NCBI GenBank assembly: GCA_003134785.1
Contig: PLCN01000021.1
Location: 193,784-257,783 of the forward strand
Direction of reading: 5' to 3'
DNA from: Spartobacteria bacterium
Lineage (GTDB): Bacteria; Verrucomicrobiota; Verrucomicrobiia; Chthoniobacterales; UBA10450
DNA length: 64,000 nt
Shown: positions 1 through 64,000 of the stretch, in pieces
Position numbering within the stretch: position 1 is the stretch's first letter
How the letters are laid out: each line of letters starts with the position of its first letter
The notes under the pieces: generated by a model
The model's input: the letters and a program-made list of their open reading frames with translations, nothing else
Told to the model about the DNA's origin: nothing
Databases searched by the model: none
Position numbers and translations under genes: made by a program

Positions 1-1251
1 GGTGCGGCTGCCGGATTTGAGCGAAGTGTTTAGATCAACATGCGAGGCCTGCCACGCGGGCACGAGTCCGAAAATAACGCCCGTGCCTAACGAGACCAAA
101 AGCGTAAAGACGAGCACGACTCCATCGAGCTGAATCGTGCTGATGCGCGGAATGTTTTGCGGCACGGTGCGAATGAGCGCTTCCGTCCCCCATTGCGCGA
201 TCAGTAATCCGAAGCCGCCGCCGAGCGCCGCGAGCAACAAACTTTCCGTGAGCAGTTGCCGCACGATTCGCGCGCGACTCGCGCCGACCGCGGCGCGTAA
301 TGCCATTTCTTTTCCGCGCACCGATGCGCGCGCGAGCAGAAGATTTGCGACATTCGCATTAGCAATCAGCAAGACACACAGCACCGCGCCAAAAAGCACA
401 TAAAGCGCGGTCCGCACGTCGCCGATCAAGTCTTCGCGCAAAGGTTTGGAGGCGACGCCGAAATACGAATTCGTGTCTGGATATTGTTTCTCCAGGTTCG
501 CCGCGATCGTGGAAAGTTCCGCCTGCGCCTGCTCGATCGTCACACCAGGTTTTAGTCGCGCGATCGATTCGAGACTGTGACTGCCGCGGTTTTCCGTCTG
601 CGGTTTTGAGCCATCAGCATTCGACGCGTCTTCTGCGATCGTGACGTAGGCATCGACGCCCTCGGACGAAATCGGATATTGAAAACCCGCCGGCATGACA
701 CCGATGACGGTGAATGCACGGCGACTAAGTTCGACCGTGCGACCGAGCGCACTTGCTTCACCGCCGAAATGTTTTTTCCAAAAATCGTAGCTAATGATGA
801 CCTTGAATCCGCCCGGCCCGCCGCCGGCCTGTTCATCTTCGCGCGCGAAGGTGCGACCGATGACGGGCTTAATGCCGAGGACATCGAACAAATCGGCGCT
901 CGATTTCACGCCATGCAAACTGGTCGCACCTTCTTCGCTCTTTAGGGCAAAAGATTGATCCCGAAAAACGGCGATGCTGGAAAGTGTTTGGTTCTGCGCG
1001 CGAAAGTCGAAGAAGTCCGGATAGGAGAGCGAGTTCAACTGCGTCGTCGTCCTCTTCTCGCGCGTGTCTCTCATGCCGACGGCGATGAGTTGCTGTGATT
1101 CCGGAAATGGCAGCGGTTTCAAGAGCAGCGCGTTGACCACGCTGAAGATGGCGGTGTTCGCGCCGATCCCGAGTGCAAGCGTGAGCACGGCGACGATGGT
1201 GAAGGCGGGATGTTTCCAAAGTTGGCGTAAGCCGTAACGGATGTCGTTCAT
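1..1251 (-). CDS. Duplicated orphan ABC permease (ADOP copy 1), 3' part outside window
   Basis: A minus-strand frame is open from the ATG at 1251 to the window edge and gives the first 417 residues of a MacB/FtsX-type permease. The opening [17 protein letters not shown] is shared with the other ten copies. One membrane helix (about residues 18-45) precedes a MacB-like periplasmic core (about 50-270). The first FtsX block follows, with coupling-helix motif [20 protein letters not shown] near residue 313. Family knowledge: this is the ADOP family (duplicated orphan permease, first noted in Acidobacteria). Members carry two MacB-core/FtsX units in one chain of about 800 residues and usually lack a linked ATPase; substrates are unknown. 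In the direction of transcription this is the last copy of the array, behind a palindromic repeat. Confidence 0.88.
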
Positions 1252-1264
1252 CGTGAAATTTTCC

Positions 1265-1288
1265 TGTAGCGGCGGTCTATGACCGCCG
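1265..1288. repeat. Short hairpin repeat (CGGCGGTCTATGACCGCCG family)
   Basis: Imperfect palindrome GGCGGTCTATGACCGCC preceded by TGTAGC. The reverse complement of the same word occurs at 51553-51576, next to another gene end. It sits directly beside the larger palindromic element at 1298-1444. It is probably a dispersed non-coding hairpin; a role as terminator is possible but not shown. Confidence 0.7.
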
Positions 1289-1297
1289 TGTCCCTTT

Positions 1298-1444
1298 GGG
1301 GAGCGCAGGCTGCCAGCCTGCACCGCCCGGCAGCTTGCCGGGCGGAGGTCGCGTTGAGGAAATGTGCGAGCCTGATCCGCAAAGACGCCGTCGGATGTTC
1401 GCGGCAAGCTGCCGCGAACTGCAGGCTGGCAGCCTGCGCTCCCC
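1298..1444. repeat. 147-bp palindromic repeat element, family A, copy 1
   Basis: The element begins GGGGAGCGCAGGCTGCCAGC and ends with the exact reverse complement of that word. Inside are two smaller hairpins, one around CCCGGCAGCTTGCCGGG and one around TTCGCGGCAAGCTGCCGCGAA. A second copy in the same orientation lies at 9108-9257. A third, with the two inner hairpins in swapped order, lies at 30911-31057. It fills the gap between permease copies 1 and 2. It looks like a non-autonomous mobile palindrome (MITE- or REP-like); no transposase for it is in the window. Confidence 0.85.
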
Positions 1445-1468
1445 AGAGATCGGCAATCGTCCTTTTCG

Positions 1469-3871
1469 TCATTCCACGCGGAGCGCTTCGATTGGATTTA
1501 CTTTGGTGGCGCGATTGGCAGGAAGGAGACAGGCGATGAGCGCAACCGCACCAAGCAACAGCGTAATCGTGCCGAGCGTTAGCGGGTCCTGCGCGCTGGT
1601 GTTGAAAAGCATCGACCCCATCGCGCGTGAAGCGGCGAGCGTCGCGGCGAGGCCGATGATCAATCCAAGACCGATGAGCTTCCCACCTTGCGTGAGGACA
1701 AGGCGGAGGACGTCACGCTGTTGCGCGCCAAGCGCCATCCGGATGCCGAATTCGCCGGTGCGTTGCACCACGCTGTAAGCCATCACGCCGTAGATGCCGA
1801 CTGCGGCGATGACAAGCGCGACGAGTGAGAAAACCGTGAGCAGCGTCATCGCGAAACGCTGGCGCGCGATGCTGTCGGCCATGATTTCCTCGAGCGGACG
1901 GATGGTGCCGATGGGTTGGTCTTTGTCCACCGCGTAGACGGTTGGACGGATGGCGCCGAGCAACGCAGCCGGTGGACCGCTCGTGCGAATGACAACGTTG
2001 AGCGAACTGAACGGCACTTGCGCGAACGGCTCGTACGATTGGCTGCTGGTCGCTTTGTCGACGCCGTACTGCTTGATGTCGCCGACGATCCCGATGATCT
2101 CGCGCCAGGTGTCGGGACCGTTCGTGATGTTGATCCGTTTGCCGATCGGGTCCTCGTTGGGAAAATGCTGGCGGGCCATCGTCTCGTTGATGATCGCGAC
2201 TCGCGGCGCTTTGGCGTCATCCTGTGCGGTGAAGACGCGGCCGCGCACCAGGCGGATTCCCATCGCGCGGAAATAATCCGGCGTGACGGCGTAGTAGTTG
2301 GTGTTTGGCAAATCGCTCGGCGCGAGGGCGGGCCGGCCTTCGATGTTGAAGCCGAGCACGTAATCGCTCACGAGCGGCATCGAGTGCGTGAGTCCGGCGG
2401 CTTGCACGCCCGGCAAATTTTTCACGCGCTCGAGTAGCGAGTTAGCAAACGCGGTCTGCTGCTCGGGGAGCGCGTATTTCTTTTGCGGCAGCGAGAGCCG
2501 GAGGACGGTGGCGTTTTCCGGTGTGAAACCTGGATCGACATGGGCGAGCTGCATGAAACTCCGCGCGAGCAGACCTGCGCCCCCGAGCAGCATCAGCGCG
2601 AGCGTCACTTCGATCACGACGAGCGCGCTCCGCAATCGGCCCCGCGCTCCGCCTTCGGTGGAACCCCGCGAACCTTGCTTGAGAGCTTCGTTTACATCGG
2701 CGCGCGCGGCGAGCCAGGCGGGCGCGATCCCGAAGATAAGTCCAGTGATGACGCTCAGAGCGAGTGAAAAGACGAGCACTCCCGCATTGAGATGAATGTC
2801 GGTGACGCGTGGGAGATTGGCCGGTGCGAGCGCGAGGAGCGCGTCGAGTCCCCAGCGCGCGAGCAATATTCCCGCAAGGCCGCCGCAAAGCGCGAGGAGC
2901 ACGCTCTCGGTCAGAAGCTGACGGACGAGCCGGGCGCGGCTGGCGCCAAGTGCCGCACGAATGGAAATCTCGCGGTGCCGCGCCGTTGCCCGGGCGAGAA
3001 GCAGATTGGCAATATTCGCGCAGGCGATCAGCAGCACGCAACCGACGGCGCCGAGCAGCGTGTAAAGCACCGTGCGGACATCGCGTACGCTGTAATCCTG
3101 CAGCGGCATCAGGAAGATGCCCCAGCCTTTGTTTGAATCGGGATATTGCGTTGCCAATTGCGCCGCCAGAACTTTTAGTTCGGCCTCGGCCTGCGCCACC
3201 GTAACACCGGGCCGCAATCGGCCGACGACGCTAAGATAGTGTCCGCCACGAGCGTCGTTCGCCGTTTCGTCGGGCTTGAAAGCCATCGGCATCCACGCAT
3301 CTATCTTGCTCGCGATGCCGAAGCCGAGCGGCGCAACGCCGATGACGGTGTACGGCTCCCCATTGAGCTGGACGGGACGACCCAACACATCGGCCGCGCC
3401 GCCAAAGACGCGTTGCCAGAACGGATAACTCAACACCACGACATGGTTTTTCCCGGGCGCATCTTCTTCCGGGAGGAACGTCCGGCCGAGCGCCGGCTTG
3501 ATCCCGTAAACGTCGAAGTAGTGCGCGGTCGCTTTTATGCCGACCAGCTGCTGGGGTTCGCCGTCGCCAGTGAGATTGATCCGCGAACCGGAGTAGGCCG
3601 CGAGATGTTCATACGACTTCGTTTGTTTTTCCCAGTCGAGGTAGTTGGGCGGAGAAACTGAAAACTCGGGGAAGTCGGGCAAGTTCGTTTCCCTGATGAT
3701 CACGAGGCGCGCCGGATCGGGATAATCGAGCGGACGGAGCAAGACCGCGTTGACGACGGAAAAAATCGCGGTGCACGCGCCAATGCCGAGCGCGAGGGTC
3801 AGGATGGTCACGGCGGCGAAGCCGGGAGATTTAATGAGTTGGCGAAGTGCGTAGCGGAGATCGTTGAACAT
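1469..3871 (-). CDS. Duplicated orphan ABC permease (ADOP copy 2)
   Basis: 800 residues from ATG 3871, opening [18 protein letters not shown]. Both halves are complete: helix at about 18-42, first periplasmic core to about 265, FtsX block with coupling helix [20 protein letters not shown] and two further helices to about 395. A second helix/core unit starts with the helix around [17 protein letters not shown]. The last three helices (about 690-795) contain the second coupling motif [20 protein letters not shown]. The chain ends NPIEALRVE, the family-typical tail. Copy 3 ends only 16 bases upstream, so copies 3 and 2 may share a transcript. No clear Shine-Dalgarno sequence is visible before the ATG. 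The product should sit in the inner membrane with two large outward-facing domains. Confidence 0.9.
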
Positions 3872-3887
3872 ATTAGTTGGTTGGTTT

Positions 3888-6455
3888 CTATTCTGTGCGG
3901 AGTGCGGCCATCGGGCTGATTTTCGTGGCGCGGCGCGCGGGCAGCCACGTGGCGAGCAAAGCAGCGGTCATCAACAGGGCAGGCGCGATCGTAAATGCGA
4001 ACGGATCGGTCGCGCTGACTTCAAAGAGGATGTTGCTGACAATTTTTCCGATTCCCAACGCGAGAAGAAGTCCGAGCGCGAGACCGGACGCGACCATGGC
4101 GAAGCCTTCGCGCAGAATCATCCATTGCACAGTCTTGCCTTGCGCGCCGAGCGCCATCCGGATCCCGATCTCGCGCGTCCGGCGCGCCACCGAATAGGCC
4201 TTCACCCCGTAGAGACCAACGACCGCGAGCCCAAGAGCGAGTCCACCAAAAACCGAGAACAAGGCTGCGCCTGCCCGGACAATCCACAACAGTGGACTTG
4301 CCTCCATGTGCTTCGCGAACGTTCTCAACTCGAGAATGGGCAGCACGGGATCGACACTCTGGACCGTCCTGCGCACCAGGTCTGCCGTCGCGGCTTCACT
4401 GCCCGCAGGGAGCGAGGCAAAGCGCACAAAGAAGAACGTGTCGCTGTGGAACGCGCGAGCGTAAGGCAGGTAGAGTGCGCCAGACGGCGCTTTTTCAAAC
4501 ATTCGCCCTTTCGTGGCGGGCACGATGCCGACGATCTCGATCGATTCGCCGCGTTTGATCTCACCGTTGTCGTCGGCGGAATTCTCCGGCGGCGCGTTGT
4601 CCAGCATCGGGAATTGAATCCGCTGACCGAGCGCGTCGCCTTCAGGCCAGAGTTTTTTTGCGAGCACTTCGTCGATGATCGCCACAGCCGGTCCGCCAGG
4701 TTGCGTCGCTTCCGCGGCCGTGAAGGCGCGGCCCCGAAGCAGGGGCAATCCAACCGTCGCGAAATAATCCGCGCCGATGCTGTTCGACCAGGGATTGAAG
4801 CTTAGCCCTTCCGCTGCGGTCGCCGGCTTGGCCTCGGGCGCGGGGTGAACGCCGGCCCTTTGCACAATTGTTCTAACTGAATTCATTCCAAACGGAACGG
4901 CCGCCGAGATACTCGCGTGTTGCGCGCCAGGGAGCGCCGCAAATTTGTCACCCAGGATGCGATAAAGATCCCGGGCATGCTTCTGATCGAAGCCGCCCAA
5001 ACTCGCATCGGTTTCCACGAGAAAGGTATTGTCGGTATGCAATCCGGTATCAACCGAAGCCACTTTGCCTACACTCCGAATGAAAAGCGCGGCCGCTGTG
5101 ACCAGCGCGAGCGAGAAGGCGATCTGCATCACGACGAGCGGGTTGCGCGGCAGAAATTTCCAGCGCGGCCGGTGCACGTCCTCGCCGGCGTGTTGTTTCA
5201 AATCTCCGATCACGGCCGTGCGCGACAGCTTGAGCGCCGGACCGAGCGCAAAACCAAGTGTGCCCAGAACGCAGAACGCCAGGGTCGCACCGAGGATCAC
5301 CGGATTCGGGCCGCTCAACCAAACGATGTCGACCGGAAGCATCGCGCGGAGTGACGCAATAAGAAGATCAGAAGACCAGAGCCCCAACAGTAACCCGCAC
5401 AGGCCGCCAAGAAGCGCCAATACGAATCCCTCGATGAGAAGTTGCCTGACGATCCGAGCCCGGCTGCCGCCCAAGGCGAGACGGATCGCGATCTCCTTGC
5501 GTCGCGCGGTGCCGCGCGCGAGCAGCATGTTCGCCAGGTTCAAACACGCGACGAGCAACACCACCGCCGCCATTCCAGTCAGGAGCGCTCCGATGGTGGT
5601 AATCGGCCCGGCTTCCCCAGGATCGTTAATGGTGTCGAACCGGAACAACGGCGCCGTGATGAAGGTTTGATTCTTTTGTTCAACCGGGAATGCGGTCTCC
5701 AGGTTTGCCGCAAGGCCTTTGAGCGCCGGGGCCGCCGCCTCGGCCGTGACCCCGCGCTTGAGGCGGCCTATAACCATAAGATTGTTCGTGCCGCGGTCGG
5801 CGAGCGAATTGGTCCGCGCGCTTCCTAAATCGCTCGCGATATCGTCATAGACTCCGAGCGGCAGCCAGACTTCCGGAGAAAAGATGCTCGTTATGCCAGT
5901 AAATCCTTCCGGCATGATGCCGATGACGGTAAACGCGCGACCGTTGATCAACAGCGACTGGCCCAGCAGCGAGGGATCGCTCGAGTGCTTCTGCCAAAAC
6001 CTGTAGCTCACGATTGCGACGCGCTGATCGCGGCCCGGCTTTTCTTCCTCCGGTAGAAACGAGCGACCGTGTGCCGGCAAGACTCCGAGCACTGAGAAGT
6101 AGTTAGCGCTCACCAGATCCGCCAGCGTGCGACGGGTATTTCCTTTTTCCCCCAACCCCACAATCGTGTCGTAATGAGCGAGCACGTCGGAAAACACCGT
6201 GTTCTGCTCCCGAATATCGGAGTAGGTGGGATAAGAAAAAGAGCGGAAATTTTTCGGGCTCTTCTTGTCCTGCGAGAAGAGCTGCACGATTTCGGACGGC
6301 TGTTTGTAGGACGGCGGCTTGAACAGCATGGTGTTAACCAGGCTGAAAATGGCGGTGTTCGTTCCGATACCGAGTGCGAGCACCGCAACGGCGGCGATCG
6401 TGAAACTGGGCGACTTCCAAAGCTGCCTGAACGCGAATCTGAAATCCTGAATCAT
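3888..6455 (-). CDS. Duplicated orphan ABC permease (ADOP copy 3), long subtype
   Basis: 855 residues from ATG 6455, opening MIQDFRFAFRQLWKSPSF, about 50 residues longer than most copies here. Part of the extra length is an acidic insert in the second periplasmic core, near the segment ENSADDNGEIKRGE. Coupling motifs are [20 protein letters not shown] in the first half and [20 protein letters not shown] in the second; the tail is SPMAALRTE. The protein is closely similar along its whole length to copy 4, immediately upstream, so the two look like a recent tandem duplication. The start is preceded by an A/T-rich AATAAT stretch instead of a Shine-Dalgarno sequence, as in copy 4 and the hydrolase at 55024. 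Confidence 0.9.
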   Translation of the reverse strand: MIQDFRFAFRQLWKSPSFTIAAVAVLALGIGTNTAIFSLVNTMLFKPPSYKQPSEIVQLFSQDKKSPKNFRSFSYPTYSDIREQNTVFSDVLAHYDTIVGLGEKGNTRRTLADLVSANYFSVLGVLPAHGRSFLPEEEKPGRDQRVAIVSYRFWQKHSSDPSLLGQSLLINGRAFTVIGIMPEGFTGITSIFSPEVWLPLGVYDDIASDLGSARTNSLADRGTNNLMVIGRLKRGVTAEAAAPALKGLAANLETAFPVEQKNQTFITAPLFRFDTINDPGEAGPITTIGALLTGMAAVVLLVACLNLANMLLARGTARRKEIAIRLALGGSRARIVRQLLIEGFVLALLGGLCGLLLGLWSSDLLIASLRAMLPVDIVWLSGPNPVILGATLAFCVLGTLGFALGPALKLSRTAVIGDLKQHAGEDVHRPRWKFLPRNPLVVMQIAFSLALVTAAALFIRSVGKVASVDTGLHTDNTFLVETDASLGGFDQKHARDLYRILGDKFAALPGAQHASISAAVPFGMNSVRTIVQRAGVHPAPEAKPATAAEGLSFNPWSNSIGADYFATVGLPLLRGRAFTAAEATQPGGPAVAIIDEVLAKKLWPEGDALGQRIQFPMLDNAPPENSADDNGEIKRGESIEIVGIVPATKGRMFEKAPSGALYLPYARAFHSDTFFFVRFASLPAGSEAATADLVRRTVQSVDPVLPILELRTFAKHMEASPLLWIVRAGAALFSVFGGLALGLAVVGLYGVKAYSVARRTREIGIRMALGAQGKTVQWMILREGFAMVASGLALGLLLALGIGKIVSNILFEVSATDPFAFTIAPALLMTAALLATWLPARRATKISPMAALRTE

Positions 6456-6506
6456 ATTATTTTTTTGTGCGCCGCAGGCATGGCGACGAGTGGAAAAGGT
6501 TGATGC

Positions 6507-9074
6507 TCATTCTGTGCGGAGGGCAGCCATCGGACTGATTTTTGTGGCGCGCCGCGCGGGCAGCCACGTGGCGACCAGAGCAGCGATCGCGAGAACGGCG
6601 GGCGCGAGCGTGAACGCGAAAGGGTCCGCGGAGCTGACGTCGAAGAGAATGCTGCTCACGATTTTGCCCGTGCCGAAGGCGAGCAGCAGCCCAAGAGCGA
6701 GACCCGCCGCGACCATCGCGATTCCTTCACGGAGAATCATCCATTGCACGGTCTTGCCTTGCGCACCGAGCGCCATGCGGATTCCGATTTCGCGCGTCCG
6801 CCGCGCGACCGAGTACGCTTTGACGCCGTAAACGCCCACCGCCGCAAGGCCCAGCGCGAGTCCGCCGAAAATGGAGAACAACGCCGCTCCGGCGCGGACA
6901 ATCCAGAGCTGCGGATTGCCGTCCATGTGTTTTTCAAAGGTCCTCAACTCCAGAACCGGCAACAACGGATCGACGCTCTGGACGGTCCGGCGCAGCAAGT
7001 CAGCGGTGGCGGATTCGCTGCTCGACGAAAGCGAAGCGAATTTCACAAAAAAGAAAACGTCGTTTTGAAAGCCGCGGGCGAAAGGTAAATAGAGCGAACC
7101 AACCGGCTCTGTTTCGAACAACCTGTTTTTGATGGACGGCACAATGCCGATAATTTCGATCGGCTCGCCGCGCTTGATCTGGCCACTGCCGTCCTCGGCA
7201 GTCTCCGGCGAAGCACTTTCACGAACGGGAAACTGAAGTCTTTGCCCAAGCGCGTCACCATCCGGCCACAGTTTTTTCGCCAGGACTTCGTCGATGACGG
7301 CCACCGCAGGTCCGCCAGGTTGGTTCGCTTCGGCGGCAGTGAAAGTCCGGCCGCGGAGTAACGCCAGTCCCACCGCCGCGAAGTAATCCGCGCCGACGCT
7401 ATTCCAGAATGGAGCGAAGGTTCGTCCTTCAGCCGCGGTGGCTGGCTTGTCATCGGGAGCAGGAGGAAGGCCGGCGCGAAGCACTGTCTTCCGCACCGTG
7501 TTGATCCCGAACGGAACTGTCGCCGAGATGTCGGCGTGCTCCACGCCCGGTAGCGCCGAGAATTTTTCGCCGACCAACCGGTAGAGATCCTGCGCGCGCT
7601 TTGGATCGAACCCGCCCAGGCTCGCATCGGTCTCCACGAGAAACACGTTTCTGGCCTGGAATCCCGTTTCGACCGAAGCCGCTTTCCCGGCGCCTCGAAG
7701 GAAAAGCGCGGCTGCCGTGACCAGCGCCAGGGAGAAGGCGATCTGCACCGCGACCAAGGGATTGCGCGGGAGAAATCTCCAACGGGGCCGGTGCGCGTCT
7801 TCGCCGGCCTGTTGTTTCAAATCCTCGATGACGGCAGCGCGCGAAAGCTTGAGCGCCGGCCCGAGAGCAAAGCAGATTGTGCCCACAGCGCAGAATCCCA
7901 GCGTCGCGCCCAACATCACCGGATTCGGTCCGCTCAACCACACGACATCCATGGGCAAAATCTGGCTCATTGAGGCGACGAGCAGATCGGAGGACCAAAG
8001 GCCGAGCAGCAATCCGCAAACTCCGCCGAACAGCGCGAGCAGAAAGCCTTCGGTGAGAAGCTGCCTGACGATGCGGGCGCGGCTCCCACCGAGCGCGAGA
8101 CGGATCGCGATTTCTTTGCGACGCGCAGTGCCGCGGGCAAGCAGCATGTTCGCCAGGTTCAAACAAGCGACGAGCAGCACAACCGCCGCCATTGCGCTCA
8201 GCACCGCGCCGATGGCTGGGACCGGATCGTGTTCGATCGGGGCGGTGCTGGTTCCGAATCGGTTGAGCGGAGCCGTCATGAACGTCTGCTCTTTTTGTTC
8301 AATGGGAAACGCAGCTTCCAAATTTGCCCCGAGACCTTTCAAGGCCGGCCGCGCTGCTTCGGCTGTGATTCCTGGCTTGAGGCGTCCGATAAGCATGAGC
8401 CGGTCGTTCCCGCGGTCGCTCAGCGATCTGGTCCGCGCGCCTCCCCGATCACTAATAATTTCATCGTAAACGCCGAGCGGGAGCCAGGCTTCCCGTGAAA
8501 AAACACTTTCCGTCCCGGTAAACCCCTCCGGCATGATCCCAACGATGGTATAGGCGCGGCCATTAACGAGAAGCGCACGCCCCAGGAGTGAAGGATCGCG
8601 CGAATGTTTCTGCCAATAACTGTAGCTCACGACCGCGACGCGCACGCCGGCGCCGGGTTTCTCCTCCTCGGGCAGAAAGGGACGCCCGTAGGCCGGCAAC
8701 ACACCGAGCACCGAGAAGTAATTGGAGCTGACGATGTCCACGACTGCGCGGCGAAAGTTTCCCTTTTCGCCGAGCCCCACGACGCTGTCGTCGTGCGCCA
8801 GCAGGCCTGAGAAGACCGTGTTTTGGTCCCGAACGTCGCAGTAAGTCGGATAAGAGAAGGCGCGGAATTTTTTCGGGTCCTTCATGTCCTGCGAGAAGAG
8901 CTGCACGATTTCCGCCGGCCGCTGGTAGGCCGGCGGCTGGAGCACCATCACGTTAACCAGGCTAAAAATCGCCGTGTTCACTCCAATACCGAGAGCCAGC
9001 ACCGCGACGGCGGCGATCGTGAAACTGGGCGACTTCCAAAGTTGGCGGAACGCGATTCTGAAGTCCTGAATCAT
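6507..9074 (-). CDS. Duplicated orphan ABC permease (ADOP copy 4), long subtype
   Basis: 855 residues from ATG 9074, opening MIQDFRIAFRQLWKSPSF. The frame is open a further 44 codons upstream to 9206, but those codons translate the palindromic repeat at 9108-9257. The ATG at 9074 also matches the start of copy 3, so I placed the start there. First coupling helix [20 protein letters not shown] and second [20 protein letters not shown] are identical in copy 3. The second periplasmic core carries the same insert type (ESASPETAEDGSGQIKRGE). 51 bases separate it from copy 3 downstream. Upstream it is isolated from copy 5 by the family A repeat. Confidence 0.9.
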   Translation of the reverse strand: MIQDFRIAFRQLWKSPSFTIAAVAVLALGIGVNTAIFSLVNVMVLQPPAYQRPAEIVQLFSQDMKDPKKFRAFSYPTYCDVRDQNTVFSGLLAHDDSVVGLGEKGNFRRAVVDIVSSNYFSVLGVLPAYGRPFLPEEEKPGAGVRVAVVSYSYWQKHSRDPSLLGRALLVNGRAYTIVGIMPEGFTGTESVFSREAWLPLGVYDEIISDRGGARTRSLSDRGNDRLMLIGRLKPGITAEAARPALKGLGANLEAAFPIEQKEQTFMTAPLNRFGTSTAPIEHDPVPAIGAVLSAMAAVVLLVACLNLANMLLARGTARRKEIAIRLALGGSRARIVRQLLTEGFLLALFGGVCGLLLGLWSSDLLVASMSQILPMDVVWLSGPNPVMLGATLGFCAVGTICFALGPALKLSRAAVIEDLKQQAGEDAHRPRWRFLPRNPLVAVQIAFSLALVTAAALFLRGAGKAASVETGFQARNVFLVETDASLGGFDPKRAQDLYRLVGEKFSALPGVEHADISATVPFGINTVRKTVLRAGLPPAPDDKPATAAEGRTFAPFWNSVGADYFAAVGLALLRGRTFTAAEANQPGGPAVAVIDEVLAKKLWPDGDALGQRLQFPVRESASPETAEDGSGQIKRGEPIEIIGIVPSIKNRLFETEPVGSLYLPFARGFQNDVFFFVKFASLSSSSESATADLLRRTVQSVDPLLPVLELRTFEKHMDGNPQLWIVRAGAALFSIFGGLALGLAAVGVYGVKAYSVARRTREIGIRMALGAQGKTVQWMILREGIAMVAAGLALGLLLAFGTGKIVSSILFDVSSADPFAFTLAPAVLAIAALVATWLPARRATKISPMAALRTE

Positions 9075-9107
9075 ATTATTTATTCTTGCGTGGCGCTCCG
9101 GATTTCT

Positions 9108-9257
9108 GGGGAGCGCAGGCTGCCAGCCTGCACCGCCCGGCAGCTTGCCGGGCGGAGGTATTGATCGTCGAAAAGTTTCGGAGGCGACTAGCCGCTGACG
9201 CGGCAAGATGTTCGCGGCAAGCTGCCGCGAACTGCAGGCTGGCAGCCTGCGCTCCCC
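9108..9257. repeat. 150-bp palindromic repeat element, family A, copy 2
   Basis: Same termini (GGGGAGCGCAGGCTGCCAGC and its reverse complement) and same inner hairpins in the same order as 1298-1444, with a different spacer between the inner hairpins. It occupies most of the gap between permease copies 4 and 5. The CCCGGCAGCTTGCCGGG and TTCGCGGCAAGCTGCCGCGAA hairpins are kept while the spacer has diverged, which suggests selection or mobility acting on the palindromes. Confidence 0.85.
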
Positions 9258-9281
9258 AGAAATCGCGAACCGCGCTCGTCT

Positions 9282-11702
9282 TCATTCGGTGCGCAATGCT
9301 TCGATGGGATTAACCAAACTCGCGCGGCGCGCGGGAATCAGACACGCGAGGAGCGCGACAACGGCGAGCGTGATTGATGTGGCTCCGAGCAGCGCAGGAT
9401 TATTCGCGGAGACTTCGTAGAGCTGTGCAGTCAACAATCGGCCGAGCGCGAGCGCGGCGGCCAGTCCTAGAACGAGACCGATCACGACGGGAGTCATGCC
9501 TTGCCTCACCACGAGCCGCAGAACATCCGCGGTCTGCGCGCCGAGCGCCATCCGCACGCCGATTTCTCCAGTGCGTTGCTCCACCGTGTAAGCAACCGCG
9601 CCATAAATCCCGACCATCGCCAACACGAGCGCGATTCCGGCGAAAACGCCGAGCAACGTCATGGTGAGCCGGCGCTGGCCTAACGACTCGTCCACGATTT
9701 GATTCATGGTGTTGGGCTGAATGATGGGAAGACCGGGATCGAGCTTGTTGAGTGCGCTTCGCACCATTCCCGCCGCCGCCTCGGGCTTCACCGCGGTCCG
9801 GACCGTGACCCAGAAGAAAGGCCCCGAGCGTTGCGGCCACGGCCGGTAAAACTCGACATCGTTCGCGCGATCCAGCCGGAGAGATCGAACATCGCCAACG
9901 ACTCCGACAACTTCCGCGGGCAGGCCCGTGTTGTTATCCGTGCCAAAGAAGATGCGTTTCCCAAGCGGATCTTCATTTGGGAAGAGGCTTTGCGCGGTCG
10001 ACTTGCTCAGGAGCACAACCAGCGGCTTATCGACGCCGTCGCGTTCATCGAAATCACGGCCCGCGAGAAGTGGAATACCGAATGTCTTCAGAAAACCGGG
10101 CGAAACACTGCGGGTCAAACCAAGCGGGCGTTGATTGAGCGGAAGCGGATTGCCGTCAACGCGGGCGTAAGGCGAGGCGGAACGGCTTCCGTTTAAAGGA
10201 ACACCGTCGCTCGTGGCCGACGCCTCAATCACAGGAACGGTTTTCAGTTCCGCCACAAGGCGTTCGACAAATCGTGAGCGCGCTTCCGGATCAGGATATT
10301 GCCCGGGCGGCAGACCGACTCCGCCGACCCAAAGATTGTCCGCCTTGAAACCGGAAGGCTGCCGGCTCAGGCGAGCAAAACTCGCGATGAGGAGCGCGGC
10401 TCCCGCGAGAAGCACGACGGAAAGCCCGACCTGCGCCGCAACCAATCCGCGACGAAAACGTTGTTGTCCGCGGCTGCCGGTCATGGCGCGCCCGCCATCC
10501 TTCAATCCATCCACCAGATCGGCGCGCGAACTTTGCCAAGCCGGATACATGCCCATGGCGACACCCGTGAGAAGGGAAATGGCCAGCGTGAACAAAAGGA
10601 TCGGCGCATTCAATTCGAGCCCCGTTTCGAGCGGGAGATTGTTCGCGGAGAGTTTGGGAATGACGGAGACAACCCAGAGCGCGAGACAAGTGCCGACGGC
10701 GCCGGCAATCAAACTGACCAGCGTGCTTTCAAAAACAAAGAGCCGGACAACACTTTGCCGCGATGCGCCCAGCGCCATTCGCAACGCGATCTCCCGCCGG
10801 CGGCCCGTAAACCTAACGAGTAGTAGATTAGCCACGTTGCTGCATGCGATAAGCAAGACGGCGCCGACAGCCGCCAGCAGGACCTGGAAGGGTCGACGCA
10901 GGTCCCCGGTCGCGTCTTCCGCCGCCGATTTCACAACGGGCGTCCAGGAATTATCCGCGTTGTCCGGGCGTTCCTGCCGATAACTCTGCTGAAGCGACGG
11001 CATGGCGGCGCGCGCCTGCTCGACGGTCACGCCGGGTTTGAGTCGGCCGACGACCCGCAGAAAACTGACGCCGCGCATGATCCGCTCTTTCGTCAGGCCC
11101 GGCACTTCGAACGGCTTGGCCGTGATGACCTCGAGGTCGCGACCGAACCAGGCGACGGACGGGTTTGGAATTACGCCGACGATTGTTGTCGCAACACCAT
11201 TGAGCGTGACGCTGCGCCCGATAACTTGCGGATCCGAATTCAGCCGGTTGTGCCAAAAATTTGCGCTGACGAGAGCGACGTCGGTTTTCATTTCCTCCTC
11301 AGGCAAAAAGAGCCGCCCCAGAATCGGGCGGATGCCAAGCGTCTCCATGTAATTCGCGGTCATGTTGTCGCCGTTCAGTTGCACTGGATCGCCGATGCCG
11401 GTCATGATGAAGCCCGTTCCGGTATCCGCCGCGAGACTCGAGAACACCGTCTGCCCATCGCGGAAATGCCAGAAGCGGGGCACCGACATCGGCAGTTGCT
11501 CCAGGTTTCGCTCCTTCGCTTCGGCCTGAATGATGACGAGCCGATCCGGATCGGAGAACGGCAGACCGCGCAAAAACAGATCGTGAATGAGGCTGAAAAT
11601 CGCGGTGTTCATCCCAATGCCGAGCGCGAGTGTCAGCACGGCGAGCAGAGTGAACGCGGGAGACTTGAGGAGTTGCCTAATGGCGAAGCGGAGATCAGTC
11701 AT
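9282..11702 (-). CDS. Duplicated orphan ABC permease (ADOP copy 5)
   Basis: 806 residues from ATG 11702, opening MTDLRFAIRQLLKSPAF. First half: helix at about 18-40, periplasmic core, helices around VLLAAVGAVLLIACSNVANL, coupling helix EIALRMALGASRQSVVRLFV. Second half: helix around VGLSVVLLAGAALLIASFAR, second core, coupling motif TGEIGVRMALGAQTADVLRL, tail NPIEALRTE. It stands alone: repeat elements lie both upstream (11714-11774) and downstream (9108-9257), so it may be its own transcription unit. Its sequence is clearly divergent from its neighbours, so it is an older paralogue than the copy 3/4 pair. Confidence 0.9.
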   Translation of the reverse strand: MTDLRFAIRQLLKSPAFTLLAVLTLALGIGMNTAIFSLIHDLFLRGLPFSDPDRLVIIQAEAKERNLEQLPMSVPRFWHFRDGQTVFSSLAADTGTGFIMTGIGDPVQLNGDNMTANYMETLGIRPILGRLFLPEEEMKTDVALVSANFWHNRLNSDPQVIGRSVTLNGVATTIVGVIPNPSVAWFGRDLEVITAKPFEVPGLTKERIMRGVSFLRVVGRLKPGVTVEQARAAMPSLQQSYRQERPDNADNSWTPVVKSAAEDATGDLRRPFQVLLAAVGAVLLIACSNVANLLLVRFTGRRREIALRMALGASRQSVVRLFVFESTLVSLIAGAVGTCLALWVVSVIPKLSANNLPLETGLELNAPILLFTLAISLLTGVAMGMYPAWQSSRADLVDGLKDGGRAMTGSRGQQRFRRGLVAAQVGLSVVLLAGAALLIASFARLSRQPSGFKADNLWVGGVGLPPGQYPDPEARSRFVERLVAELKTVPVIEASATSDGVPLNGSRSASPYARVDGNPLPLNQRPLGLTRSVSPGFLKTFGIPLLAGRDFDERDGVDKPLVVLLSKSTAQSLFPNEDPLGKRIFFGTDNNTGLPAEVVGVVGDVRSLRLDRANDVEFYRPWPQRSGPFFWVTVRTAVKPEAAAGMVRSALNKLDPGLPIIQPNTMNQIVDESLGQRRLTMTLLGVFAGIALVLAMVGIYGAVAYTVEQRTGEIGVRMALGAQTADVLRLVVRQGMTPVVIGLVLGLAAALALGRLLTAQLYEVSANNPALLGATSITLAVVALLACLIPARRASLVNPIEALRTE

Positions 11703-11713
11703 GGTGTTTTTGG

Positions 11714-11774
11714 TTGTAGGGCGTTTCTGTGAAACGCCTTCTTTCTCGTGGCGTCTGACACAGACGCCCTACAA
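11714..11774. repeat. 61-bp double-hairpin repeat, family B, copy 1
   Basis: The outer ends TTGTAGGGCGT and ACGCCCTACAA are inverted repeats. Inside are two separate perfect hairpins, GGCGTTTCTGTGAAACGCC and GGCGTCTGACACAGACGCC. Further copies of the same length lie at 16679-16739 and 19197-19257, each in a gap between permease genes. Confidence 0.88.
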
Positions 11775-11787
11775 TGAAGATTTTTGT

Positions 11788-14241
11788 TCATTCGGCTCGA
11801 AGCGCAACGATGGGATCGACGCGCGACACGCGGCGCGCCGGCAACCACGACGCGACCGCAACGCCTGCGGAAAGGACAATGATAGCGCCGACCCAGATCA
11901 ATGGATCGCTCGCAGGAATCTCGGGCCATTGATGAGGTGCGATCTTCGCGGCCGCCCACGCAGCGATGCCGCCGGCGAAAAATCCGAACGCGAGCAACCG
12001 CACACCTTGCGCGGCGACGAGACGGATGAGCGCGTGCGCGGTTGCGCCAAGGGCCATGCGAATTCCAAACTCGCGCGTGCGTCGCGTCACTTGCAGAGCG
12101 AGCAGACCGTAAACGCCGATCGACGCGAGCATGAGTCCGAGCGCGCCGAAGAGCGAGACGAGAACGAAAAGGAAACGTTCGGTCACCCACGATTCCGCCG
12201 CCGCGTCGTCGAGTGAAGTGATCCGGTAAGCCGCGAGCCGATTGTCGGCGCGAGCGAGCGCGTGGCGCAGAGATGCCTCGAGAATTTTCGGTTCGCCGGC
12301 ACTCTCCATCACGAAAGTCATTTCATCGCCGCCATTGGCCAACCAGCGGGACAAGGGAAGTGCGACCGTGCCGACCACTTCGCCATCGCGCGGATCGGCG
12401 ATGGATTTCGTATCCGCGACAATACCGACGACGGTGTACCACGGACGCGGATTATCGACGCGGCCGGATTTTACTCTCTTGCCTAACGGATCCTCTCCCG
12501 GCCAAAAACGCCGCGCGAACGATTCGTTCACGATACAGACGGGTGGTGCGTCAGCCCGGTCGGTCTCGGCGAAATCGCGTCCGCGCAGCAAGCGTTGTCC
12601 GATCGTCGCAAAATATCCGGGCGAAGTTCCGCGCATATACGCGACGTAAGTGCCGCGCGGTTCCGGCGGGTGGCTCCCTTCCGGAACGCAACTCATTAGA
12701 TCCCACGATGCGTCCATCGGAGAAGGCGCCGTCACCGAAACGGAACGAACGCCGGGCAACGATCGTAATTCAGTGAGTGTCTGGTCGATCGTCCGCGCGC
12801 GCTTGTCGGGAGAGTCGAACAACCGGTCGGACAACATCGCGTTGAACGCGATTCGGTGATTCGTGGAAAAGCCCCACGGTTCGCGAACTATTTTTCGAAA
12901 ATATTGCGTGAGGGTCAGGCTGCCCATGAGCAAGAGCGCCGCGATCGCGATCTCCACCACGATCAGTCCGCCCATTAGACGTCGCGTGCCACGATCGAGA
13001 GTCGATCCCCGGCCGATGCTCCCGAGAGCACTCCGGAGATCGGCCCGCGACGCCCGCCATGCGGGCAGCAAACCAAAGCCCACGCCGATGAGAAGCATGA
13101 CTCCCGCGGCAAAAGTGAAGACCGGCCAATCAAACCGCACGCTGTAATCAAATTCACGAATTGCACTGGCGGTCGCGTCGGCTCCTTCGGGACTAAGCGC
13201 AACGAGCGCGGGCGTGAGCCATCCCGCGATGAGTAATCCAAGAATGGTTCCGCACGCAGCCAGCACCAGCGTTTGCACGAGACCTTCCCGAATGAGCTGC
13301 CCGCGCGTGGCGCCGAGCGCGGAGCGCAGCGCCATCTCGCCATCGCGCTCGACCACGCGTGCGAGCATCAATCCCGCAAAGTTCGCCGCCGCCACCAGCA
13401 ACGCGCAAAGAGCGGCGCCAGCGATGAGGAGAAGTTTCGGCCGCAATTCCAGGATGAAACTGTCACGTAATGGAATGAGATAAGCCCGCGGCGCATTGCT
13501 GGGATCGGGCGCAGCTTGATTGATTGCAGCGCACATCCGGCGCGCGGCCGCATCGGCTTGAGCAATGGTGATACCGGGACGCAACCGCGCCACGCCGTAA
13601 AGATAGTGATTGGGCTGAGCGTTGGCGGCGAAGTTGAGAGCGATGGGCAACCAGAATTCCGCGCGATAGGGATGCCGAAATGTTTTCGGCATCACGCCGA
13701 CGATGGTGTAGGGCGCGTCGTCCAGCTTGATCGTCTGACCGAGAACATCAGCACGACCACCGAGATTTCGCTGCCAGAAATCGTAACCGACCAGCACGAC
13801 CCGCGGACCGCCGGGCTGGTCCTCTGCTTCGGTAAAATTACGCCCGAGTGCGGGTTGAAGATCGAGAACGTTGAAGAAGTTGGCCGTGATACGCGCGGCC
13901 GGGAAGATTTGAGTCGATTCGCCTGCAATCGCGACGCTCGCGGCGCCGCCGGTGGCCGCTCCGATTCCTTCGAAAATATCCCCGCCGAATTCGCGCCATT
14001 GCCGAACCGTTTTCTCCGCCAAATTCAATGAGTTACCATGCGCGCCATTCTCATCGAACGTTTCGTAGACGCGGACCAGTCGATTCGCTTTTGGAAACGG
14101 CAGCGGTCGCAGCAACGCGCTTTCGATTACCGAAAAGATCGCCGTGTTTGCGCCGATGCCGAGCGCGAGAGTTGCGATGGCGATGATGCTGAACGCCGGA
14201 GATTTCCAAAGCATCCGCAGCGCGTAGCGAAGTTCGTTCAT
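11788..14241 (-). CDS. Duplicated orphan ABC permease (ADOP copy 6)
   Basis: 817 residues from ATG 14241, opening MNELRYALRMLWKSPAF. First coupling helix EMALRSALGATRGQLIREGL; second [20 protein letters not shown]; tail VDPIVALRAE. The first periplasmic core is somewhat longer than in copy 7, and the loop before helix 4 (near EGADATASAIREFDYSVRF) is extended. Its start lies 8 bases downstream of the stop of copy 7, so the two are very likely cotranscribed. The 3' end abuts the double hairpin at 11714-11774, which could act as a transcript end. Confidence 0.9.
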   Translation of the reverse strand: MNELRYALRMLWKSPAFSIIAIATLALGIGANTAIFSVIESALLRPLPFPKANRLVRVYETFDENGAHGNSLNLAEKTVRQWREFGGDIFEGIGAATGGAASVAIAGESTQIFPAARITANFFNVLDLQPALGRNFTEAEDQPGGPRVVLVGYDFWQRNLGGRADVLGQTIKLDDAPYTIVGVMPKTFRHPYRAEFWLPIALNFAANAQPNHYLYGVARLRPGITIAQADAAARRMCAAINQAAPDPSNAPRAYLIPLRDSFILELRPKLLLIAGAALCALLVAAANFAGLMLARVVERDGEMALRSALGATRGQLIREGLVQTLVLAACGTILGLLIAGWLTPALVALSPEGADATASAIREFDYSVRFDWPVFTFAAGVMLLIGVGFGLLPAWRASRADLRSALGSIGRGSTLDRGTRRLMGGLIVVEIAIAALLLMGSLTLTQYFRKIVREPWGFSTNHRIAFNAMLSDRLFDSPDKRARTIDQTLTELRSLPGVRSVSVTAPSPMDASWDLMSCVPEGSHPPEPRGTYVAYMRGTSPGYFATIGQRLLRGRDFAETDRADAPPVCIVNESFARRFWPGEDPLGKRVKSGRVDNPRPWYTVVGIVADTKSIADPRDGEVVGTVALPLSRWLANGGDEMTFVMESAGEPKILEASLRHALARADNRLAAYRITSLDDAAAESWVTERFLFVLVSLFGALGLMLASIGVYGLLALQVTRRTREFGIRMALGATAHALIRLVAAQGVRLLAFGFFAGGIAAWAAAKIAPHQWPEIPASDPLIWVGAIIVLSAGVAVASWLPARRVSRVDPIVALRAE

Positions 14242-14249
14242 AAAAATTC

Positions 14250-16661
14250 CTATTCAGCCCGCAACGTGACGATCGGGTCGACGCGTGAGGCGCGCCGGGC
14301 TGGAATCCAACCCGCGAGCAAGGCGGCGGCCGCGAGCAGAATGCTCACCACCGCATAGATCGCCGGGTCGATCGCCTTCACTTCGAAGAGGAAACTTCCG
14401 AGCACGCGTGAACAGGCGAGCGCGCCCGCGATCCCGATCACCAATCCCACTGCGAGCAGCCGCACGCCTTGACCCAAAATCAATGCATGAATGTGCGATC
14501 GCGTCGCGCCGAGAGCGAGACGTACGCCGATTTCGCGCCGGCGTCGTAGCGCGCTGAAGGCGAGAACTCCATACAATCCCACCATGGAAAGCGTGAGCGC
14601 CAGCCCCGCGAAAATGATCAGGAGAAAACTCATGAATCTCGAATGCGCCCAGGTTTCCTGCACGCGCGAGAACATGCTGCGCACTTCGTAAACCGGCTGC
14701 GCGGGATCGATCGAGGCCACGGTTTCGCGGATAGTTCGTTCCAGCGATCCGGCCGGGACGTTCGTGCGAATTAGCAACGTGTAGTTCGTCCGCTCCACTT
14801 GTCGCTGAGGGAAGTAAACGACCGGCAGCGTATCGATATCGTCGAAAGCGCGCGCTTTCATTCGCCCCACCACACCGACAATTTCCCACATCTGATTCTT
14901 GCCGGTATCACCCGGATCCATCCGGAGTCGCTGGCCGATCGGATCTTGTCCGGGGAAAATCTTCTCCGCCAGAAGCTGGTCGATCACGGTCACGGGCGAA
15001 GAGGTGGAAGTATCGTGGTCGTTGAAGACGCGACCGCGCATGAGCGAAGCGCGCATGGTCGCGAAATAGGTCGCCGTCACTACTTCAGTGTCGGCGGAAA
15101 GTTGCTGGTCAGGCGCCGGCTCGGGCTCGCCTTCCCGCAGATATCCAGTCTGCCAGCGGGAACTCAGAGGCGGACTGGAGTTGAGCGCGGCATCGGTGAC
15201 TCCGGGGAGCACGCAAACTTTCTCGAGAATCTTCTCGGAAAAATCCGCGATCTTGTCGTGAGTCGTGTAAACCCGGAAAGGCAGATCGAGATTCGCCGTG
15301 ACTAATGCGCGCGGCTCGAATCCAAGAGAAAGCGATTGTGCGCGCGCAAAGCTTTTCAGAACCAACGCTGCCGAAATCAGGAGCACGAGGGTGAGCGCGA
15401 TCTCGCCGACGACCAACCAATTGCGCGTTCGCCGCGCGGCCAACGTATCGGAACTTCCATGCGCGCCGGATTTCAGCGCAAGTCCAATATCTGCATTCGC
15501 GGAAAGCCGCGCGGGCCAGAGGCCAAAGAGAAAATTTGTGACCGACGCGAGACCGAGCGTGAACGCGAGCACCCAGCCATCGAGCGTGACTTCCTTCAAC
15601 CGCGGCACTCCCGCGGGACTGAGCGCGACGATGGCATCGCGTCCCCAAAATGCGATCAGGAATCCGAGAACGCCGCCGAGCAGAGCGATGAGCATGCTCT
15701 CGACCAGCAGTTGGCGAATGATCTGGCCGCGATCCGCGCCCAGGGCCGCGCGTACCGCGAATTCACGCGCACGTCCAGCACCGCGCACGGCAAGAAGGTT
15801 CGCGAGATTAGCGCACGCGATGAGTAAGACCAAGCCAACCGCGCCAAGCAACAGTCCCAGATTTTTCTTGTACGGACCAACCTGGTTTTCGAGCAGCGAC
15901 GTGACGTTGACGGTGATGCCGGCGTTGTCGGAGTAATATCTTTTTTCGAGGCCCGCGGCGATCGTCTTCATTCGTTTGCGCGCCTGCTCGACACTGACGC
16001 CCGGTTTGAGTTTGCCCCAGGCGTAGAGGCCGGGGTGCATTCCGCGAGCCCACCCGTTTGGAACGCGGCGCATGAGCGGCAGCCACACATCGACGCCGCT
16101 CGGTGATGTCATCTGCGGCGGCATCACTCCGAGGATCGTGTAGAGCTGGTTATGCAGATTGATCTCACGGCCGAGCACCGCGGGGTCGCGGTTGAACGCG
16201 CGCTGCCAAAGCGCATCGCTGATTACGGCCAGCCGATTCCCGCCGGCCTTATCTTCCTCCTCGGTAAACGTCCGGCCGATCTGCGGATTGAGTCCGATGA
16301 CTTTGAAGAACGGCGCCGTAACGACAAAGCCGGAAACCCGTTCGGGCCCGCGACCCGGGACGTCGCTGAGATTGAATGATTCTCGCCGCCCGACGGCGAG
16401 CGATTCGAACACGGTACTCTCCGCTTTCCAATCGAGAAAATTCGGCCACGAAATCGAAATCTCCGGCTGCGACGGGGTCGATTCGCTCAGGGTGACGATG
16501 CGATTCGCTTCCGGATATGGCAGCGGACGAAGAAGCACGGCATTGATCACGCTGAAGATCGCCGTGTTCGCTCCGATGCCGAGCGCGAGCGTGAGCACGG
16601 CGATAAGAGTGAACCCCGGCGATTTGCGGAGCTGGCGAAGAGCGTAGCGAATGTCGTTCAT
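14250..16661 (-). CDS. Duplicated orphan ABC permease (ADOP copy 7)
   Basis: 803 residues from ATG 16661, opening [17 protein letters not shown]. First coupling helix [20 protein letters not shown]; second [20 protein letters not shown]; tail [10 protein letters not shown]. By eye the closest relative is copy 11 (24210-26627). Both carry the segment ESYNLS or ESFNLS after the first core start, EEDKAGG/EEDRVGG, and the rare tail PxVTLRAE. The two relatives are not adjacent, so the array was built by more than simple neighbour duplication. Copy 6 follows after 8 bases. Confidence 0.9.
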
Positions 16662-16678
16662 ACAGGTTCTGCCTTCCT

Positions 16679-16739
16679 TTGTAGGGCGTTTCTGTGAAAC
16701 GCCGCGTGGGGATTGGCGTCTGACACAGATGCCCTACAA
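16679..16739. repeat. 61-bp double-hairpin repeat, family B, copy 2
   Basis: Same architecture as 11714-11774. The left hairpin GGCGTTTCTGTGAAACGCC is exact; the right hairpin has one changed base (GGCGTCTGACACAGATGCC). It lies between permease copies 7 and 8. Confidence 0.86.
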
Positions 16740-16764
16740 TTTGAGTTCGGTCGTGATTTCATGA

Positions 16765-19185
16765 TCATTCCGCACGGAGCGCGACCATCGGATCGACTTT
16801 CATGGCGCGACGGGCGGGAATGTAACTCGCCAGCAAGGCAGCCATGCCTAACAAGAGGACGACGCTCGCGTAAGTGAAGATGTCGTTCGCGCTCACGCCA
16901 TAGAGCAGGCTCGCGAGTAGGCGCGTGCCGGCGAACGCGGCCAGCAAGCCAATGGTAAGACCGACGGCCACGACGGTGAGACTTTGCCGAAGAATCATTC
17001 CGAGCATCTCGCCGCGTTGCGCGCCAAGCGCGATGCGGATGCCTATCTCGCGCGTGCGTTGCGCGACGCTGTAGGCGATCACGCCGTAGATTCCGATCGC
17101 CGCGAGAATCATCGCCACGCCGGCGAAGACGCCCAGCAACATCATGTTGAAGCGGGGCTGCGCGAGGTGCTTCGAGAGCATCGAGGTCAGCGGCTTCAGT
17201 TGCGCGACGTAAACGTCGGGATCGATCTCGGTCACCGCCCGGCGGACGGAGGTCTGCATTCCACTTAAATTAGCGCTCGTTCGGCGCAATGTGATCCAGA
17301 GCCGACGATTCGGCGCCTGCGCGAACGGTTGATACATTTCCGGGCGAGGAATTTCGCCGAGCTCTTCGTGTTTGGTGTCACCGACCACGCCGATCACCTC
17401 CATCGGAAAATCGCCCTGATCGCCGCGATCGAGCACAACATGCTGGCCGATCGGATTGACGCCGGGGAAAAATCGCTTAACGAAGGCTTCGTTGATCAAG
17501 GCGACGTTGCCTGACTTTTCGGTGTCGCGCGCATCGAAGTCGCGCCCGTTTCGCAACGGAATTTTCATCGACCTGAAATACCCGGGCGCGACTGCAAGAT
17601 GTGAGGCGTCGGGACGATTGCCGGGCGCGATCGGCGGTTGTTCCGCGATGTAGAAACTGGAATCGCTGTCGTTGTCGCTGAAGGGAAGTGGGTTCGCGCC
17701 GCCGACAATTTCCACCCCGGGAATCGCCGCGAGCTTGGGCAAAAGTTGATCGTAAAAACGCCGCTGTTGATCCGGCTCCGGATATTTCAAGCGGGGCACG
17801 ATCTGGTCGAGGACGAGGACACCGGAGGAATCGAAGCCCGGATTCGACGCGCGCAGATTGAAGAAACTTTTGATCAACAACCCCGCGCCAGCCAGAAGCA
17901 GGAGTGACAGCGAAACCTGCGAGACGACGAGGAGCGCGCGGACGCGCGTGCCGTGCAATCCGCCGGTTGAACCTTTCGAGCCTTGCTGGAGCGCCTCGTT
18001 CAAATTGCTGCGCGAAGTTTGCAGCGCCGGGATTAATCCGAAGACCAGCGTGCTGACAATCGCGAGGCCGAAGGTAAAAAAGCAGACGCCAGTATTGATG
18101 TGAATGTTAGCGAGACGCGGGACATCACGCGGCCCGATCACGCTGAGCACATCGACGCCCCACCATGCGAGGAGCAAGCCACCCGCGCCGCCGAGTAACG
18201 CGAGGACCAGGCTTTCGGCGAGCAGTTGTCTAACGATCAATGCCCGACTCGCGCCCAGCGCGGTGCGAATTCCCAGCTCACGACTGCGCGAGGCAGCACG
18301 CGCGAGCAACAGGTTCGCGACGTTCGCGCACGCGATCAGGAGCACGAGCGCGACCGCGCCTAGCAAGACCAACAACGCGAGCCGCACACTACCGACCACA
18401 TCCTGGAGCAGCGGCACCAGACGCGCGGAGCGATCGGTATTCGTTTCCGGATATTGTTTCTCCAGGCGCGCCGCGATCGATTTCAATTCCGCCTCCGCCT
18501 GCTTCAGCGCCACGTCCGGTGGCAAACGGCCGATCAATTTCAGGAAATGCGAACCGCGCCGCGGCACTTCTGTCGGCACCAGCGGCTCAAGGGGCATGAT
18601 GAAATCCGTCTTCTCCGCGTGCACCGGAAAGTTCCAACCCGGCGGCATGATGCCGAGCACCGTATAGCTCTTGCCGACGAGATTGACCTGCTGTCCGACG
18701 ATGTTGCGATTGGAAGCGAAGGCACTTTGCCAGAGTTCGTAGGTGAACAAGACCACCGGCGGCGCGCCGATTTTCGCTTCCTCCGCCGTGAAACCGCGGC
18801 CGAGCATCGGCGGCACGCCGAGGACATCGAAGAGCTCCGCAGTGGTCGCGACTCCAGAAAGTTCCTGCGCGTCGCCGACGCCGTTCAACACCGTGCCGGC
18901 GCTGGTGAAGGCTGCGAGCGCGGCGAAGCTGCGGCTCTGATCCTTGTAGTCGGCGAAATCGGGAAACGAATCGGTTTGCCGATCGTTCGGAGCAGTCGAC
19001 GAATCTCCCCAGAGCATCACGAGCTGGCCCGGATTCTGGAACGGCAGCGGCTGCAGCAAAACGGTGTCGACCACACTGAAGATGGCGCTGTTCGCGCCGA
19101 TGCCGAGCGCGAGGGTGAGGACAGCAATGCAGGTAAAACCCGGCGCCTTGATCAGCATTCGGAAGGCGAATCGGAAATCGTTCAC
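16765..19185 (-). CDS. Duplicated orphan ABC permease (ADOP copy 8), GTG start
   Basis: 806 residues. The start that matches the family opening [17 protein letters not shown] is a GTG at 19185. First coupling helix [20 protein letters not shown]; second [20 protein letters not shown]; tail [10 protein letters not shown]. Helices are at about 18-40, 268-292, 322-345, 372-395, 418-442, 692-715, 742-765 and 772-795. Family B hairpins flank the gene on both sides, so it is probably transcribed alone. Among the copies it keeps the most canonical MacB-like spacing, with a second periplasmic core of about 240 residues. Confidence 0.9.
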
Positions 19186-19196
19186 GGCGTTTCCTT

Positions 19197-19257
19197 TTGT
19201 AGGGCGTTTCTGTGAAACGCCTTCCTTCCTCTGGCGTCTGACACAGACGCCCTACAA
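19197..19257. repeat. 61-bp double-hairpin repeat, family B, copy 3
   Basis: Third copy of the TTGTAGGGCGT...ACGCCCTACAA element with both inner hairpins intact. It lies between permease copies 8 and 9, 12 bases upstream of the GTG start of copy 8, so it could also form in the 5' end of that transcript. Confidence 0.88.
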
Positions 19258-19285
19258 TTCGGGTTTCGCAGCGATTTCATGGCTG

Positions 19286-21763
19286 TCATTCGGCCCGGAG
19301 CACCACTATCGGATCGACGCTGGCGGCACGACGCGCCGGGAGCAGGCACGCGATCAGTGAGACCATCGTCATCAATGCTGCGGTACCGGCAAAGGTGGCG
19401 AGATGAAGCGCCGGGACGTCGAAGAGAACGCTCTGCATCGCTCTTCCTGCGATCCACGCGCCGATCAAACCGAGGATGGTTCCGGCGGCGAGAAGGCGCA
19501 AGCCTAACGAGAGGAATTGGGCAGCAATCTGATGCCGTTGCGCGCCCACGGCCATCCGTATCCCAATCTCGCGATTGCGTTGGGCGACCGCATAACTCAA
19601 AACTCCGTAGGTCCCGATCGCAGCCAGGAGGAGAGCCACACCGGCAAAGACTCCCGCCAGCAGCGCCGGCGACCGCCGCGCGATGAGACTGTCCGCGACG
19701 TGCGTCTCCATCGAGCGGATGTTGTCGATCGCCAAATCGGGATCAGCCGCGCGGACCAGTTTGCGGAGCGTCTCGCCGAATGCTTCAGGACGCTGGCTGG
19801 TGCGCGTGACCACGAAATAATAAGAGTTCTCTCGATAAGCGAACGGTACGTAAATCGCCCCCTGGCCTTGCGGCTCGGTGAGCGCCGCCTGTTTCACCCG
19901 ACCGACCACCCCGACAATCGTGAACAGTTTCGCGTCATCGGTTTCGCCGGCGTGCGTGATTTTCTGACCGAGCACGCCGCCGTTGGCATCCGTTTCGCCG
20001 GCCTGCGTGATTTTCTGGCCGACCAGGCCGCCATTGGGCCAATAATGGCGCGCAAAATCTTCATCGACGACACAGACTCGTTCCGCCTGGTGAGAATCCT
20101 CGGAGGTCAGAAACCGTCCTTCGCGCAACGGTATGCCGAGTGCAGTGAAGTAATCACCGGTGACGCCATAGGAATAATGTCCCTGCAACGACTGGCCCGC
20201 CGGCGGCACATAGCCCTTCGGGGCGGCGGCCGTTTTGCCGTTATCGCCAGTGAGCGGCATGTTCGTGATGATTCCGGCGGCGGTCACACCGGGCTGCTGG
20301 CGGATCAATTCCAGCAAGCGATCGCCCATCTCAACGCGGCGATTCTGATCGCTTTGCCACGGGATGGTGAATTCGCCGGTGAGGAGGTGATCGGACTGGA
20401 AGCCCGGAGAGACCGCCATGACTTTTTTCAGGCTCAGTCCGAGCAAGGCAGCGCCGGCCAGGAGAATGAAGGCGAGCGCGATCTGCGCGACGATGAAGCC
20501 GTGGCGGAGACGTTGCGCCGCGCGACTGACCGTGCCGCTCCGCGACTCGGATTGAAGCGCGTGGCCGAGATGACTGCTCAGGTTGAACCACGCAATCGGC
20601 AGAGCGATGACGATACCGAGAACAAGCGAGCCGATCAGACCGATTGCCGCCGTCCAGCCATCGAACTCAATCCGCGCGCCGAGCGGCAGGCGGCCCGCCC
20701 CGAGAATTTCGAGTAACCGCGTTCCCCACGCTCCGGCGACGAGTCCGAGCAATCCGCCGCTCGCGGTCAACGCCACGGTCTCAATCATGACCTGCCCCAC
20801 GATCTGCCGCCGGCTGGCCCCCATCGATTGACGGATTGCCATTTCTTTCGCGCGTCCGCTCGCGCGGATCAGAAGCAGGTTCACCAAATTGACCGCGCCG
20901 ATGAGGAGCAGAAAAAACACGCCAGCCTGCAGGAGAAGAAGCGTCGGACGAATGGAGCGAACGTGATCCGCATGCAGCGAAACCACCGGCGAACGGAAAC
21001 CGGCCTCCGCCATCATTTTCGCCTCCGGGTTGTCTTTTTCGACGGTGGTATTGTGCGCGTCGATCTGTGCCTGCGCTTCCGCGATCGTGGCGCCCGCCTT
21101 CAAACGCGCGATCATGTGTGTGGCGCCGCCGCCGGAGTGACGCGCTTTTGCGGAACGCTGTTCCTCGCTGGATTTCATCGAGACAAAGAGGCGCGCCTCG
21201 GACGAAAGAAAGCGAAACCCAGGAGGCAGGACGCCAACGATCTCCCTGGGGATGCCATTAATCCGGGTTTCGCGGCCCAGAACGTTTGGATCGGAATTAA
21301 AACGCTCGCGCCAGAAGGCGTCCGTCAGGATAACGACGTTCTTCTGCTGAATCCATTCTTCCTCGGTGAAGCTGCGGCCGAGCGCGGGCCTCACCCCGAG
21401 GGTGACGAAGAAATCCGGTGAGATGCGGATGACTCCCATCTGCTCGGTCGAGCCCGGTTCGCCGACGACTTCGCTGCGTTCCATATAAATGGAAAGGCTC
21501 GATAAGGCCGGAATATTGCCGCGGCGCTCGTAGTAGTTGGTGATCGACGAGCCGTCATTTTCGACACCTGCTTTCGGATAGGTGTTGTAAATACTGACGA
21601 GGCGGTCGGCGTCGGGAAATGGAAGCGGACGGAGGAGAATGGAATTGATCACCGCGAAGATGGCGAGGTTCGCCCCGAGACAGATCGCAATCGTTGCGAG
21701 CGCGGTCAGCGTGAAGGCCGGAGCTTTGCGTAGTTGGCGAAGGGCGTAGCGGAGATTGTTCAT
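19286..21763 (-). CDS. Duplicated orphan ABC permease (ADOP copy 9) with internal 17-residue duplication
   Basis: 825 residues from ATG 21763 (opening [17 protein letters not shown]); an in-frame TTG two codons upstream is less likely. First coupling helix EMAIRQSMGASRRQIVGQVM; second REIGIRMAVGAQRHQIAAQF; tail VDPIVVLRAE. In the second periplasmic core the segment GLVGQKITQAGETDANG is followed at once by a near copy, GVLGQKITHAGETDD. This tandem 17-residue duplication comes from a 51-base DNA repeat at 19941-20042; other copies have a single unit here (GKRI...). Copy 10 starts a pair with it: the stop of copy 10 would lie 9 bases upstream. Confidence 0.9.
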   Translation of the reverse strand: MNNLRYALRQLRKAPAFTLTALATIAICLGANLAIFAVINSILLRPLPFPDADRLVSIYNTYPKAGVENDGSSITNYYERRGNIPALSSLSIYMERSEVVGEPGSTEQMGVIRISPDFFVTLGVRPALGRSFTEEEWIQQKNVVILTDAFWRERFNSDPNVLGRETRINGIPREIVGVLPPGFRFLSSEARLFVSMKSSEEQRSAKARHSGGGATHMIARLKAGATIAEAQAQIDAHNTTVEKDNPEAKMMAEAGFRSPVVSLHADHVRSIRPTLLLLQAGVFFLLLIGAVNLVNLLLIRASGRAKEMAIRQSMGASRRQIVGQVMIETVALTASGGLLGLVAGAWGTRLLEILGAGRLPLGARIEFDGWTAAIGLIGSLVLGIVIALPIAWFNLSSHLGHALQSESRSGTVSRAAQRLRHGFIVAQIALAFILLAGAALLGLSLKKVMAVSPGFQSDHLLTGEFTIPWQSDQNRRVEMGDRLLELIRQQPGVTAAGIITNMPLTGDNGKTAAAPKGYVPPAGQSLQGHYSYGVTGDYFTALGIPLREGRFLTSEDSHQAERVCVVDEDFARHYWPNGGLVGQKITQAGETDANGGVLGQKITHAGETDDAKLFTIVGVVGRVKQAALTEPQGQGAIYVPFAYRENSYYFVVTRTSQRPEAFGETLRKLVRAADPDLAIDNIRSMETHVADSLIARRSPALLAGVFAGVALLLAAIGTYGVLSYAVAQRNREIGIRMAVGAQRHQIAAQFLSLGLRLLAAGTILGLIGAWIAGRAMQSVLFDVPALHLATFAGTAALMTMVSLIACLLPARRAASVDPIVVLRAE
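19941..20042. repeat. 51-bp tandem duplication inside permease copy 9
   Basis: Two adjacent 51-base units starting at 19941 and 19992 (GTTTCGCCGGCGTGCGTGAT and GTTTCGCCGGCCTGCGTGAT) differ at a handful of positions. The length is a multiple of three, so the frame is kept. Confidence 0.85.
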
Positions 21764-21772
21764 GAACAAAAA

Positions 21773-24184
21773 TTATTCTGCGCGTAAAGCGGCGACGGGA
21801 TCAGCTTTGGTGGCGCGGAGCGCGGGTAAGAGCGCGGCGAGAAGGCCGATCGCTCCGAGGACGAACACGACACCGCCGAAGACCAGCGGATCGTAAGCGG
21901 TGGTGTGGAAGAGGAGTGTTTCCATGAGACGCGCGACCGCGGCTGCGCCCAGCAAACCAAGGATGAGACCCAGCGCGGTGAGCCTGATCCCTTGCCCAAG
22001 CACGAGACGGAGGACATCGCGGACTTGCGCACCGAGCGCATAACGAATGCCGAATTCGCGCGTGCGCTGCGTGACGCTGTAAGCGATGAGGCCGTAGAGA
22101 CCAATGCCTGCGAGGAGCAACGCGAGCAGGGCGAAGAGGCTGAAGAGCGTGAGATAAAGCTGCGGCTGAGTGAGGCTCTGTTTCACCAGAGTTCGCACCG
22201 GCGCGACGTTCGAAATCGTCTGCTCGGGATTGAAGGACCAGATAGCGCGCTGGACTGTTTGCGAGACCGTCTCGACCGGAAGCGGCGAGCGCACCAGGAG
22301 CGTGGCGAAAGCCCAACCGCGTTGATTCAGTGAAGCGTAAATTTGATACGGCGTGGCGGCATCGAGACCGTTGCGCGGGACATCGCCGACAACGCCGATG
22401 ACTTCGAGCGGCTCCGGAGTTGGTTGCTGGCGACTCGGCGGAAGCGCGAGCCGTTTGCCGATCGGATCTTCTGTGGGGAAAAATTTCTTTGCCGCTGATT
22501 GACTCAGCACAATCACAGCGGGTGCTTTGCTATCGTCGGTTTCGTTAAAGGTGCGGCCGGCCAGGAGCGGAATATGCAGCGTCGCGAAAAACGAAGGACT
22601 GACGGAATCGTAGAAAGCCGGCGGCAATTTCGTCGCGTCATCGGATGAACCATGCACCGAGAAGGTGGCGGGTATTCCCCAGGTGAACGGCATCGTCTGC
22701 GTAAACGCGACCGATTCCACGCCAGGTATCGCGCTCGTATGCTCGAGAAGCTGGCGGTAATAGTCGGTGCGCTTTGGCCCGGTATCGTAGCGAGTCGGCG
22801 CGAGCGTAATGACCATGCTCAGCGTGTTCTCGATCTGGATGCCGGGATTCACGCCAGTGATCGCGGCGAAGCTTTTCCAGACGAGGCCGGCGCAAACGAG
22901 AAGTACGAGCGTGAGCGCGATTTGAGCAACGACGAGCGCGCCGCGGAGCCGCACCGATTGCAGACCGGCCGATCCCCCCTTGCCTCCATCACGCAGCGAA
23001 TCGATCGCGTCGACTCGGGTCGCGTGCCACGCCGGATAGAGACCAAAAACGAGCCCGGTGAGCAAAGCGATCCCGCCGGTAATCAGAAGCACCGGCGCGT
23101 TCAGAACGATCTCGTCACTGCGCGGAATCCAATCGCGCGCCAGACTCGACAGAAGAAGATCCAATCCCCAGCTTCCGATCAACACGCCGCCCACACCGCC
23201 GAGCGCGACGAGGAGCAACGACTCAATCAAATGTCCTCGCGCGATCGCCGCGCGGCTGGCGCCGAGAGCGAGACGAATCGCCACCTCGCGTTGCCGCGTG
23301 GAAGCGCGGACGAATTGGAGACCGGCAACATTCGCGCACGTAATGAGTAGCACGACCAGCGCGGCGCCGACCACCAAGAGCAAACCTTCGCGGTAATTGC
23401 CGACCACCAAATTGCGCAGCGGAGTCAGAGTGAAGTCCCAGCCCTTGTAGAATTTCGCGTCGCTTTGCGTGAGTCGCGCAGAGATCGTGTCGAGTTCCGC
23501 CTGCGCCGTAGACACGGGAACGCCGGACTTGATGCGTCCGATGACGCCCCAAAATCGCGCGTTCGCGACGAAGTTCTCGCCGCCCTCGTTCGGGAAGACC
23601 CGCCATTCGGAAGAGACGCCAAACGGATCCTTAAAAGTGCGCGGCATCACTCCGATGACCTCGTGCGGCACGTCGTCGAGCGTGATGGTTTCGCCGACCA
23701 GCTCGCGCCGGCCGCCGAATTGTTTTTGCCAAATGTCGTAGCTGAGCACGACCGTCGGCTTCGCGTTGGCCGCCGCGTCTTCTGGCGTGAACGTCCGGCC
23801 GATGAGCGCCTTCTCGCCGAGCACCCGGAAGTAATCCTGAGTGACGAGGCTGCCGGTGAGTGAAGTTGGTTTCTCGACGCGCGTGAGATTGTCGTAATGG
23901 TAACAGCTGGCCGCGATGCTCTCGAACGATGTGACCTGCTTCTCCACATCGCGGAATCCCGCCGGCGCGAAGCCCAGTCCGCTCAGGTTCTGTTGCAGAT
24001 TTCGCTGCTGCACTGCGACGATCCGATCCGCATCCGGAAAAGGAAGGGGCGCGAGCAGGACCGCGTGGACGACGGTGAAGATCGCGGTGTTCGCGCCGAT
24101 GCCGAGCGCGAGAATGAGCACCGCGACAAAAGTGAACCCAGGCGACTTGCGGAGTTGGCGGAGAGCGTAGCGCAAGTTGTTCAT
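21773..24184 (-). CDS. Duplicated orphan ABC permease (ADOP copy 10)
   Basis: 803 residues from ATG 24184, opening [17 protein letters not shown]. First coupling helix EVAIRLALGASRAAIARGHL; second REFGIRYALGAQVRDVLRLV; tail ADPVAALRAE. The segment ITCANVAGLQFVRASTRQRE has the Ala-Asn-Val-Ala pattern typical of the second FtsX helix in this family. Copy 9 begins 9 bases after its stop, so copies 10 and 9 should be cotranscribed. Upstream, 25 bases separate it from the stop of copy 11, so copies 11-10-9 may form one unit that ends at the hairpin at 19197-19257. Confidence 0.9.
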   Translation of the reverse strand: MNNLRYALRQLRKSPGFTFVAVLILALGIGANTAIFTVVHAVLLAPLPFPDADRIVAVQQRNLQQNLSGLGFAPAGFRDVEKQVTSFESIAASCYHYDNLTRVEKPTSLTGSLVTQDYFRVLGEKALIGRTFTPEDAAANAKPTVVLSYDIWQKQFGGRRELVGETITLDDVPHEVIGVMPRTFKDPFGVSSEWRVFPNEGGENFVANARFWGVIGRIKSGVPVSTAQAELDTISARLTQSDAKFYKGWDFTLTPLRNLVVGNYREGLLLVVGAALVVLLITCANVAGLQFVRASTRQREVAIRLALGASRAAIARGHLIESLLLVALGGVGGVLIGSWGLDLLLSSLARDWIPRSDEIVLNAPVLLITGGIALLTGLVFGLYPAWHATRVDAIDSLRDGGKGGSAGLQSVRLRGALVVAQIALTLVLLVCAGLVWKSFAAITGVNPGIQIENTLSMVITLAPTRYDTGPKRTDYYRQLLEHTSAIPGVESVAFTQTMPFTWGIPATFSVHGSSDDATKLPPAFYDSVSPSFFATLHIPLLAGRTFNETDDSKAPAVIVLSQSAAKKFFPTEDPIGKRLALPPSRQQPTPEPLEVIGVVGDVPRNGLDAATPYQIYASLNQRGWAFATLLVRSPLPVETVSQTVQRAIWSFNPEQTISNVAPVRTLVKQSLTQPQLYLTLFSLFALLALLLAGIGLYGLIAYSVTQRTREFGIRYALGAQVRDVLRLVLGQGIRLTALGLILGLLGAAAVARLMETLLFHTTAYDPLVFGGVVFVLGAIGLLAALLPALRATKADPVAALRAE

Positions 24185-24209
24185 CTGATTTTCTCCTCTC
24201 GTTAGGCCA

Positions 24210-26627
24210 TCATTCCGCCCGCAACGTCACCATCGGGTTTACGCGCGAGGCGCGACGGGCGGGAATCCAGCAGGCAAAAAGTGAGGCGAGCACCAGCACG
24301 AGCGTGACCGAGCCATAGATCCACGGATCGTTCGCGTTCACGCCGAAAAGCAAACTGCGAATGACCCGAGAGAGCGCGAAGGCTCCCGCGAAACCGAAGA
24401 TCAGCCCGCCGCCGAGCAAACGCATTCCCTGGCCCAGCATCATCGCGCGAATTTGCGCGGGCATCGCTCCGAGCGCGAGGCGCACGCCGATTTCACGCAT
24501 GCGCCGCAGACCATTGAAGGCCATCACTCCGTAAAGGCCGATCACCGCGAGCGTCAGCGCCAGCACCGCGAAACAGACCAGCAGGAAACTCATCAGCCGC
24601 GGCGTGGCCCACGTTTCTTCCACGCGTTCCTGCATCGTCTTAAATTCGAACGCCGGTTGCGCAGGATCGAGCGAGGCCACGATGTCGCGAACCGGTTTCT
24701 CGAGCGACTTCGGCGAGAGCGACGTGCGCAGCAACGCCACCAAATTATTCTGCGGTTGCTGCGTCATCGGCAGGTAGACCTGTGGCAACACGGTCACTTC
24801 CTCAAAGCCGTATACTTTCAAATGCGGGACAACTCCGACGACAGTCCGGTATTCGTGCGCGCCTTGTTCGCCGGTGGACATCCGGATGCGCTTTCCGACT
24901 GCATCTTGTCCGGGAAAATAACGATCCGCCAACAGCTGATCGATGATCATGACCGGAGGCACATCCTTCGTGTCCCCAGCCTCGAACGTCCGGCCGCGAA
25001 GTAATGAAGTCTTCAACGTTTGAAAATAGCCGGGCGTCACGACGTTCATCTCCGTCGAAGGCATTTTGCCGGGCTCCGGTTCCGGCGCGCCTTCCGGGAC
25101 GAAAGAGGTTTGCCATCCCGTCATGAGCGGCGGGGTTGAGGAGAGCGCAACTTGCTCCACGCCTGGCAGCACGGACAACTTTTCCATCAGCGCGTCCGAA
25201 AAATTCAGGAGCTTTTTCGCGTCGGCATAGCTCGCCTCGGGAAGATTGATCCGGGCCGAAAGCAAGAGGTGCGGATCGAATCCGAGCCCGAGTGCTCTGG
25301 CATTGGCAAAACTTTTCAGGACCAAACCGGCCGTGCTCAAGAGCACGAGCGTGAGCGCCACTTCCGCGACGACGAGCAGATCGCGCGAGCGGCGCGCGCC
25401 GGGAGCATCCGAACTTCCGTGGCCCCCTGATTTCAGAGCGAGTTGAATATCCACGCGAGAGGTATGCCACGCGGGCCAAAGGCCAAAGAGAAGACTGGTG
25501 ATGAACGAGAGCGCCAGACTGAATGAGAGAACCCAGCCGTCCAGGGGCAAATCCTTGAAGCGCGGGGAACCGGGTGGCGAAAGCGCGACCAGAAGATCGC
25601 GCCCCCATGCCGCCAGGCAGAGTCCAAGCGCACCACCGACCAGGGCGAGAACGACGCTCTCGATCAGGAGCTGGCGAATGATTTGCCAGCGCGATGCTCC
25701 GACCGCGGCGCGGACCGCGAATTCACGGGCGCGGGCGGCTCCGCGCGCCGCGAGCAGGTTGGCCAGATTCGCGCACGCGATGAGGAGAACCAGCGCCACC
25801 GCACCCAGCAACAGGTTGAGACTGGCGCGATAATCGCCCACTTGATTTTCCAGCAGCGGCGTCACAGTCACGCTCACCGCGGAATTCGACTCCGGATATT
25901 GTTTCGCGAGACGCGCCGCGATTTGCTTCAGCTCGTTTAGCGCTTGTTCCACCTTGACGCCGTTTTTCAAGCGGCCCCAGCCGAACAAGCCCGGATGATT
26001 GTCGCGCGTCTGCCATGCCGGATTGTCCGTGCGTTGCATGACCGGAAACCAAACGTCCACCGTGCGCGGTGAGAACATCTGCGGCGGCATGACGCCGATG
26101 ATGGTGTAGGGCTGATTATCGAAATTCACGCTGCGTCCCAACACGCCTGGATCGCGCGAAAAAATGCGCTGCCACATCCGGTCGCTGATCACCGCCAGCA
26201 GTGGTCCGCCCACTCGATCTTCCTCTTCGGTGAAGACACGCCCGAGTTGCGGATTCAGTCCGATCACCTTGAAAAAATTCGCGGTCACCAGACCTCCGCT
26301 GACTTGCTCGGGCGCGCGACCCTGGAGGCCGCTCAAGTTATAAGATTCGCGCCGCGAAAGAGCGATCTCTTCGAAGGCGGTGTTATCGCGCTTCCAATCG
26401 ACGTAGTCTGGAAACGAAACCGAAATCTGCGGTTGGTTCGCATCGGTCTCGGTGACGATCATCAGTCGATCCCCTTCCGGATACGGCAGCGGCCGAAGCA
26501 AGACCGCGTAGATGACGCTGAAGATCGCCGTGTTCGCGCCAATCCCGAGCGCCAGCGTGATGACCGCGATGAGAGTGAAGCCGGGTGATTTTCGAAGCTG
26601 CCGTAGAGCGAAGCGCAGGTCGTTCAT
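24210..26627 (-). CDS. Duplicated orphan ABC permease (ADOP copy 11), first of the array
   Basis: 805 residues from ATG 26627, opening [17 protein letters not shown]. The frame is open 46 codons further to 26765, but those codons read through the palindrome at 26667-26796 and are unlike any family N-terminus. First coupling helix [20 protein letters not shown]; second [20 protein letters not shown]; tail [10 protein letters not shown]. It is most similar to copy 7. It is the promoter-proximal member of the array. The 40 bases between its ATG and the repeat hold no obvious Shine-Dalgarno sequence. Confidence 0.9.
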
Positions 26628-26666
26628 ACAAGAGTGGATGGCTGATCGTTGATGGTTGGGAACTTC

Positions 26667-26796
26667 GGGGAGCGCACGCGCCCTCGCGTGCTGGTTGCGG
26701 CGCCCTCGCCGCGACGAATCTTTCCCCCGGCCGCGAGCAAGAGTCCGCGATGGCGAGGGCGCCAATCGCCAGCACGCGAGGGCGCGTGCGCTCCCC
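26667..26796. repeat. 130-bp palindromic repeat element, family C
   Basis: The element starts GGGGAGCGCACGCGCCCTCG and ends with its reverse complement; the arms extend to about 28 bases. The centre has GCGGCGCCCTCGCCGC and a second GGCGAGGGCGCC palindrome. The outermost ten bases (GGGGAGCGCA) are the same as in family A although the rest differs. It lies between the DUF4097-like gene and permease copy 11. Confidence 0.85.
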
Positions 26797-26805
26797 AGAC
26801 GGATT

Positions 26806-27843
26806 TCATCGCGCTGCCACGTCAGCCGAAGCGGGCTTGATCGAAATACTCCCTGCGCCGGAGCGAAGAACGAGCGACTTGCCGCCGCCGTTGATCTTTC
26901 CTTTCATCTGCTCGCGGTCCGTCCGAATGCCGACGAAAGGCAGCTCACTCGTCACTCGTCCTGAACTTGCCTCCGCCTCCACGTCCAAGCCGGCATCAGG
27001 CGGCACGGTGACCTCGATGCTTCCGGCTGACGTTTCCAAATTCACGTCACCGGGCACCGGTGACTTCAAGCGCGCGGTGATCGATCCGCCCGAGCTGCGC
27101 CCCGTGATCTTGCCGTTGATATTCTCGAAAGTGAGCCGGCCTCCGCTGGTCTCCACTTTCGTGTCGCCGCCGAAATTTCGCACCACGATCGATCCGCCAG
27201 ACGTATGTGCCTCGAGTGAGCCGCTGCCGTCGATTGCGTCGATCCTTCCGCCGCTTGTGTCCACTTTCACCGGACCTTCGCAACCATTCAGCTCGATGCT
27301 GCCGCCGCTGGTCGTCGCGCCGGTCGGACCGCGCAGATGGGTGAACTTCAGTTTGCCGCCACTGGTGTCGGCGCTCATCGTGCCGGTCAGTTCGGCGCCG
27401 ATAATCGTGCCGCCGCCCGTGCGCAGCTCGGAATGGAAATTCCGCGGCACGCGCACGGTGTAACGCGCATCCATGTTGCAACTGCCCGACCAACTCAAGT
27501 TGTGATCTTTCTGCTGGCGGCGAGCGCGAATCGTAATCGTGTTGCCTTCCTTCGTGACTTGAACGGGCGCAGCCGCCAGGTATTCCTTTTCCTGCGCCTC
27601 GTTGTTCGATTCGATTTTGCGATGCGCGGAAATGTCTATCTTGTCATCTGCTCCGGCCGCGACATCGATCGTGCCGAAATCCACATCGACAATGAGTTTC
27701 CCGCCAGGTGAGCCGTCGAGTTGCTGACTGATATTTTCCTCGGATAACGCGGCGGCGGTCGTGATTGAAACGATGAGAAACAGGAGCGTGCGAATGATTA
27801 TGGTGCGGGATCCGGTTGAGTGAAAATTGGAGCGAAATCGCAT
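26806..27843 (-). CDS. Exported DUF4097-like beta-repeat protein
   Basis: 345 residues from ATG 27843. The N-terminus has a basic stretch, a hydrophobic segment ([18 protein letters not shown]) and then the mature part, so the product should be exported. The middle is built of about six repeats of roughly 20 residues, each centred on TSGG or SSGG (for example [13 protein letters not shown] and [13 protein letters not shown]). This predicts a right-handed beta-helix like the putative adhesin family DUF4097. [17 protein letters not shown] is the family-like opening strand. The C-terminus ends with a [12 protein letters not shown] segment. Function is unknown; related proteins often accompany envelope or anti-sigma regulators. 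It is separated from the permease array by the family C repeat. Confidence 0.75.
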
Positions 27844-28046
27844 TTCATTTCCACAGGATGTTGGAGCTAAAGCCTGAAATAAACAGACGTCACGCGAAGC
27901 CTTTGCAAGGGTTATGCCACGAGCGAAAGCGTTTCACTTTACGCTGTCGCGGAACGGGTTACATGCTGTGACCCGAATTCCCGCGGGCGGTTATTGTCCC
28001 GTCGTCGGGATTTCACTGTCCCATTTTCGAAACGGTCTGACGAACT

Positions 28047-28118
28047 GGTAGGGCGAGACTCTGTCGAGCCGAATCTCAACCACAAAAACGCGCCGGCTCG
28101 ACAGAGTCTCGCCCTACC
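28047..28118. repeat. 72-bp inverted repeat, family D (GTAGGGCGAGACTCTGTCGA)
   Basis: Two 25-base arms (28047-28071 and 28094-28118) are exact inverted repeats beginning GGTAGGGCGAGACTCTGTCG. The tips GTAGGGCG/CGCCCTAC match the tips of family B. It lies in the 333-base gap 27844-28176, which holds nothing else recognisable apart from an A/T-rich stretch before the transporter gene. Confidence 0.85.
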
Positions 28119-28176
28119 AAAAGAGGACCCAAAAAAATTCGCGCCATCCGCGTAATCCGCGGTTAACTAATCTGCG

Positions 28177-28938
28177 ATGGCTGAAACAATGATCCGCCGA
28201 TTGACCGCGCGCGACGCGCGGCTGAGCAGCTTTCGTTACTACGATCTGCTTGTCCATGTCTTCGTTGTCATTCTTCTGATCTCGAATCTGGTCGGGCAAA
28301 AGATATGCGCGATTCCGCTCTTCAATTTTCATGGACAGCCGGTCGTGGCGAATGTTAGCGGCGCGCAATTGCTTTTCCCCATCACCTACATCTTCGGCGA
28401 TATTTTCACCGAGGTTTACGGTTACGGCGCATCGCGGCGCGCGATCTGGTTGGGGTTTTTTGCCTGTACCATTCTATCCTTGATGGGGCTGTTCGTGGTC
28501 TGGATTCCAGCCGCGCCTGGCTGGCCGAATCAGGCGGCATTCGAGGCGGTTTTTTACAATGTCCCGCGCTTCATCGCCGCCAGCCTCGTCGCGTTCTGGC
28601 TCGGAGAATTCACAAATTCCTACACGCTCGCGAAGATGAAACTGTGGACCGACGGCAAATGGCTTTGGACGCGCACGGTCGGCTCGACGGTGACGGGACA
28701 ATTCGTCGATACGACGGTGCTGATCCTGATTGCATTCGGCGGGTACACGCCGTGGTCGACGATGTTGAACCTGATCATTTCCGGTTACTTCGCCAAAGTA
28801 CTCTACGAGGTGCTCGCCACGCCGCTCACTTATCTCATCGTGAATAAACTGAAGCGCGCGGAAGGCGTGGATGTTTACGATCGCGACACGAATTTCAATC
28901 CCTTCGCGCGCAATCGGCAAAACAGCGCGGAGGCCTGA
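28177..28938 (+). CDS. yhhQ: Queuosine precursor transporter (YhhQ family)
   Basis: 253 residues with six or seven membrane helices. Family-typical segments are visible: LLVHVFVVILLISNLVGQK near the N-terminus, LLFPITYIFGDIFTEVYGYG (about 67-86), the FTNSYTLAKMK loop, and VGSTVTGQFVDTTVLILIAF. YhhQ proteins import queuosine precursors (preQ0/preQ1 or queuine) for tRNA modification. ATG 28177 was chosen because the hydrophilic MAETMIRRLTARDARLS start precedes the first helix; an internal ATG at codon 5 is also possible. It stands alone on the plus strand. No preQ1 riboswitch was recognised upstream, where the family D hairpin ends about 58 bases before the start. Confidence 0.88.
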   Translation: MAETMIRRLTARDARLSSFRYYDLLVHVFVVILLISNLVGQKICAIPLFNFHGQPVVANVSGAQLLFPITYIFGDIFTEVYGYGASRRAIWLGFFACTILSLMGLFVVWIPAAPGWPNQAAFEAVFYNVPRFIAASLVAFWLGEFTNSYTLAKMKLWTDGKWLWTRTVGSTVTGQFVDTTVLILIAFGGYTPWSTMLNLIISGYFAKVLYEVLATPLTYLIVNKLKRAEGVDVYDRDTNFNPFARNRQNSAEA

Positions 28939-29002
28939 AGGCGGCCCTGTCCGTTGCTTCCATAGCGAAGCGGCGACAGGCATTGGTGGCAACGCAACTC
29001 CG

Positions 29003-29506
29003 CTAGCCTTTGATCTTCTTCACGCTATCGAAGATCTTGCTTAGCTCGGAGTCATGTTTCTCCCAGCCCTTCTTCGTGATCCAATAGGTGACCACGAGCA
29101 CTTTCCGATTTCCAACGTCCGCAAACGCAAACCCGATGGTAGCCGGACCCCACTCTTCGCTGGTACCATCCCACGAGATACGGCTCCAGCTCATCGAGCT
29201 CGTCTTGAAATCCTTCTCCGATTTGCTGGCCTGATCGATCGATACCTTCTGATCCTTCAACCAGGCAATATTCTCATCGAGCAAAGCATCCGTGCCCTTG
29301 GCACTTGTTACTTCAAAAAAAACCGTGGCTTCCTTGTCGGCTGACTCTGTGACAACGCCTTTATCAGTATTCTCCGGGCTCCACGAATCCGGCGCGTCCA
29401 CCGACACCACCGAATCCTCCTCGGGAACTTTGATGACCTTGGCAGAAAGGGTGACTGCAAGAAATGGGAGAGTAAGGCAAAGAGCCAGTGCGAGTCTTTT
29501 TTTCAT
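29003..29506 (-). CDS. Small exported protein of unknown function
   Basis: 167 residues with a clear signal peptide (MKKRLALALCLTLPFLAVTLSA). The mature part resembles the general pattern of PsbP/DUF1795-like single-domain proteins: an early VSVDAPDSW strand, a central NIAWLKDQKVSIDQ helix and a final helix HDSELSKIFDSVKKIKG. I would not assign a function. It lies convergent to the YhhQ gene, with 64 bases between the stops, and has no operon partner. Confidence 0.7.
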   Translation of the reverse strand: MKKRLALALCLTLPFLAVTLSAKVIKVPEEDSVVSVDAPDSWSPENTDKGVVTESADKEATVFFEVTSAKGTDALLDENIAWLKDQKVSIDQASKSEKDFKTSSMSWSRISWDGTSEEWGPATIGFAFADVGNRKVLVVTYWITKKGWEKHDSELSKIFDSVKKIKG

Positions 29507-29835
29507 GGTTGGAGATATGTGACAATAATATGTCGATTACATTCGATTGGATTCATTTCTTTCGATAGATCGTTCTGACCCCAGCCATTGGCCCTATTAG
29601 AGTGCGACTTCAGAGAGGCGTCGCTGGTCGGGCGCGCTGCTTCCTTCACTCGAAGCCAGATCCAGCCGGACAATGGGCGCATTAGGCTCAGCTTCAATGC
29701 ATAACAAACATAAGGTAACAATTTTGTAACCCTGATTCCTTGCCTTGCCCTTATCGGTCAGCCGAACGGGCAGTTTCGGCCCAAGCCAACGAATTCCTGG
29801 GACATCGATTGACCAAGGCCGTGAGGATGGGCATA
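29507..29835. other. Gap without recognised gene
   Basis: About 330 bases between the exported protein and the STAS gene. Short frames on both strands have no family-like content. The plus-strand frame of the STAS gene is open back to 29740, but the added residues do not look like a STAS N-terminus. Confidence 0.5.
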
Positions 29836-30177
29836 ATGCGCGCAACCAATTTCAAAATGCCCATACCCCAACCGCCAAATGTCTTCTCCCCCGAGGGCGC
29901 GATCGATCTTCACGTTTCCCCGGAGATGCGCGTCGCCCTGCGCGAGATGATCGATAAGAAGCCGAAACGGTTGGTGGTCGATCTCTCTCGAGTCCCTTAT
30001 GTCGACAGCTCTGGTCTCGCGGTTCTGATCGGGGCGATGCAAAGCCTCGAGCTCGATGGCGGCATCTTCATGCTCGCAGGCGCGCAGAAGGCGGTGCGCT
30101 TGATCCTGGAAAGTGCGCGCCTGGATCAATATTTTCTCGTGTTCCCGGACGTAGACACGGCTCTCGCCGCTCCCTAG
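29836..30177 (+). CDS. STAS-domain protein (anti-sigma factor antagonist-like)
   Basis: 113 residues from ATG 29836, where a GTGAGG sits nine bases upstream; ATGs at 29827 and 29857 are alternatives. The single STAS domain shows the strand LVVDLSRVPYVDSSGLAVLI with the conserved DSSG in which the first serine is the usual phosphorylation site of SpoIIAA/RsbV-type antagonists. A final amphipathic helix RLILESARLDQYFLVF follows. Such proteins bind anti-sigma kinases in a partner-switching pathway. No kinase or sigma gene lies next to it, so the partner must be elsewhere. Confidence 0.82.
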   Translation: MRATNFKMPIPQPPNVFSPEGAIDLHVSPEMRVALREMIDKKPKRLVVDLSRVPYVDSSGLAVLIGAMQSLELDGGIFMLAGAQKAVRLILESARLDQYFLVFPDVDTALAAP

Positions 30178-30273
30178 ACCAACATTTCCCCGGGGACCGC
30201 TCGTGTTGTGGTAGCAGCCGTGACGGTTGCAAGTCGGAGAAGGCAGGCGACACCCCTGCAACCACAGACTCTC

Positions 30274-30843
30274 TTAGCGGAGTAAACCCGGAGATGGCAT
30301 GAAGCTCCATTCCAGCAATGCCTTCTCCACCTCCTCACCGTTCGCACTTAACCAGGCACTCGCCTGGTCTCCGATTTGTTCGCCGTAAATGCGATGGGAA
30401 TAGACAAAGGAATATCCTTTTCCATCGACCAGCTTGAACCGGGCAAATGCCACTTCGATGAAACTTGGCTGGGTGAACAACACCGCGATAAAGTGTTCCG
30501 CCGGCCGTTCGGCTTTCCGCGGAATGGAACTTGTCTTGAGCACTCTGGCGCCGTGACTCTTGTAATTTTCCAGGACTGCGTTCGCTGTCGTCGCCAGGCC
30601 TTCGCCTTCGTCAACCTTTGGATACGCGTTCACAGTTATCATGTCAGACCACTTATCGAGGTCCTCCTGCCCTTCGGGCGTGAACTCGTGTTGATCGTCC
30701 TTCGACCAGCGATGGAAATAACTAACGCCTCGAAAAATAAAGGCGGACTCCTCCGAAGAAGAAACGGCGCTCGTAACTCCCCCGTAAAGCAAGCTACAGG
30801 CGATAGCCAGCGAAACAAAGATGCTAAAGGTTCTAGTGCTCAT
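30274..30843 (-). CDS. Exported protein of unknown function
   Basis: 189 residues with a signal peptide (STRTFSIFVSLAIACSLLYG). The mature domain contains FRGVSYFHRWSKDDQHEF, a KWSDMITVNAYPKVDEGEGL segment and a C-terminal WLSANGEEVEKALLEW helix. The pattern of a stress-type alpha+beta domain that ends in a long helix is similar to the protein at 29003-29506, but I cannot name the family. The gap 30178-30273 downstream contains GTTGTGGTAGCAG and CTGCAACCACAG, a loose inverted repeat. Confidence 0.68.
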   Translation of the reverse strand: MSTRTFSIFVSLAIACSLLYGGVTSAVSSSEESAFIFRGVSYFHRWSKDDQHEFTPEGQEDLDKWSDMITVNAYPKVDEGEGLATTANAVLENYKSHGARVLKTSSIPRKAERPAEHFIAVLFTQPSFIEVAFARFKLVDGKGYSFVYSHRIYGEQIGDQASAWLSANGEEVEKALLEWSFMPSPGLLR

Positions 30844-30910
30844 TATTCTACCTTCCTGGACGATTACCTGTGCGATGAAGCTACTACGCTTTCAGCGGTT
30901 GGCTACGCTT

Positions 30911-31057
30911 GGGGAGCGCAGGCTGCCAGCCTGCAGTTCGCGGCAGCTTGCCGCGAACATCCTCGCAACGTCCGCAGACCACGCCCATAGATTTCCTTAA
31001 CGCGACCGTCCACCCGGCAAGCTGCCGGGTGGTGCAGGCTGCCAGCCCGCGCTCCCC
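30911..31057. repeat. 147-bp palindromic repeat element, family A, copy 3 (inverted)
   Basis: Same termini as 1298-1444, with one mismatch in the right arm. The TTCGCGGCAAGCTGCCGCGAA-type hairpin now comes first and the CCCGGCAAGCTGCCGGG-type hairpin second, so the element is inverted relative to the copies in the permease array. It lies between two convergent or unrelated genes. Confidence 0.83.
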
Positions 31058-31089
31058 AGTCACGTGATCGCCCAGTCTGGTGATGAGGG

Positions 31090-31899
31090 TTACCCTAATC
31101 CTAGCGCTTCAATAACCGATCGATCGATTTGCCCCGTCGCGTCCAAGCCATGCCGGCGTTGGTACTGTCTTAGAGCATTCCGAGTCGCTGGGCCCATGTT
31201 GCCGTCGATCGCTCCACGATAGTATCCTTGCCTGGCTAAGGCTGATTGGACCTGGCTCACGCTGGAATCCGAACTGCCGTTATCATACTGCGATTGCGCA
31301 GGCTCCTGCGAATATTCATTTGCGGCATAGCCATCGTCGTAGTAGGGATACGCTCCGTATGGGTAGTCATATCCATATCCATAACTATAGGGAAAGAATG
31401 GATCAAAAATCACCCAGGCGTTGTTGAACCACCGGCAGCGATGCCCGTGCCAGAAGTGGTCCCGGCCCCGGTCCCAGTTCCGATGCCAATTGCCACTCTG
31501 ACGCGCCACGATGCGGGCATTGTTGAGACCCCCGGAATTGAACCCGCGAGAGTTGACCGCGCGAGAATTAAGCGCGGTCGTACGGTTACCCGCAAACCGC
31601 GAAGTGGAGCGCGAGTAGACCCGGGGATTGAGAGCGGTCGTGCGATTAGCCGAGAACTGCCGCGGACCAAAGGCCGCCCTATTACGAAACGCTCCTTGCG
31701 ACGAGAAACGCCCGGGTGAGTTATGGAAGCGCGCCCCGCCGCCCGAAAAACTTCTGCCGCCGGCAAAATGCCCGGCCGATCCTGAAAAATGTGGACCGGA
31801 GGAGGAAGAGTGCCCCCCTCCTCGAGATCCACCTTGCGCCGGTTGTAGCAGCGCAATACTGGCGACCATCGCCAGCCCGAATGTGCCGATGATTTTCAT
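31090..31899 (-). CDS. Exported peptidoglycan-binding-domain protein with low-complexity N-terminal region
   Basis: 269 residues. A signal peptide (MKIIGTFGLAMVASIALLQP) is followed by about 130 residues rich in Gly, Ser, Asn, Arg and Phe, in which NRTTALN occurs twice. A Tyr/Pro-rich stretch (PYSYGYGYDYPYGAYPYYDD) comes next. The last 58 residues are a peptidoglycan-binding type 1 domain: VQSALARQGYYRGAIDGNMG, then ATRNALRQYQRRHGL, with the usual GxxDGxxGPxT pattern. It is probably anchored to the cell wall by the C-terminal domain. The role of the disordered region is unknown. Confidence 0.8.
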   Translation of the reverse strand: MKIIGTFGLAMVASIALLQPAQGGSRGGGHSSSSGPHFSGSAGHFAGGRSFSGGGARFHNSPGRFSSQGAFRNRAAFGPRQFSANRTTALNPRVYSRSTSRFAGNRTTALNSRAVNSRGFNSGGLNNARIVARQSGNWHRNWDRGRDHFWHGHRCRWFNNAWVIFDPFFPYSYGYGYDYPYGAYPYYDDGYAANEYSQEPAQSQYDNGSSDSSVSQVQSALARQGYYRGAIDGNMGPATRNALRQYQRRHGLDATGQIDRSVIEALGLG

Positions 31900-32097
31900 A
31901 TTTGGAATCTACGTCTCAATGCCCTTTTCAGCAAGTCTCCGATCAGCGTCGCGCGATGCTCTCGCTTCGTCGCGACACACGCGTGTCTCCCAGGTGATAG
32001 GCGCTTTGCAGCATGTTTTTGGCTTGTCCTCCGTTTTCTATTTTGATAAACCGGTGTTTTCGCCAGAAGACCGTCAACCACTCAACCCCATTAAACT

Positions 32098-33849
32098 ATG
32101 AATAAGATCCTTCTCATTTTGACCACCACCGCGTTCGCACTCACGGCGCGAGCGGACCACGACGACGGTGTTCCGACGCGGCATAACGAAGCGACCGTCG
32201 CCCAGCTCCAGGCAGATATGGCCGCCGGCAGACTCACCTCGGAAGACCTCACCAGGGAATACATCGCTCGCATCGTTGCGCTGGACCAGCACGGTCCGGG
32301 CGTCAATTCGGTGATCGAGCTTAACCCGGACGCGCTCGATATGGCGAGACACGCGGACCAGCTGCGCCGGCAAGGCACTGTGCTCGGGCCTTTGCATGGC
32401 ATCCCCATCCTGCTCAAGGACAACATCGATACCGGCGACAAGATGCAGACCAGCGCGGGATCGTTCGCGCTCGTCGGCAAACCGGCGAAGCAGGACTCCA
32501 CCGTCGCCGCCAACTTGCGCGCGGGCGGCGCCGTCATCCTTGGCAAAACCAACCTCTCGGAGTGGGCGAACTTTCGCTCCTTTGAAGCGATCAGCGGCTG
32601 GTCGGGTCGCGGCGGGCAGACTAACAATCCTTATGGCATCGATCGCAACCCTTGCGGCTCGAGTGCCGGTTCCGGCGCAGCTACTTCGGCTAACTTCGCC
32701 GCAGTCTCGTTAGGTAGTGAGACCGATGGCAGCATCGTTTGTCCCGGCAATGCCAACGGCGTCGCCGCCATCAAGCCGACGGTAGGTCTCGTCAGCCGCG
32801 CCGGCGTGGTGCCGATCTCGCACACGCAGGATACGGTCGGTCCCCACGGACGCACGGTAGCCGATGCGGCTACGGCCCTGGGTGTTATCCAAAGCCGCAC
32901 CTTCGACGGACGCGATCCCGCGACGGGCGGCGTGCCGCTCGGCTGGCAAGGGACAGGCAAGACCCGTCCCACTAACATTCCTACCAACTATGTTCAGTTC
33001 GTGGACCCACATGGCCTCCAAGGAGCGAGACTTGGCCTGACTCGGGCCGGGTTAACGGGATTCACAAACGTCTCGACGCCGCAATCGGTGCTCGACGCCT
33101 TCGAGGCCGCCGTGGACGCACTCACGGCGGCGGGCGCCGTAGTGATCGACCTTGATGCTGCAGGCTTTACCTTCCCGTCGCCTGACGGCGAGTTTTTCGT
33201 GCTGGTTTATGACTTCAAGATGGATGTCGCAAAATACTTCGCCACTCGCGTCGGCGTGCCTGTCGCGGGCGGGACGCTTCAGACCGCGATCGATTTCAAC
33301 AACGCCCATGCGGACGTCGAAATGCCGTTCTTCAACCAGGACATCTTCGATCTCGCGCAGACCATTAACCCCGACCCTGACTTCGTCGATCCAAACTTCG
33401 GCTTCTCCTACAACCAGGCCCTCGCCAGCGGTCACAATGTAGGTGTGAACGGCATCGACAAGGCCATCAGCCAGTTCCATCTTGACGCTGTAGTGACCGC
33501 GACCGATAACCCCGCGTGGTCCACCGACCTCATCTACGGCGATCACTTCATCTACGGCACTTCGGGACTGGCCGCGGCGGAAGGTTATCCCATCGTGCAA
33601 GTGCCCGCCGGTATTGTGCACGGCACGCCGCTAGGTATCAGCTTCTTCGGCACAGCCTTTAGCGAGCCGACCTTGATCAAGCTCGCCTCCGGCTTCGAGG
33701 CCGCGACGCAAGTCCGCGCGCACAATCTCCCGACGTTCGCTGAAACGGTCCCCTTCAATAACATCGAAGGCACCACAGTCAGACCGCCGCACCGGAATAG
33801 GTCCTATCCGAAAGCGCCGGACGGTAAGAAACCGCATCACCACATGTAA
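32098..33849 (+). CDS. Exported amidase (amidase signature family)
   Basis: 583 residues starting with a signal peptide (MNKILLILTTTAFALTARA). The Ser-cisSer-Lys triad of the amidase signature family is complete: Lys107 in LLKDNID, Ser188 in NPCGSSAGSGAA and Ser212 in SETDGSIVCP. The 24-residue spacing of the two serines equals that of fatty acid amide hydrolase. The chain ends in a basic, proline/histidine-rich tail. Exported members of this family hydrolyse amides of unknown identity; substrate cannot be read from the sequence. The gene is alone on its strand, divergent from the peptidoglycan-binding protein. Confidence 0.88.
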   Translation: MNKILLILTTTAFALTARADHDDGVPTRHNEATVAQLQADMAAGRLTSEDLTREYIARIVALDQHGPGVNSVIELNPDALDMARHADQLRRQGTVLGPLHGIPILLKDNIDTGDKMQTSAGSFALVGKPAKQDSTVAANLRAGGAVILGKTNLSEWANFRSFEAISGWSGRGGQTNNPYGIDRNPCGSSAGSGAATSANFAAVSLGSETDGSIVCPGNANGVAAIKPTVGLVSRAGVVPISHTQDTVGPHGRTVADAATALGVIQSRTFDGRDPATGGVPLGWQGTGKTRPTNIPTNYVQFVDPHGLQGARLGLTRAGLTGFTNVSTPQSVLDAFEAAVDALTAAGAVVIDLDAAGFTFPSPDGEFFVLVYDFKMDVAKYFATRVGVPVAGGTLQTAIDFNNAHADVEMPFFNQDIFDLAQTINPDPDFVDPNFGFSYNQALASGHNVGVNGIDKAISQFHLDAVVTATDNPAWSTDLIYGDHFIYGTSGLAAAEGYPIVQVPAGIVHGTPLGISFFGTAFSEPTLIKLASGFEAATQVRAHNLPTFAETVPFNNIEGTTVRPPHRNRSYPKAPDGKKPHHHM

Positions 33850-34156
33850 CTCGATACCGCAGGCCTTTCCCCTCCTGACTGACTTACCCGAGGTTATCTA
33901 GAATGGTTTAAGGCTGGCTGGCGATAATGCCGAAAGACAGTCCCGCGCACAGCGGCATTTGGAGACTTTAAGGTGAGTGAGCGTGAGGGGACCGGCAGAT
34001 CGATGGGAGCGGCGGTCGCGCGCAAGCCCTGCGTCGCCATCTGGCACGTAATGGAGGGCCACGTCATTGGCGCTCTTGAGCGTCTGGACACCTTGCACAC
34101 CAAACTCCACAAGCTAGCGACCGAGCTGGGTCTGCCCGCGGTCAAAGCTCTCCGCT
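33850..34156. other. Gap with no convincing gene
   Basis: About 300 bases downstream of the amidase. Plus- and minus-strand frames of 70-83 codons overlap here but neither has a signal peptide, helix pattern or family match that I recognise. Confidence 0.45.
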
Positions 34157-34291
34157 ATGAAACCGTTCGCTTCGTTCATCGGGTTCGGTTTCGACCACGA
34201 TTTTGAGATGGTTCCCGGCAAATGGACGCTCGAGGTAAGATTCAGAGGCCGGACATTGTGTAAGCAAGACTTCCAAGTTACTCGCGAGTGA
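34157..34291 (+). pseudogene. C-terminal fragment resembling DUF3859-type exported protein
   Basis: A 44-codon plus-strand frame (ATG 34157, TGA 34289-34291) reads FGFDHDFEMVPGKWTLEVRF and then RGRTLCKQDFQV. This is the look of the last two strands of a DUF3859-like domain, whose C-termini run GY(S/G)FDxxYELVPGxWxF. A stop lies upstream in frame at 34115, so only the tail remains. The matching N-terminal half type is seen on the opposite strand at 34337-34558. Family assignment is from memory of the pattern and is tentative. Confidence 0.35.
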
Positions 34292-34298
34292 ACACGTC

Positions 34299-34337
34299 TC
34301 CGGAGCCTAACCCGGCGACGCAGACATGTGGTTAGGT
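34299..34337 (-). other. Short attC-like site (cassette recombination site, degenerate)
   Basis: Read on the minus strand the site opens ACCTAAC and closes GTTAGGC, the paired R-box signature of integron attC sites (RYYYAAC ... GTTRRRY). Only 19 bases lie between, shorter than usual attC sites. The flanks CCTAACCA and GTTAGGCTCC match those of the long site at 34591-34713, so it may be that site with its loop deleted. The stop of the ORF at 34337 overlaps its first base. Confidence 0.4.
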
Positions 34338-34558
34338 CAAGGATAAGATGTTAAGAGGTAAAGTTTCTTCTGAGCGAAAGTCTCCTTGAGAAACTCGCGC
34401 GCCGCGCGCGCCGCTGTGTCAGGTGCGTCAACAGTTTTATAATCGGCAGGCACTCGAACGATTCCATAACCAGTAATTTTACCGCTGACTTCGTCCGCAG
34501 CGATACTAGACCAGCAAGCAGTCACAAGGAAAAACGCTGTCGTAATATGTTTTATCAT
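34337..34558 (-). CDS. Cassette-type ORF: N-terminal fragment of an exported protein
   Basis: 73 residues: signal peptide MIKHITTAFFLVTACWSSIA and then VSGKITGYGIVRVPADYKTV, which looks like the first strands of a DUF3859-type exported domain. After APDTAA the sequence turns into an unrelated helix (REFLKETFAQKKLYLLTSYP) and stops exactly at an attC-like core. The truncation at the recombination site, and a C-terminal piece of the same apparent family on the other strand at 34157-34291, suggest a rearranged cassette. Whether this short form is made or functional is unknown. Confidence 0.5.
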   Translation of the reverse strand: MIKHITTAFFLVTACWSSIAADEVSGKITGYGIVRVPADYKTVDAPDTAARAAREFLKETFAQKKLYLLTSYP

Positions 34559-34590
34559 GTTGGTTTCAATGTGTGCGTTGCGCGAAGGAG

Positions 34591-34713
34591 CCTAACGAGA
34601 CGGAGATAAGCTGTGGCGGGAGGGAGAGCGCGTGGGCCGCAATGAAAGCGTTTTAATCATCTCAGAAGTTAAGCGCAGAGCTTCCCGCCGTCAGCTTTAT
34701 CGTCGCATGGTTA
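34591..34713 (-). other. attC-like cassette recombination site, about 124 bases
   Basis: On the minus strand the site starts GCCTAACCATGCGACG and ends CCGTCTCGTTAGGC. The terminal R boxes are perfect inverted repeats. Inner arms ATAAAGCTGACGGCGGGAAG and CTCCCGCCACAGCTTATC pair with a few mismatches, giving the long imperfect hairpin that defines attC sites. Length is in the range of long attC sites. The upstream ORF (34721-35533) stops six bases before it. Confidence 0.62.
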
Positions 34714-34720
34714 GGCCATT

Positions 34721-35533
34721 TCATGACTTGGGTTTCTTCTGCCGGTCATTCCAGCCGTGAAGCGATTCAAGCATCTCTGACTCGCAAAGCGACAGAAACT
34801 TAGATGCCGCGATGAATGCCCGGCCAGCAAAATCAGAAAGCTCGCCGTCCACTAACAACGTCACAATCGTGTGCGGCTCGCCAGCGAATTGGTTTCTCCA
34901 AAGAAGCGTGCCGTGCTGGGACTCGGACACGGAGATAGATGCATCATCCTGAAGAACGCACGAGAACAACTTGCCTTCGATAGCGATCGCCGGGAACACA
35001 ATCTTAGCAAAAGGGCTTGCGAGCTTGGAATACTGGTCGGCTTCAATCGCAGCAGCCGCAGCCGCTGCTGCCACAGTGGTTAGAGCAGCATAGGCAACAT
35101 CTGCTCCGCTCGTGAAGGCTTGAGTAATGCCGTAAGCAGGCGGGTGTGCGACGCTGAATAAGTCTAAATCCTGAACATCTTTGCGTTGGGCGAGGCTGAG
35201 CAAAGCATCGCTGCCGATCTCAGAAGCCGTTCGCTGGGCTACTCGCGCTGGATTGGCTAAGCGCTGGTCGGAGGCGCAAAACATGACCCACGGTTTACTC
35301 TTCGAGGACTTGCATTCGACGACAAACTCAATCCGGACTAAAAGCTTTTCGAAGCGACGGTCAACATGTGCCACGACATCGATTTCGCGCTGCACGCCGC
35401 TCGTCGGATCAGCGTAGTACTCTGATTGCAGGACTCTGAATCCCGCACGGCGGAATGCGCAAGCGACACGCATCTCTAGCGGGTAGCCCTGGTCGTCAAG
35501 CCAACTCTTAATTTTGGATTCGAGTTCGCTCAC
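34721..35533 (-). CDS. Cassette-type ORF: nuclease-like protein of unknown function
   Basis: 270 residues from ATG 35533. The first 110 residues have the arrangement of a restriction-endonuclease-like fold: a helix (SWLDDQGYPLEMRVACAFRR), then GVQREIDVVAHVD, and later IEFVVECKSSKSKPW. This gives the E...D...ExK pattern of PD-(D/E)XK nucleases (Asp in REIDVV, Glu-x-Lys in VECKSS). The rest is alpha/beta with an Ala-rich helix (VAAAAAAAAIEAD). Orphan proteins of this kind are common as integron cassettes. It stops six bases before the attC-like site. Biological target unknown. Confidence 0.65.
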   Translation of the reverse strand: MSELESKIKSWLDDQGYPLEMRVACAFRRAGFRVLQSEYYADPTSGVQREIDVVAHVDRRFEKLLVRIEFVVECKSSKSKPWVMFCASDQRLANPARVAQRTASEIGSDALLSLAQRKDVQDLDLFSVAHPPAYGITQAFTSGADVAYAALTTVAAAAAAAAIEADQYSKLASPFAKIVFPAIAIEGKLFSCVLQDDASISVSESQHGTLLWRNQFAGEPHTIVTLLVDGELSDFAGRAFIAASKFLSLCESEMLESLHGWNDRQKKPKS

Positions 35534-35550
35534 AGTTTAACAAGCTAAGG

Positions 35551-35843
35551 CCTAACGAGAATTAGACGAATGTTCGTCTTTAAAGGCGAACGAGTCATCG
35601 CCTATTTCGTCTTAAAGGTTCTTGAACGGGGAATCGGACATAACGGCGATCCTATCGGATCGGACCGAATCCAACAATAGAAAACGGAGGGGAAGTTGAA
35701 CCCCATCTGCGGAGCAGAACAAACCAACGAGGAAGAGGAAGCGCTCCCAAGATTGACTCCAACCACTAACCCACTCAAAAAACATGAACTAAAAACCAAC
35801 CCAAACCTTACATCCGCGCTTGACTCCTACATAGGGGGTTAGG
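35551..35843 (-). other. Cassette boundary region with two attC-type cores
   Basis: On the minus strand GCCTAAC at 35842-35836 contains the TAA stop of the CPBP gene, and GTTAGGC lies at 35557-35551, upstream of the nuclease-like gene. The 293 bases between are too long for one attC. They hold a perfect palindrome GACGAATGTTCGTC (35572-35585) and short frames with no recognisable product. It may be a gene-less or decayed cassette between two degraded sites. This covers the whole gap between the two genes. Confidence 0.4.
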
Positions 35844-36282
35844 CCACATTCGTCGCGACCTGGACTCTCGCGACTCGCAATAGCTTGATAAGCGCGGCTA
35901 CCAGGGCGAGGGAGCAAACAACCGCGACCGTAGCGCCTGCGACGAAAAATGTATCTAGGCCGTGCACTTGAAATCGTCCGACAGGGAGACGGCCGACGAG
36001 CCCCCACTCGAGCGGCAGCGTCGCACCATCGACTAAGACGTGGACGACGATTGCCGGAAAGATTGATCGTGTTATGGCGGTCAATACTCCTAGTACGACG
36101 CTCGCAGCGCAAACCGGAATGGCTAATGGAAATATCTTAATGCCCCCAAACAGGTGAACGACGGTAAAAACGATCGTGACAATCGCAATCGCGAAAGGGG
36201 CGCTGACTCGACGCTCCAATATTCCCTGCATGTAGCCGCGATAGGCCGCCTCCTCTGCAACTCCGGCAACGATCGCATTCAT
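35839..36282 (-). CDS. N-terminally truncated CPBP-type membrane protease (cassette-type ORF)
   Basis: 147 residues from ATG 36282. The CPBP/CAAX-protease motif 1 is GVAEEAAYRGYMQG at residues 7-20 (Glu-Glu-x3-Arg). A second membrane region with VTIVFTVVHLFGG supplies the motif 2 histidine, and FPAIVVHVLVDG the third histidine. Normal members have two or three helices before motif 1; here they are missing. The frame continues upstream without a start codon to a stop near 36532 and includes one more half-helix (NLSLLVPVLI), so the gene looks cut about 13 codons before the ATG. Its stop is embedded in an attC-type core. Confidence 0.6.
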   Translation of the reverse strand: MNAIVAGVAEEAAYRGYMQGILERRVSAPFAIAIVTIVFTVVHLFGGIKIFPLAIPVCAASVVLGVLTAITRSIFPAIVVHVLVDGATLPLEWGLVGRLPVGRFQVHGLDTFFVAGATVAVVCSLALVAALIKLLRVARVQVATNVA

Positions 36283-36573
36283 GATTAGAACCGGGACGAG
36301 TAAACTTAGGTTCGGGCGCTTTCGGCGCCCTGTGGAATTGCACGAGGTGACGGCGTCACGTGGCAGATGATGGAGCGGCGAGCATCGTCTCGGTCGGACA
36401 TCTATTGGCTGGCGTTCAAAAAATCTTTCATTAGCCCGTAGGGAGTTCTTACAATCGCATTGAACAATGCCGTTCGGCGTAGAAATCGGCCCGCGCGAAT
36501 TGTAGAGTGGAAACCACGACGGTCGCGGTGGTCACAGAGTTCCGCGGATCGGCGAAAGGAGAATCACGCGATC

Positions 36574-36930
36574 ATGAACATTTTGCGGCATCTACCTCTT
36601 TGGGCGTTTCTCTTGATCGCGACCACGCTGGAGGTGAGCGGTGATGCGGTGGTCAGAATAGCGATTTACAATCACGCCGGAGTGGCGCGATTCGGATTGA
36701 TGCTCGGCGGCGCGGCCTTGCTCTTCGGATATGGATTCGCTCTCAATCTGGCTCCAGTGGAGTTTGGCCGGGTAGTCGGCCTTTATATCGCCACCCTGTT
36801 TGTTGTCTGGCAGATCATTAACTTCATTGCTTTCCGCGCGTGGCCAAATCTCCCAATTCTGATTGGAGGCACGCTTATCGTCGCGGGCGGCCTGATTATC
36901 ACTTTCTGGAAAGCGCCGAGCTTGCCTTGA
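36574..36930 (+). CDS. Small four-helix membrane protein
   Basis: 118 residues from ATG 36574, preceded by AAAGGAGA at good spacing; longer in-frame starts back to 36460 add only charged residues. Four hydrophobic segments: LPLWAFLLIATTLEVSGDA, FGLMLGGAALLFGYGFAL, VVGLYIATLFVVWQIINFI and ILIGGTLIVAGGLIITFW. Size and helix pattern resemble small drug/metabolite-type transporters (half-size EamA or SMR-like) but the family is not certain. The TGA stop is immediately followed by the ATG of the next gene, so the two are translationally coupled. Confidence 0.7.
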   Translation: MNILRHLPLWAFLLIATTLEVSGDAVVRIAIYNHAGVARFGLMLGGAALLFGYGFALNLAPVEFGRVVGLYIATLFVVWQIINFIAFRAWPNLPILIGGTLIVAGGLIITFWKAPSLP

Positions 36931-37356
36931 ATGAACAAGGTCTTTGCGCTTTTCTTCGCTTTCGGCGCGGCCATGTGTGCGCTCACTATTACGTTGCTCT
37001 TGGTTCCTGGGACCCCGCTTGATTCGCTTTGGCGTCTTAACCCGGAAACTCGCCCAGCCTTTCAATCGCTCGGAAAGGTTGCGGTGCTGCTCATGTTTGT
37101 CGTTGGAGTAGCCTGTGCCTTTGCGGCCACGGGGATGTGGCGAGGCTCTTGGTGGGGCACGCGTCTCGCCGTGATCATTCTATCAATAAATATCCTGGGC
37201 GATCTTTTTAATGCTTTGGTGCGTCACGATCTGCGCACGTTGATTGGCCTACCGATCGGCGGTGCGATGATCCTCTATTTGATCAAAGCAAGACGACCGC
37301 AGACTCAAGTTAAGACATCGTCCGACCAGAAGCAGGGGACCGGATTCGGTATTTGA
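36931..37356 (+). CDS. Small membrane protein coupled to the preceding gene
   Basis: 141 residues with four predicted helices (KVFALFFAFGAAMCALTITL; KVAVLLMFVVGVACAFAATG; LAVIILSINILGDLFNALV; LIGLPIGGAMILYLIKA) and a hydrophilic tail. Its ATG directly abuts the stop of the upstream membrane protein gene. I do not recognise the family. A two-gene membrane unit is all that context shows. Confidence 0.68.
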   Translation: MNKVFALFFAFGAAMCALTITLLLVPGTPLDSLWRLNPETRPAFQSLGKVAVLLMFVVGVACAFAATGMWRGSWWGTRLAVIILSINILGDLFNALVRHDLRTLIGLPIGGAMILYLIKARRPQTQVKTSSDQKQGTGFGI

Positions 37357-37452
37357 ATCAGAGAGCTAAAGGAAGCGCCGCGCGTGCCGATAGCCGCGGA
37401 AGCCTGGGCAATTTTGCCAGCAAGGCGAAGCGCAGGACTACAGGGAAAGCGG

Positions 37453-37851
37453 TCACCGACTGCTCGATGCGAGTATTTCTTTCACTTTCGCGTCAATCAA
37501 GTCGCGTATCTTTCTAAATTCGTCCGGGTCGAGATTCTTCGGATCGGGAATCTGCCAGTCGGCCCGCTGCCTGGCCCGGACAAAAGGACAGGCGTCGCCA
37601 CAACCCATCGTCGCGACAAAATCGTATTCCTCATCCGGAATTTCATCGAGGGACTTGGAGGCGTGTTGGGAGAGATCGTAACCAAGCTCAGCCATGGAGG
37701 CGATGGCTTTGGGATTAACCACGCCGGAAGGACGTGAGCCGGCGCTATAAGCTTCAACTTCGTCGCCGCCATGGATGCGAGCGAATGCTTCCGCCATCTG
37801 GCTCCGGTTCGAGTTCTCCACGCAAACAAAGAGGAGGCGCGGCTTCTTCAT
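37453..37851 (-). CDS. arsC: Thioredoxin-coupled arsenate reductase
   Basis: 132 residues of the low-molecular-weight phosphatase fold. The active-site loop CVENSNRSQ gives Cys10 and Arg16 (C-x5-R), and the redox pair is Cys84 and Cys88 (TMGCGDACP). This matches the Cys10/Cys82/Cys89 triad of Staphylococcus ArsC. It reduces arsenate to arsenite with electrons from thioredoxin. Its ATG overlaps the stop of the aquaporin gene by four bases (ATGA). It is the last gene of the arsenic operon, so arsenite made here can leave through the channel encoded just upstream. Confidence 0.88.
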   Translation of the reverse strand: MKKPRLLFVCVENSNRSQMAEAFARIHGGDEVEAYSAGSRPSGVVNPKAIASMAELGYDLSQHASKSLDEIPDEEYDFVATMGCGDACPFVRARQRADWQIPDPKNLDPDEFRKIRDLIDAKVKEILASSSR

Positions 37852-38729
37852 GTTACTTGCTCGATGGGCCCACCCGAACAGCAGCCTTTTTCGCGCACGC
37901 AGATGCAGAGAGGCACGGCGAGAAGCGCTCCCGCGACCGGGGCTGCGAGATAAATCCAGAGCGAGGTGAAATTCCCCGCGATCAGCGCCGGGCCCAGCGA
38001 TCGCGCCGGATTCATCGATGCTCCGCAGATAGGACCGGCGAACATCGCTTCGAGGGCGATGACGCCGCCGATGGCGATGCCGGCCGTTATCCCTTTTTCC
38101 TGCGCTCCCACTGAGACATTGAGGATGACCAGCATAAGGATCGCGGTAAGCAAAAATTCCAGGACGAAGGACTGCATCGCGGAGCCGGCCGGCAGGGTCA
38201 TTCCCAAAGTAACGCTGTTAGGGAACAACAGGCGCAAGGTGGCACTGGCAGTTATCGCCCCGGCAATTTGCGACGCGACATAACGAAGACCTTCCCCGGT
38301 TTTCATTCGGCGCGCCGCGACGAAACCGCAGGTCACCGCAGGGTTAAGGTGCGCGCCGGAGATGTCGCCAAAGGTGTAGATCATTGTCATAACCACCAGG
38401 CCGAAGGTGAGTGCGATGCCAGCGTGCGAGATTACTCCACCGCTAGTTTGGTTAATAACAATCGCACCGGTCCCCGCGAAGACGAGGCAGTAGGTCCCGA
38501 GGAATTCGGAAATATATTTTTTCATGACAGGGATAACGAAGATGGTTTTGTGTGACTCGAAAGTAAGACGGCTGCCGCAAACAAGGAGCAAGGTTACAGT
38601 TAGCGCTCCGATACTCCAGATGGTCACGCCTGATTGAAAGTAAAGCCCGAGAGTTACCAGAGACATTGTCATCTGCGAAATCCCGACAAAGATTCGGAAG
38701 ATCGAGGCCGCGGGTCGCGTGGCTTTCAT
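37848..38729 (-). CDS. aqpS: Aquaglyceroporin (AqpS-like) with extra N-terminal two-helix domain
   Basis: 293 residues. Residues 69-293 form a full MIP channel: MKKYISEFLGTYCLVFAGTG, the first NPA box in GAHLNPAVTCGF and the second in GASMNPARSLGP. In AqpS-type operons such a channel replaces ArsB and lets arsenite out. Residues 1-68 add two further helices (VGISQMTMSLVTLGLYFQSG and IWSIGALTVTLLLVCGSRL) that ordinary aquaporins lack. The ATG at 38729 lies 11 bases after the stop of the upstream phosphatase gene, while the internal ATG at 38525 has no ribosome site, so I favour the fused form. It overlaps arsC downstream. Confidence 0.82.
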   Translation of the reverse strand: MKATRPAASIFRIFVGISQMTMSLVTLGLYFQSGVTIWSIGALTVTLLLVCGSRLTFESHKTIFVIPVMKKYISEFLGTYCLVFAGTGAIVINQTSGGVISHAGIALTFGLVVMTMIYTFGDISGAHLNPAVTCGFVAARRMKTGEGLRYVASQIAGAITASATLRLLFPNSVTLGMTLPAGSAMQSFVLEFLLTAILMLVILNVSVGAQEKGITAGIAIGGVIALEAMFAGPICGASMNPARSLGPALIAGNFTSLWIYLAAPVAGALLAVPLCICVREKGCCSGGPIEQVT

Positions 38730-38740
38730 AGCTAGCTCAG

Positions 38741-39211
38741 TTATGTGCGGCTCTCAGCCGGCGCGCGCCTGAAACTGGGGCAGACTTCATCGCACCATTT
38801 CTCGATCCGGACTTTTATGAAATCGCGCACCTGACGAGTCTGTTCCAACCTCGCAGCTTCGCTCCCGCGAAAACTCGATGGGTCAGGAAAAGGCCACGAC
38901 AATCCGGTCGTGACGCCCGGAAAGATCGGACAGGCTCGCGCGTTCTTTTCCGCCTGGCTGCAAACCGTCACCACATAGGCAAAGGCGCTCCCGGTTTTCC
39001 AGACATCGAAAACCTTTCGCGTCTGCTGACGCGAAATGTCGATGCCCATCTCTCGCATCGCTTCGATCGCCAGCGGATCGATTGTTCCCGCTTCGAGGCC
39101 CGCGCTCTGCGCTTCGAATTCGTCTCCGCAAATCTGATTCAACCACGCTTCCGCCATTTGGCTGCGCGCGCTGTTATGCACGCAAATGAACAGGACCTTT
39201 TTCTTCTTCAC
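38741..39211 (-). CDS. Second low-molecular-weight phosphatase / arsenate reductase
   Basis: 156 residues. The loop CVHNSARSQMAEA gives Cys10-x5-Arg16. Cys84 (VTVCSQAE) and Cys94 (RACPIFPG) are possible redox partners, with WPFPDPSSFRG carrying the catalytic Asp. The family is annotated as arsenate reductase or protein-tyrosine phosphatase and frequently sits beside ArsR. It is a paralogue of the gene at 37453 but clearly a different subfamily (longer, with CPIFPG). It lies six bases downstream of arsR and 11 bases upstream of the aquaporin. Confidence 0.8.
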   Translation of the reverse strand: MKKKKVLFICVHNSARSQMAEAWLNQICGDEFEAQSAGLEAGTIDPLAIEAMREMGIDISRQQTRKVFDVWKTGSAFAYVVTVCSQAEKNARACPIFPGVTTGLSWPFPDPSSFRGSEAARLEQTRQVRDFIKVRIEKWCDEVCPSFRRAPAESRT

Positions 39212-39217
39212 AACTCG

Positions 39218-39628
39218 TCACGTCCTCCGGCCGCGCGATCGAGGATTGGGAGTCACGAAGCTGGCCCGGCGCTTCAGCGTAGCTAAAATTCCAGTCGGTT
39301 CGCAGCACTTTGAGCGCAGCTTTGAGAGCGCCTTCAGATCGCGTTTGAAAACGGGGTCGCTTTGCCCGCAATCCTGCAAGCATTTCAAGTTTGCCTCCAG
39401 CTCCGCATCGCGCGTCTTCGGCAGCGAGTAGATCATCCAATTCTGTTCCCGCTCGGCGACGACCATATCGCGCTCTTTTAAGTAGGAAAGGTGCTTCGAG
39501 ATTTTCACCTGCGGCTCATCGAGGATTTCCTGAAAGTGGCAGACACAAAGAGGGGTTTGCGACAGCAGGTTCAGAATGCGCAATCGGGTCCGATCGCAGA
39601 AGCACTCGTAAATTTGAACCAGATCCAT
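39218..39628 (-). CDS. arsR: ArsR-family metalloregulator
   Basis: 136 residues. The winged helix shows RTRLRILNLLSQTPLCVCHF with the CVC metal site (Cys28 and Cys30), the recognition helix EPQVKISKHLSYLKE and the wing RDMVVAEREQNWMIYSL. The C-terminal part has CLQDC and KCCEP, additional cysteines that may take part in As(III) binding. ArsR proteins repress until arsenite binds. The gene sits between a DUF6428 gene (10 bases upstream) and a phosphatase gene. The likely operator is the palindrome at 40108-40127, in front of the whole operon. Confidence 0.88.
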   Translation of the reverse strand: MDLVQIYECFCDRTRLRILNLLSQTPLCVCHFQEILDEPQVKISKHLSYLKERDMVVAEREQNWMIYSLPKTRDAELEANLKCLQDCGQSDPVFKRDLKALSKLRSKCCEPTGILATLKRRASFVTPNPRSRGRRT

Positions 39629-39637
39629 GCGGGCCTC

Positions 39638-40099
39638 TTAGCAACACGCTGCCGCTTCCGGCTCGGACGCGCAGGCATTGTCGCCGACGCCACATTTCTC
39701 TTTGGCGAGACAATCGGTGTGCTTGGTCGTCATGGTGAAATCGAGATGATCTCCCGAGGCTTCGAAACCAGTGATCGGAAATTGTGAGATGGCGTAGTCG
39801 TCATATTCGACTTCTACCTCGAGGTCATCATGAGGCAGGACCCGGTCGCCGAGCGCCAGGATTCCGGCCATTTTCCCAGCGCTGAGGCGGTGGTCCGTGT
39901 CCCTATCGCTCACCCAGAATTGCAGGACGCTGCTTTCCGTCTTCCGACTGGTACCGCCGCAATCAATGAAATTCTTCGCGACGTGCCCGACTTCCGTCAG
40001 GTGAAAATGGGCCGGGATTTGATCGCCATCGGGCAGGATAAACCGGGGAAATTTCTCTGGTTGCGATTCGAGAATCGACTTCAACTCGTTCAGTTTCAT
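39638..40099 (-). CDS. DUF6428-family protein with cysteine-rich tail
   Basis: 153 residues. The domain opening FPRFILPDGDQIPAHFHLTE, the ITEVGxxxKxFIDCGG-like stretch (VGHVAKNFIDCGG) and the VLQFWVSDRDTDHRL segment are typical of DUF6428 proteins, which are repeatedly found beside arsR. The C-terminus contains six cysteines in about 25 residues (CLAKEKCGVGDNACASE and a final CC), so metal or metalloid binding is plausible but inferred. It is the first gene behind the candidate ArsR operator and ends ten bases before arsR. Confidence 0.8.
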   Translation of the reverse strand: MKLNELKSILESQPEKFPRFILPDGDQIPAHFHLTEVGHVAKNFIDCGGTSRKTESSVLQFWVSDRDTDHRLSAGKMAGILALGDRVLPHDDLEVEVEYDDYAISQFPITGFEASGDHLDFTMTTKHTDCLAKEKCGVGDNACASEPEAAACC

Positions 40100-40107
40100 G
40101 CGCGACC

Positions 40108-40127
40108 ATATTCCTCGACGGGAATAT
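40108..40127. promoter_or_regulatory. Candidate ArsR operator
   Basis: Perfect inverted repeat ATATTCC-TCGACG-GGAATAT (7-6-7), lying 9 bases upstream of the ATG at 40099. No other palindrome is seen upstream of the arsenic operon. Winged-helix ArsR dimers bind such repeats; the position overlapping the presumed promoter suits repression. Confidence 0.6.
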
Positions 40128-40160
40128 AGTCAAGCTGGCGGCATCAGGCTCACTCGGGGC

Positions 40161-40598
40161 TCATCCCTTCCAAGCCAGCATGACCGCGCCACCGGCGATC
40201 AGTGTGCCGCCGATCCAGTGATGCCAGGTCAGCCGTTCGTGGAGAAATATCCCGGCGAAGAGAATGGCGAAGATGACACTCAGCTTATCGACTGGAGCCA
40301 CTCTTGACGCTTCTCCCATTTGCAGCGCGCGGAAATAACACGCCCAGGAAAGACCGGTGGCCAATCCGGAAAGAATCAGAAACAGCCATGTCCTTTTCGG
40401 GAGGCTGCTCATTGCGCCGATGTCGGTGGTGGCAAAAGCCAGGGCCCATCCGACAAATAAAATAATGCTGGTCCGAATCGCGGTCGCGAGGTTTGAGTCG
40501 ATGCCTTCGACGCCGACTTTCGCGCAGATCGCCGTGATCGCAGCAAAGAACGCGGATAGGATTGCCCAGGTGAACCAGTTCATTGGATGGTCTCGCAT
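40161..40598 (-). CDS. EamA-like half-size membrane transporter
   Basis: 145 residues from ATG 40598, whose first base overlaps the stop of the ATPase gene; MNWFTW at residue 6 is an alternative start. Five hydrophobic segments are seen, among them WAILSAFFAAITAICAKVGV, ATAIRTSIILFVGWALAFAT and the C-terminal HHWIGGTLIAGGAVMLAW. This is one EamA (drug/metabolite transporter) unit with the typical VAPVDKLSVIFAILFA and HERLTW motifs. Half-size members usually dimerise. It is the last of seven tightly packed genes behind the fluoride riboswitch. Confidence 0.8.
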   Translation of the reverse strand: MRDHPMNWFTWAILSAFFAAITAICAKVGVEGIDSNLATAIRTSIILFVGWALAFATTDIGAMSSLPKRTWLFLILSGLATGLSWACYFRALQMGEASRVAPVDKLSVIFAILFAGIFLHERLTWHHWIGGTLIAGGAVMLAWKG

Positions 40599-41308
40599 CA
40601 ACTCTCGACGCCATTCCGCGCCGCGGCCAATGCCGCCGCGTAATGAATGCGTCGATCGAGATTGAGCAGCTTGGTTTCGAAGGCATCATCCAGGTCGTAC
40701 CGGCGCGAGGAAAGCTCGATCAATAGCTCCTCCACCGCACGGGGATTGCCTCGGGCAATGCGGTGCAACTTCGCGATCTGCCTTGGGGTTAGCGGCGTGA
40801 TCCGACCGGCCGCGATCGCTGATTGGATGAGATCGGCCGTGTCCTGCGGCCGAAGCGCTGGCAGTTCGATTCGCTCGAAATGATGCAGATGTTGCCAGAC
40901 CCCGCCGATGTCTTTCGGCTGCGAAGATCGGCAGGTGATCCAGACGGGGACACGCTCGATGAGATTGTGAATGAAGCGGGCGACTCTCGGCGGCGTGAAA
41001 GCGACCGCGTCGAGCACGACTGGTTCCTCTCGGCGGGCCAGATAGGGCAAAAGCCGATTTTTCCGTTCGACTACATTCATGTTGCGGTGCGTCCAGCCAA
41101 AGTGGCGCTCAAGGCTTTCGCAGATGCGGCGCAGGGACGAAGTCTCTTCGCACACGAGCAAAGGGAGTTGGTCTTGCGCACGGCGCAGCAGAGCAGTTTT
41201 TCCTATGCCGGCGGGGCCTACAATCAGGACGTGCCGGCGTTCAGCGTAAGCTTGGTGAAGCTTCTCGATCTCCTTGCGTCGGCCGACGAACGATCGGGCA
41301 AAAGTCAT
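40598..41308 (-). CDS. P-loop ATPase of unknown role in the fluoride-riboswitch operon
   Basis: 236 residues from ATG 41308, which overlaps the preceding stop (ATGA); a longer frame to 41371 is unlikely. It begins FARSFVGRRKEIEKLHQAY, the box usual for AAA_16/STAND-type ATPases. Walker A is GPAGIGKT (31-38), a Walker B-like VVLDA is at about 97-101 and WITCRSSQ resembles a sensor. A helical C-terminus (RQIAKLHRIARGNPRAVEEL) matches the winged or lid region of this class. No partner domain is fused. Context suggests a soluble or membrane-associated ATPase acting with the small membrane protein whose gene overlaps it. Confidence 0.75.
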   Translation of the reverse strand: MTFARSFVGRRKEIEKLHQAYAERRHVLIVGPAGIGKTALLRRAQDQLPLLVCEETSSLRRICESLERHFGWTHRNMNVVERKNRLLPYLARREEPVVLDAVAFTPPRVARFIHNLIERVPVWITCRSSQPKDIGGVWQHLHHFERIELPALRPQDTADLIQSAIAAGRITPLTPRQIAKLHRIARGNPRAVEELLIELSSRRYDLDDAFETKLLNLDRRIHYAAALAAARNGVES

Positions 41309-41508
41309 GGGTAGAACCGGCCAAGGAAAACACGAAGCACCACTTGCGCGAAGACCAGCAAGGGCAGGCAATGGCGCGACAGAAGATAAAAGACTCGATG
41401 TTGGTAGTTGTCTTGCTTGCTTTCAAAATCTGGCATCACTGCGAGCGTGGCTGCGATCGCGAGGCTGGCGCCTAACGAGAAAAGCAGCACTTGGGCAAGC
41501 TCCGCCAT
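41305..41508 (-). CDS. Small membrane protein
   Basis: 67 residues from ATG 41508. A hydrophobic helix VLLFSLGASLAIAATLAV is followed by a charged loop and a second, weaker hydrophobic segment (CLPLLVFAQVVLRVFLG). Its start overlaps the stop of the upstream gene by one base (TGATG) and its stop overlaps the ATPase start (ATGA). No family recognised. The coupling on both sides suggests it is made together with the ATPase. Confidence 0.68.
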   Translation of the reverse strand: MAELAQVLLFSLGASLAIAATLAVMPDFESKQDNYQHRVFYLLSRHCLPLLVFAQVVLRVFLGRFYP

Positions 41509-41966
41509 CACGTTTCCTGATCTTCGTTCGAGTGAGAAAGGAACGCCGAGATTTCGTACATCTGCCGGGTCAGGTTTTCTCCGATCGGATCGAGATAACG
41601 CGCGAGCTCTTCAGGCACCTTGCCGTAGCCCTGCAACGAACGGCTGTTCAACTCGGCCACGTTTTCCCAAAGGATTGTCGCCTGCCCGTTGATGAGTTGT
41701 GACGTGACCGGACGGCTCGGCTCGAGCTGGAGATCGTCGCGCAAACGGACGATCAACTGCCGGACGGCGGCGCTCTTGCTTCGCAGATTTTTTTTCTCCG
41801 AAGGAGAAAGTGTATCTCGCTGTTGATACATGACGCCGGCGCGCAGCTGTCCCTCGATCCAGCCGTCCCATTCGCACAGCGCCTTATCCACCAGTTGCAA
41901 CACAATCGAAATGCTGCGGCGGTGATTGTCGCTCAGTTCGATCGAGGGACGGGTGGATTTCTTCAC
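41508..41966 (-). CDS. Unknown protein in the fluoride-riboswitch operon
   Basis: 152 residues. The start is a GTG at 41966 that overlaps the TGA of the antiporter gene (GTGA). A longer frame to 42701 merely shadows the antiporter. The product is soluble and mostly helical: RRSISIVLQLVDKALCEWDG, an RSKSAAVRQLIVRLRDDLQL helix and a C-terminal LTRQMYEISAFLSHSNE. No motif is recognised. Coupling to the antiporter suggests a cytoplasmic accessory protein. Confidence 0.68.
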   Translation of the reverse strand: MKKSTRPSIELSDNHRRSISIVLQLVDKALCEWDGWIEGQLRAGVMYQQRDTLSPSEKKNLRSKSAAVRQLIVRLRDDLQLEPSRPVTSQLINGQATILWENVAELNSRSLQGYGKVPEELARYLDPIGENLTRQMYEISAFLSHSNEDQET

Positions 41967-43153
41967 GTGTCTTCCACTGATTGAATGGCGAGCCGGCGAC
42001 GATAAAGGCGACCCCACGCGTGCATCGCAGTTTTCGTTGGCTGGAAAAATTTCTGCGCGAAGAGCGTCGGCACAAAGGCGCTCAAAATAACCACGGTCAC
42101 GAGGATGGTGTATTGACGCTGGTCGATGATCTTGTTCTGGAACCCGAAGAGCGCGGAAATCGTGCCGAAGGTCAGGCCGGTCGCCATGAGCAGCGTGGTG
42201 TAGGCGGCTTCGCGCTGGCTCATGAAGTGCATTCGTGCCAGCGGCCAAACCCCGACGATCTTGGTCAGCATTTTCAGCAGGAGCAGAACTGCGACGATAG
42301 TGATCGCCGGCCAGAGTGCCGGAAGTGAAACGAACAAGCCTGCCCGGATGAAATAGAAGGGCGTGAACATGGCGAACGCGATGCTGCGCATGCGATGAAC
42401 GAGAGTCTTGTCCCGGAGGAATACGCCGGCGACGACCAGTCCAACCAGGTAGGCCGGCAAGACGGCTTCGCTCTTTGCGGCGGTGGCGAGGCCGCCCAGG
42501 AAAAAGAGAACGAAGAAAATGAACTTCACTTCCGGCTCGCTGACCCTCGACGCGCCAAGGCGATCGATGATCGATTTCGTCCATCCCGGCATGAACCAGA
42601 GCACGACGCACATGACTACGACGAAGACGAGCAGCCAGACGTTGAAGTTTGCGAACAGTCCGCCGAGCGCGAGGACTGTTCCGAAATCGGTGATGAAACA
42701 CGCGGCGAGAATCATCTTCCCCATCGCGGTGTCGCTATATCCGCCTTCAATCATCACGGCGTAAACGACTGCCACTGAAGTCGTCGAGAGCGCGATGCCC
42801 GCGATCTGCGCCTGATGAAGGGACCAGCCCAGGACAAATTGCGCGAAGAGCCACACAACGGCGAAAGGGACCGCGAACGAGATGAAGCCGATCAGTGCGC
42901 TTGCCCGCAGGTTTTCCTTGAGCGAGCGCGGATCGATTTCAGCGCCGGCGAGAAAGGTCAACACGCCGCTGCCCAGCATCGCGAGAAAGCCAATCCACTC
43001 GTTGTTCGCCTGGAGATGAAACACATTTCCGGCGAAGACACCGACGAGGATCTCGATCAGCGCGACGGAGATCCCGGTCCAGATTGAAACCAGACTCGCA
43101 GCGAGGGCAAGGCCCATCCAAACCGCCGCGACAAACCAGATATTTTGAAACAT
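41963..43153 (-). CDS. CPA-type cation/proton (or fluoride-linked) antiporter
   Basis: 396 residues with about 12 helices. Typical CPA2 segments: LVGVFAGNVFHLQANNEW, FLAGAEIDPRSLKENLRAS, the half-broken helix IALSTTSVAVVYAVM and AACFITDFGTVLALG. The latter has Thr155-Asp156 where electrogenic members have Asp-Asp. GLATAAKSEAVLPAYLVGLV and FYFIRAGLFVSLPALW are the matching second-half motifs. CPA antiporters are known members of fluoride-riboswitch regulons. Whether this one exports fluoride or corrects pH or Na+ is not known. The gene begins three bases after the DUF190 gene. Confidence 0.85.
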   Translation of the reverse strand: MFQNIWFVAAVWMGLALAASLVSIWTGISVALIEILVGVFAGNVFHLQANNEWIGFLAMLGSGVLTFLAGAEIDPRSLKENLRASALIGFISFAVPFAVVWLFAQFVLGWSLHQAQIAGIALSTTSVAVVYAVMIEGGYSDTAMGKMILAACFITDFGTVLALGGLFANFNVWLLVFVVVMCVVLWFMPGWTKSIIDRLGASRVSEPEVKFIFFVLFFLGGLATAAKSEAVLPAYLVGLVVAGVFLRDKTLVHRMRSIAFAMFTPFYFIRAGLFVSLPALWPAITIVAVLLLLKMLTKIVGVWPLARMHFMSQREAAYTTLLMATGLTFGTISALFGFQNKIIDQRQYTILVTVVILSAFVPTLFAQKFFQPTKTAMHAWGRLYRRRLAIQSVEDT

Positions 43154-43156
43154 GGG

Positions 43157-43504
43157 TTACTCCGGATCCGGCCGCTCGGGGCGGTAATGAATGACTTTGA
43201 TTTTCTCCAGCGTGACCAGACCGCCGCCAATCATCTCCTCGAGGTCCGGCAGAAAACCGTTCACCTTTTCCTCGCTGTCTACGATCTCGATCACAATCGG
43301 GAGGTCCATCGAAAGCCGCAAAATCTTGGCGGTGTGAATCCGGCTCGCGGCGCCGAAGCCCATCGGGCCGCGCAAGACGGTGGCGCCCGCAAGATGACGT
43401 TCGCGTGCTTTCATGACGATGGCTTCGTAGAGCGGTCCGTGTTTCCAGCGATCGCTTTCGCCGATGAAAATACGCAACAGCATTGCGTCTTTTGGGATTT
43501 GCAT
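43157..43504 (-). CDS. DUF190-family protein
   Basis: 115 residues from ATG 43504. Segments typical of DUF190: AMLLRIFIGESDRWKHGPLY, ARERHLAGATVLRGPMGFG and LSMDLPIVIEIVDSEEKV. This is a PII-like ferredoxin fold frequently encoded next to crcB, where it may sense or tune the fluoride channel (function inferred from context in many genomes). It begins eight bases after crcB and ends three bases before the antiporter. Confidence 0.86.
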   Translation of the reverse strand: MQIPKDAMLLRIFIGESDRWKHGPLYEAIVMKARERHLAGATVLRGPMGFGAASRIHTAKILRLSMDLPIVIEIVDSEEKVNGFLPDLEEMIGGGLVTLEKIKVIHYRPERPDPE

Positions 43505-43512
43505 GGTCTCTC

Positions 43513-43902
43513 CTAGGGTTTGTTGATCATCCAGACTGAGAAGTGTCCGAGCCAGACGGCGAGCAGACAGAAAGCAAAAGACGCGAGAGCGTTTGCTCCG
43601 GCCCGCAGCCATTCGCCGTCCTGAGCGAGCGAGAGTGTTTGCAAGCTGAATGAAGAGAACGTGGTGTAACCGCCGCACACGCCAATCATGAAGAATTCGC
43701 GAAACGAAGGGCTCACCAACCATCGCCCTTCGGGATCGGTCAGTGCGGCGAAGAGTCCGATAAGAAACGAGCCGGTAACGTTTACCGTAAGAGTCCCGTA
43801 AGGAAAGGTCTGCCCGAAGCGTTGCGCTATGGCACCCGAGATCCAGAAACGCGCGGCGCTTCCTATCGCACCACCAAGGCTGACCCAAAGATAACTGAGC
43901 AT
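43513..43902 (-). CDS. crcB: Fluoride channel CrcB/Fluc
   Basis: 129 residues from ATG 43902, seven bases after an AGGAG. Four helices with all Fluc hallmarks: GGAIGSAARFWIS, YGTLTVNVTGSFLIGLF (conserved Asn in the pore) and GVCGGYTTFSSFSLQTL (the TTFSS phenylalanine ladder). Fluc channels form antiparallel dimers that let fluoride out of the cell. It is the first gene behind the fluoride riboswitch at 43909-44004. Confidence 0.92.
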   Translation of the reverse strand: MLSYLWVSLGGAIGSAARFWISGAIAQRFGQTFPYGTLTVNVTGSFLIGLFAALTDPEGRWLVSPSFREFFMIGVCGGYTTFSSFSLQTLSLAQDGEWLRAGANALASFAFCLLAVWLGHFSVWMINKP

Positions 43903-43908
43903 AATAAA

Positions 43909-44004
43909 ACTCCTGCCGCGCATCGCTGCGCTAAACAGGAGTCATTAGCTCTGAACCGGTCAGGCGGTTTTCCCGAATCTCGGAAAGGCAAACTCCATTG
44001 CCTG
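43909..44004 (-). promoter_or_regulatory. Fluoride riboswitch (crcB RNA motif) with Shine-Dalgarno-masking platform
   Basis: Read on the minus strand: AGGCAATGGAGTTTGCCT (the first stem with the conserved GGNGATGG-like loop), then AAAACCGCCTGACCGGTT, and GCTAATGACTCCTG closing the pseudoknot. This is the characteristic order of the crcB/fluoride motif. The 3' ACTCCTG is exactly complementary to CAGGAGT at 43909-43915, which contains the ribosome-binding site of crcB. Without fluoride the two should pair and block translation; with fluoride the GACTCCTG is held in the aptamer. The stem is followed by TTTTATT, so partial transcription control is also possible. Confidence 0.88.
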
Positions 44005-44009
44005 ATTCG

Positions 44010-44037
44010 AAGTTAGTGAGCGTAGGTTTGTCGTCAA
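44010..44037 (-). promoter_or_regulatory. Candidate promoter of the fluoride operon
   Basis: Minus strand TTGACG (44037-44032), a 16-base spacer, and TAACTT (44015-44010). It would start transcription just at the 5' end of the riboswitch. Confidence 0.42.
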
Positions 44038-44097
44038 CGACTTTGCTGCATCGTGGCGCGGCGCGCGTCGTACCAGTCGGAGTCGCCGTTGCGAATG

Positions 44098-45030
44098 CTA
44101 ATTCAACATCGCGGCAGGCCGCCCGCTGGCCGAAGGACATCGAACCTTCGCCGTTTCCCACTCCGAAAAATATTGGGAGAGGCCGCGCGCGAACTGGCGC
44201 GGGCGTTCCGAATAAAAGCGCTCACCGAGCACGATGGCGGTGCGTTCGAGTTCTTTTTCCCGGGACTCAATCAGCGCGTTGAGAAGACGGTCGCCCTGTT
44301 TCCGGGCGGGACCGATCGAACAGAGCCGCTCGGCAACAAAAGCAAGATCGTGAACCTGGCCGAGATATTGGCCGATCGATTTCAATTCGTCGTTCAGCTC
44401 TTTGAAGATCGCCGGCGCCAGCGGACGCAAAAGCCGCAGTTGATACCAAAGCTCCTTCGCCCGCTTGCGAAAGGTGTGCAGATTTTTCGTGTTCGTTTTT
44501 TTGATCGCGGTCTTTAGCGCTTTGCGGCCGCGCTTATAGGTCTTCTGCACGTTTTCCCGCAACCGTTTGCAACTGAGATCTTCCAGCGGCCATTCGCGGA
44601 CGCGATCGAGGGTCTGGGTCAATCGCTCTTCCGCTTCCTGGGGCCATTCCGAAAACGCCGCCAGAAAACTATCGAGCTCGAACGCGAGCAACTCTTCCGT
44701 TTCTTGAAAGCTGCGGCGCTTTCCGCGCGCGAATTCGCGCAACTGCCGCACGGTTTGCAACCGGACTTCCGCATCGCGGACTTCGGAAATGAGCTGACCC
44801 ACCTTCCCGAGACAGCGGTCTTCGCGTTTCCAAACGTCCGGCTTAATTTCGCCGCAAGCGAGGCGAAGAGCGGCTCGCGCTTTCTTCAAATGCTTCCGTG
44901 TTTCATGCACGGGCGAGCCTTTGCCGTTTTGTTCCGCCTTGCTCGCGCGGATCGCGCCTTCGATCTGGTGGCAGACGATGCGGCGAAGTCCGCCGCCGAG
45001 CGTTTCATCCTGTTGCAATTGGTAGCTCAT
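44098..45030 (-). CDS. CHAD-domain protein
   Basis: 310 residues from ATG 45030 (a 26-residue upstream extension overlaps the CYTH gene and looks non-coding). The two four-helix repeats of the CHAD fold are visible, starting with HETRKHLKKARAALRLA and later NLHTFRKRAKELWYQLRL. Both have the conserved His and basic residues that bind inorganic polyphosphate. CHAD proteins attach to polyphosphate granules. The CYTH gene lies 14 bases upstream on the same strand, the usual partner arrangement. Confidence 0.86.
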   Translation of the reverse strand: MSYQLQQDETLGGGLRRIVCHQIEGAIRASKAEQNGKGSPVHETRKHLKKARAALRLACGEIKPDVWKREDRCLGKVGQLISEVRDAEVRLQTVRQLREFARGKRRSFQETEELLAFELDSFLAAFSEWPQEAEERLTQTLDRVREWPLEDLSCKRLRENVQKTYKRGRKALKTAIKKTNTKNLHTFRKRAKELWYQLRLLRPLAPAIFKELNDELKSIGQYLGQVHDLAFVAERLCSIGPARKQGDRLLNALIESREKELERTAIVLGERFYSERPRQFARGLSQYFSEWETAKVRCPSASGRPAAMLN

Positions 45031-45044
45031 GGTTTTCCGGCGCG

Positions 45045-45521
45045 TCAGTCGTGCGCGAGCGCGACGTTGCTGTATTTCGGTTTGCCGGTCACATCGCGGC
45101 CGATCCAATCCGGCGGCTCAAACGCGGCACAGCTTCTTAGGTTATCGAATTCCACTTCAGCCACAACGAGGCCATCGTGCCGGCCGCGATAAATATCGAT
45201 CTCGACCGTGTGTCTTTTCCACGGCACGTCGTAGCGGACCTTGGTTAATCTGCGGCCGGCGGTCGCAGGCCAGAGCGCATTGAATTGCTCCACGCTCAGC
45301 CGGATCTCGCGCTCTTCGCGCTCGCCCTTTGTGCCCTGCTTGTAGGTGAGCGAGCGCACGGACCCCTTCTTGCGCAGACGAACCTGAAGACCGCCGCGCC
45401 CGACGGCGAGATAGCCCTGCTCGATCGTGTCGTGCGGATATTTCTTCAGGTTCGGCGGAAACCGTTTCAGCAAAAATTTCCGCTCGATCTCCCGTGAAGA
45501 TGGCTTTTTTGACGCGCTCAT
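45045..45521 (-). CDS. CYTH-domain protein (triphosphate tunnel metalloenzyme)
   Basis: 158 residues from ATG 45521; longer in-frame starts exist but lack the family opening. The signature EIERKFLL is at residues 11-18. Tunnel residues follow in LQVRLRKKGSVRSLTYKQG, ERDExE-like EREEREIRLS, VRYDVPWKRHTVEIDIYRG and VVAEVEFDN. Members hydrolyse inorganic triphosphate or short polyphosphate with Mg2+ or Mn2+. It is cotranscribed with CHAD and divergent from the exported phosphoesterase at 45740. The shared 218-base intergenic region contains the candidate Pho boxes. Confidence 0.86.
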   Translation of the reverse strand: MSASKKPSSREIERKFLLKRFPPNLKKYPHDTIEQGYLAVGRGGLQVRLRKKGSVRSLTYKQGTKGEREEREIRLSVEQFNALWPATAGRRLTKVRYDVPWKRHTVEIDIYRGRHDGLVVAEVEFDNLRSCAAFEPPDWIGRDVTGKPKYSNVALAHD

Positions 45522-45610
45522 GTTGGCCAGTCTTATTTTCGTGAAGGGAAAAAACATTGCCGAGACTTTTTTGTTTCGGTTCGCGAACAAGGCCCGTCAA
45601 AAATTTTTGT

Positions 45611-45669
45611 GTGACAATTAGATGGCACATGGCTCGCACGCTCCTTTGTATGTGACGAACAGGTGGCAG
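45611..45669. promoter_or_regulatory. Two candidate Pho boxes between CYTH/CHAD and phosphoesterase genes
   Basis: GTGACAA-TTAG-ATGGCAC (45611-45628) and GTGACGA-ACAG-GTGGCAG (45652-45669) share a 7-4-7 layout. Reverse-complemented they read GTGCCAT-N4-TTGTCAC and CTGCCAC-N4-TCGTCAC, close to the PhoB direct repeat CTGTCAT-N4-CTGTCAT. Similarity, position and neighbouring gene functions support the call; the exact consensus in this phylum is not known to me. Confidence 0.45.
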
Positions 45670-45739
45670 TGAAGTTAAGTTTATGTAACAACAGCGCCAC
45701 TCCTCTAGACGCCGCGGCGCGAGCGGTCTTTGCTCGGAT

Positions 45740-47065
45740 ATGATCGCGCCTCTTCGTATTTTCCTGGCGGTTTCGTTGCTCGGCTCTTGCTTCACGGCTG
45801 CGCGGACGCACGCGCAAAACAGTCCGTTGCCGCCTCCTGAAGCCGCTGGATTCGAGCACGTCATCGTGGTGATGATGGAGAACCGGTCGTTCGATCATTT
45901 TCTCGGATGGATGCCGGGAGCGAACGGCAAGCAAAGCGGGCTGACTTATCTCGACAGCAAGGGCGGCGTTCACCCCACCCATTCACTCGCGCCGGATTAC
46001 CAGGGCTGCGGGTTTCTCGATCCCGGCCATTCGTACAGTGACGGGCGCGTGCAATACAACAACGGCGGCGCGGATGGCTGGCTGCTCGACGGCTCGGACG
46101 AGAGCGACACGAATCCGAAACAGGCCAACGACATCTATGCCATCGGTTATTATGGAGCGGCCGACCTCCCGTTTCTCAGCGCGGCGGGATCGGCGTTCAC
46201 GGTCTGCGACAATTATTTCGCGGGAATTCTTTCCGCGACGTACCCGAACCGCTTTTACATGCACGCCGCGCAAACGGACCGGCTTTCCAACACGAGTGCG
46301 ACCTCGACACTCCCGACCATCTGGAGCCGGCTGGAGGAAAAGGGATTGAGCCGGCGATATTATTTCAGTGACGCTCCATTCCTCGCGCTTTGGGGAACGC
46401 GCTACGCCGATATCTCGAAACCGTTTTCGCAATTCCTGGCCGACGCCGCGGCCGGCACGCTTCCGAACGTGGCCTACATCGACCCGCGTTTCGAGGACGA
46501 AGGGAGTGGAACTTCAGGCGACGATCATCCGCACGCCGACATCCGAAACGGCGAAGTCTTTCTGAATCAGATTTATGATGCTCTGCGCCAGAGTCCGAAC
46601 TGGTCGAAGACTGTCCTCGTCATCAATTACGATGAATGGGGCGGGTTCTACGACCACGTGCTGCCGCCGCTCGCCCCGATCCCGACCGCGTCCGCTGCGG
46701 CGGGCGATACAGATGGGCGCCTCGGTTTCCGCGTTCCCTGTCTCGTCATCTCGCCTTACGCCCGGCGCAATTTTATCGCGCACGGCCAGTACGATCACAC
46801 GTCGATTCTGAAAATGATCGAGTGGCGGTTTGGGCTGCCGCCGCTCAGCGTGCGCGACGGGACCGCAAATAATCTCGCGGAGGTGCTCGATTTTTCCGCA
46901 GCGAGCTCGACCGCGCCGGTCTTCAATGTTCCGGGCGGCCCGTTCAATCCCGCGTGTCCGCCTGCGTCCCTGGTGGCGAACGATCCCGAGGCCGAGGAAT
47001 GGTCGGAAAACCTCGACAAGCTGAGAACGATGGCGCGCCAGAATGGCTTCAAAGGAGTGAAGTGA
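45740..47065 (+). CDS. Exported phosphoesterase (phospholipase C / acid phosphatase family)
   Basis: 441 residues with signal peptide (LRIFLAVSLLGSCFTAARTH). The phosphoesterase opening FEHVIVVMMENRSFDHFLG carries the metal-binding Glu-Asn of the AcpA/PLC family. Further family blocks: TVCDNYFAGILSATYPNRFY, WSRLEEKGLSRRYYFSD, VLVINYDEWGGFYDHVLPP and GFRVPCLVISPYARRNFI. Such enzymes release phosphate from phospholipids or phosphomonoesters outside the cytoplasm. The TGA stop overlaps the ATG of the next phosphoesterase by one base (TGATG). Candidate Pho boxes upstream suggest induction by phosphate shortage. Confidence 0.88.
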   Translation: MIAPLRIFLAVSLLGSCFTAARTHAQNSPLPPPEAAGFEHVIVVMMENRSFDHFLGWMPGANGKQSGLTYLDSKGGVHPTHSLAPDYQGCGFLDPGHSYSDGRVQYNNGGADGWLLDGSDESDTNPKQANDIYAIGYYGAADLPFLSAAGSAFTVCDNYFAGILSATYPNRFYMHAAQTDRLSNTSATSTLPTIWSRLEEKGLSRRYYFSDAPFLALWGTRYADISKPFSQFLADAAAGTLPNVAYIDPRFEDEGSGTSGDDHPHADIRNGEVFLNQIYDALRQSPNWSKTVLVINYDEWGGFYDHVLPPLAPIPTASAAAGDTDGRLGFRVPCLVISPYARRNFIAHGQYDHTSILKMIEWRFGLPPLSVRDGTANNLAEVLDFSAASSTAPVFNVPGGPFNPACPPASLVANDPEAEEWSENLDKLRTMARQNGFKGVK

Positions 47066-49512
47066 TGAAACGCGCATTGCTTCTTATTCTCGTCACTCTC
47101 TCTTCGTTCACGGTGGCTTCGCAGGTCAGCGCGCTGCCGCGGCCGGACCACATTGTCGTCGTGATCATGGAAAATCATTCCTACGGCCAGATAATCGGGG
47201 CGGCGGAGGCGCCAAACATCACCGCGCTCGCGGCGGAAGGCGCGAACTTCGTCAATGCGCCGACCGATCCAGTCGGCGCGACCAGCGGCTCGCACTCATT
47301 GAGACATCCGAGCCAGCCAAATTACCTCGAGCTCTTTTCGGGGAACAACCAAGGCACACTGCAGGACGGACACCCGGGCACGATCTCCGAACCGCTTTCC
47401 TCGCCACCGCCATTCGCTACGCCGAATCTTGCCGCGTCCTTGATCGCCTCCGGCTTCACGTTCGCCACTTACTCGCAGAATCTTCCGTCGGTTGGATTCG
47501 ACGGCGATAGTTACTCGACTGATCCCGCCTTGACCCAGTACCAGCGGAAGCACAATCCCGTCACGAACTGGCAGGCGGCGGACGCGCCGGCAAATCATCA
47601 TGTACCGCTTTCGACCAACCAGCCGTTCATCGCGTTTCCGACCGACGCGGCCGGTTACGCTGCGCTCCCTGCCATTTCCTTCGTGGTGCCGGACCAGCAG
47701 AACGACATGCACGACGGCTCGATCGCGCAGGCCGATGCGTGGCTGAAAAGCAACATCCTCGACGGCTACTATCAGTGGGCCAAGACGCACAACAGTTTGC
47801 TCATCGTGACGTTCGATGAAGACGGCGACAACACGCTGACGAATCAGATCCCGACGATTTTTGCCGGGGCGACGATCAAGCCCGGCAATTATTTTGAATC
47901 GAACATCAATCCGCCCGACATGCGCACGCCGGATGGACTCATCACGCCCACCGGCACGGCCATGACGCACTACAACGTTTTGCGCACGCTCGAAGACATG
48001 TACGGCCTTGCGCCCATTGGCGGTTCTGTGAACACGCCGTCGATCACCGACATCTTCCTCACCATTCCCACGACCGGACCGGTGGTGGTGCCGAACAATC
48101 TCAGCACGACGCAAGGCGACACCGGCAATTTGTTCCCGCTCTTTTCCATGAAGCCAATTCGTTACCAGCAGGTCTTCGAGAAGTCGCAGTTCAGCCGGTT
48201 CGCGGCCGGCGGTGAGATGATCGATACGATCGGCTTTCGGGCGCACGCGCCCGGAGTTCCCTTCAGCGGTTTCGTGGCGCAATTGCAGGTGAACCTTTCA
48301 ACCACGAGCAAGAATCCCGACGGGTTGAGCTCAACTTTTGCCGACAACATCGGACCGAATGACACTCAGGTTTTTTCCGGACCTATTGCCGTGTCGGCAA
48401 ACAACTCCACTTCGCCCGGCGCAGTGAACACCTTCGATATCGTGATTAGATTGAGCACGCCGTTTCTTTACAATCCCGCCGGCGGCAACCTGCTCATCGA
48501 CATTCGAAATTCGCAGGGTGGCTTTGAAATTCCTCCGCTCGATCAAGAGATCGACGCGACCAACGCGTTGGGCGATGCGGTCTCGCGCGTTTACAATGAC
48601 GGCGACGTGAATGCCACTACCGCTGGGCAATCGGGAACGATGGCGGAAAACGATACGGTCGGACTCGTGACGAGCTTCGGGACCATGGCGAATCCCGCGC
48701 CTTCACCAAGCCCGACGCCGACACCGCACTCATCATTATTGAACAGCTCGACGCGGCTGCGCACTGGGAGCGGGGATGATGTGATGATCGGCGGATTCAT
48801 CATCGGCGGACAAGTGAAGAAGAAGGTAATCGTTCGCGGGATCGGCCCGTCGCTCAAGATAAACGGAACGCCAATTCCAAACACGCTTCAGGATCCGGTG
48901 ATCGAATTAGACAAAAGCGACGGCACTGTCCTGGCGGCGAACGATGACTGGAAGACGACGCAACAATCCGAACTCGAAGCGAGCGGCCTCGCGCCCACAG
49001 ACGATCGGGAATCAGCGATCTCTATCTCACTCGATCCCGGCAATTATACCGTGGTGCTTTCGGGAAAGGGAGGCTCCAGTGGGATCGGTGTGGTGGAAGC
49101 GTACGATGTCGAGCAGGGGTCGGCCGCGATGCTGCTCAACCTCTCGACCCGCGGTCAGGTCCAGACCGGCGACAACGTGATGATCGGCGGCGTGATCATC
49201 GGCGGGCCTGATTATGCGCGGGTGATTTTCCGTGGGCTCGGGCCATCGATCTCCATCAATGGTGTCCCCCTTCCCGGCCGGCTGGCCGATCCGACGCTGG
49301 AATTGCATGACGAAAATGGCGCGCCTTTGGCCTTTGATGATGACTGGAAAGACAGTCAGCGGACTGAGATCGAGCAGAGCGGTCTTGCGCCGTCCGACGA
49401 TCACGAAGCGGCGATCATCGGGAGCTTCGCGCCTGGGCAATACACCGTTATTCTTCGCGGCAAGAATGACACTACCGGCATCGGCTTGTTCGAAGCCTAC
49501 AAGCTGAATTAG
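47065..49512 (+). CDS. Exported phosphoesterase with two C-terminal beta-repeat modules
   Basis: 815 residues from ATG 47065 (the open frame back to 46954 shadows the upstream gene). After a signal peptide (MKRALLLILVTLSSFTVASQ) comes a phosphoesterase domain, from HIVVVIMENHSYGQIIG to about residue 340, with NSLLIVTFDEDGDNTL supplying metal ligands. A middle region of about 200 residues is unassigned beta-rich sequence. Two tandem copies of a roughly 125-residue module follow a SPSPTPTP linker. They contain VIVRGIGPSLKINGTPIP and VIFRGLGPSISINGVPLP, ending VVEAYDVEQ and LFEAYKLN. These modules are a feature I associate with Verrucomicrobiota exported proteins. Confidence 0.86.
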   Translation: MKRALLLILVTLSSFTVASQVSALPRPDHIVVVIMENHSYGQIIGAAEAPNITALAAEGANFVNAPTDPVGATSGSHSLRHPSQPNYLELFSGNNQGTLQDGHPGTISEPLSSPPPFATPNLAASLIASGFTFATYSQNLPSVGFDGDSYSTDPALTQYQRKHNPVTNWQAADAPANHHVPLSTNQPFIAFPTDAAGYAALPAISFVVPDQQNDMHDGSIAQADAWLKSNILDGYYQWAKTHNSLLIVTFDEDGDNTLTNQIPTIFAGATIKPGNYFESNINPPDMRTPDGLITPTGTAMTHYNVLRTLEDMYGLAPIGGSVNTPSITDIFLTIPTTGPVVVPNNLSTTQGDTGNLFPLFSMKPIRYQQVFEKSQFSRFAAGGEMIDTIGFRAHAPGVPFSGFVAQLQVNLSTTSKNPDGLSSTFADNIGPNDTQVFSGPIAVSANNSTSPGAVNTFDIVIRLSTPFLYNPAGGNLLIDIRNSQGGFEIPPLDQEIDATNALGDAVSRVYNDGDVNATTAGQSGTMAENDTVGLVTSFGTMANPAPSPSPTPTPHSSLLNSSTRLRTGSGDDVMIGGFIIGGQVKKKVIVRGIGPSLKINGTPIPNTLQDPVIELDKSDGTVLAANDDWKTTQQSELEASGLAPTDDRESAISISLDPGNYTVVLSGKGGSSGIGVVEAYDVEQGSAAMLLNLSTRGQVQTGDNVMIGGVIIGGPDYARVIFRGLGPSISINGVPLPGRLADPTLELHDENGAPLAFDDDWKDSQRTEIEQSGLAPSDDHEAAIIGSFAPGQYTVILRGKNDTTGIGLFEAYKLN

Positions 49513-49541
49513 GTGGCGGCAGGGTCTGCGGTCCCGCTACC
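49512..49541. repeat. Hairpin repeat at the end of the phosphoesterase gene
   Basis: GGTGGCGGCAGGGTCTGCGG followed by TCCCGCTACC forms an imperfect palindrome that begins at the last base of the TAG stop. It has no T-run and may stabilise or end the transcript. Confidence 0.5.
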
Positions 49542-49569
49542 CGCTGTCATGGACGAACGCGAGACTCGG

Positions 49570-49887
49570 TCAGGGCAGAGCCGCCAAAGCTTCGACCAGC
49601 GCCGGAAGCGGCCAGGCGGAGATCAAGACGATGACAGCGAAGAAGAACAATTCCGCGAAGAAACTCGTTGGCGTTTCCTTTTTCCAATACTCTCTGCTGA
49701 TATCGCGAAAAGACGGGCGTTTACTCGAGGACGGAATGTTCCGTCGTGAATTGGCGTCGTCGGAATGTCGCCGTCCCGCTGAGTAGAAATTGCAGTCCAT
49801 CGCGGGCCGATGCGGCGTGTGCCGGTGCCTGATGCGGTCGTGTCGGCGGCTTCCTTGAGCGGCGTTGATTTGAGGTATTGGCTTCAT
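49570..49887 (-). CDS. Possible small membrane protein
   Basis: 105 residues from ATG 49887, or 76 from the ATG at 49800. Only the C-terminal part looks like protein: a charged FRDISREYWKKETPTS segment followed by one membrane helix (FFAELFFFAVIVLISAWPLP). The N-terminal half is basic and unremarkable. It is convergent with the phosphoesterase gene. No Shine-Dalgarno sequence is seen at either start, so the call is uncertain. Confidence 0.45.
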   Translation of the reverse strand: MKPIPQINAAQGSRRHDRIRHRHTPHRPAMDCNFYSAGRRHSDDANSRRNIPSSSKRPSFRDISREYWKKETPTSFFAELFFFAVIVLISAWPLPALVEALAALP

Positions 49888-50063
49888 GGCTGCCTGATAA
49901 TGCGTCCACGGAATTTAGTCAGGTTACGAAAAGTGAAGTTTGGGTGACGAACATGTCACGCCCAATTGGTCGTTAGGCCCAGAACACTTTCCACGGGCAG
50001 ATCTTCTACGCGCTGGGTCTTTCGAAAACCTCGGCCGTCGGGGTCGAAGAGAAATTCACCAGA

Positions 50064-50081
50064 TTGTCACTTGGCCGTCAT
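50064..50081 (+). promoter_or_regulatory. Candidate Pho box upstream of pstS-like gene
   Basis: TTGTCAC-TTGG-CCGTCAT has the 7-4-7 direct-repeat layout of a Pho box (CTGTCAT-N4-CTGTCAT), 56 bases before the start codon. A further related word, GTGACGAACATGTCACG, lies at 49944-49960. Confidence 0.48.
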
Positions 50082-50136
50082 CGAAAGGTGATGGACTGGA
50101 CATACGCAGTCTCATCTCCATCCAAACGCTTAAACT

Positions 50137-50955
50137 ATGAAAACAAAATTCACTACTCTGCTCTCCGCTTTCGCTCTCATTTGCATTTCTGTCACCGCGC
50201 AGGCCGAACGCCTCGTCATTAAAGGATCAGACACGCTCGGCGCGAAACTGGTCCCGCAGTTGGCCGAGCAATTCAAAACGCAAAATTCCGACGCGACTTT
50301 CGACATCGCGGCCGAGGGATCGACCACCGGTTTCGCGGCGCTGATCGATAGCACCGCGCAGATCGGCATGGCCAGCCGGCCCGCGAAGACTGAGGAGATC
50401 GCTGCAGCGAAGGCAAAGGGCGTCACGTTGAAGGAGACAATCGTCGCCTATGACGGCGTGGCGGTGATCGTGAACGCGGCGAACCCGGTCAAGGGCCTGA
50501 CGAAGAAGCAGGTCGAGCAGATCTTCACCGGCGAAGTGTCCGATTGGAGCGCAGTAGGCGGTTCGGGCGGTTCGATTTCCATCTACACCCGCAACACTTC
50601 GTCGGGGACGTATTCCGAATTCAAGGAACTCGCGATGAAGAAACGCGATTACGCGCCCTCCGCGCAAAAGATGGCGGGCAACGAGCAGATCGCCGCGGAA
50701 GTGGGAAAGAATCCGAATGGCGTCGGCTATGTCGGGCTCGCCTACGTCAAGGCGAAGGGAATCAAAGTGGTCTCGATCGATAGCGCGATGCCGTCAGTCG
50801 AGAGCGTGCAGAGCAAAAGTTATCCCTACGCGCGGCCGACCTTTTTTTATACGAACGGCGAACCGGCAGGGCTGGTGAAGGCGTTCGTTGATTTTACCCT
50901 GAGCCCGGCCGGGCAGAAAATCGTGGCTGATGTTGGTTTCGTTCCGATTCACTAG
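50137..50955 (+). CDS. pstS: Phosphate-binding protein PstS-like
   Basis: 272 residues with signal peptide (MKTKFTTLLSAFALICISVTAQA). The ligand-binding segments of the PstS family are visible: VIKGSDTLGAKLVPQLAEQF, AAEGSTTGFAALIDSTAQIG with the conserved Ser-Thr-Thr-Gly, DGVAVIVNAANPVKGLTKKQ, WSAVGGSGGSISIYTRNTSS with GTYSEF, and NPNGVGYVGLAYV. It is a periplasmic phosphate receptor. No pstCAB or phoU genes follow, so it is an orphan or extra copy. A terminator-like hairpin follows. Confidence 0.86.
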   Translation: MKTKFTTLLSAFALICISVTAQAERLVIKGSDTLGAKLVPQLAEQFKTQNSDATFDIAAEGSTTGFAALIDSTAQIGMASRPAKTEEIAAAKAKGVTLKETIVAYDGVAVIVNAANPVKGLTKKQVEQIFTGEVSDWSAVGGSGGSISIYTRNTSSGTYSEFKELAMKKRDYAPSAQKMAGNEQIAAEVGKNPNGVGYVGLAYVKAKGIKVVSIDSAMPSVESVQSKSYPYARPTFFYTNGEPAGLVKAFVDFTLSPAGQKIVADVGFVPIH

Positions 50956-50981
50956 GAACGCTCGCCCTGACTCTGCCTTGT

Positions 50982-51007
50982 AAGGCCGAACGGCCTTTTG
51001 CTTTTTC
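50982..51007 (+). terminator. Rho-independent terminator after pstS-like gene
   Basis: AAGGCCG-AA-CGGCCTT stem immediately followed by TTGCTTTTTC, 26 bases after the stop codon. Confidence 0.72.
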
Positions 51008-51095
51008 GTGCTCGTGCTCGTGATCGTGATCGAAATTACCGCGCACCGACAGAAGCGAGCACGAGCATGAGCACGATTACGATTACGATTACGAG
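51007..51095. repeat. Degenerate hexamer repeats forming a long inverted pair
   Basis: CGTGCTCGTGCTCGTGATCG at 51007 and GAGCACGAGCATGAGCACGA at 51057 are runs of diverged hexamers (CGTGCT/CGTGAT and GAGCAC/GATTAC) on opposite strands, ending in three GATTAC units. They could fold into one long stem. It lies between a terminator and the 3' end of the next gene. Confidence 0.7.
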
Positions 51096-51105
51096 AAGAA
51101 ATCCC

Positions 51106-51468
51106 TTATCGGACGTCGAAGAGCGAATGCTTGCGCGATTCTTCGAGAACGCGCGCTGAATTTCGATAATCCGCGGTGAGATAACTCGGAGTGAAGAATT
51201 GGGACGAGTCGCTCGAGCACGATTCCAGACGCAGCGGGATGTAACTCCAGAGCCGCGCGCTAAAAATCGGCGAACGCGCGGCCACTTCTTCCGCGGCCCG
51301 TCTCGCCTGAATCTCGTTCTCGAGATGCCGGGCGAATGCATCGACGATCGACGGCCCCCGTTGCAGCTCAAACGTTCCCGTCACAATCCTCGGAGGCAGC
51401 TCAGCCGTTTGCGCGGGAAGCCCGGCCACGCCGAGAACAAAGAAAGCGGCGATCAGAAAACGCTTCAC
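51106..51468 (-). CDS. Small exported protein of unknown function
   Basis: 120 residues with a good signal peptide (MKRFLIAAFFVLGVAGLPAQ). The mature part contains PRIVTGTFELQRGPSIVDAF, a helix ARHLENEIQARRAAEEVAAR and a final LTADYRNSARVLEESRKHSL. No family recognised. It ends near the hexamer repeat and begins about 110 bases downstream of the L,D-transpeptidase gene. Confidence 0.68.
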   Translation of the reverse strand: MKRFLIAAFFVLGVAGLPAQTAELPPRIVTGTFELQRGPSIVDAFARHLENEIQARRAAEEVAARSPIFSARLWSYIPLRLESCSSDSSQFFTPSYLTADYRNSARVLEESRKHSLFDVR

Positions 51469-51552
51469 CGCCGTCAGTTTCCGCCAGGACCGCGAAAAAC
51501 GAAAACCATTTCATGAGGACATGGATTCCGAACGTCCTTTGCGCTCCGCGCT

Positions 51553-51576
51553 CGGCGGTCATAGACCGCCGCTACA
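51553..51576. repeat. Short hairpin repeat (CGGCGGTCATAGACCGCCG)
   Basis: Same palindrome as 1265-1288 in opposite orientation, five bases before the end of the L,D-transpeptidase gene. It probably belongs to its 3' untranslated region. Confidence 0.68.
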
Positions 51577-51580
51577 AGAC

Positions 51581-52222
51581 TTAGTTCGCCAGCGCGAGCA
51601 GGCTGGGTTCTTCGGGCGGGAGGAAATCGCGGAGTGGCTTCGCGGAAATCCGAACGTGCGTTCCAATGTGCACAAGGCCGTAGAGCGTGATGACATCTTT
51701 CGAGCGCATGCGAATGCAACCAAAGCTGGCGCGACGGCCGATGCGTCGCTCTTCGGCGGTGCCGTGAATGTAAATGCAGCGATCGCGCGTATTCGCCGTC
51801 GTGCCGTCCATGCCGCGCAACCAAATCACACGGGAGACGATAGCATCGCGGCCAGGCGCATTCGCCTTCACGATCTCACCGGTAGCGTTCCGATTCTTGA
51901 TCACGGCGCCGATCGGCAAGCCATCGCCAATTTTCGCGCTGACGAAAGTTTCGCCCAGCGGCGTCCGGTAGCTGCCCACGGCGTCGCCGGTCCCGAACTT
52001 CGAGGTGGAAACGGGAAATCGCTTTACCACTTTCCCGCGCGCAACCAGGGCAAGCTCCTGGTCGGCCACGCTCACGACAATTTCCGAGGCGAAACCAGAA
52101 GCGCGAACGCAAGTTGCCGCCGCTTGCCCGAACACAAGCGCCAAAATTATGAGCGCCACTTTAGGTAGGGACGGCGCGCTGCGCCGTCCGCAATTTAGCT
52201 TCCGCGAACGAATCACGCTCAA
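51581..52222 (-). CDS. L,D-transpeptidase (YkuD domain), exported
   Basis: 213 residues if the TTG at 52222 is used. GTG at 52216 and GTG at 52159 are in-frame alternatives, and the first is coupled to the upstream stop. A hydrophobic export segment is ALIILALVFGQAAATCVRA. The YkuD catalytic motif is complete: His153 in IYIHGT, then RRASFGCIRM with Ser166, Cys169 and Arg171. Such enzymes make 3-3 peptidoglycan cross-links or attach proteins to the wall. The first codons cover the hairpin repeat at 52164-52190, so either the repeat has been taken into the coding sequence or the true start is GTG 52159. Confidence 0.85.
   Translation of the reverse strand: MSVIRSRKLNCGRRSAPSLPKVALIILALVFGQAAATCVRASGFASEIVVSVADQELALVARGKVVKRFPVSTSKFGTGDAVGSYRTPLGETFVSAKIGDGLPIGAVIKNRNATGEIVKANAPGRDAIVSRVIWLRGMDGTTANTRDRCIYIHGTAEERRIGRRASFGCIRMRSKDVITLYGLVHIGTHVRISAKPLRDFLPPEEPSLLALAN
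52164..52190. repeat. Hairpin repeat GTAGGGACGGCGCGCTGCGC inside 5' end of the YkuD frame
   Basis: The palindrome GGACGGCGCGCTGCGCCGTCC has a GTAG-type lead as in families B and D. It overlaps the apparent first 20 codons of the L,D-transpeptidase frame. Confidence 0.6.
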
Positions 52223-52566
52223 CCCTGATTCTTATTCGGCACCAACAATTGCAGGTCCTCGATGAGCGAATCGATTTTGCGCAAATCTTTGCGCCGGCCT
52301 TTCTCGGGTTTCAATTTGCGTTTGCGGACATGGATCATCAGGTCGCGCAGTTGATGCAGACGTTCGCGCGATAATTCTTCGGCCGGTTTCAGTGAGCCGA
52401 GCGCCGCGCGGCTCTCCGCCAGGTCGATCTCCAGCCGAGCTGCGTAGGCCCGGACCGTCTGGCGCAAATCGTGTCGAAGTTTCTCCAGCTCCGACTCGAG
52501 CACTTTCACCGGCGAGGTGTCCGTGGATTTCGATCGTGCGCGTCGCTTGTATTTGATTGATGTCAT
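52219..52566 (-). CDS. Small coiled-coil protein of unknown function
   Basis: 115 residues from ATG 52566. A very basic N-terminus (TSIKYKRRARSKSTD) is followed by two long helices (VLESELEKLRHDLRQTVRAY and EELSRERLHQLRDLMIHVRK), a lysine-rich stretch and a last helix KIDSLIEDLQLLV. It overlaps the LpxH-like gene upstream by four bases (ATGA) and the L,D-transpeptidase frame downstream. This envelope-gene context suggests coexpression; function unknown. Confidence 0.68.
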   Translation of the reverse strand: MTSIKYKRRARSKSTDTSPVKVLESELEKLRHDLRQTVRAYAARLEIDLAESRAALGSLKPAEELSRERLHQLRDLMIHVRKRKLKPEKGRRKDLRKIDSLIEDLQLLVPNKNQG

Positions 52567-53408
52567 AATGAGGCTCCTGCGAGTTCTGGTTTCTTGATGA
52601 GGGCGGGCGAAGGAGTTTGATACGGATTGAAATTGAGCAGCTCGATTTCGCCGTCGAAATTTTCCACCAGCGCCGAACAGGTCTCGACCCAATCGCCGCA
52701 GTTGTAGTAGGTGATGGCGCCGATTTGCCGGATGCCGGCGCTGTGAATATGTCCGCAAAGCACGGCATCGACCCCGTGGCTCTCGGCGTAACGCACGATC
52801 GCCGTTTCGAATTCGCCGATGAAATTCACAGCGTCCTTGACCCGCTTCTTGGCGTAAGCGCTCAGCGACCAGTAGCCGAGACCGAACCGACGGCGGACGA
52901 AATTGATCAGCGGATTGAGCGCGAGCAAAAACTGGTAGCCGAGGTCGCCGGCGAAGGCGAGCCAGCGCGCGTTTTGCACAACGGTATCCAGCTCGTGGCC
53001 ATGAATAACGAGAATGCGCCGGCCATCGGCAGTCATGTGCCTGGCCTGTTTCTCGATCGCGATGTGGCCGTAGTAGCCGCAGAAACCGCCCACGAATTCA
53101 TCGTGATTGCCCGGGATGTAAACGATGCGCGTGCCTTTGCGCGCCTTGCGCAAAAGTTTTTGGATGACGTCGTTGTGCTGTTGCGGCCAATAAATTCCGC
53201 GCCGCATCTGCCAGGTATCGATGAGATCGCCGACGATGTAGAGCGTTTCCACCTCGTAATCGCGGAGGAAATCGAGCAGGGGCGCGGCCTTGCTGCCGCG
53301 CGTGCCGAGATGCACATCGGAGATCCAGGCCGTGCGTAAGCGACGCGGCGCCGGCGCGGTGACGACGCGAAGATTTCGAAACCGAGCAGTTGAGTCGAGC
53401 CTCCCCAT
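52563..53408 (-). CDS. LpxH-like metallophosphoesterase (UDP-2,3-diacylglucosamine diphosphatase family)
   Basis: 281 residues from ATG 53408 (MGRLDST); a start 12 codons earlier is possible. The five calcineurin-type metal motifs are in order: WISDVHLG, VGDLIDTW, PGNHDE, VIHGHE and CGHIHSAG. NYNCGDWVE-like YYNCGDWVETCSALVE is typical of the LpxH-related group annotated in lipid A biosynthesis. The order and the GDW segment favour a UDP-diacylglucosamine pyrophosphatase-like role over a DNA repair exonuclease. The downstream gene overlaps by four bases. Confidence 0.82.
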   Translation of the reverse strand: MGRLDSTARFRNLRVVTAPAPRRLRTAWISDVHLGTRGSKAAPLLDFLRDYEVETLYIVGDLIDTWQMRRGIYWPQQHNDVIQKLLRKARKGTRIVYIPGNHDEFVGGFCGYYGHIAIEKQARHMTADGRRILVIHGHELDTVVQNARWLAFAGDLGYQFLLALNPLINFVRRRFGLGYWSLSAYAKKRVKDAVNFIGEFETAIVRYAESHGVDAVLCGHIHSAGIRQIGAITYYNCGDWVETCSALVENFDGEIELLNFNPYQTPSPALIKKPELAGASL

Positions 53409-53537
53409 GCCTGGAAAATAGCAGGCGCGCGGTGAGGCCGACAAAGTGAGTTTTGTAACGTTTGTGTGGCGAAGACTCGATGCGCTCGGCGGCGCGTCAA
53501 CGGCATCGCCAATATCGTGTCGCCCATCGCCGCTGCT

Positions 53538-54017
53538 TCAGCCGCCGATTGCTGCACGTGGAGGCGACTCGATGCGGAACCGGATTATGCCGGCAATGAT
53601 CAGGAGAACGAAAAGCGCCAGCGTTACGAGCTGCGCGATTTGGAACGGCGGCTCGGTCTGCGTCGGGGCCATTACTTTCAAACCGGGAATTTTTTGGAAC
53701 GACTGCACGATCCCGACAAAGACGTTGAAATAAAGCGCGACCAAAGCGCTGACGATGTAGATCCAGCGCCAGGCGCCGGCGAGTTGTTTGGGATAGCGTG
53801 CGTAGATTGCCACCGCGAGGACGAACAGCGACATGATTCCCAGTGCAATGGCAGCGGTAAAACCATGGAACGGAAAGAAGAACCCGGTCACGCTCGTCAC
53901 CACCGTGGTGATCAGAAACCATTTCGTCCAGCCAGCGAGCAGCCCGAACAGAATAACGAAGCCGGTAAAGATTCCGACCAGGCTGATCGACGTGTGAATG
54001 ATCGTGTAGATGTGCAA
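53538..54017 (-). CDS. Five-helix membrane protein of unknown function
   Basis: 159 residues. Helices: IIHTSISLVGIFTGFVILFG, FLITTVVTSVTGFFFPF, FTAAIALGIMSLFVLAVAIY, WIYIVSALVALYFNVFVGIV and IAQLVTLALFVLLIIAGIIRF. The conserved-looking TTVVTSVTGFFFPFHGFTAA and YLAARYPKQLAGAWRWIYI-like loops are seen in uncharacterised membrane proteins of soil bacteria. It begins 18 bases downstream of the hydrolase remnant at 54036. Confidence 0.7.
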   Translation of the reverse strand: MHIYTIIHTSISLVGIFTGFVILFGLLAGWTKWFLITTVVTSVTGFFFPFHGFTAAIALGIMSLFVLAVAIYARYPKQLAGAWRWIYIVSALVALYFNVFVGIVQSFQKIPGLKVMAPTQTEPPFQIAQLVTLALFVLLIIAGIIRFRIESPPRAAIGG

Positions 54018-54035
54018 TATCGTTTGAGTTCCCTC

Positions 54036-54190
54036 TTACGCCTTGATGAAGGCGAGTAGTTCTTCGTTCACCTTGTCCTTGTGAGTTGTGCACATGCCGT
54101 GCGGCGCGCCTTTATAGACGACGAGCTTCGCATTCTTACTGATCCTTGATGACAACATTGCGGAATAGGCGGTCGGCACCGATCGGAGCG
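54036..54190 (-). pseudogene. C-terminal remnant of an alpha/beta hydrolase
   Basis: About 50 codons ending at TAA 54036 read AKLVVYKGAPHGMCTTHKDK and VNEELLAFIKA, the typical C-terminus (with the catalytic His in PHGM) of chloroperoxidase-type hydrolases. Nothing upstream continues the domain before the intact paralogue ends at 54200. It is a remnant of a second hydrolase copy, possibly left after recombination between tandem genes. Confidence 0.7.
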
Positions 54191-54199
54191 TCGCGGTCT

Positions 54200-55024
54200 T
54201 CAGGCACGCAGGAACGTCAGTAGGTCGGCGTTAATGGTGTCGGCCTCAGTCGTGGGCATGCCGTGCGGAAAGCCCTTGTAGGTTTTCAACGTGCTATTCT
54301 TCAGCAACTTTGCCGACAGCGGTGCCGAATCGGCATAAGGCACGATCTGGTCGTCATCGCCATGCATCACCAGGACCGGCACCGTGATCTTCTTCAGGTC
54401 TTCGGTGAAGTCCGTCTGAGAGAAAGCGACAATGCCGTCATAATGCGCCTTTGCGCCTCCCATCATGCCTTGGCGCCACCAGTTTCGGATGGTCGGCTCC
54501 GAGGGTTTCGCGCCAGGCCGGTTATAACCGTAGAACGGTCCAGCCGGCACATCGTAATAGAACTGGGCTCGGTTGGCAGCGAGCTGCGCTTGAAAGCCGT
54601 CAAACACCTCCTTGGGCAGTCCGCCCGGATTTTTCTCCGTCTTTACCATCAGCGGCGGCACTGCGCTGATGATTGCCGCTTTTGCCACCCGGCTTTCGCC
54701 GTGGCGCGCCAGGTAGTGCACTACTTCGCCGCCGCCGGTCGAGTGGCCGATATGCACCGCCTCCTTGAGGTCGAGATGTGCGGTCAGTGCCGCCAGGTCG
54801 TCGGCATAATGATCCATGTCATGGCCGCCATCGGTCTGGGTGGAGCGGCCATGGCCACGCCGGTCGTGGGCTATGACGCGATAACCTTGCTTGAGGAAGA
54901 ACAGCATTTGCGCGTCCCAATCATCGGCCGAGAGCGGCCAGCCGTGGCTGAAGACGATGGGCTGACCTTTGCCCCAGTCTTTATAATAGATTTCCGTGCC
55001 GTCTTTGGTGGTGATCGTGCCCAT
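54200..55024 (-). CDS. Alpha/beta hydrolase (cofactor-free haloperoxidase-like)
   Basis: 274 residues from ATG 55024; a 20-codon upstream extension is unlikely. The nucleophile elbow is GHSTGG (Ser95), the acid is about Asp225 in [14 protein letters not shown] and the base His254 in [10 protein letters not shown]. The opening [20 protein letters not shown] and [10 protein letters not shown] place it in the non-haem chloroperoxidase/arylesterase group. Such proteins hydrolyse esters or lactones and form peracids in vitro; the natural substrate is unknown. The start is preceded by AAATAAT, with no Shine-Dalgarno sequence. A broken paralogue follows at 54036. Confidence 0.87.
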
Positions 55025-55144
55025 ATTATTTCTGTGGTTGTTATTTAGTTTAAGACTGAAAGCGTAGTCATTCGCATCGGACATGGGAAGGATTCATTCC
55101 TCCCTCCTAAGAGTGAGAAGCGCCTCCTACTTTCGAAGGATAGT

Positions 55145-55250
55145 CCTTAGTTGAGAGTTGATTGTTGATGGTTGGCTACGGCACGCTCACGTTCGCTCTG
55201 CGCCCCTGGGGGGGCTATCAACCCAACTATCAACCCTCAACTATTAACCC
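55145..55250. repeat. Diverged inverted repeat of TTGATTGTTGATGGTTGG type
   Basis: TTGAGAGTTGATTGTTGATG near 55150 and TCAACCCTCAACTATTAACC near 55229 are imperfect inverted repeats flanking about 50 bases. A related word (GATCGTTGATGGTTGGG) lies beside the family C element at 26645. It occupies the intergenic region before dcyD. Confidence 0.5.
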
Positions 55251-55256
55251 TCTCAT

Positions 55257-56243
55257 ATGCAAATCGAATCGCTCCCGCGTTTTCCTCTGGCTCAACTGCC
55301 CACGCCAATTGAAGAACTGAAATCGCTTTCGCGAGAACTCGGTGGGCCGGAGTTACTCATCAAGCGCGACGATCAGACTGGGCTCGCGCTTGGCGGCAAC
55401 AAGACGCGCAAGCTCGAGTTTCTCGTTGGCCAGGCGTTGGAGCAAGGCGCGGATACACTGATCACAGCGGGTGCGGCGCAATCGAATCACTGTCGCCAAA
55501 CCGCGGCGGCCGCAGCCAGGGCGGGTTTGCGTTGCGAGCTATTGCGGAACGGCACGAAACCCGAGTTGCCGAACGGCAATGTGTTACTCGATGAGTTGCT
55601 CGGCGCACGCATCCATTGGATTCAACCTTCGGAGCGCGCGGCCAAACTGCGCGAGCTTCCGGATCAACTTCAGAAGGAAGGACGCAAGCCATACGTGATT
55701 CCCGTTGGCGGCTCCAACGGCGTCGGTGCGACTGGCTACGTGCTGGCTATGATTGAGCTAGTCGAGCAGTTACATGGGATCAAGCGGAGCGTTGACCATA
55801 TCGTCTTCGCTTCCAGCTCCGGCGGAACGCAGGCGGGCATGGTCGTCGGCGCGAAGGTTACGGGCTTCGTTGGCAAACTGCATGGGGTGCGCATCGACAA
55901 GGACGACCGTGACCGCCCGCCTTACGACCATGAGCTAGCGGACATCGCGAACGAGACCGGTAACTACATCGGCTGCGACGCGCAGTTCACGGCCAAAGAT
56001 TTCAACATTGATTACGGCTATCTCGGGGGCGGCTACGGCATCGTGAGCAACCTGGAACGCGAAGCGATTCGTCTGCTCGGTTCGCGCGAAGGGATCGTGC
56101 TCGATCCGGTTTACACTGGCCGTGCGATGGGAGCGTTGCTCGCCTTAGTTCGCAAGAAAACTTTCCGGCCGGATGAAACGGTTTTGTTCTGGCACACCGG
56201 CGGCGCGCCGGCGCTGTTTGCCTACGCAAAGGATCTGGTTTGA
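55257..56243 (+). CDS. dcyD: D-cysteine desulfhydrase (PLP-dependent)
   Basis: 328 residues, the same length as Escherichia coli DcyD, with the family blocks in order: RFPLAQLPTPIEELKSLS, LLIKRDDQTGLALGGNKTRK (PLP lysine Lys49), ADTLITAGAAQSNHCRQTAA, PYVIPVGGSNGVGATGYV, GIVLDPVYTGRAMGALL and VLFWHTGGAPALFAYAKD. It converts D-cysteine to pyruvate, sulfide and ammonia; the related ACC deaminases differ in active-site residues, which I cannot fully exclude. It is monocistronic, convergent with the SDR gene. Confidence 0.84.
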   Translation: MQIESLPRFPLAQLPTPIEELKSLSRELGGPELLIKRDDQTGLALGGNKTRKLEFLVGQALEQGADTLITAGAAQSNHCRQTAAAAARAGLRCELLRNGTKPELPNGNVLLDELLGARIHWIQPSERAAKLRELPDQLQKEGRKPYVIPVGGSNGVGATGYVLAMIELVEQLHGIKRSVDHIVFASSSGGTQAGMVVGAKVTGFVGKLHGVRIDKDDRDRPPYDHELADIANETGNYIGCDAQFTAKDFNIDYGYLGGGYGIVSNLEREAIRLLGSREGIVLDPVYTGRAMGALLALVRKKTFRPDETVLFWHTGGAPALFAYAKDLV

Positions 56244-56347
56244 GGCGTCGTCGGAACTCGTGCGATGTTTCCCCAATCTTGTGTTACTTGGCATTTCTGT
56301 TCCGTTTCGCAGTCCGCCGTTGGGAACCAGGGAAATCAGGGCGCGTC

Positions 56348-57079
56348 CTACCAGGGCAGGGTTTCGCCCATGTGCACGTAACCGCCATTCGGGCCGTCCG
56401 GGCCAAGGGTCGCGAGGGCGACACTCGTTTTTGCGCCATCCTGAATCTCCATCGTCGCACCCTCGCCTCCCATTTCTGTTTTCACCCAGCCGGGATGCGC
56501 GGCGTTTACTTTGATCGGAGTGTCCTTCAACTCCCAGGCGAGGTGCACGGTGTAAGCGTTCACCGCCGATTTGGAGACATCGTAGGCCGGCAATTTCGCA
56601 TCGTAGACCGGCGAACCCGGCGTGGCGTGGAGAGTGATCGAACCGAGAATGCTGGAAAGATTCACGATTCTTCCGGCCGCGCTCTTGCGCAGGAGCGGGA
56701 GCAACGCCTGCGTCGTCGCGACCAGTCCGAATAAATTCGTCTCGAACGTCGCACGCCAAACCTCGAGCGACTGCTCGCTCGGCTTCTTCTTGTCATCGTC
56801 CAACATCACGCCCGCGTTGTTCACCAGGATGTCGAGGTGTCCGTAATCGCGCTCGATCCGGGAGAAAACCTTTTGGATGCTGCCCGCATCATTCACGTCG
56901 ATGACGATTCCGTGTGCGTCGAGTCCCTCATTGCGCAGCTCGGCTGCCGCCTGGCTGGCCTTGGCCTCATCCCGCGCGCCGGCCAGGACCGTGATGCCTT
57001 GTTTTGCGAGTTGGCGGGCTGTTTCCAAACCGATGCCTTTGTTGGCGCCGGTAATCAGGGCAATTTTCTTGGTGCTCAT
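56348..57079 (-). CDS. Short-chain dehydrogenase/reductase
   Basis: 243 residues of a classical SDR. The nucleotide motif is TGANKGIG (10-17), followed by DVNDAGS, NNAG (87-90), Ser143 in NLSSILGS and the catalytic YDVSK (Tyr166, Lys170). The Arg after strand 2 (AGARDEAKA) favours NADPH. The insert HATPGSPVYDAKLPAY resembles carbonyl reductase-like SDRs. Substrate unknown. Confidence 0.87.
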   Translation of the reverse strand: MSTKKIALITGANKGIGLETARQLAKQGITVLAGARDEAKASQAAAELRNEGLDAHGIVIDVNDAGSIQKVFSRIERDYGHLDILVNNAGVMLDDDKKKPSEQSLEVWRATFETNLFGLVATTQALLPLLRKSAAGRIVNLSSILGSITLHATPGSPVYDAKLPAYDVSKSAVNAYTVHLAWELKDTPIKVNAAHPGWVKTEMGGEGATMEIQDGAKTSVALATLGPDGPNGGYVHMGETLPW

Positions 57080-57213
57080 ATCGACAATGGTTTCGTTTAA
57101 TGGTTGAAATCGGACCGGTAACTTAGGACAACGTGGCCAACCAGCAATTTACTTTCGCCATTCACAGCCGGCGATGCGGTTGCTTTAGGAGCGCAGACTG
57201 ATACACTGCGCGA

Positions 57214-57408
57214 ATGGCGAAGGACACCGTCGAAATTCCAGTGCCAGTACTTTCTTCGGTCGAAACGCTCGATGAATTGCAGGACTGGTTGACAGCGCAG
57301 AATCCCCAGATCGTCGCCGAGCTGCGTGAAGCGCGCCGCCAGGATTTGGCTGGGGAATTCAATGCGTGGAAACCCCGCCATGTCCCATGGCCTACCGAGT
57401 CGAAATAG
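57214..57408 (+). CDS. Antitoxin-like small protein
   Basis: 64 residues: EIPVPVLSSVETLDELQDWL, then AQNPQIVAELREARRQDLAG and a short tail ending WKPRHVPWPTESK. The size, the acidic helical composition and the overlap of its last 22 bases with a RelE/ParE-like gene make it the antitoxin of a type II pair. No DNA-binding motif can be named. Confidence 0.7.
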   Translation: MAKDTVEIPVPVLSSVETLDELQDWLTAQNPQIVAELREARRQDLAGEFNAWKPRHVPWPTESK

Positions 57409-57662
57409 GCCCTAAGGCTGATGTTCAATTGAGCGAACTCGACCCGGCTATCGGGTCCGCGGTCGAGCGCAAGATTATCTGGCTCGCGGAAAACGCCGGC
57501 GTCATGATTCATCGGCGTCTCGTAGGCATGCCCGATGATCTCGCCGGTTTGTGCAAATTACGAGCTGGCGATTGGCGCATTCTCTACTGGATTTATCACG
57601 CGGACAAAATTGTCCGCATCTATCGAATCCAACACCGCTCCGAAGCGTATCGCAGTCTCTGA
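57387..57662 (+). CDS. RelE/ParE-superfamily toxin
   Basis: 91 residues from ATG 57387, inside the end of the antitoxin gene. MAYRVEIGPKADVQLSELDP starts like RelE/ParE toxins; GLCKLRAGDWRILYWIYHAD and KIVRIYRIQHRSEAYRSL contain the conserved Arg-x-Gly-xx-R and terminal His/Arg/Tyr pattern of ribosome-dependent mRNA interferases. The pair forms a toxin-antitoxin operon. Confidence 0.82.
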   Translation: MAYRVEIGPKADVQLSELDPAIGSAVERKIIWLAENAGVMIHRRLVGMPDDLAGLCKLRAGDWRILYWIYHADKIVRIYRIQHRSEAYRSL

Positions 57663-57721
57663 TAGAATCTCGGTGGACGGCAAAGCTTGATGATTTCCAG
57701 CCCGCGAATTAGTCTCGCTCT

Positions 57722-57895
57722 GTGACTGCATCGCGAGAACTCAGCGGCCCGGAGTTGTCCGCCTTAGCCGAACGTTTCGTCAATGCAGAGGATCCCATGG
57801 AAGCTTCGCGCGTCTGGGAGACGATTGTCAGCGGCTTTTGCGGTGCGGAGCGCGATGCCGCCACCTTCAAAGCCGGCAATAGCCCAGCGTTTTAA
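57722..57895 (+). CDS. Small ORF running into a hairpin repeat
   Basis: 57 codons from GTG 57722 read SRELSGPELSALAERFVNAE, DPMEASRVWETIVSGFCGAE and then stop inside the palindrome at 57878-57902. Composition resembles a helical addiction-module-type protein, but no family is recognised. It lies 59 bases after the toxin. The repeat may have replaced its original 3' end. Confidence 0.4.
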   Translation: MTASRELSGPELSALAERFVNAEDPMEASRVWETIVSGFCGAERDAATFKAGNSPAF

Positions 57896-58014
57896 CGCTG
57901 GGAACAATGTCCCCAATGCCGCGAGTCCCGTCAGGGACGAAAGAACGCTCCTTCCGTCCTGCCGGACTTGCTCCTCCCTTATCCCAACACCCAGCGTTAA
58001 AACGCTGGGCTATT
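57878..58014. repeat. 137-bp palindromic element, family E
   Basis: The ends AATAGCCCAGCGTTTTAACG and its reverse complement at 57990-58014 enclose GAGTCCCGTCAGGGACGAAA, which carries a small GTCCCGTCAGGGAC hairpin. The layout (outer palindromic arms built of CCCAGCG...CGCTGGG) is that of a dispersed non-coding repeat. It ends just before the stop of the methyltransferase gene. Confidence 0.78.
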
Positions 58015-58022
58015 CTCCTCGA

Positions 58023-58829
58023 TCAAATCGCGACCGTAACGCGCAAGAAGGTGGCAGGAATGGAAGTGGCATCCTTACTTTTGTTCTGGCTGTTGAACAG
58101 CTCTTCCAACTCCTTCTGCAACTCAGCCGCTCGGCCGTTCTTTTCTGCGGCTTCGAATGCATTCATGGTTGGCCCGTAGTATTTCCTGAATTCATCCACG
58201 AAGGCTGACGGCGCGCCGGGGAAGTTGAAGGTAAATGTGTCACGCGCGAAGGAGATTTTCTCTGCCGGAACTCCTGCGCCGGCGAATCGCTCGATCACGT
58301 TGCTCTCGATGCCCCACATCATCGGGCTGACGAAACCTTCGGGCGGTGGCGGCGTGTAGCTTGAGCTGATCTTTAGAATCTGCGCCACCAACGTCGGATC
58401 GTTGGGAATCCAGTTGCCCATCACGATCCGGCCTCGCGGCCGGGTCACGCGCACCATCTCCTTCGCGACCTCGAACGGCCTGGGCGCAAACATCGCTCCG
58501 AAGATACTGACCACGAGATCAAACGCCTGATCCGGCAGCTGCTCCAGATTCGACGCGTCGCCTTCCTGAAACGTGCAGTTGGTCAGACCATTCTCCGCGG
58601 CCCGCTTCTTTCCCGCTTCGACCAGGTTGCGCGCGATATCAACGCCCAGCACCTCCGCTCCGAGCTTGGCCGCGGGCAGTGCCGTGGTACCATCGCCGCA
58701 TCCAAGATCCAGGACCTTGAGTCCTTTCGTGATTCCGAGTCGCTGCACGAGCGCCTCTCCGCTTTCGCGCATGGTCCCGGCAATGCGCGTGAAGTCGCCT
58801 TTTTCCCAAAGTGCTTTGTTTGGATTCAT
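58023..58829 (-). CDS. SAM-dependent methyltransferase
   Basis: 268 residues. SAM motif I is VLDLGCGDGTTALPAAKLGA (about 39-58), followed by EVLGVDIARNLVEAGKKRA, motif with CTFQEGDASNLEQLPDQAFD, and VVSIFGAMFAPRPFEVAKEM. It resembles UbiE/COQ5-type class I methyltransferases that act on small molecules or quinones. The C-terminal extension is helical with a charged KNGRAAELQKELEELFNSQN segment. Monocistronic; substrate unknown. Confidence 0.82.
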   Translation of the reverse strand: MNPNKALWEKGDFTRIAGTMRESGEALVQRLGITKGLKVLDLGCGDGTTALPAAKLGAEVLGVDIARNLVEAGKKRAAENGLTNCTFQEGDASNLEQLPDQAFDLVVSIFGAMFAPRPFEVAKEMVRVTRPRGRIVMGNWIPNDPTLVAQILKISSSYTPPPPEGFVSPMMWGIESNVIERFAGAGVPAEKISFARDTFTFNFPGAPSAFVDEFRKYYGPTMNAFEAAEKNGRAAELQKELEELFNSQNKSKDATSIPATFLRVTVAI

Positions 58830-59131
58830 GAGGAGGACTTACGATGGGGCAGGCAGACAGGGCAACCGTGACGTTTCGCCTTTCTGCATTCCCCATTTCG
58901 AACTGGCCATCAGAAAGCACCTGGCCGGCATTACCCTGACTCAACTCGTCCGAAAATTGCGCGGCATTCCGTGAGCATGGCGCAGTCGGAGCTTGGGATT
59001 TGAATTCCATCATATTTTGACTGGCGCTTTCTTCCGTAGGTCGCCACATTCGAAGACGGATTGCCCCTCAGTGACTCCCACCTTGCCCCTTTGATTTCCA
59101 CCCCATCAAACCGCAGCTCGCTCAACGTTGT
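58830..59131. other. Intergenic gap without recognised feature
   Basis: About 300 bases between the divergent methyltransferase and TcmP genes. It probably contains both promoters, but no repeat, hairpin or small gene was recognised. Confidence 0.5.
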
Positions 59132-60064
59132 ATGCACATTGACCTGCGCCAGCAGTCACACACCGAATGCCTGAAGCGAGACCGCTCTGAACGAGAGGAG
59201 ACCGATGCCGAGGGCCTTTGCACAAACATCGCATCGGTTCTCGACGGTCTTCCAGTGCGATGCGTTGGAGAATGGGCTTACGATAAAATATATCGCCTCG
59301 TTCAGTATTTCGGGATCTTTGCCGGTGGAATGAAGAAACAGTGGGATGCGTTGAACTACATCGAGATAGGGAGCGGGCCAGGGCGCTGCATCATCCGAGA
59401 AGACTGTACGGAGATGGATGGAACCGCGTTAGCCATTGCGCGAAATCTACAGTTTGCCTCGCTGAAGAAAGCGATCTTCATCGATGCGAGTTCTCGAGTA
59501 ACAGCAATCTTGAACCAGCGTTTAGTCTCTCTGGGGTCAACGCCAACTGCTGAGGCAGTCGTCGCTAGTTATGAAAGTCCTTCGGATCTTGAACGAGTTA
59601 TCGCTACGGTAGCGCCTCGCTCGCTGAACTTGGTATTCATTGATCCAACGGAGTGCGACGTTCCTTTCATAGCCATCGAACGGGTTGTCCGTTGCCTGCA
59701 AAATGCCGATCTGTTGATCAACGTTGCCCTAGGAACTGATGTGAATCGCAACATCGTGCCGGCGATTCTGTCTCCAACCCATACGAAGGCTCGCGAAAAA
59801 TATGAGAGCTTTCTTGGAACGCCGGGGTTTTGTGCACGTGAGGAAATAATCGAACTAGCGAAGCGCGGAGACCATGAAGCACTCAGGCGCAGTTTCGCCG
59901 AAGCTTATAAAGCGCGACTCCGAGACCTTGGGTACGTGCATACCGACATCCGCTCCGTTCGACACTATTACTATCTCTTATTTGCCTCGAAAAATCAGAA
60001 AGGTCTCGAATTCTGGCTGAAGTCCTGCAAAATCGCTCCCGACAACCAGCGGGAGTTTCTCTAG
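59132..60064 (+). CDS. tcmP: Three-Cys-motif partner protein TcmP
   Basis: 310 residues. A methyltransferase-like Rossmann core is seen: ALNYIEIGSGPGRCIIREDC (motif I), AIFIDASSRVTAILNQRL and LNLVFIDPTECDVPFIAIER. The C-terminal YYYLLFASKNQKGLEFWLKS is a hallmark of TcmP. Family knowledge: TcmP genes occur paired with a Gp37/Gp68-type three-cysteine protein gene, exactly as here (11 bases to the next start). The catalytic activity of TcmP is not established. The DNA is more A/T-rich than its neighbours, which fits acquisition. Confidence 0.8.
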   Translation: MHIDLRQQSHTECLKRDRSEREETDAEGLCTNIASVLDGLPVRCVGEWAYDKIYRLVQYFGIFAGGMKKQWDALNYIEIGSGPGRCIIREDCTEMDGTALAIARNLQFASLKKAIFIDASSRVTAILNQRLVSLGSTPTAEAVVASYESPSDLERVIATVAPRSLNLVFIDPTECDVPFIAIERVVRCLQNADLLINVALGTDVNRNIVPAILSPTHTKAREKYESFLGTPGFCAREEIIELAKRGDHEALRRSFAEAYKARLRDLGYVHTDIRSVRHYYYLLFASKNQKGLEFWLKSCKIAPDNQREFL

Positions 60065-60074
60065 ATTCTAAACA

Positions 60075-60794
60075 ATGGCGGACAAGTCACATATCGAATG
60101 GACAGAGGCGACGTGGAATCCAGTGACGGGTTGCACGAAGGTCAGCGCCGGCTGCAAGAACTGCTATGCCGAACGCTTGGCGCTGCGTCTGCGAGCGATG
60201 GGGAACCACCGCTACCGCCGGGGCTTTCGAGTGACGCTGCACGAAGACGCGCTTGATCTGCCGCGCACGTGGAAAACGCCGCGGCGGATTTTTGTGAACT
60301 CGATGAGCGACTTGTTTCATCCGGACGTGCCGCTCTGGTTCATTCGCCGCGTATTTCAGACGATGGAGGAGTGTCCGCAGCATTCCTTTCAAGTGCTGAC
60401 GAAGCGGAGCCATCGCGTCCGCGAGCTTAGCGCGAAAATTCCTTGGCCGCGGAATGTTTGGATGGGCGTGAGCGTGGAGGACAGCCGTGTGCTCCACCGC
60501 ATCGATGACCTGAGAGAAGTGCCCGCAGCCATCCGCTTTCTTTCCTGCGAACCGCTAATTGGTTCGCTGGCTGGGATCGACCTTCACGGAATCCATTGGG
60601 TCATTGTGGGCGGCGAGTCTGGTCCGCACTCTCGCGCGATGAGTACGGAATGGGTCCGCGAAATCTTTCGCGCATGCCGGCACCAGAAGGTTCCGTTTTT
60701 CTTCAAACAGTGGGGCGGTGTTCGTAAGGATCTCACCGGGCGGCTGCTTGGGGGCCGGACGTACGACGAGATGCCGACACTGGCAGCGGCTTGA
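60075..60794 (+). CDS. Gp37/Gp68-family three-Cys-motif protein (DUF5131)
   Basis: 239 residues. [20 protein letters not shown] and [13 protein letters not shown] give the conserved Cys-x6-Cys-x2-Cys, which resembles an iron-sulfur site. [64 protein letters not shown] and [19 protein letters not shown] are all family blocks seen in phage and bacterial proteins. The biochemical role is unknown; a radical-SAM-like chemistry is suspected from the cysteines. It forms an operon with tcmP. Confidence 0.88.
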
Positions 60795-60897
60795 CTCCGC
60801 TGATAAAAGGCTCCTCCTCTGGACCACGTTCTTTCCTGGTCCTCGCGCCTAGGACCGCTCTGCTCAGGAAAAACAGGGATCAGAGCGTACGATTAGC

Positions 60898-61701
60898 CTA
60901 AACGTTCGCCTTGGTAGCATCGAACTCGATCTTTGGCGGTAAATCAGTCATTGCATAGTGCACAAATTGTTGCCCCACCTTTGTAAGTTCGTATTGCTCG
61001 TCGTCATCGAATGCTGATTTCAATGTGCCGCTTGCGTACGCTCTCTTGACCGGAGGCTTCTTGACAAAATTGCCATGGTAATCGGTCTCGCGGTGCTGCC
61101 GGATCACTCCTCCGGTGCAGGTCTCTGATGAGTAGCTTAAAAACGTCAGCATCTGCAGAATCTTCCGTAACTCGCTCCTTTCCCAATCGAGTCCATATTT
61201 TCGCTCGTGTAATCCCCCGGTTGTTATAGACCGACGCGACGACCTTAAAGTGAAGTTCTGAGTAGACTCTTATCCATTCCAAGAAAAGTCTGACTACATC
61301 GTCACTCGCAAGCTCGGTAGACGCTGCATTGGCTAGAATGTTGCGAACATAGGTTCGTTTCTCTTCGCTTTCCGCACATCCCCATTCTCGGAATGTCTTT
61401 TTGAGTAACGATTGATATTCGGGAGATTCCAACCGCTAGTAACCTTTTCGTCTTGGAGATCAAGCCGAGCCATAATTTCGATTACCGTTTGTTCTTTCTC
61501 CTTCAGCTCATCCTTTAGCATCCTCAGCCATTGCTCGAAAAAGCGATTAACTCTTTCCTGCTCGTGCTCTGACCAAGAACTGGCAGCGGCGGAGAGTAAC
61601 CCCCCTGCAAATGGGACTGCACCTCCCGCCACTTGGAGAATCGCTCTTGAAACCTTTGCTCCAGAGCTCGGTGCTGGAAGATTCGCATCATCCTCCGTCA
61701 T
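60898..61701 (-). pseudogene. Frameshifted gene of unknown family
   Basis: A minus-strand gene of about 268 codons is broken into three frames. The first starts at ATG 61701 (MTEDDANLPAPSSGAKVSRA) and runs to about 61432. The second frame continues SPEYQSLLKKTFREWGCAES to about 61115, and the third reads GGVIRQHRETDYHGNFVKKP to the stop at 60898. Each junction needs a single-base shift. The joined protein has a Gly/Ala helix near residue 30 (GGAVPFAGGLLSAAAS), a coiled coil and an FDDDEQYELTKVGQQFVHYA ending that looks like a winged-helix domain. No family named. A sequencing error cannot be excluded. Confidence 0.6.
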
Positions 61702-61814
61702 GTAGACCTCTTATACCGATACGGAAAAAGATCAATCGTGGAAGTGGATAATGAAAAAAGCGGAGCCGGAATTGGGAGATGGACGTCGGTCAATCCGTCA
61801 TTAGTTTGCAAATC

Positions 61815-61955
61815 ATGCCCGGCCTGTTTGATCCGCTCACGATTCGAGATCTGACGTTTGCCAATCGGGTGTTCGTCTCGCCGATCTGTCAGTAGGCGAG
61901 CCGCGACGGCTATGCGAACGACTAGCACCTCGTACATCTAGGCAGCCGTGCGGTG
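61815..61955 (+). pseudogene. N-terminal fragment of an old-yellow-enzyme (NADPH dehydrogenase) gene
   Basis: A frame from ATG 61815 reads GLFDPLTIRDLTFANRVFVS, PICQ, a TAG, ASRDGYAND, a TAG, then HLVHLGSRAV. This equals the YqjM-type opening LFxPLTIRDxxxxNRIxxSPMCQYxxxDGxANDWHLVHLGSRAVG, with the Tyr and Trp codons turned into TAG (61893-61895 and 61923-61925). Similarity ends near 61955, so the rest of the gene has been lost. Confidence 0.7.
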
Positions 61956-62083
61956 CGTTATCATCCAGCGGCACTAAGAGCTTTTCGTGCGGTTTTTGCT
62001 CCATCCGGAAAATGAAGAGGTGAGCAGGGAAAGGTTTGGCAGCGGAAATTGGACGCCGCGCAGAGCGCAATTTATCTTTGATG

Positions 62084-62602
62084 TCAGGTAGGCGATGAAG
62101 ACGGAAGGACATCTTTCCTTGACTGGTGGCTCATCGGCAGGGCGTGGGCCACGGTTCGATCTTTCATTCGCGTGATCAGCCAGCCGCCCATACCGAAAAA
62201 AATGGCGCTGCCGAAGGCGACCGCCGGCCAAAACGGGGCATGCGGCAAGCGCACCGCCGCTTCGGAGACGGCCGTGGCAAGCAGGCCGACGTAGGACCAG
62301 GAGGTGTATTTATAGTGAAGATAAAAGCCAGGAATTTTTCGGACGTCGAGTGATGACAGGGATGAGCGCGGCGACCAAGGTAGCGAAGCTGACAATGGCC
62401 GCGATGTGGAACATGCCGAAATGTCCCGTGAGATGGTAGAGGCCGAACGCCGTCACGTTCGTAGCGAGTAAGGCGGCGGCATAGAGATAGCCGAGCACTT
62501 TGTGCGCCGCGTGCCTTTCAACATCGGAAAGACGAATGCGCCAAAGAGCGAAGCAGCCATAGCGGAGGATGTATGGACGTAACCAAGCCAGCTGTGAATC
62601 AT
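62084..62602 (-). pseudogene. Frameshifted DUF2306-type membrane protein
   Basis: Starts at ATG 62602 with IHSWLGYVHTSSAMAASLFG and reads to KGTRR near 62510. A one-base shift then gives HKVLGYLYAAALLATNVTAF, with HLTGHFGMFHIAAIVSFATL, until about 62325. A second shift gives YLHYKYTSWSYVGLLATAVS to the stop at 62084. The restored order (four to five helices, HxYxxxSWSYVGLLAAAVSE-like block) is that of DUF2306 proteins of about 165 residues. The start overlaps the CPBP protease stop (ATGA), so it was the last gene of that operon. Confidence 0.7.
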
Positions 62603-63231
62603 TGGTTAGGTACAGGAGTTGGAAGAGTAGGTCTAACGCGGGACGATCCCATCTCGCCGCGTGTCGCTGCCAACACCAAACCTGGCTCTATCAGAAGGTT
62701 GATTAAAAAGTGGGCGACAATGCAGGGTGCAAGACTTCGGCCGGCGAGAAGGAAGACGATGCCCAGCATCATCCCAAGAAACCCGGTGGCGATGGTAGCG
62801 CCGAGGGCAGCTCGGAAGCTCTTCCCCATCAAGCCCCAAATTCCATGAATGACACCGAAGAGCAGCCCGGCGCCAAGCACTTGAACAACCGCGCCGTAAC
62901 CGTGCGCCATCAACCAGTTCATCGGCCAGCGCCGGAACATGACCTCTTCCAGAATGCCGGACCCGATGGCCAGGGCGATCGCGAGTAACTTTAGAAGGGT
63001 TGGTCGAAACAAATTCTCGCGCACCGAAGGCAGGCGAAGAGCAAAGGCGACAAAGATAGCTGTCGCGACGACTGCAGCGATCCAGCCCGCGAGGTTGCCT
63101 GACATTCCCCGCGCAAAGCCGAGGTAGCGGATGAAGCGCCAGCCGCTGATCTGCAGGTTCATTAGAACCCAGCCAACCTCGAGCGCGGCGATGATGGCGA
63201 GGATGACCCCGCTTTTGCGCTCAGCTGTCAT
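62599..63231 (-). CDS. CPBP-family intramembrane metalloprotease
   Basis: 210 residues from ATG 63231 (a 13-codon extension overlaps the VOC gene). Six to seven helices. Motif 1 is GILEEVMFRRWPMNWL (Glu-Glu-x3-Arg), motif 2 FGVIHGIWGL and motif 3 CIVAHFLINLL, so the metal/catalytic site is complete. CPBP enzymes cleave within membranes or modify prenylated proteins; substrates in this phylum are unknown. The start overlaps the VOC stop by 11 bases and the stop overlaps the DUF2306 start. Confidence 0.85.
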   Translation of the reverse strand: MTAERKSGVILAIIAALEVGWVLMNLQISGWRFIRYLGFARGMSGNLAGWIAAVVATAIFVAFALRLPSVRENLFRPTLLKLLAIALAIGSGILEEVMFRRWPMNWLMAHGYGAVVQVLGAGLLFGVIHGIWGLMGKSFRAALGATIATGFLGMMLGIVFLLAGRSLAPCIVAHFLINLLIEPGLVLAATRGEMGSSRVRPTLPTPVPNQ

Positions 63232-63754
63232 GTGTCGTCCCGTCTGCGGTGTCACGATTCTTAGCGCCACCCATCATGGCCGTGAAGCGCCGATCAATCT
63301 CTTCATCGGAGATATCTTCGATGTGAGTCATAAGTGTCCAACGGTGGCCGAAAGGATCGCGAATAGTTCTGGAGCGATCTCCGAAAGGTTGATCCGTCAT
63401 CGGGCGAAGCGAGATCGCACCGGCCTCGAGGGCCTGGGCGTAAAGCGTATCCGCATTTTCCACGTAAAGGACAACAGAGATGGGAGAACCACCGAAGTGT
63501 TCCGGGCCAAAGGCTTCGTGCGTGGGAAACTCGTCCGCCAACATCACGATGGAGTCGCCGATCTTCAGCTCAGCGTGCATGATCTTGCCGTCCGGCATAG
63601 CCAGGCGCCGTTTCACGGTCGCCCCGAAAGCGGTGCGGTAAAAGTCCAGCGCGGCGGTTGCATTCGCCGCAATCAGATAAGGCGAAGCGGTGTGATAACC
63701 TTCGGGAACCGGCATGGTGCTGCGTGGTTCGCCGGCGCGATCAATCATACTCAT
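63221..63754 (-). CDS. VOC-superfamily (PhnB-like glyoxalase/bleomycin resistance) protein
   Basis: 177 residues with the PhnB-like pattern: GYHTASPYLIAANATAALDF YRTAF, then PDGKIMHAELKIGDSIVMLA and, in the second repeat, ISVVLYVENADTLYAQALEA and FGDRSRTIRDPFGHRWTLMT. The family includes metal-binding resistance proteins and uncharacterised enzymes. It follows an AraC-type regulator gene by 50 bases and overlaps the protease gene, so the three form an operon. Confidence 0.84.
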   Translation of the reverse strand: MSMIDRAGEPRSTMPVPEGYHTASPYLIAANATAALDFYRTAFGATVKRRLAMPDGKIMHAELKIGDSIVMLADEFPTHEAFGPEHFGGSPISVVLYVENADTLYAQALEAGAISLRPMTDQPFGDRSRTIRDPFGHRWTLMTHIEDISDEEIDRRFTAMMGGAKNRDTADGTTHDS

Positions 63755-63804
63755 ACCGCCAACTGTGACCTACTCGAAGGCAGGCGTATTGGAAAAATGT
63801 GAAC

Positions 63805-64000
63805 TCAGCTGCGCAACGGGAGATGATTGCGCTGCACAACGCGGCTGGCGAAAAAATCGGAAGGCGTGACGGAGCTAAATGAGCGGAACTCATTAATGAG
63901 ATGCGCCTGGTCGTAGTAACCGTTAGCCCTGGCCGTGCCCGCCCAATCGACTGCGCCATGCGAGGGCAGGGACGCCATCGTTCTCTGAAAACGACGAACG
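63805..64000 (-). CDS. AraC-family transcriptional regulator, C-terminal end (cut by window)
   Basis: A minus-strand frame is open from the window edge to TGA 63805-63807. The last 64 codons read RRFQRTMASLPSHGAVDWAG, GYYDQAHLINEFRSFSSVTP and SDFFASRV, the second helix-turn-helix of AraC regulators (GYxDQAHLxREFRxxxGxTPxxF). Start and ligand domain lie beyond the window. It probably regulates the VOC-CPBP operon downstream. Confidence 0.85.
   Translation of the reverse strand, partial: VRRFQRTMASLPSHGAVDWAGTARANGYYDQAHLINEFRSFSSVTPSDFFASRVVQRNHLPLRS

What the first reader, a model, noticed from the sequence alone, without database searches (positions are those of the whole stretch)
34157..36532. 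Integron-cassette-like mini array without an integrase
Three minus-strand ORFs each end at or within 6 bases of a GCCTAAC-type core: stop inside the core at 35839, 6 bases at 34721, overlapping at 34337. The site at 34591-34713 is a long imperfect palindrome with matching R boxes, as expected of attC. ORF content (orphan nuclease-like protein, truncated CPBP protease, exported fragment) is typical for cassettes. No intI gene lies in the window, so it would be a CALIN (cluster of attC sites lacking an integrase). Verrucomicrobial integrons are little described.
Basis: partly seen in the sequence, partly recalled or inferred. Interest (0 to 1): 0.78.

Follow-up and report, generated by a model that had tools for sequence, protein, structure and literature searches.

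The report
Integron arrays without their own integrase
This stretch is a real, small set of swappable genes of the kind bacteria collect with integrons; it keeps a docking site but has no integrase gene beside it, and relatives of this soil bacterium carry many such docking sites, often just behind ordinary genes.

Summary
Confirmed: 34590-34716 is a genuine attC. A covariance model built only from other attC sites of this genome finds it at 82 bits, E 2.3e-19. The genome (soil Verrucomicrobia, Chthoniobacterales/Udaeobacter group) has about 27 attC sites and two integron-integrase genes on other contigs, both broken.

35550-35608 matches a palindromic attI found in 54 of 83 family genomes, up to about nine loci per genome. 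Beside intI it sits 33-42 bp away (intI reading towards it) or about 80-86 bp (divergent). Of 78 distinct heads, 62 have at least 1.5 kb of flank without a full intI. attC lies on the expected side in 41 of 49 testable heads, on the other side in 1. Heads usually sit behind co-directional host genes. Between pgeF and lpxA, related species carry the same head with different single cassettes, none, or no head.

Best reading: integrase-less arrays with a solo attI, served in trans. The window copy is scarred and probably idle.

The parts
35550..35608 (-). attI-like head: R box GTTAGGC (35550-35556), spacer TCTC (35557-35560), L box GTCTAAT (35561-35567), then the palindrome (letters given on the minus strand)
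   Evidence: Found in 54 of 83 family genomes; same element beside intI in relatives; covarying inner stem
35609..35717 (.). Flank of the head, shared only with C4:287414-287563 in this genome, which is another array without integrase
34721..35533 (-). Cassette 1: 270-aa orphan protein. A PD-(D/E)XK-like motif (EIDVVAHV..VECKSSK) is seen by eye only
   Evidence: no Pfam, PADLOC, NCBIfam or PDB family and no relative in 82 other family genomes or in plasmids
34590..34716 (+). attC of cassette 1, given as the bottom strand (the strand expected to recombine)
   Evidence: Held-out models: nhmmer E 9.7e-13, covariance model 82 bits, E 2.3e-19
34337..34558 (-). Cassette 2: 73-aa protein with a signal-peptide-like start
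   Evidence: no family match
34305..34337 (+). Degenerate or truncated distal site: two R-type boxes 33 bp end to end
   Evidence: Boxes seen; fold not significant; not found by the model
35718..35837 (+). Right-end remnant of an IS110/IS1111-type element that targets attC
   Evidence: Copies at C3, C9, C10, C16 mostly abutting GTTAGRC; full copy encodes PF02371/PF01548 transposase
35838..35844 (+). R'' box of the attC split by the IS remnant; holds the CPBP stop codon
35839..36282 (-). N-truncated CPBP (Rce1-like) intramembrane protease gene, probable former cassette
   Evidence: PF02517, E 9.4e-17

Best explanation
The window holds an integron cassette array without an integrase but with its own attI. 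It is one of a class of 'solo-attI' arrays scattered over the chromosomes of Chthoniobacterales. The attI is a roughly 60-bp palindrome ending in an L box, a 4-bp spacer and an R box. It mostly lies just behind a host gene that reads into it, so cassettes are probably transcribed by read-through. An integron integrase encoded elsewhere in the cell, or brought in, inserts cassettes in trans at G|TTAGRY of this site. Shown: the attC, the head, the missing intI, homology of the head to intI-linked attI sites, co-directional flanking genes, and different cassettes at one homologous site in several species. Inferred: recombination in trans, read-through expression, and how heads reach new places. 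The window copy is scarred by an attC-targeting IS and sits in a genome whose only two intI genes are broken, so it is probably idle now.
For: attC. Head in 54 of 83 genomes. Same element 33-42 bp behind intI or about 80-86 bp before a divergent intI. 62 of 78 distinct heads have at least 1.5 kb of flank with no full intI; attC on the expected side in 41 of 49, on the other side in 1. Only one of the 62 has an intI remnant. Flanking ORF reads into the array in 46 of 62. G024 and G026 have nine and six head loci and no IntI over the cut-off. pgeF-lpxA: same head, different cassettes, no cassette, or no head; attC joins lpxA at the native G|TTAGAT. Covarying stem.
Against: No recombination was tested. 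Most genomes are MAGs, so an integrase may be missing from the assembly. Head movement is not explained: its left edge is not a G|TT junction. The loci were gathered with the window head as bait, so 62 of 78 is not a census. Some heads have no recognised attC. The window copy has no syntenic comparison and its genome has no intact IntI.
Confidence: 0.6

Rival explanations
1. Plain decayed integron: the array once had intI beside its attI and lost it by deletion. It is an ordinary CALIN, and all solo heads arose by repeated loss of intI.
For: Both intI genes of this genome are broken. One solo head (C3:91667) does have an intI remnant. The window head is flanked by an IS remnant, which could have removed intI.
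Against: 61 of 62 solo heads show no intI trace in 1.5 kb. Heads sit directly behind ordinary genes. The pgeF-lpxA head has different cassettes in related species and an empty state without any integrase. Loss could still have preceded duplication of the head.
Confidence: 0.25
2. Off-target arrays: cassettes were inserted at secondary genomic sites (attG) by IntI, and the head is a by-product, such as a very short cassette without ORF or a collapsed attC.
For: Arrays at pgeF-lpxA end exactly at a native G|TTAGAT. attG insertion of cassettes is known (cited in PMC12901181 and PMC12444791). The head folds as a palindrome.
Against: The head is nearly the same sequence at tens of unrelated loci and is the same element that lies beside intI. 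The attC sites of these genomes look quite different. The head lacks an R'' box.
Confidence: 0.1
3. The head is a terminator or leader element of the upstream gene that happens to contain an integrase core site, and it is kept for transcription rather than for recombination.
For: It covaries as a stem, sits behind gene ends and has a T run after the inner stem on the strand opposite to the cassettes.
Against: It contains L and R integrase boxes with a nearly invariant TCTCGTTAG junction and is tied to attC arrays on one side. The T run is on the wrong strand to end the upstream gene.
Confidence: 0.05

Closest known systems
CALIN (cluster of attC sites lacking an integron-integrase; IntegronFinder, PMC9024848)
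   Same: attC-bearing cassettes with no intI nearby
   Different: Has its own attI; the window has one full attC, while IntegronFinder 2 asks for two by default
Inverse integron, intI reading towards attI (Treponema, PMC3607928)
   Same: In relatives the same head lies 33-42 bp behind an intI that reads towards it
   Different: In the window and in most copies there is no intI; host genes take that place
Canonical chromosomal integron with divergent intI
   Same: attI with L and R boxes heading an array of attC cassettes; two such integrons with broken intI in this genome
   Different: No intI at this locus; the palindrome has a fixed sequence in solo heads
attG insertion of cassettes into bacterial genomes (Loot 2024, cited in PMC12901181 and PMC12444791)
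   Same: Arrays lie at native G|TT core sites away from intI
   Different: A conserved head precedes the first cassette; attG insertion is not described as bringing one
IS1111 elements targeting attC (ISKpn4, ISPst6; PMC11187229)
   Same: IS110-type transposase, long non-coding region behind tnp, insertion at one end of attC
   Different: The window holds only a 120-bp right-end remnant; membership of the named group was not tested by phylogeny

Membership tests
Integron gene cassette array (attC) | attC recognised by a structure-and-sequence model | tested here: met
   82 bits, E 2.3e-19 with a model made without it
Integron gene cassette array (attC) | ORFs end at the attC R'' box and share one orientation | tested here: met
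   ORF 34721-35533 ends 4 bases from the box; ORF 34337-34558 ends at 34337 in the degenerate site; both on the minus strand
CALIN | No intI near the attC sites | tested here: met
   No TIGR02249 match in the window; IntI only on C10 and C22
CALIN | At least two attC sites (IntegronFinder 2 default) | tested here: not met
   One full attC; 34305-34337 and the IS-split site do not score
Complete integron | intI next to attI | tested here: not met
   No intI on either side of the head
attI | Homologous to the site between intI and the first cassette | tested here: met
   Same element beside intI in seven inverse and three canonical cases
attI | L and R boxes with G|TT crossover | tested here: met
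   GTCTAAT-TCTC-GTTAGGC in the window; alignment. Presence of the boxes only; the crossover itself was not tested
attI | Recombined by IntI | not testable with these tools
   Needs an assay; only cassette differences at a homologous site were seen
IS1111 elements targeting attC | DEDD transposase and insertion at one end of attC | tested here: met
   PF01548 and PF02371 in the full copy; flanks of an L042 copy make one attC. Met for full copies, not for the remnant itself
IS1111 elements targeting attC | Sub-terminal inverted repeats of 11-13 bp and a seekRNA guide | not tested
   Imperfect end repeats and a GCCTAACGA motif in the non-coding region were seen by eye only

The most novel reading that the evidence does not exclude
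Chthoniobacterales run a distributed integron: many small arrays, each with a solo palindromic attI placed behind a host gene that supplies transcription, all served in trans by one or no resident integrase, with the attI itself able to spread to new gene ends.
Probability: 0.45. Interest if true: 0.82.

Novelty: new variant of a known kind. Interest (0 to 1): 0.66.

Why it matters
Integrons are drawn as one platform: intI, attI, cassettes. Here attI is uncoupled from intI and repeated around the chromosome, mostly behind co-directional genes. If cassettes really enter these sites in trans, new genes can be placed behind several host transcription units rather than behind one promoter, and many arrays filed as dead CALINs may be live acceptor sites. 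attI sites outside class 1 integrons are called poorly described (PMC9024848); this gives an alignment of 41, with a covarying stem, that can be searched for and tested.

Tried and rejected
Simple pattern search for GCCTAAC..GTTAGGC pairs gave mostly chance hits (9 against 7 in the reversed control). Reading 35550-35844 as one 295-bp attC: rejected, because the right half is an IS end and the left half is a head found alone elsewhere. Reading the 120-bp repeat as part of the integron: rejected, one copy (C10:318575) ends without GTTAGGC and full copies encode an IS110 transposase. Group II intron as the source of that repeat: rejected by the transposase match. Same-locus comparison in the genus: only 341 bp of the right flank has a counterpart, in another context. 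Function of the 270-aa protein: no database match. Rfam finds nothing at the array.

Full report
WHAT IS THERE. The window is G000:C4:193784-257783 of a 4.39-Mb, 25-contig genome. Named matches to the head sequence come almost only from soil Verrucomicrobia MAGs (Spartobacteria, Chthoniobacterales, Candidatus Udaeobacter), so the genome very probably belongs to that group. The array reads on the minus strand: head 35550-35608, cassette 1 (34721-35533), attC 34590-34716, cassette 2 (34337-34558), degenerate distal site 34305-34337.

IS THE attC REAL. I built a profile from eleven attC sites elsewhere in the genome and searched the loci held; the window site scored E 9.7e-13. A covariance model from twelve such sites (alignment, model R1), again without the window site, scored it 82 bits, E 2.3e-19, in the whole genome. 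It found about 27 sites in some eleven places. So the attC is well beyond chance, and the genome is rich in cassettes.

INTEGRASES. The family model TIGR02249 finds IntI at C10:4543-5484 (465 bits, in-frame TGA where the C22 copy has TGG) and a truncated copy at C22:2663-2978. Both have a canonical attI upstream, identical over 124 bp, with attC arrays on the far side. In the family, 33 of 83 genomes have an IntI over the cut-off.

THE IS REMNANT. Window 35718-35837 recurs at C3, C9, C10 and C16 and in nearly all cases ends against GTTAGRC; one copy (C10:318575) does not. The full copy L040:7100-8638 encodes a 377-aa transposase with PF02371 and PF01548 and has a long non-coding region behind the gene. 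In L042 the two flanks of a copy make one attC...CTCCATCGCC | IS | GTTAGGC. That is the behaviour reported for IS1111 elements that target one end of attC (PMC11187229). The CPBP gene (PF02517) ends inside such a split R'' box and is cut off at its N-terminus near 36305.

THE HEAD. Window 35548-35610 matches 54 of 83 family genomes, often at several loci. Aligned in cassette direction the consensus is TTAGACGAAAAAATGTTCGCCTTTAAnTACGAACTTTCGTCTAATTCTCGTTAGG. It ends in an L box (GTCTAAT), a 4-bp spacer and an R box (GTTAGGC), the layout I recall for the simple site of attI1 (from memory). The inner stem changes on both sides: 97.6% of cells paired, 16 compensatory cells in two pairs; all measures exceed the slid controls and nearly all shuffles. 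Relatedness of the sequences inflates the shuffle control, so this is support, not proof, of a hairpin. Next to intI the same element stands either 33-42 bp behind the end of an intI that reads towards it (inverse type, as in Treponema, PMC3607928) or about 80-86 bp before a divergent intI.

SOLO HEADS. Among 78 distinct heads, 62 have at least 1.5 kb of flank with no full intI. A looser search with 31 IntI proteins finds a remnant behind only one, C3:91667 of the own genome, which shows that the search can see remnants. attC lies within 1.3 kb on the array side in 41 of 49 heads with enough sequence on both sides, and on the other side in 1. The nearest ORF on the flank reads into the array in 46 of 62 (p 2e-4), or 36 of 51 after collapsing by hand loci shared between species (p 0.005). 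By eye these include pgeF/yfiH, rpsD, a glutamine synthetase gene, nuoC and a histidine kinase gene. Solo arrays are short: 0-8 attC within 7.5 kb. G024 (97% complete) and G026 (95%) have nine and six head loci, some of them weak or short forms, and no IntI over the cut-off; their best matches, 83 and 79 bits, are far below the 265-bit cut-off and match only the conserved C-terminal stretch.

OCCUPIED, EMPTY AND HEAD-LESS SITES. pgeF and lpxA converge (gene names from the protein sequences). In several species of genus g14 the head begins at the pgeF stop codon. G062 has a HAD-like cassette, G076 a SnoaL-like one, G075 a third, and G063 an insert without a long ORF; G050 has the head with no cassette; G037, G071 and others have no head. 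In G076 the attC runs into lpxA exactly at G|TTAGATCGACAT, which is the native sequence in head-less G037. So a head without any integrase beside it has held different cassettes in related species. Behind rpsD, heads stand in G021 and in four g5 genomes at different distances and are missing in the other rpsD loci read.

READING. The simplest account is an attI that works without a neighbouring intI, filled in trans. Shown: anatomy, homology, lack of intI, cassette differences at one site. Inferred: recombination in trans, read-through expression, and the way heads spread; the left edge of the head is not a G|TT junction, so head movement is unexplained. The window copy is a damaged example: IS remnant beside the head, degenerate distal site, no intact IntI in the genome. 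It shares about 110 bp of extra flank only with C4:287414-287563, also integrase-less, so the two probably arose by duplication within this genome.

KNOWN OR NEW. Integrons in Verrucomicrobiota are listed in a review (PMC8618304), CALINs are common (PMC9024848), trans use of CALIN cassettes is proposed (PMC9668308) and inverse integrons are known (PMC3607928). I found no report of repeated solo attI sites heading arrays in the open-access papers searched; subscription papers were not searched. I rate it a new variant of a known kind.

Noticed in passing
window 43929-44011 (-): Fluoride riboswitch (RF01734), 42.5 bits against a gathering score of 34.
   Followed up: no
window 37453-39628 (-): Arsenic-type gene cluster next to the array by eye: two arsenate-reductase-like ORFs, a MIP channel-like ORF and an ArsR-like ORF.
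   Followed up: no
window 36314-36353: A 40-bp dispersed repeat (CGCTTTCGGCGCC...GAGGTGACGG) at the broken N-terminus of the CPBP gene; also about 200 bp behind the C10 intI and at C4:183786.
   Followed up: partly
L040:7100-8638 (-): The non-coding region behind the IS transposase gene carries GCCTAACGAAACTTTAAGC, resembling the attC/attI core; it could be the guide of a seekRNA.
   Followed up: no
G000:C24:399439-399507: Clustered GTCTAACGCCTAACGCCTAACGTCC repeats that look like tandem integrase cores but are not found by the attC model.
   Followed up: no
L145 (QIAL01000275.1): One head lies on a 3.5-kb contig of a MAG labelled Acidobacteria, next to an M48-like peptidase gene: transfer between phyla or a binning error.
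   Followed up: no
L117:3994-4020, L118:8002-8029, L136:4022: A variant head in which the inner palindrome is replaced by CACGTGCACGTGCA-type sequence while TAACGAGAATTAGRCG is kept.
   Followed up: no

Follow-up and report, generated by a model that had tools for sequence, protein, structure and literature searches.

Our analysis suggests that phosphate starvation switches on together a group of genes in an uncultured verrucomicrobial (Chthoniobacterales) genome, in which CHAD, CYTH, two phosphoesterases and a PstS-family gene are found together at positions 44098-50955 of the 64,000-nucleotide stretch of DNA analysed (the window; Table 1). From the Pho boxes in their promoters and the gene order of relatives, we regard the cluster as a detached piece of this genome's Pho locus, with a probability of roughly 0.8. 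PhoB and PhoR are encoded in the same genome, as membership of a Pho regulon requires. The local Pho regulon proposed in the initial annotation is thus largely supported on comparative-genomic grounds, by the boxes and by relatives in which the cluster belongs to the phoBR-pst locus.

Table 1. Genes and candidate Pho-box sites of the cluster, in window coordinates (scores and ranks from the Pho-box model).
Feature	Position	Strand	Evidence
CHAD-domain protein, predicted polyphosphate-binding, gene 2 of CYTH-CHAD operon	44098-45030	-	PF05235 E 3e-26
CYTH/triphosphate-tunnel enzyme, predicted inorganic triphosphatase	45045-45557 (or 45590)	-	PF01928 E 1e-4; phmmer E 4e-26 to NE1496
Pho box of CYTH-CHAD operon, GTGCCAT-CTAA-TTGTCAC	45611-45628	-	score 12.9, rank 8 in window
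Overlapping array of 11-bp units facing phosphoesterase operon	45650-45700	+	best pair 45683-45700, score 13.6; aligned with G004
Second Pho-box array, three units (CTGCCAC-CTGT-TCGTCAC at 45652-45669)	45652-45680	-	2-unit 16.8 (rank 2), 3-unit 19.2 (rank 1)
Phosphoesterase 1, phospholipase C/acid phosphatase family	45740-47065	+	PF04185 E 2e-74
Phosphoesterase 2	47065-49512	+	PF04185 E 2e-31
Small ORF, hydrophobic C-terminal segment	49570-49887	-	51% identity in G002
Pho-box array facing small ORF	49933-49961	-	3-unit 17.4, rank 2 in window; aligned in G002
Pho-box array of pstS (TTGTCAC-TTGG-CCGTCAT at 50064-50081)	50053-50092	+	2-unit 18.05, rank 1
PstS-family phosphate-binding protein	50137-50955	+	TIGR02136 235.4 bits, cut-off 206.6
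Calcineurin-type metallophosphoesterase, LpxH/PlcP-like, start at ATG 53408	52563-53408	-	PF00149/PF12850
Pho box of metallophosphoesterase	53455-53472	-	score 10.8, rank 13 in window

Gene content of the cluster

The initial annotation had described CHAD, CYTH, two exported phosphoesterases and a PstS-like protein within 7 kb, and profile matches bore this out, both PF04185 phosphoesterases being predicted to be exported from N-termini that look signal-peptide-like by eye. The CHAD gene begins 14 bp past the CYTH stop, and its product exceeds the Pfam threshold (PF05235, 93.3 bits for a cut-off of 25.6) and matches the solved CHAD protein 6qv7 weakly. The CYTH protein scores 22.5 bits with PF01928, slightly under the cut-off of 23.2; its start was set at ATG 45557 rather than TTG 45590, this ATG being kept in 6/6. 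The start codon of phosphoesterase 2 overlaps the stop of phosphoesterase 1 (TGATG). The latter resembles a non-specific phospholipase C: it aligns over 345 residues with NPC4 (non-specific phospholipase C4, 8hav; phmmer E 8e-42) and retains the stretches ENRSFDH, PNR, DE-GGFYDHV and RVP. Unlike NPC4, it is a predicted exported bacterial enzyme, and it has a further, sub-threshold match to an acid phosphatase model. The PstS-family protein has relatives among solved Pi-binding structures and is a paralogue of the pst-operon PstS, 76% identical to a second PstS (C4:290915-291718). The small ORF, with differences of 33/35/50 by codon position, possibly encodes a membrane protein.

The nearby metallophosphoesterase matches LpxH models below cut-off only and sits immediately after pstS in five loci (L105, L115, L117, L118 and L127). 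It is also reminiscent of PlcP, presumably a protein of calcineurin-type fold. The plcP lipid-remodelling genes carry Pho boxes (PMC4796936); the enzyme described here likewise has a Pho box and lies beside pstS, whereas neither a betaine-lipid gene nor agt was identified in this case.

Pho boxes and their conservation

The Pho-box model was trained only on phoB, pstC and porin-pstS promoters of relatives, with 41 half-sites chosen by eye, none from this genome or from the tested genes. Of the 25 known Pho promoters examined, 16 were used, three of this genome were withheld and six, boxless by eye, were left out of training (phoB of G006, G007, G021 and G038, pstC of G038, and the porin of G004, whose start is uncertain). 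Three 7-4-7 repeats, two at 45611-45669 and one at 50064-50081, had been reported in the initial annotation, which proposed scoring them with a clade-specific model; they were found exactly there and passed, by their ranks of 1st, 2nd and 8th among about 128,000 window positions, by the held-out promoters and by a period of 11. With the same model, the withheld phoB, pstC and porin promoters of this genome score top in L003, and the five top-scoring 3-unit matches of the window all lie within this cluster.

Matches of this type might arise by chance in GC-rich DNA, the pattern being found elsewhere in the genome, mostly within ORFs: its strict form gave 48 matches genome-wide versus 18 for a reversed control, and of the 22 listed matches scoring at least 13, 15 fall inside ORFs. 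The Pho-box pattern by itself is not specific, and because of these figures we did not extend the regulon from the genome search, 30 of whose 48 matches were turned into loci. Against chance, matches in the window scoring at least 18.0, 16.7 and 12.9 numbered 1, 2 and 8, compared with means of 0.06, 0.13 and 1.61 (maximum 7 for the last) in 100 dinucleotide shuffles, and when the two intergenic pieces were shuffled, the best pair was equalled in 3/5000 and 1/5000 cases and the best triple in 0/5000 each. The 11-bp spacing was present in 17/20 test promoters (six of CYTH, eight of pstS and six of the metallophosphoesterase, those of the phosphoesterase and small ORF being left out), and no other spacing in the 7-25 range occurred in more than 3/20. 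A consensus promoter scan (2 sites versus 2.9 in shuffles) did not pick up these promoters.

Conservation was scored as a same-strand pair of at least 10.2 upstream of the gene. Such boxes precede CYTH in 6/6 genomes with this CYTH lineage (6/9 if G001, G017 and G021, of another lineage, are counted in), this pstS in 7/8 (the exception, G003, scores 2.7), the metallophosphoesterase in 6/6 genus genomes (all at least 10.8), and the phosphoesterase operon and the small ORF in 2/2 each. In alignments, the box blocks are kept while the DNA further upstream is not. None of 21 control upstreams had a box or scored above 5.4; the random background of the test contains true Pho promoters, and since divergent test genes share part of their upstream regions, the test promoters are not fully independent. 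Rank, shuffles, conservation versus controls, orientation and period all oppose chance, which is strongly disfavoured and in our estimation hardly credible.

As in the E. coli-type Pho box, TGTCA-type half-sites of 7 bp, separated by 4-bp spacers, stand in tandem before phoB, pstC, porin-pstS and pstS, but unlike in that type several boxes of this clade are closely followed by a TTGAC-like -35 element. The 45611-45628 box precedes a TTTGACGGG -35-like element, and the 53455-53472 box is followed by a conserved promoter-like sequence, CTTTGTC ... TGCTATTTT. The second array at 45652-45680 is kept in place in G000 and G004 only. Sites beyond the three of the initial annotation are those at 49933-49961 and 53455-53472 (both - strand) and the + strand array at 45650-45700.

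Synteny with phoBR-pst and the regulator

The phoBR-pstCAB-phoU operon of this genome (L003: phoB 18822-19559, phoR 17544-18815, then pstCAB-phoU) is on the same contig, about 46 kb from the cluster, with phoB about 50 kb away. CHAD-CYTH lies between this operon and pstS in 3/8 genus genomes; phoU and CHAD are convergent neighbours in G002, G004 and G007, and CYTH is divergent from pstS in G002 (with the small ORF between), G003, G005, G007 and G017. Of the 78 named loci retrieved with this PstS, seven contain CYTH and CHAD (L101, L102, L103, L104, L110, L118 and L120), and these come from genomes already in the count; the remaining 71, Opitutaceae included, contain neither.

The PhoB DNA-binding domain is similar to that of the E. 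coli-type regulon: over 96 residues it shares 42% identity with E. coli PhoB, and RTVD-H-RRLRK is retained. The repeats could instead be bound by another OmpR-family regulator, as direct repeats with a period of about 10-11 bp are typical of this family and the genome has six Trans_reg_C matches, but we find this improbable: in this genome, repeats of the identical type precede phoB, pstC and porin-pstS, phoB itself belongs to that locus, and the half-site follows the TGTCA type of the PhoB consensus.

It is also conceivable that only pstS and the phosphoesterases are Pho-controlled and that CHAD-CYTH is a neighbour by inherited gene order with its own housekeeping promoter. The sites in the 149-bp divergent region could act for the phosphoesterase operon, and no same-strand box precedes CYTH of G001, G017 or G021, where CYTH-CHAD lies near pst genes, or the other CYTH genes whose upstreams were fetched (0/14 in the family). 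This bystander role is weakened, and we judge it unlikely, by the CYTH-facing box being kept in G002, G003, G005 and G007, where the phosphoesterase is absent from this position. Counting G000 and G004, the box is kept in 6/6 aligned genus promoters, with unchanged orientation and followed each time by the same -35-like element, and the DNA upstream of it is not conserved.

CYTH-CHAD and a predicted starvation response

The CYTH protein aligns over its whole chain with the solved CYTH protein NE1496 (2fbl, 3typ), which we take to be NeuTTM, the inorganic triphosphatase of Nitrosomonas europaea. Its Tyr and Lys align with the catalytic dyad proposed in PMC3440374, and it resembles an inorganic triphosphatase; unlike NeuTTM, it has a CHAD gene after it and a Pho box before it. 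The initial annotation had suggested that polyphosphate handling is coupled to phosphate release and binding. The boxes before CYTH (6/6) are limited to a single lineage within one genus, and PPK1 and PPK2 of this genome have no box nearby, so that the polyphosphate kinases were rejected as further regulon members. Because the 14 other family CYTH upstreams, the CYTH paralogues of the genus (0/5) and PPK1/PPK2 are boxless, the coupling seems to reflect the recruitment of a single CHAD-CYTH lineage specifically in this clade.

Ppx/GppA exopolyphosphatase was detected in 0/8 genus genomes with one family model (positive in 10/14 control genomes), a result that carries the same caution as the Pfam CYTH model, which returned nothing at 0.001 from this genome despite the CYTH gene present and is thus insensitive for this lineage. 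In a genus without detectable Ppx/GppA, a PhoB-controlled NeuTTM-like triphosphatase with CHAD might tentatively be seen as a starvation route drawing down polyphosphate. YgiF, a characterised CYTH protein, leaves polyphosphate of about 65 residues unhydrolysed, which counts against use of polyphosphate by CYTH-CHAD; the same paper puts the upregulation that YgiF would require to be of consequence at 20-fold or more, and raises whether PPPi occurs in cells (PMC3440374).

When phosphate is scarce, PhoR would activate PhoB, which would bind the tandem repeats, each 11 bp long (a half-site of 7 bp and a spacer of 4 bp), and turn on four transcripts: pstS, CYTH-CHAD, the phosphoesterase operon and the metallophosphoesterase. 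The pstS product would capture Pi; CHAD may bind polyphosphate while CYTH yields Pi by hydrolysing short chains, with triphosphate as the first substrate; the exported phosphoesterase pair could act on phospholipids and other phosphoesters to free Pi or head groups; and the metallophosphoesterase may serve lipid remodelling. In contrast to the E. coli-type regulon, CYTH-CHAD and the PF04185 phosphoesterases are among the putative members. Streptomyces already offers a Pho-controlled CHAD gene: the ppk-pptA (CHAD)-nudix operon of S. lividans is PhoR/PhoP-controlled (PMC8003754). A CHAD gene under a phosphate two-component system is shared, control here being predicted from boxes. There CHAD accompanies ppk and a nudix gene, CYTH not being mentioned in that text, whereas here a separate CYTH enzyme stands beside pstS and phospholipase-type enzymes, with ppk unlinked and boxless.

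In the full text searched, Verrucomicrobia and 'Pho box' came together in a paper on lipid remodelling, and our work adds a Pho-box model for one family of the Chthoniobacterales. What CYTH inorganic triphosphatases do physiologically is still a question; polyphosphate drawdown, if true, would give one of them a defined role, and the conserved Pho box before CYTH-CHAD points to phosphate starvation and to candidate partners.

Pho boxes of the cluster and its surroundings

Domain matches bear out the gene calls for CHAD, CYTH, both phosphoesterases and the PstS-family protein in this window, which spans C4:193784-257783 of a source genome of 4.39 Mb in 25 contigs. The initial annotation proposed a local Pho regulon including polyphosphate genes on the strength of the clustered genes and three 7-4-7 repeats similar to PhoB sites, and these repeats were found at precisely the coordinates claimed. 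Both here and in relatives, the 200 bp ahead of phoB, pstC and the porin-pstS operon were inspected, and most of these promoters carry tandem 7+4 bp units, such as CTGTCAC-TTGG-CCGCCAT-ACGT-CCGTAAC before the porin gene of one relative (G007). We built a half-site matrix from 41 units in 16 promoters of relatives only, leaving out the genome under study and every CYTH, window-type pstS, phosphoesterase and metallophosphoesterase promoter. With this clade model the claimed repeats rank first, second and eighth among the window's pairs; two of the eight top-scoring pairs (29713 and 30771) lie outside the cluster, and the top five triples all lie inside it. At the genome's own phoBR-pst locus, the top sites were the phoB, pstC and porin promoters, all kept out of matrix training.

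Features of the window (pairs: two Pho-box units, with matrix score and rank in the window)
Feature	Position	Strand	Remark
Na+/H+ exchanger	41963-43153		beside DUF190
DUF190	43157-43510		beside crcB
crcB	43513-43923		beside fluoride riboswitch
Fluoride riboswitch RF01734	43929-44011	-	42.5 bits
CHAD	44098-45030	-	14 bp from CYTH
CYTH	45045-45557	-	start placed at ATG 45557 by promoter alignments
Pair	45611-45628		12.92, 8th
Pair	45652-45669		16.80, 2nd
Phosphoesterase 1 (PF04185)	45740-47065	+	
Phosphoesterase 2 (PF04185)	47065-49512	+	start codon overlaps stop codon of phosphoesterase 1
Small ORF	49570-49887	-	hydrophobic tail
Pair	49944-49961		14.53, 3rd
Pair	50064-50081		18.05, 1st
PstS-family protein	50137-50955	+	
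Metallophosphoesterase	52563-53408	-	start at ATG 53408, from promoter alignments

The best same-orientation pair within 220 bp upstream of each gene scored at least 14.1 for CYTH in all six genus genomes carrying this CYTH lineage, at least 10.2 for window-type pstS in 7/8, 13.5-13.6 for the phosphoesterase operon in 2/2, and at least 10.8 for the metallophosphoesterase in 6/6. Control regions upstream of YkuD (5), CHAD (6), PstB (6) and NaH/CrcB (4) contained no pair above 5.4. Pairs of at least 12 occurred at spacing 11 in 17 of 20 held-out upstream regions, at any other spacing from 7 to 25 in at most three, and in none of the reversed sequences. Across the six genomes, the CYTH box and the TTTTGACGGG block following it are kept and the more distal DNA has diverged; the metallophosphoesterase alignment retains the box, ACAAAAC, CTTTGTC and TGCTATTTT.

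The small ORF has its own conserved Pho-box array (at least 14.5 in 2/2), with a half-alike counterpart in G002 and a weakly alike one near pstS in G026, both relatives. The riboswitch precedes the CrcB fluoride channel gene; in G002, crcB and the exchanger are likewise near the Pho locus, across the metallophosphoesterase on its other side. Ten successive genes of about 800-900 aa each (1469-26765, minus strand) form a long tandem array of MacB/FtsX-type permeases; all three that were scanned carry MacB-core and FtsX permease domains in duplicate. An ArsR-type regulator, two low-molecular-weight phosphatase/arsenate-reductase-type proteins, a major intrinsic protein and DUF6428 stand in a row at 37453-40099 (minus strand), presumably an arsenic-resistance cluster with an aquaglyceroporin.

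Gene order at the Pho locus

The genome's phoB-phoR-pstC-pstA-pstB-phoU genes, followed by porin-pstS, occupy 290.9-300 kb of the same contig (C4), with about 46 kb separating them from the cluster. Gene order in relatives joins the cluster's genes to the pst operon, which makes a displaced piece of this locus the best reading of the cluster: phoU, the last gene of that operon, directly faces CHAD in G002, G004 and G007, and CYTH and pstS are divergently oriented in G002, where the small ORF separates them, as well as in G003, G005, G007 and G017, the last of which belongs to another genus. The metallophosphoesterase immediately follows pstS on the same strand at five loci (L105, L115, L117, L118, L127). 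The phosphoesterase pair lies between CYTH and pstS only here and in G004, and phosphoesterase 1 homologues occur in 14/58 genomes. A broken phosphoesterase-2 homologue between pstC and CHAD in G021 (L092, 6240-7184) shows that the link between that family and the Pho locus extends to another genus.

Polyphosphate and the reach of the predicted Pho control

The CYTH protein matches NE1496 (E 4e-26), and the Tyr and Lys proposed as a catalytic dyad in PMC3440374 align. CHAD domains are ascribed polyphosphate binding in PMC8003754. The nearest match of phosphoesterase 1 among solved structures is non-specific phospholipase C4. Neither PPK1 nor PPK2 of this genome (both on contig C25, a few kb apart) has a Pho box nearby, and Ppx-GppA was matched in 0/8 genus genomes, with one family model whose silence is not proof of absence. 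These predicted functions and the lack of a Ppx-GppA match lead to a tentative and rather doubtful reading, in which CYTH-CHAD would serve as a phosphate-starvation route for polyphosphate. It is countered by YgiF, a CYTH enzyme that left polyphosphate of about 65 residues unsplit (PMC3440374), so that chain shortening would need another enzyme. The stretch 105500-115500 of C25 groups PPK1, a ROK-type kinase, PPK2 and a SixA-like histidine phosphatase (ROK and SixA named by eye), with no Pho box among them.

In Streptomyces lividans, a CHAD gene is known to be under Pho control (PMC8003754). Literature searches on CHAD and CYTH with polyphosphate, PhoB, the Pho regulon or phosphate starvation, and on phosins with CHAD and pstS, judged from listings apart from the papers cited here, brought up no Pho-controlled pair of CYTH and CHAD genes. 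The six boxed genes form a single clade (99/97) in a tree of 21 CYTH proteins; CYTH genes that neighbour pst genes but lie outside this clade have no same-strand box. Boxes were found upstream of 0/14 other CYTH genes of the family (best 8.8) and 0/5 CYTH paralogues of the genus (best 6.3). Because the boxes are confined to one CYTH clade and the other CYTH upstream regions examined have none, Pho control of CYTH-CHAD, as predicted from these promoters, would best be read as a recruitment inside one genus.
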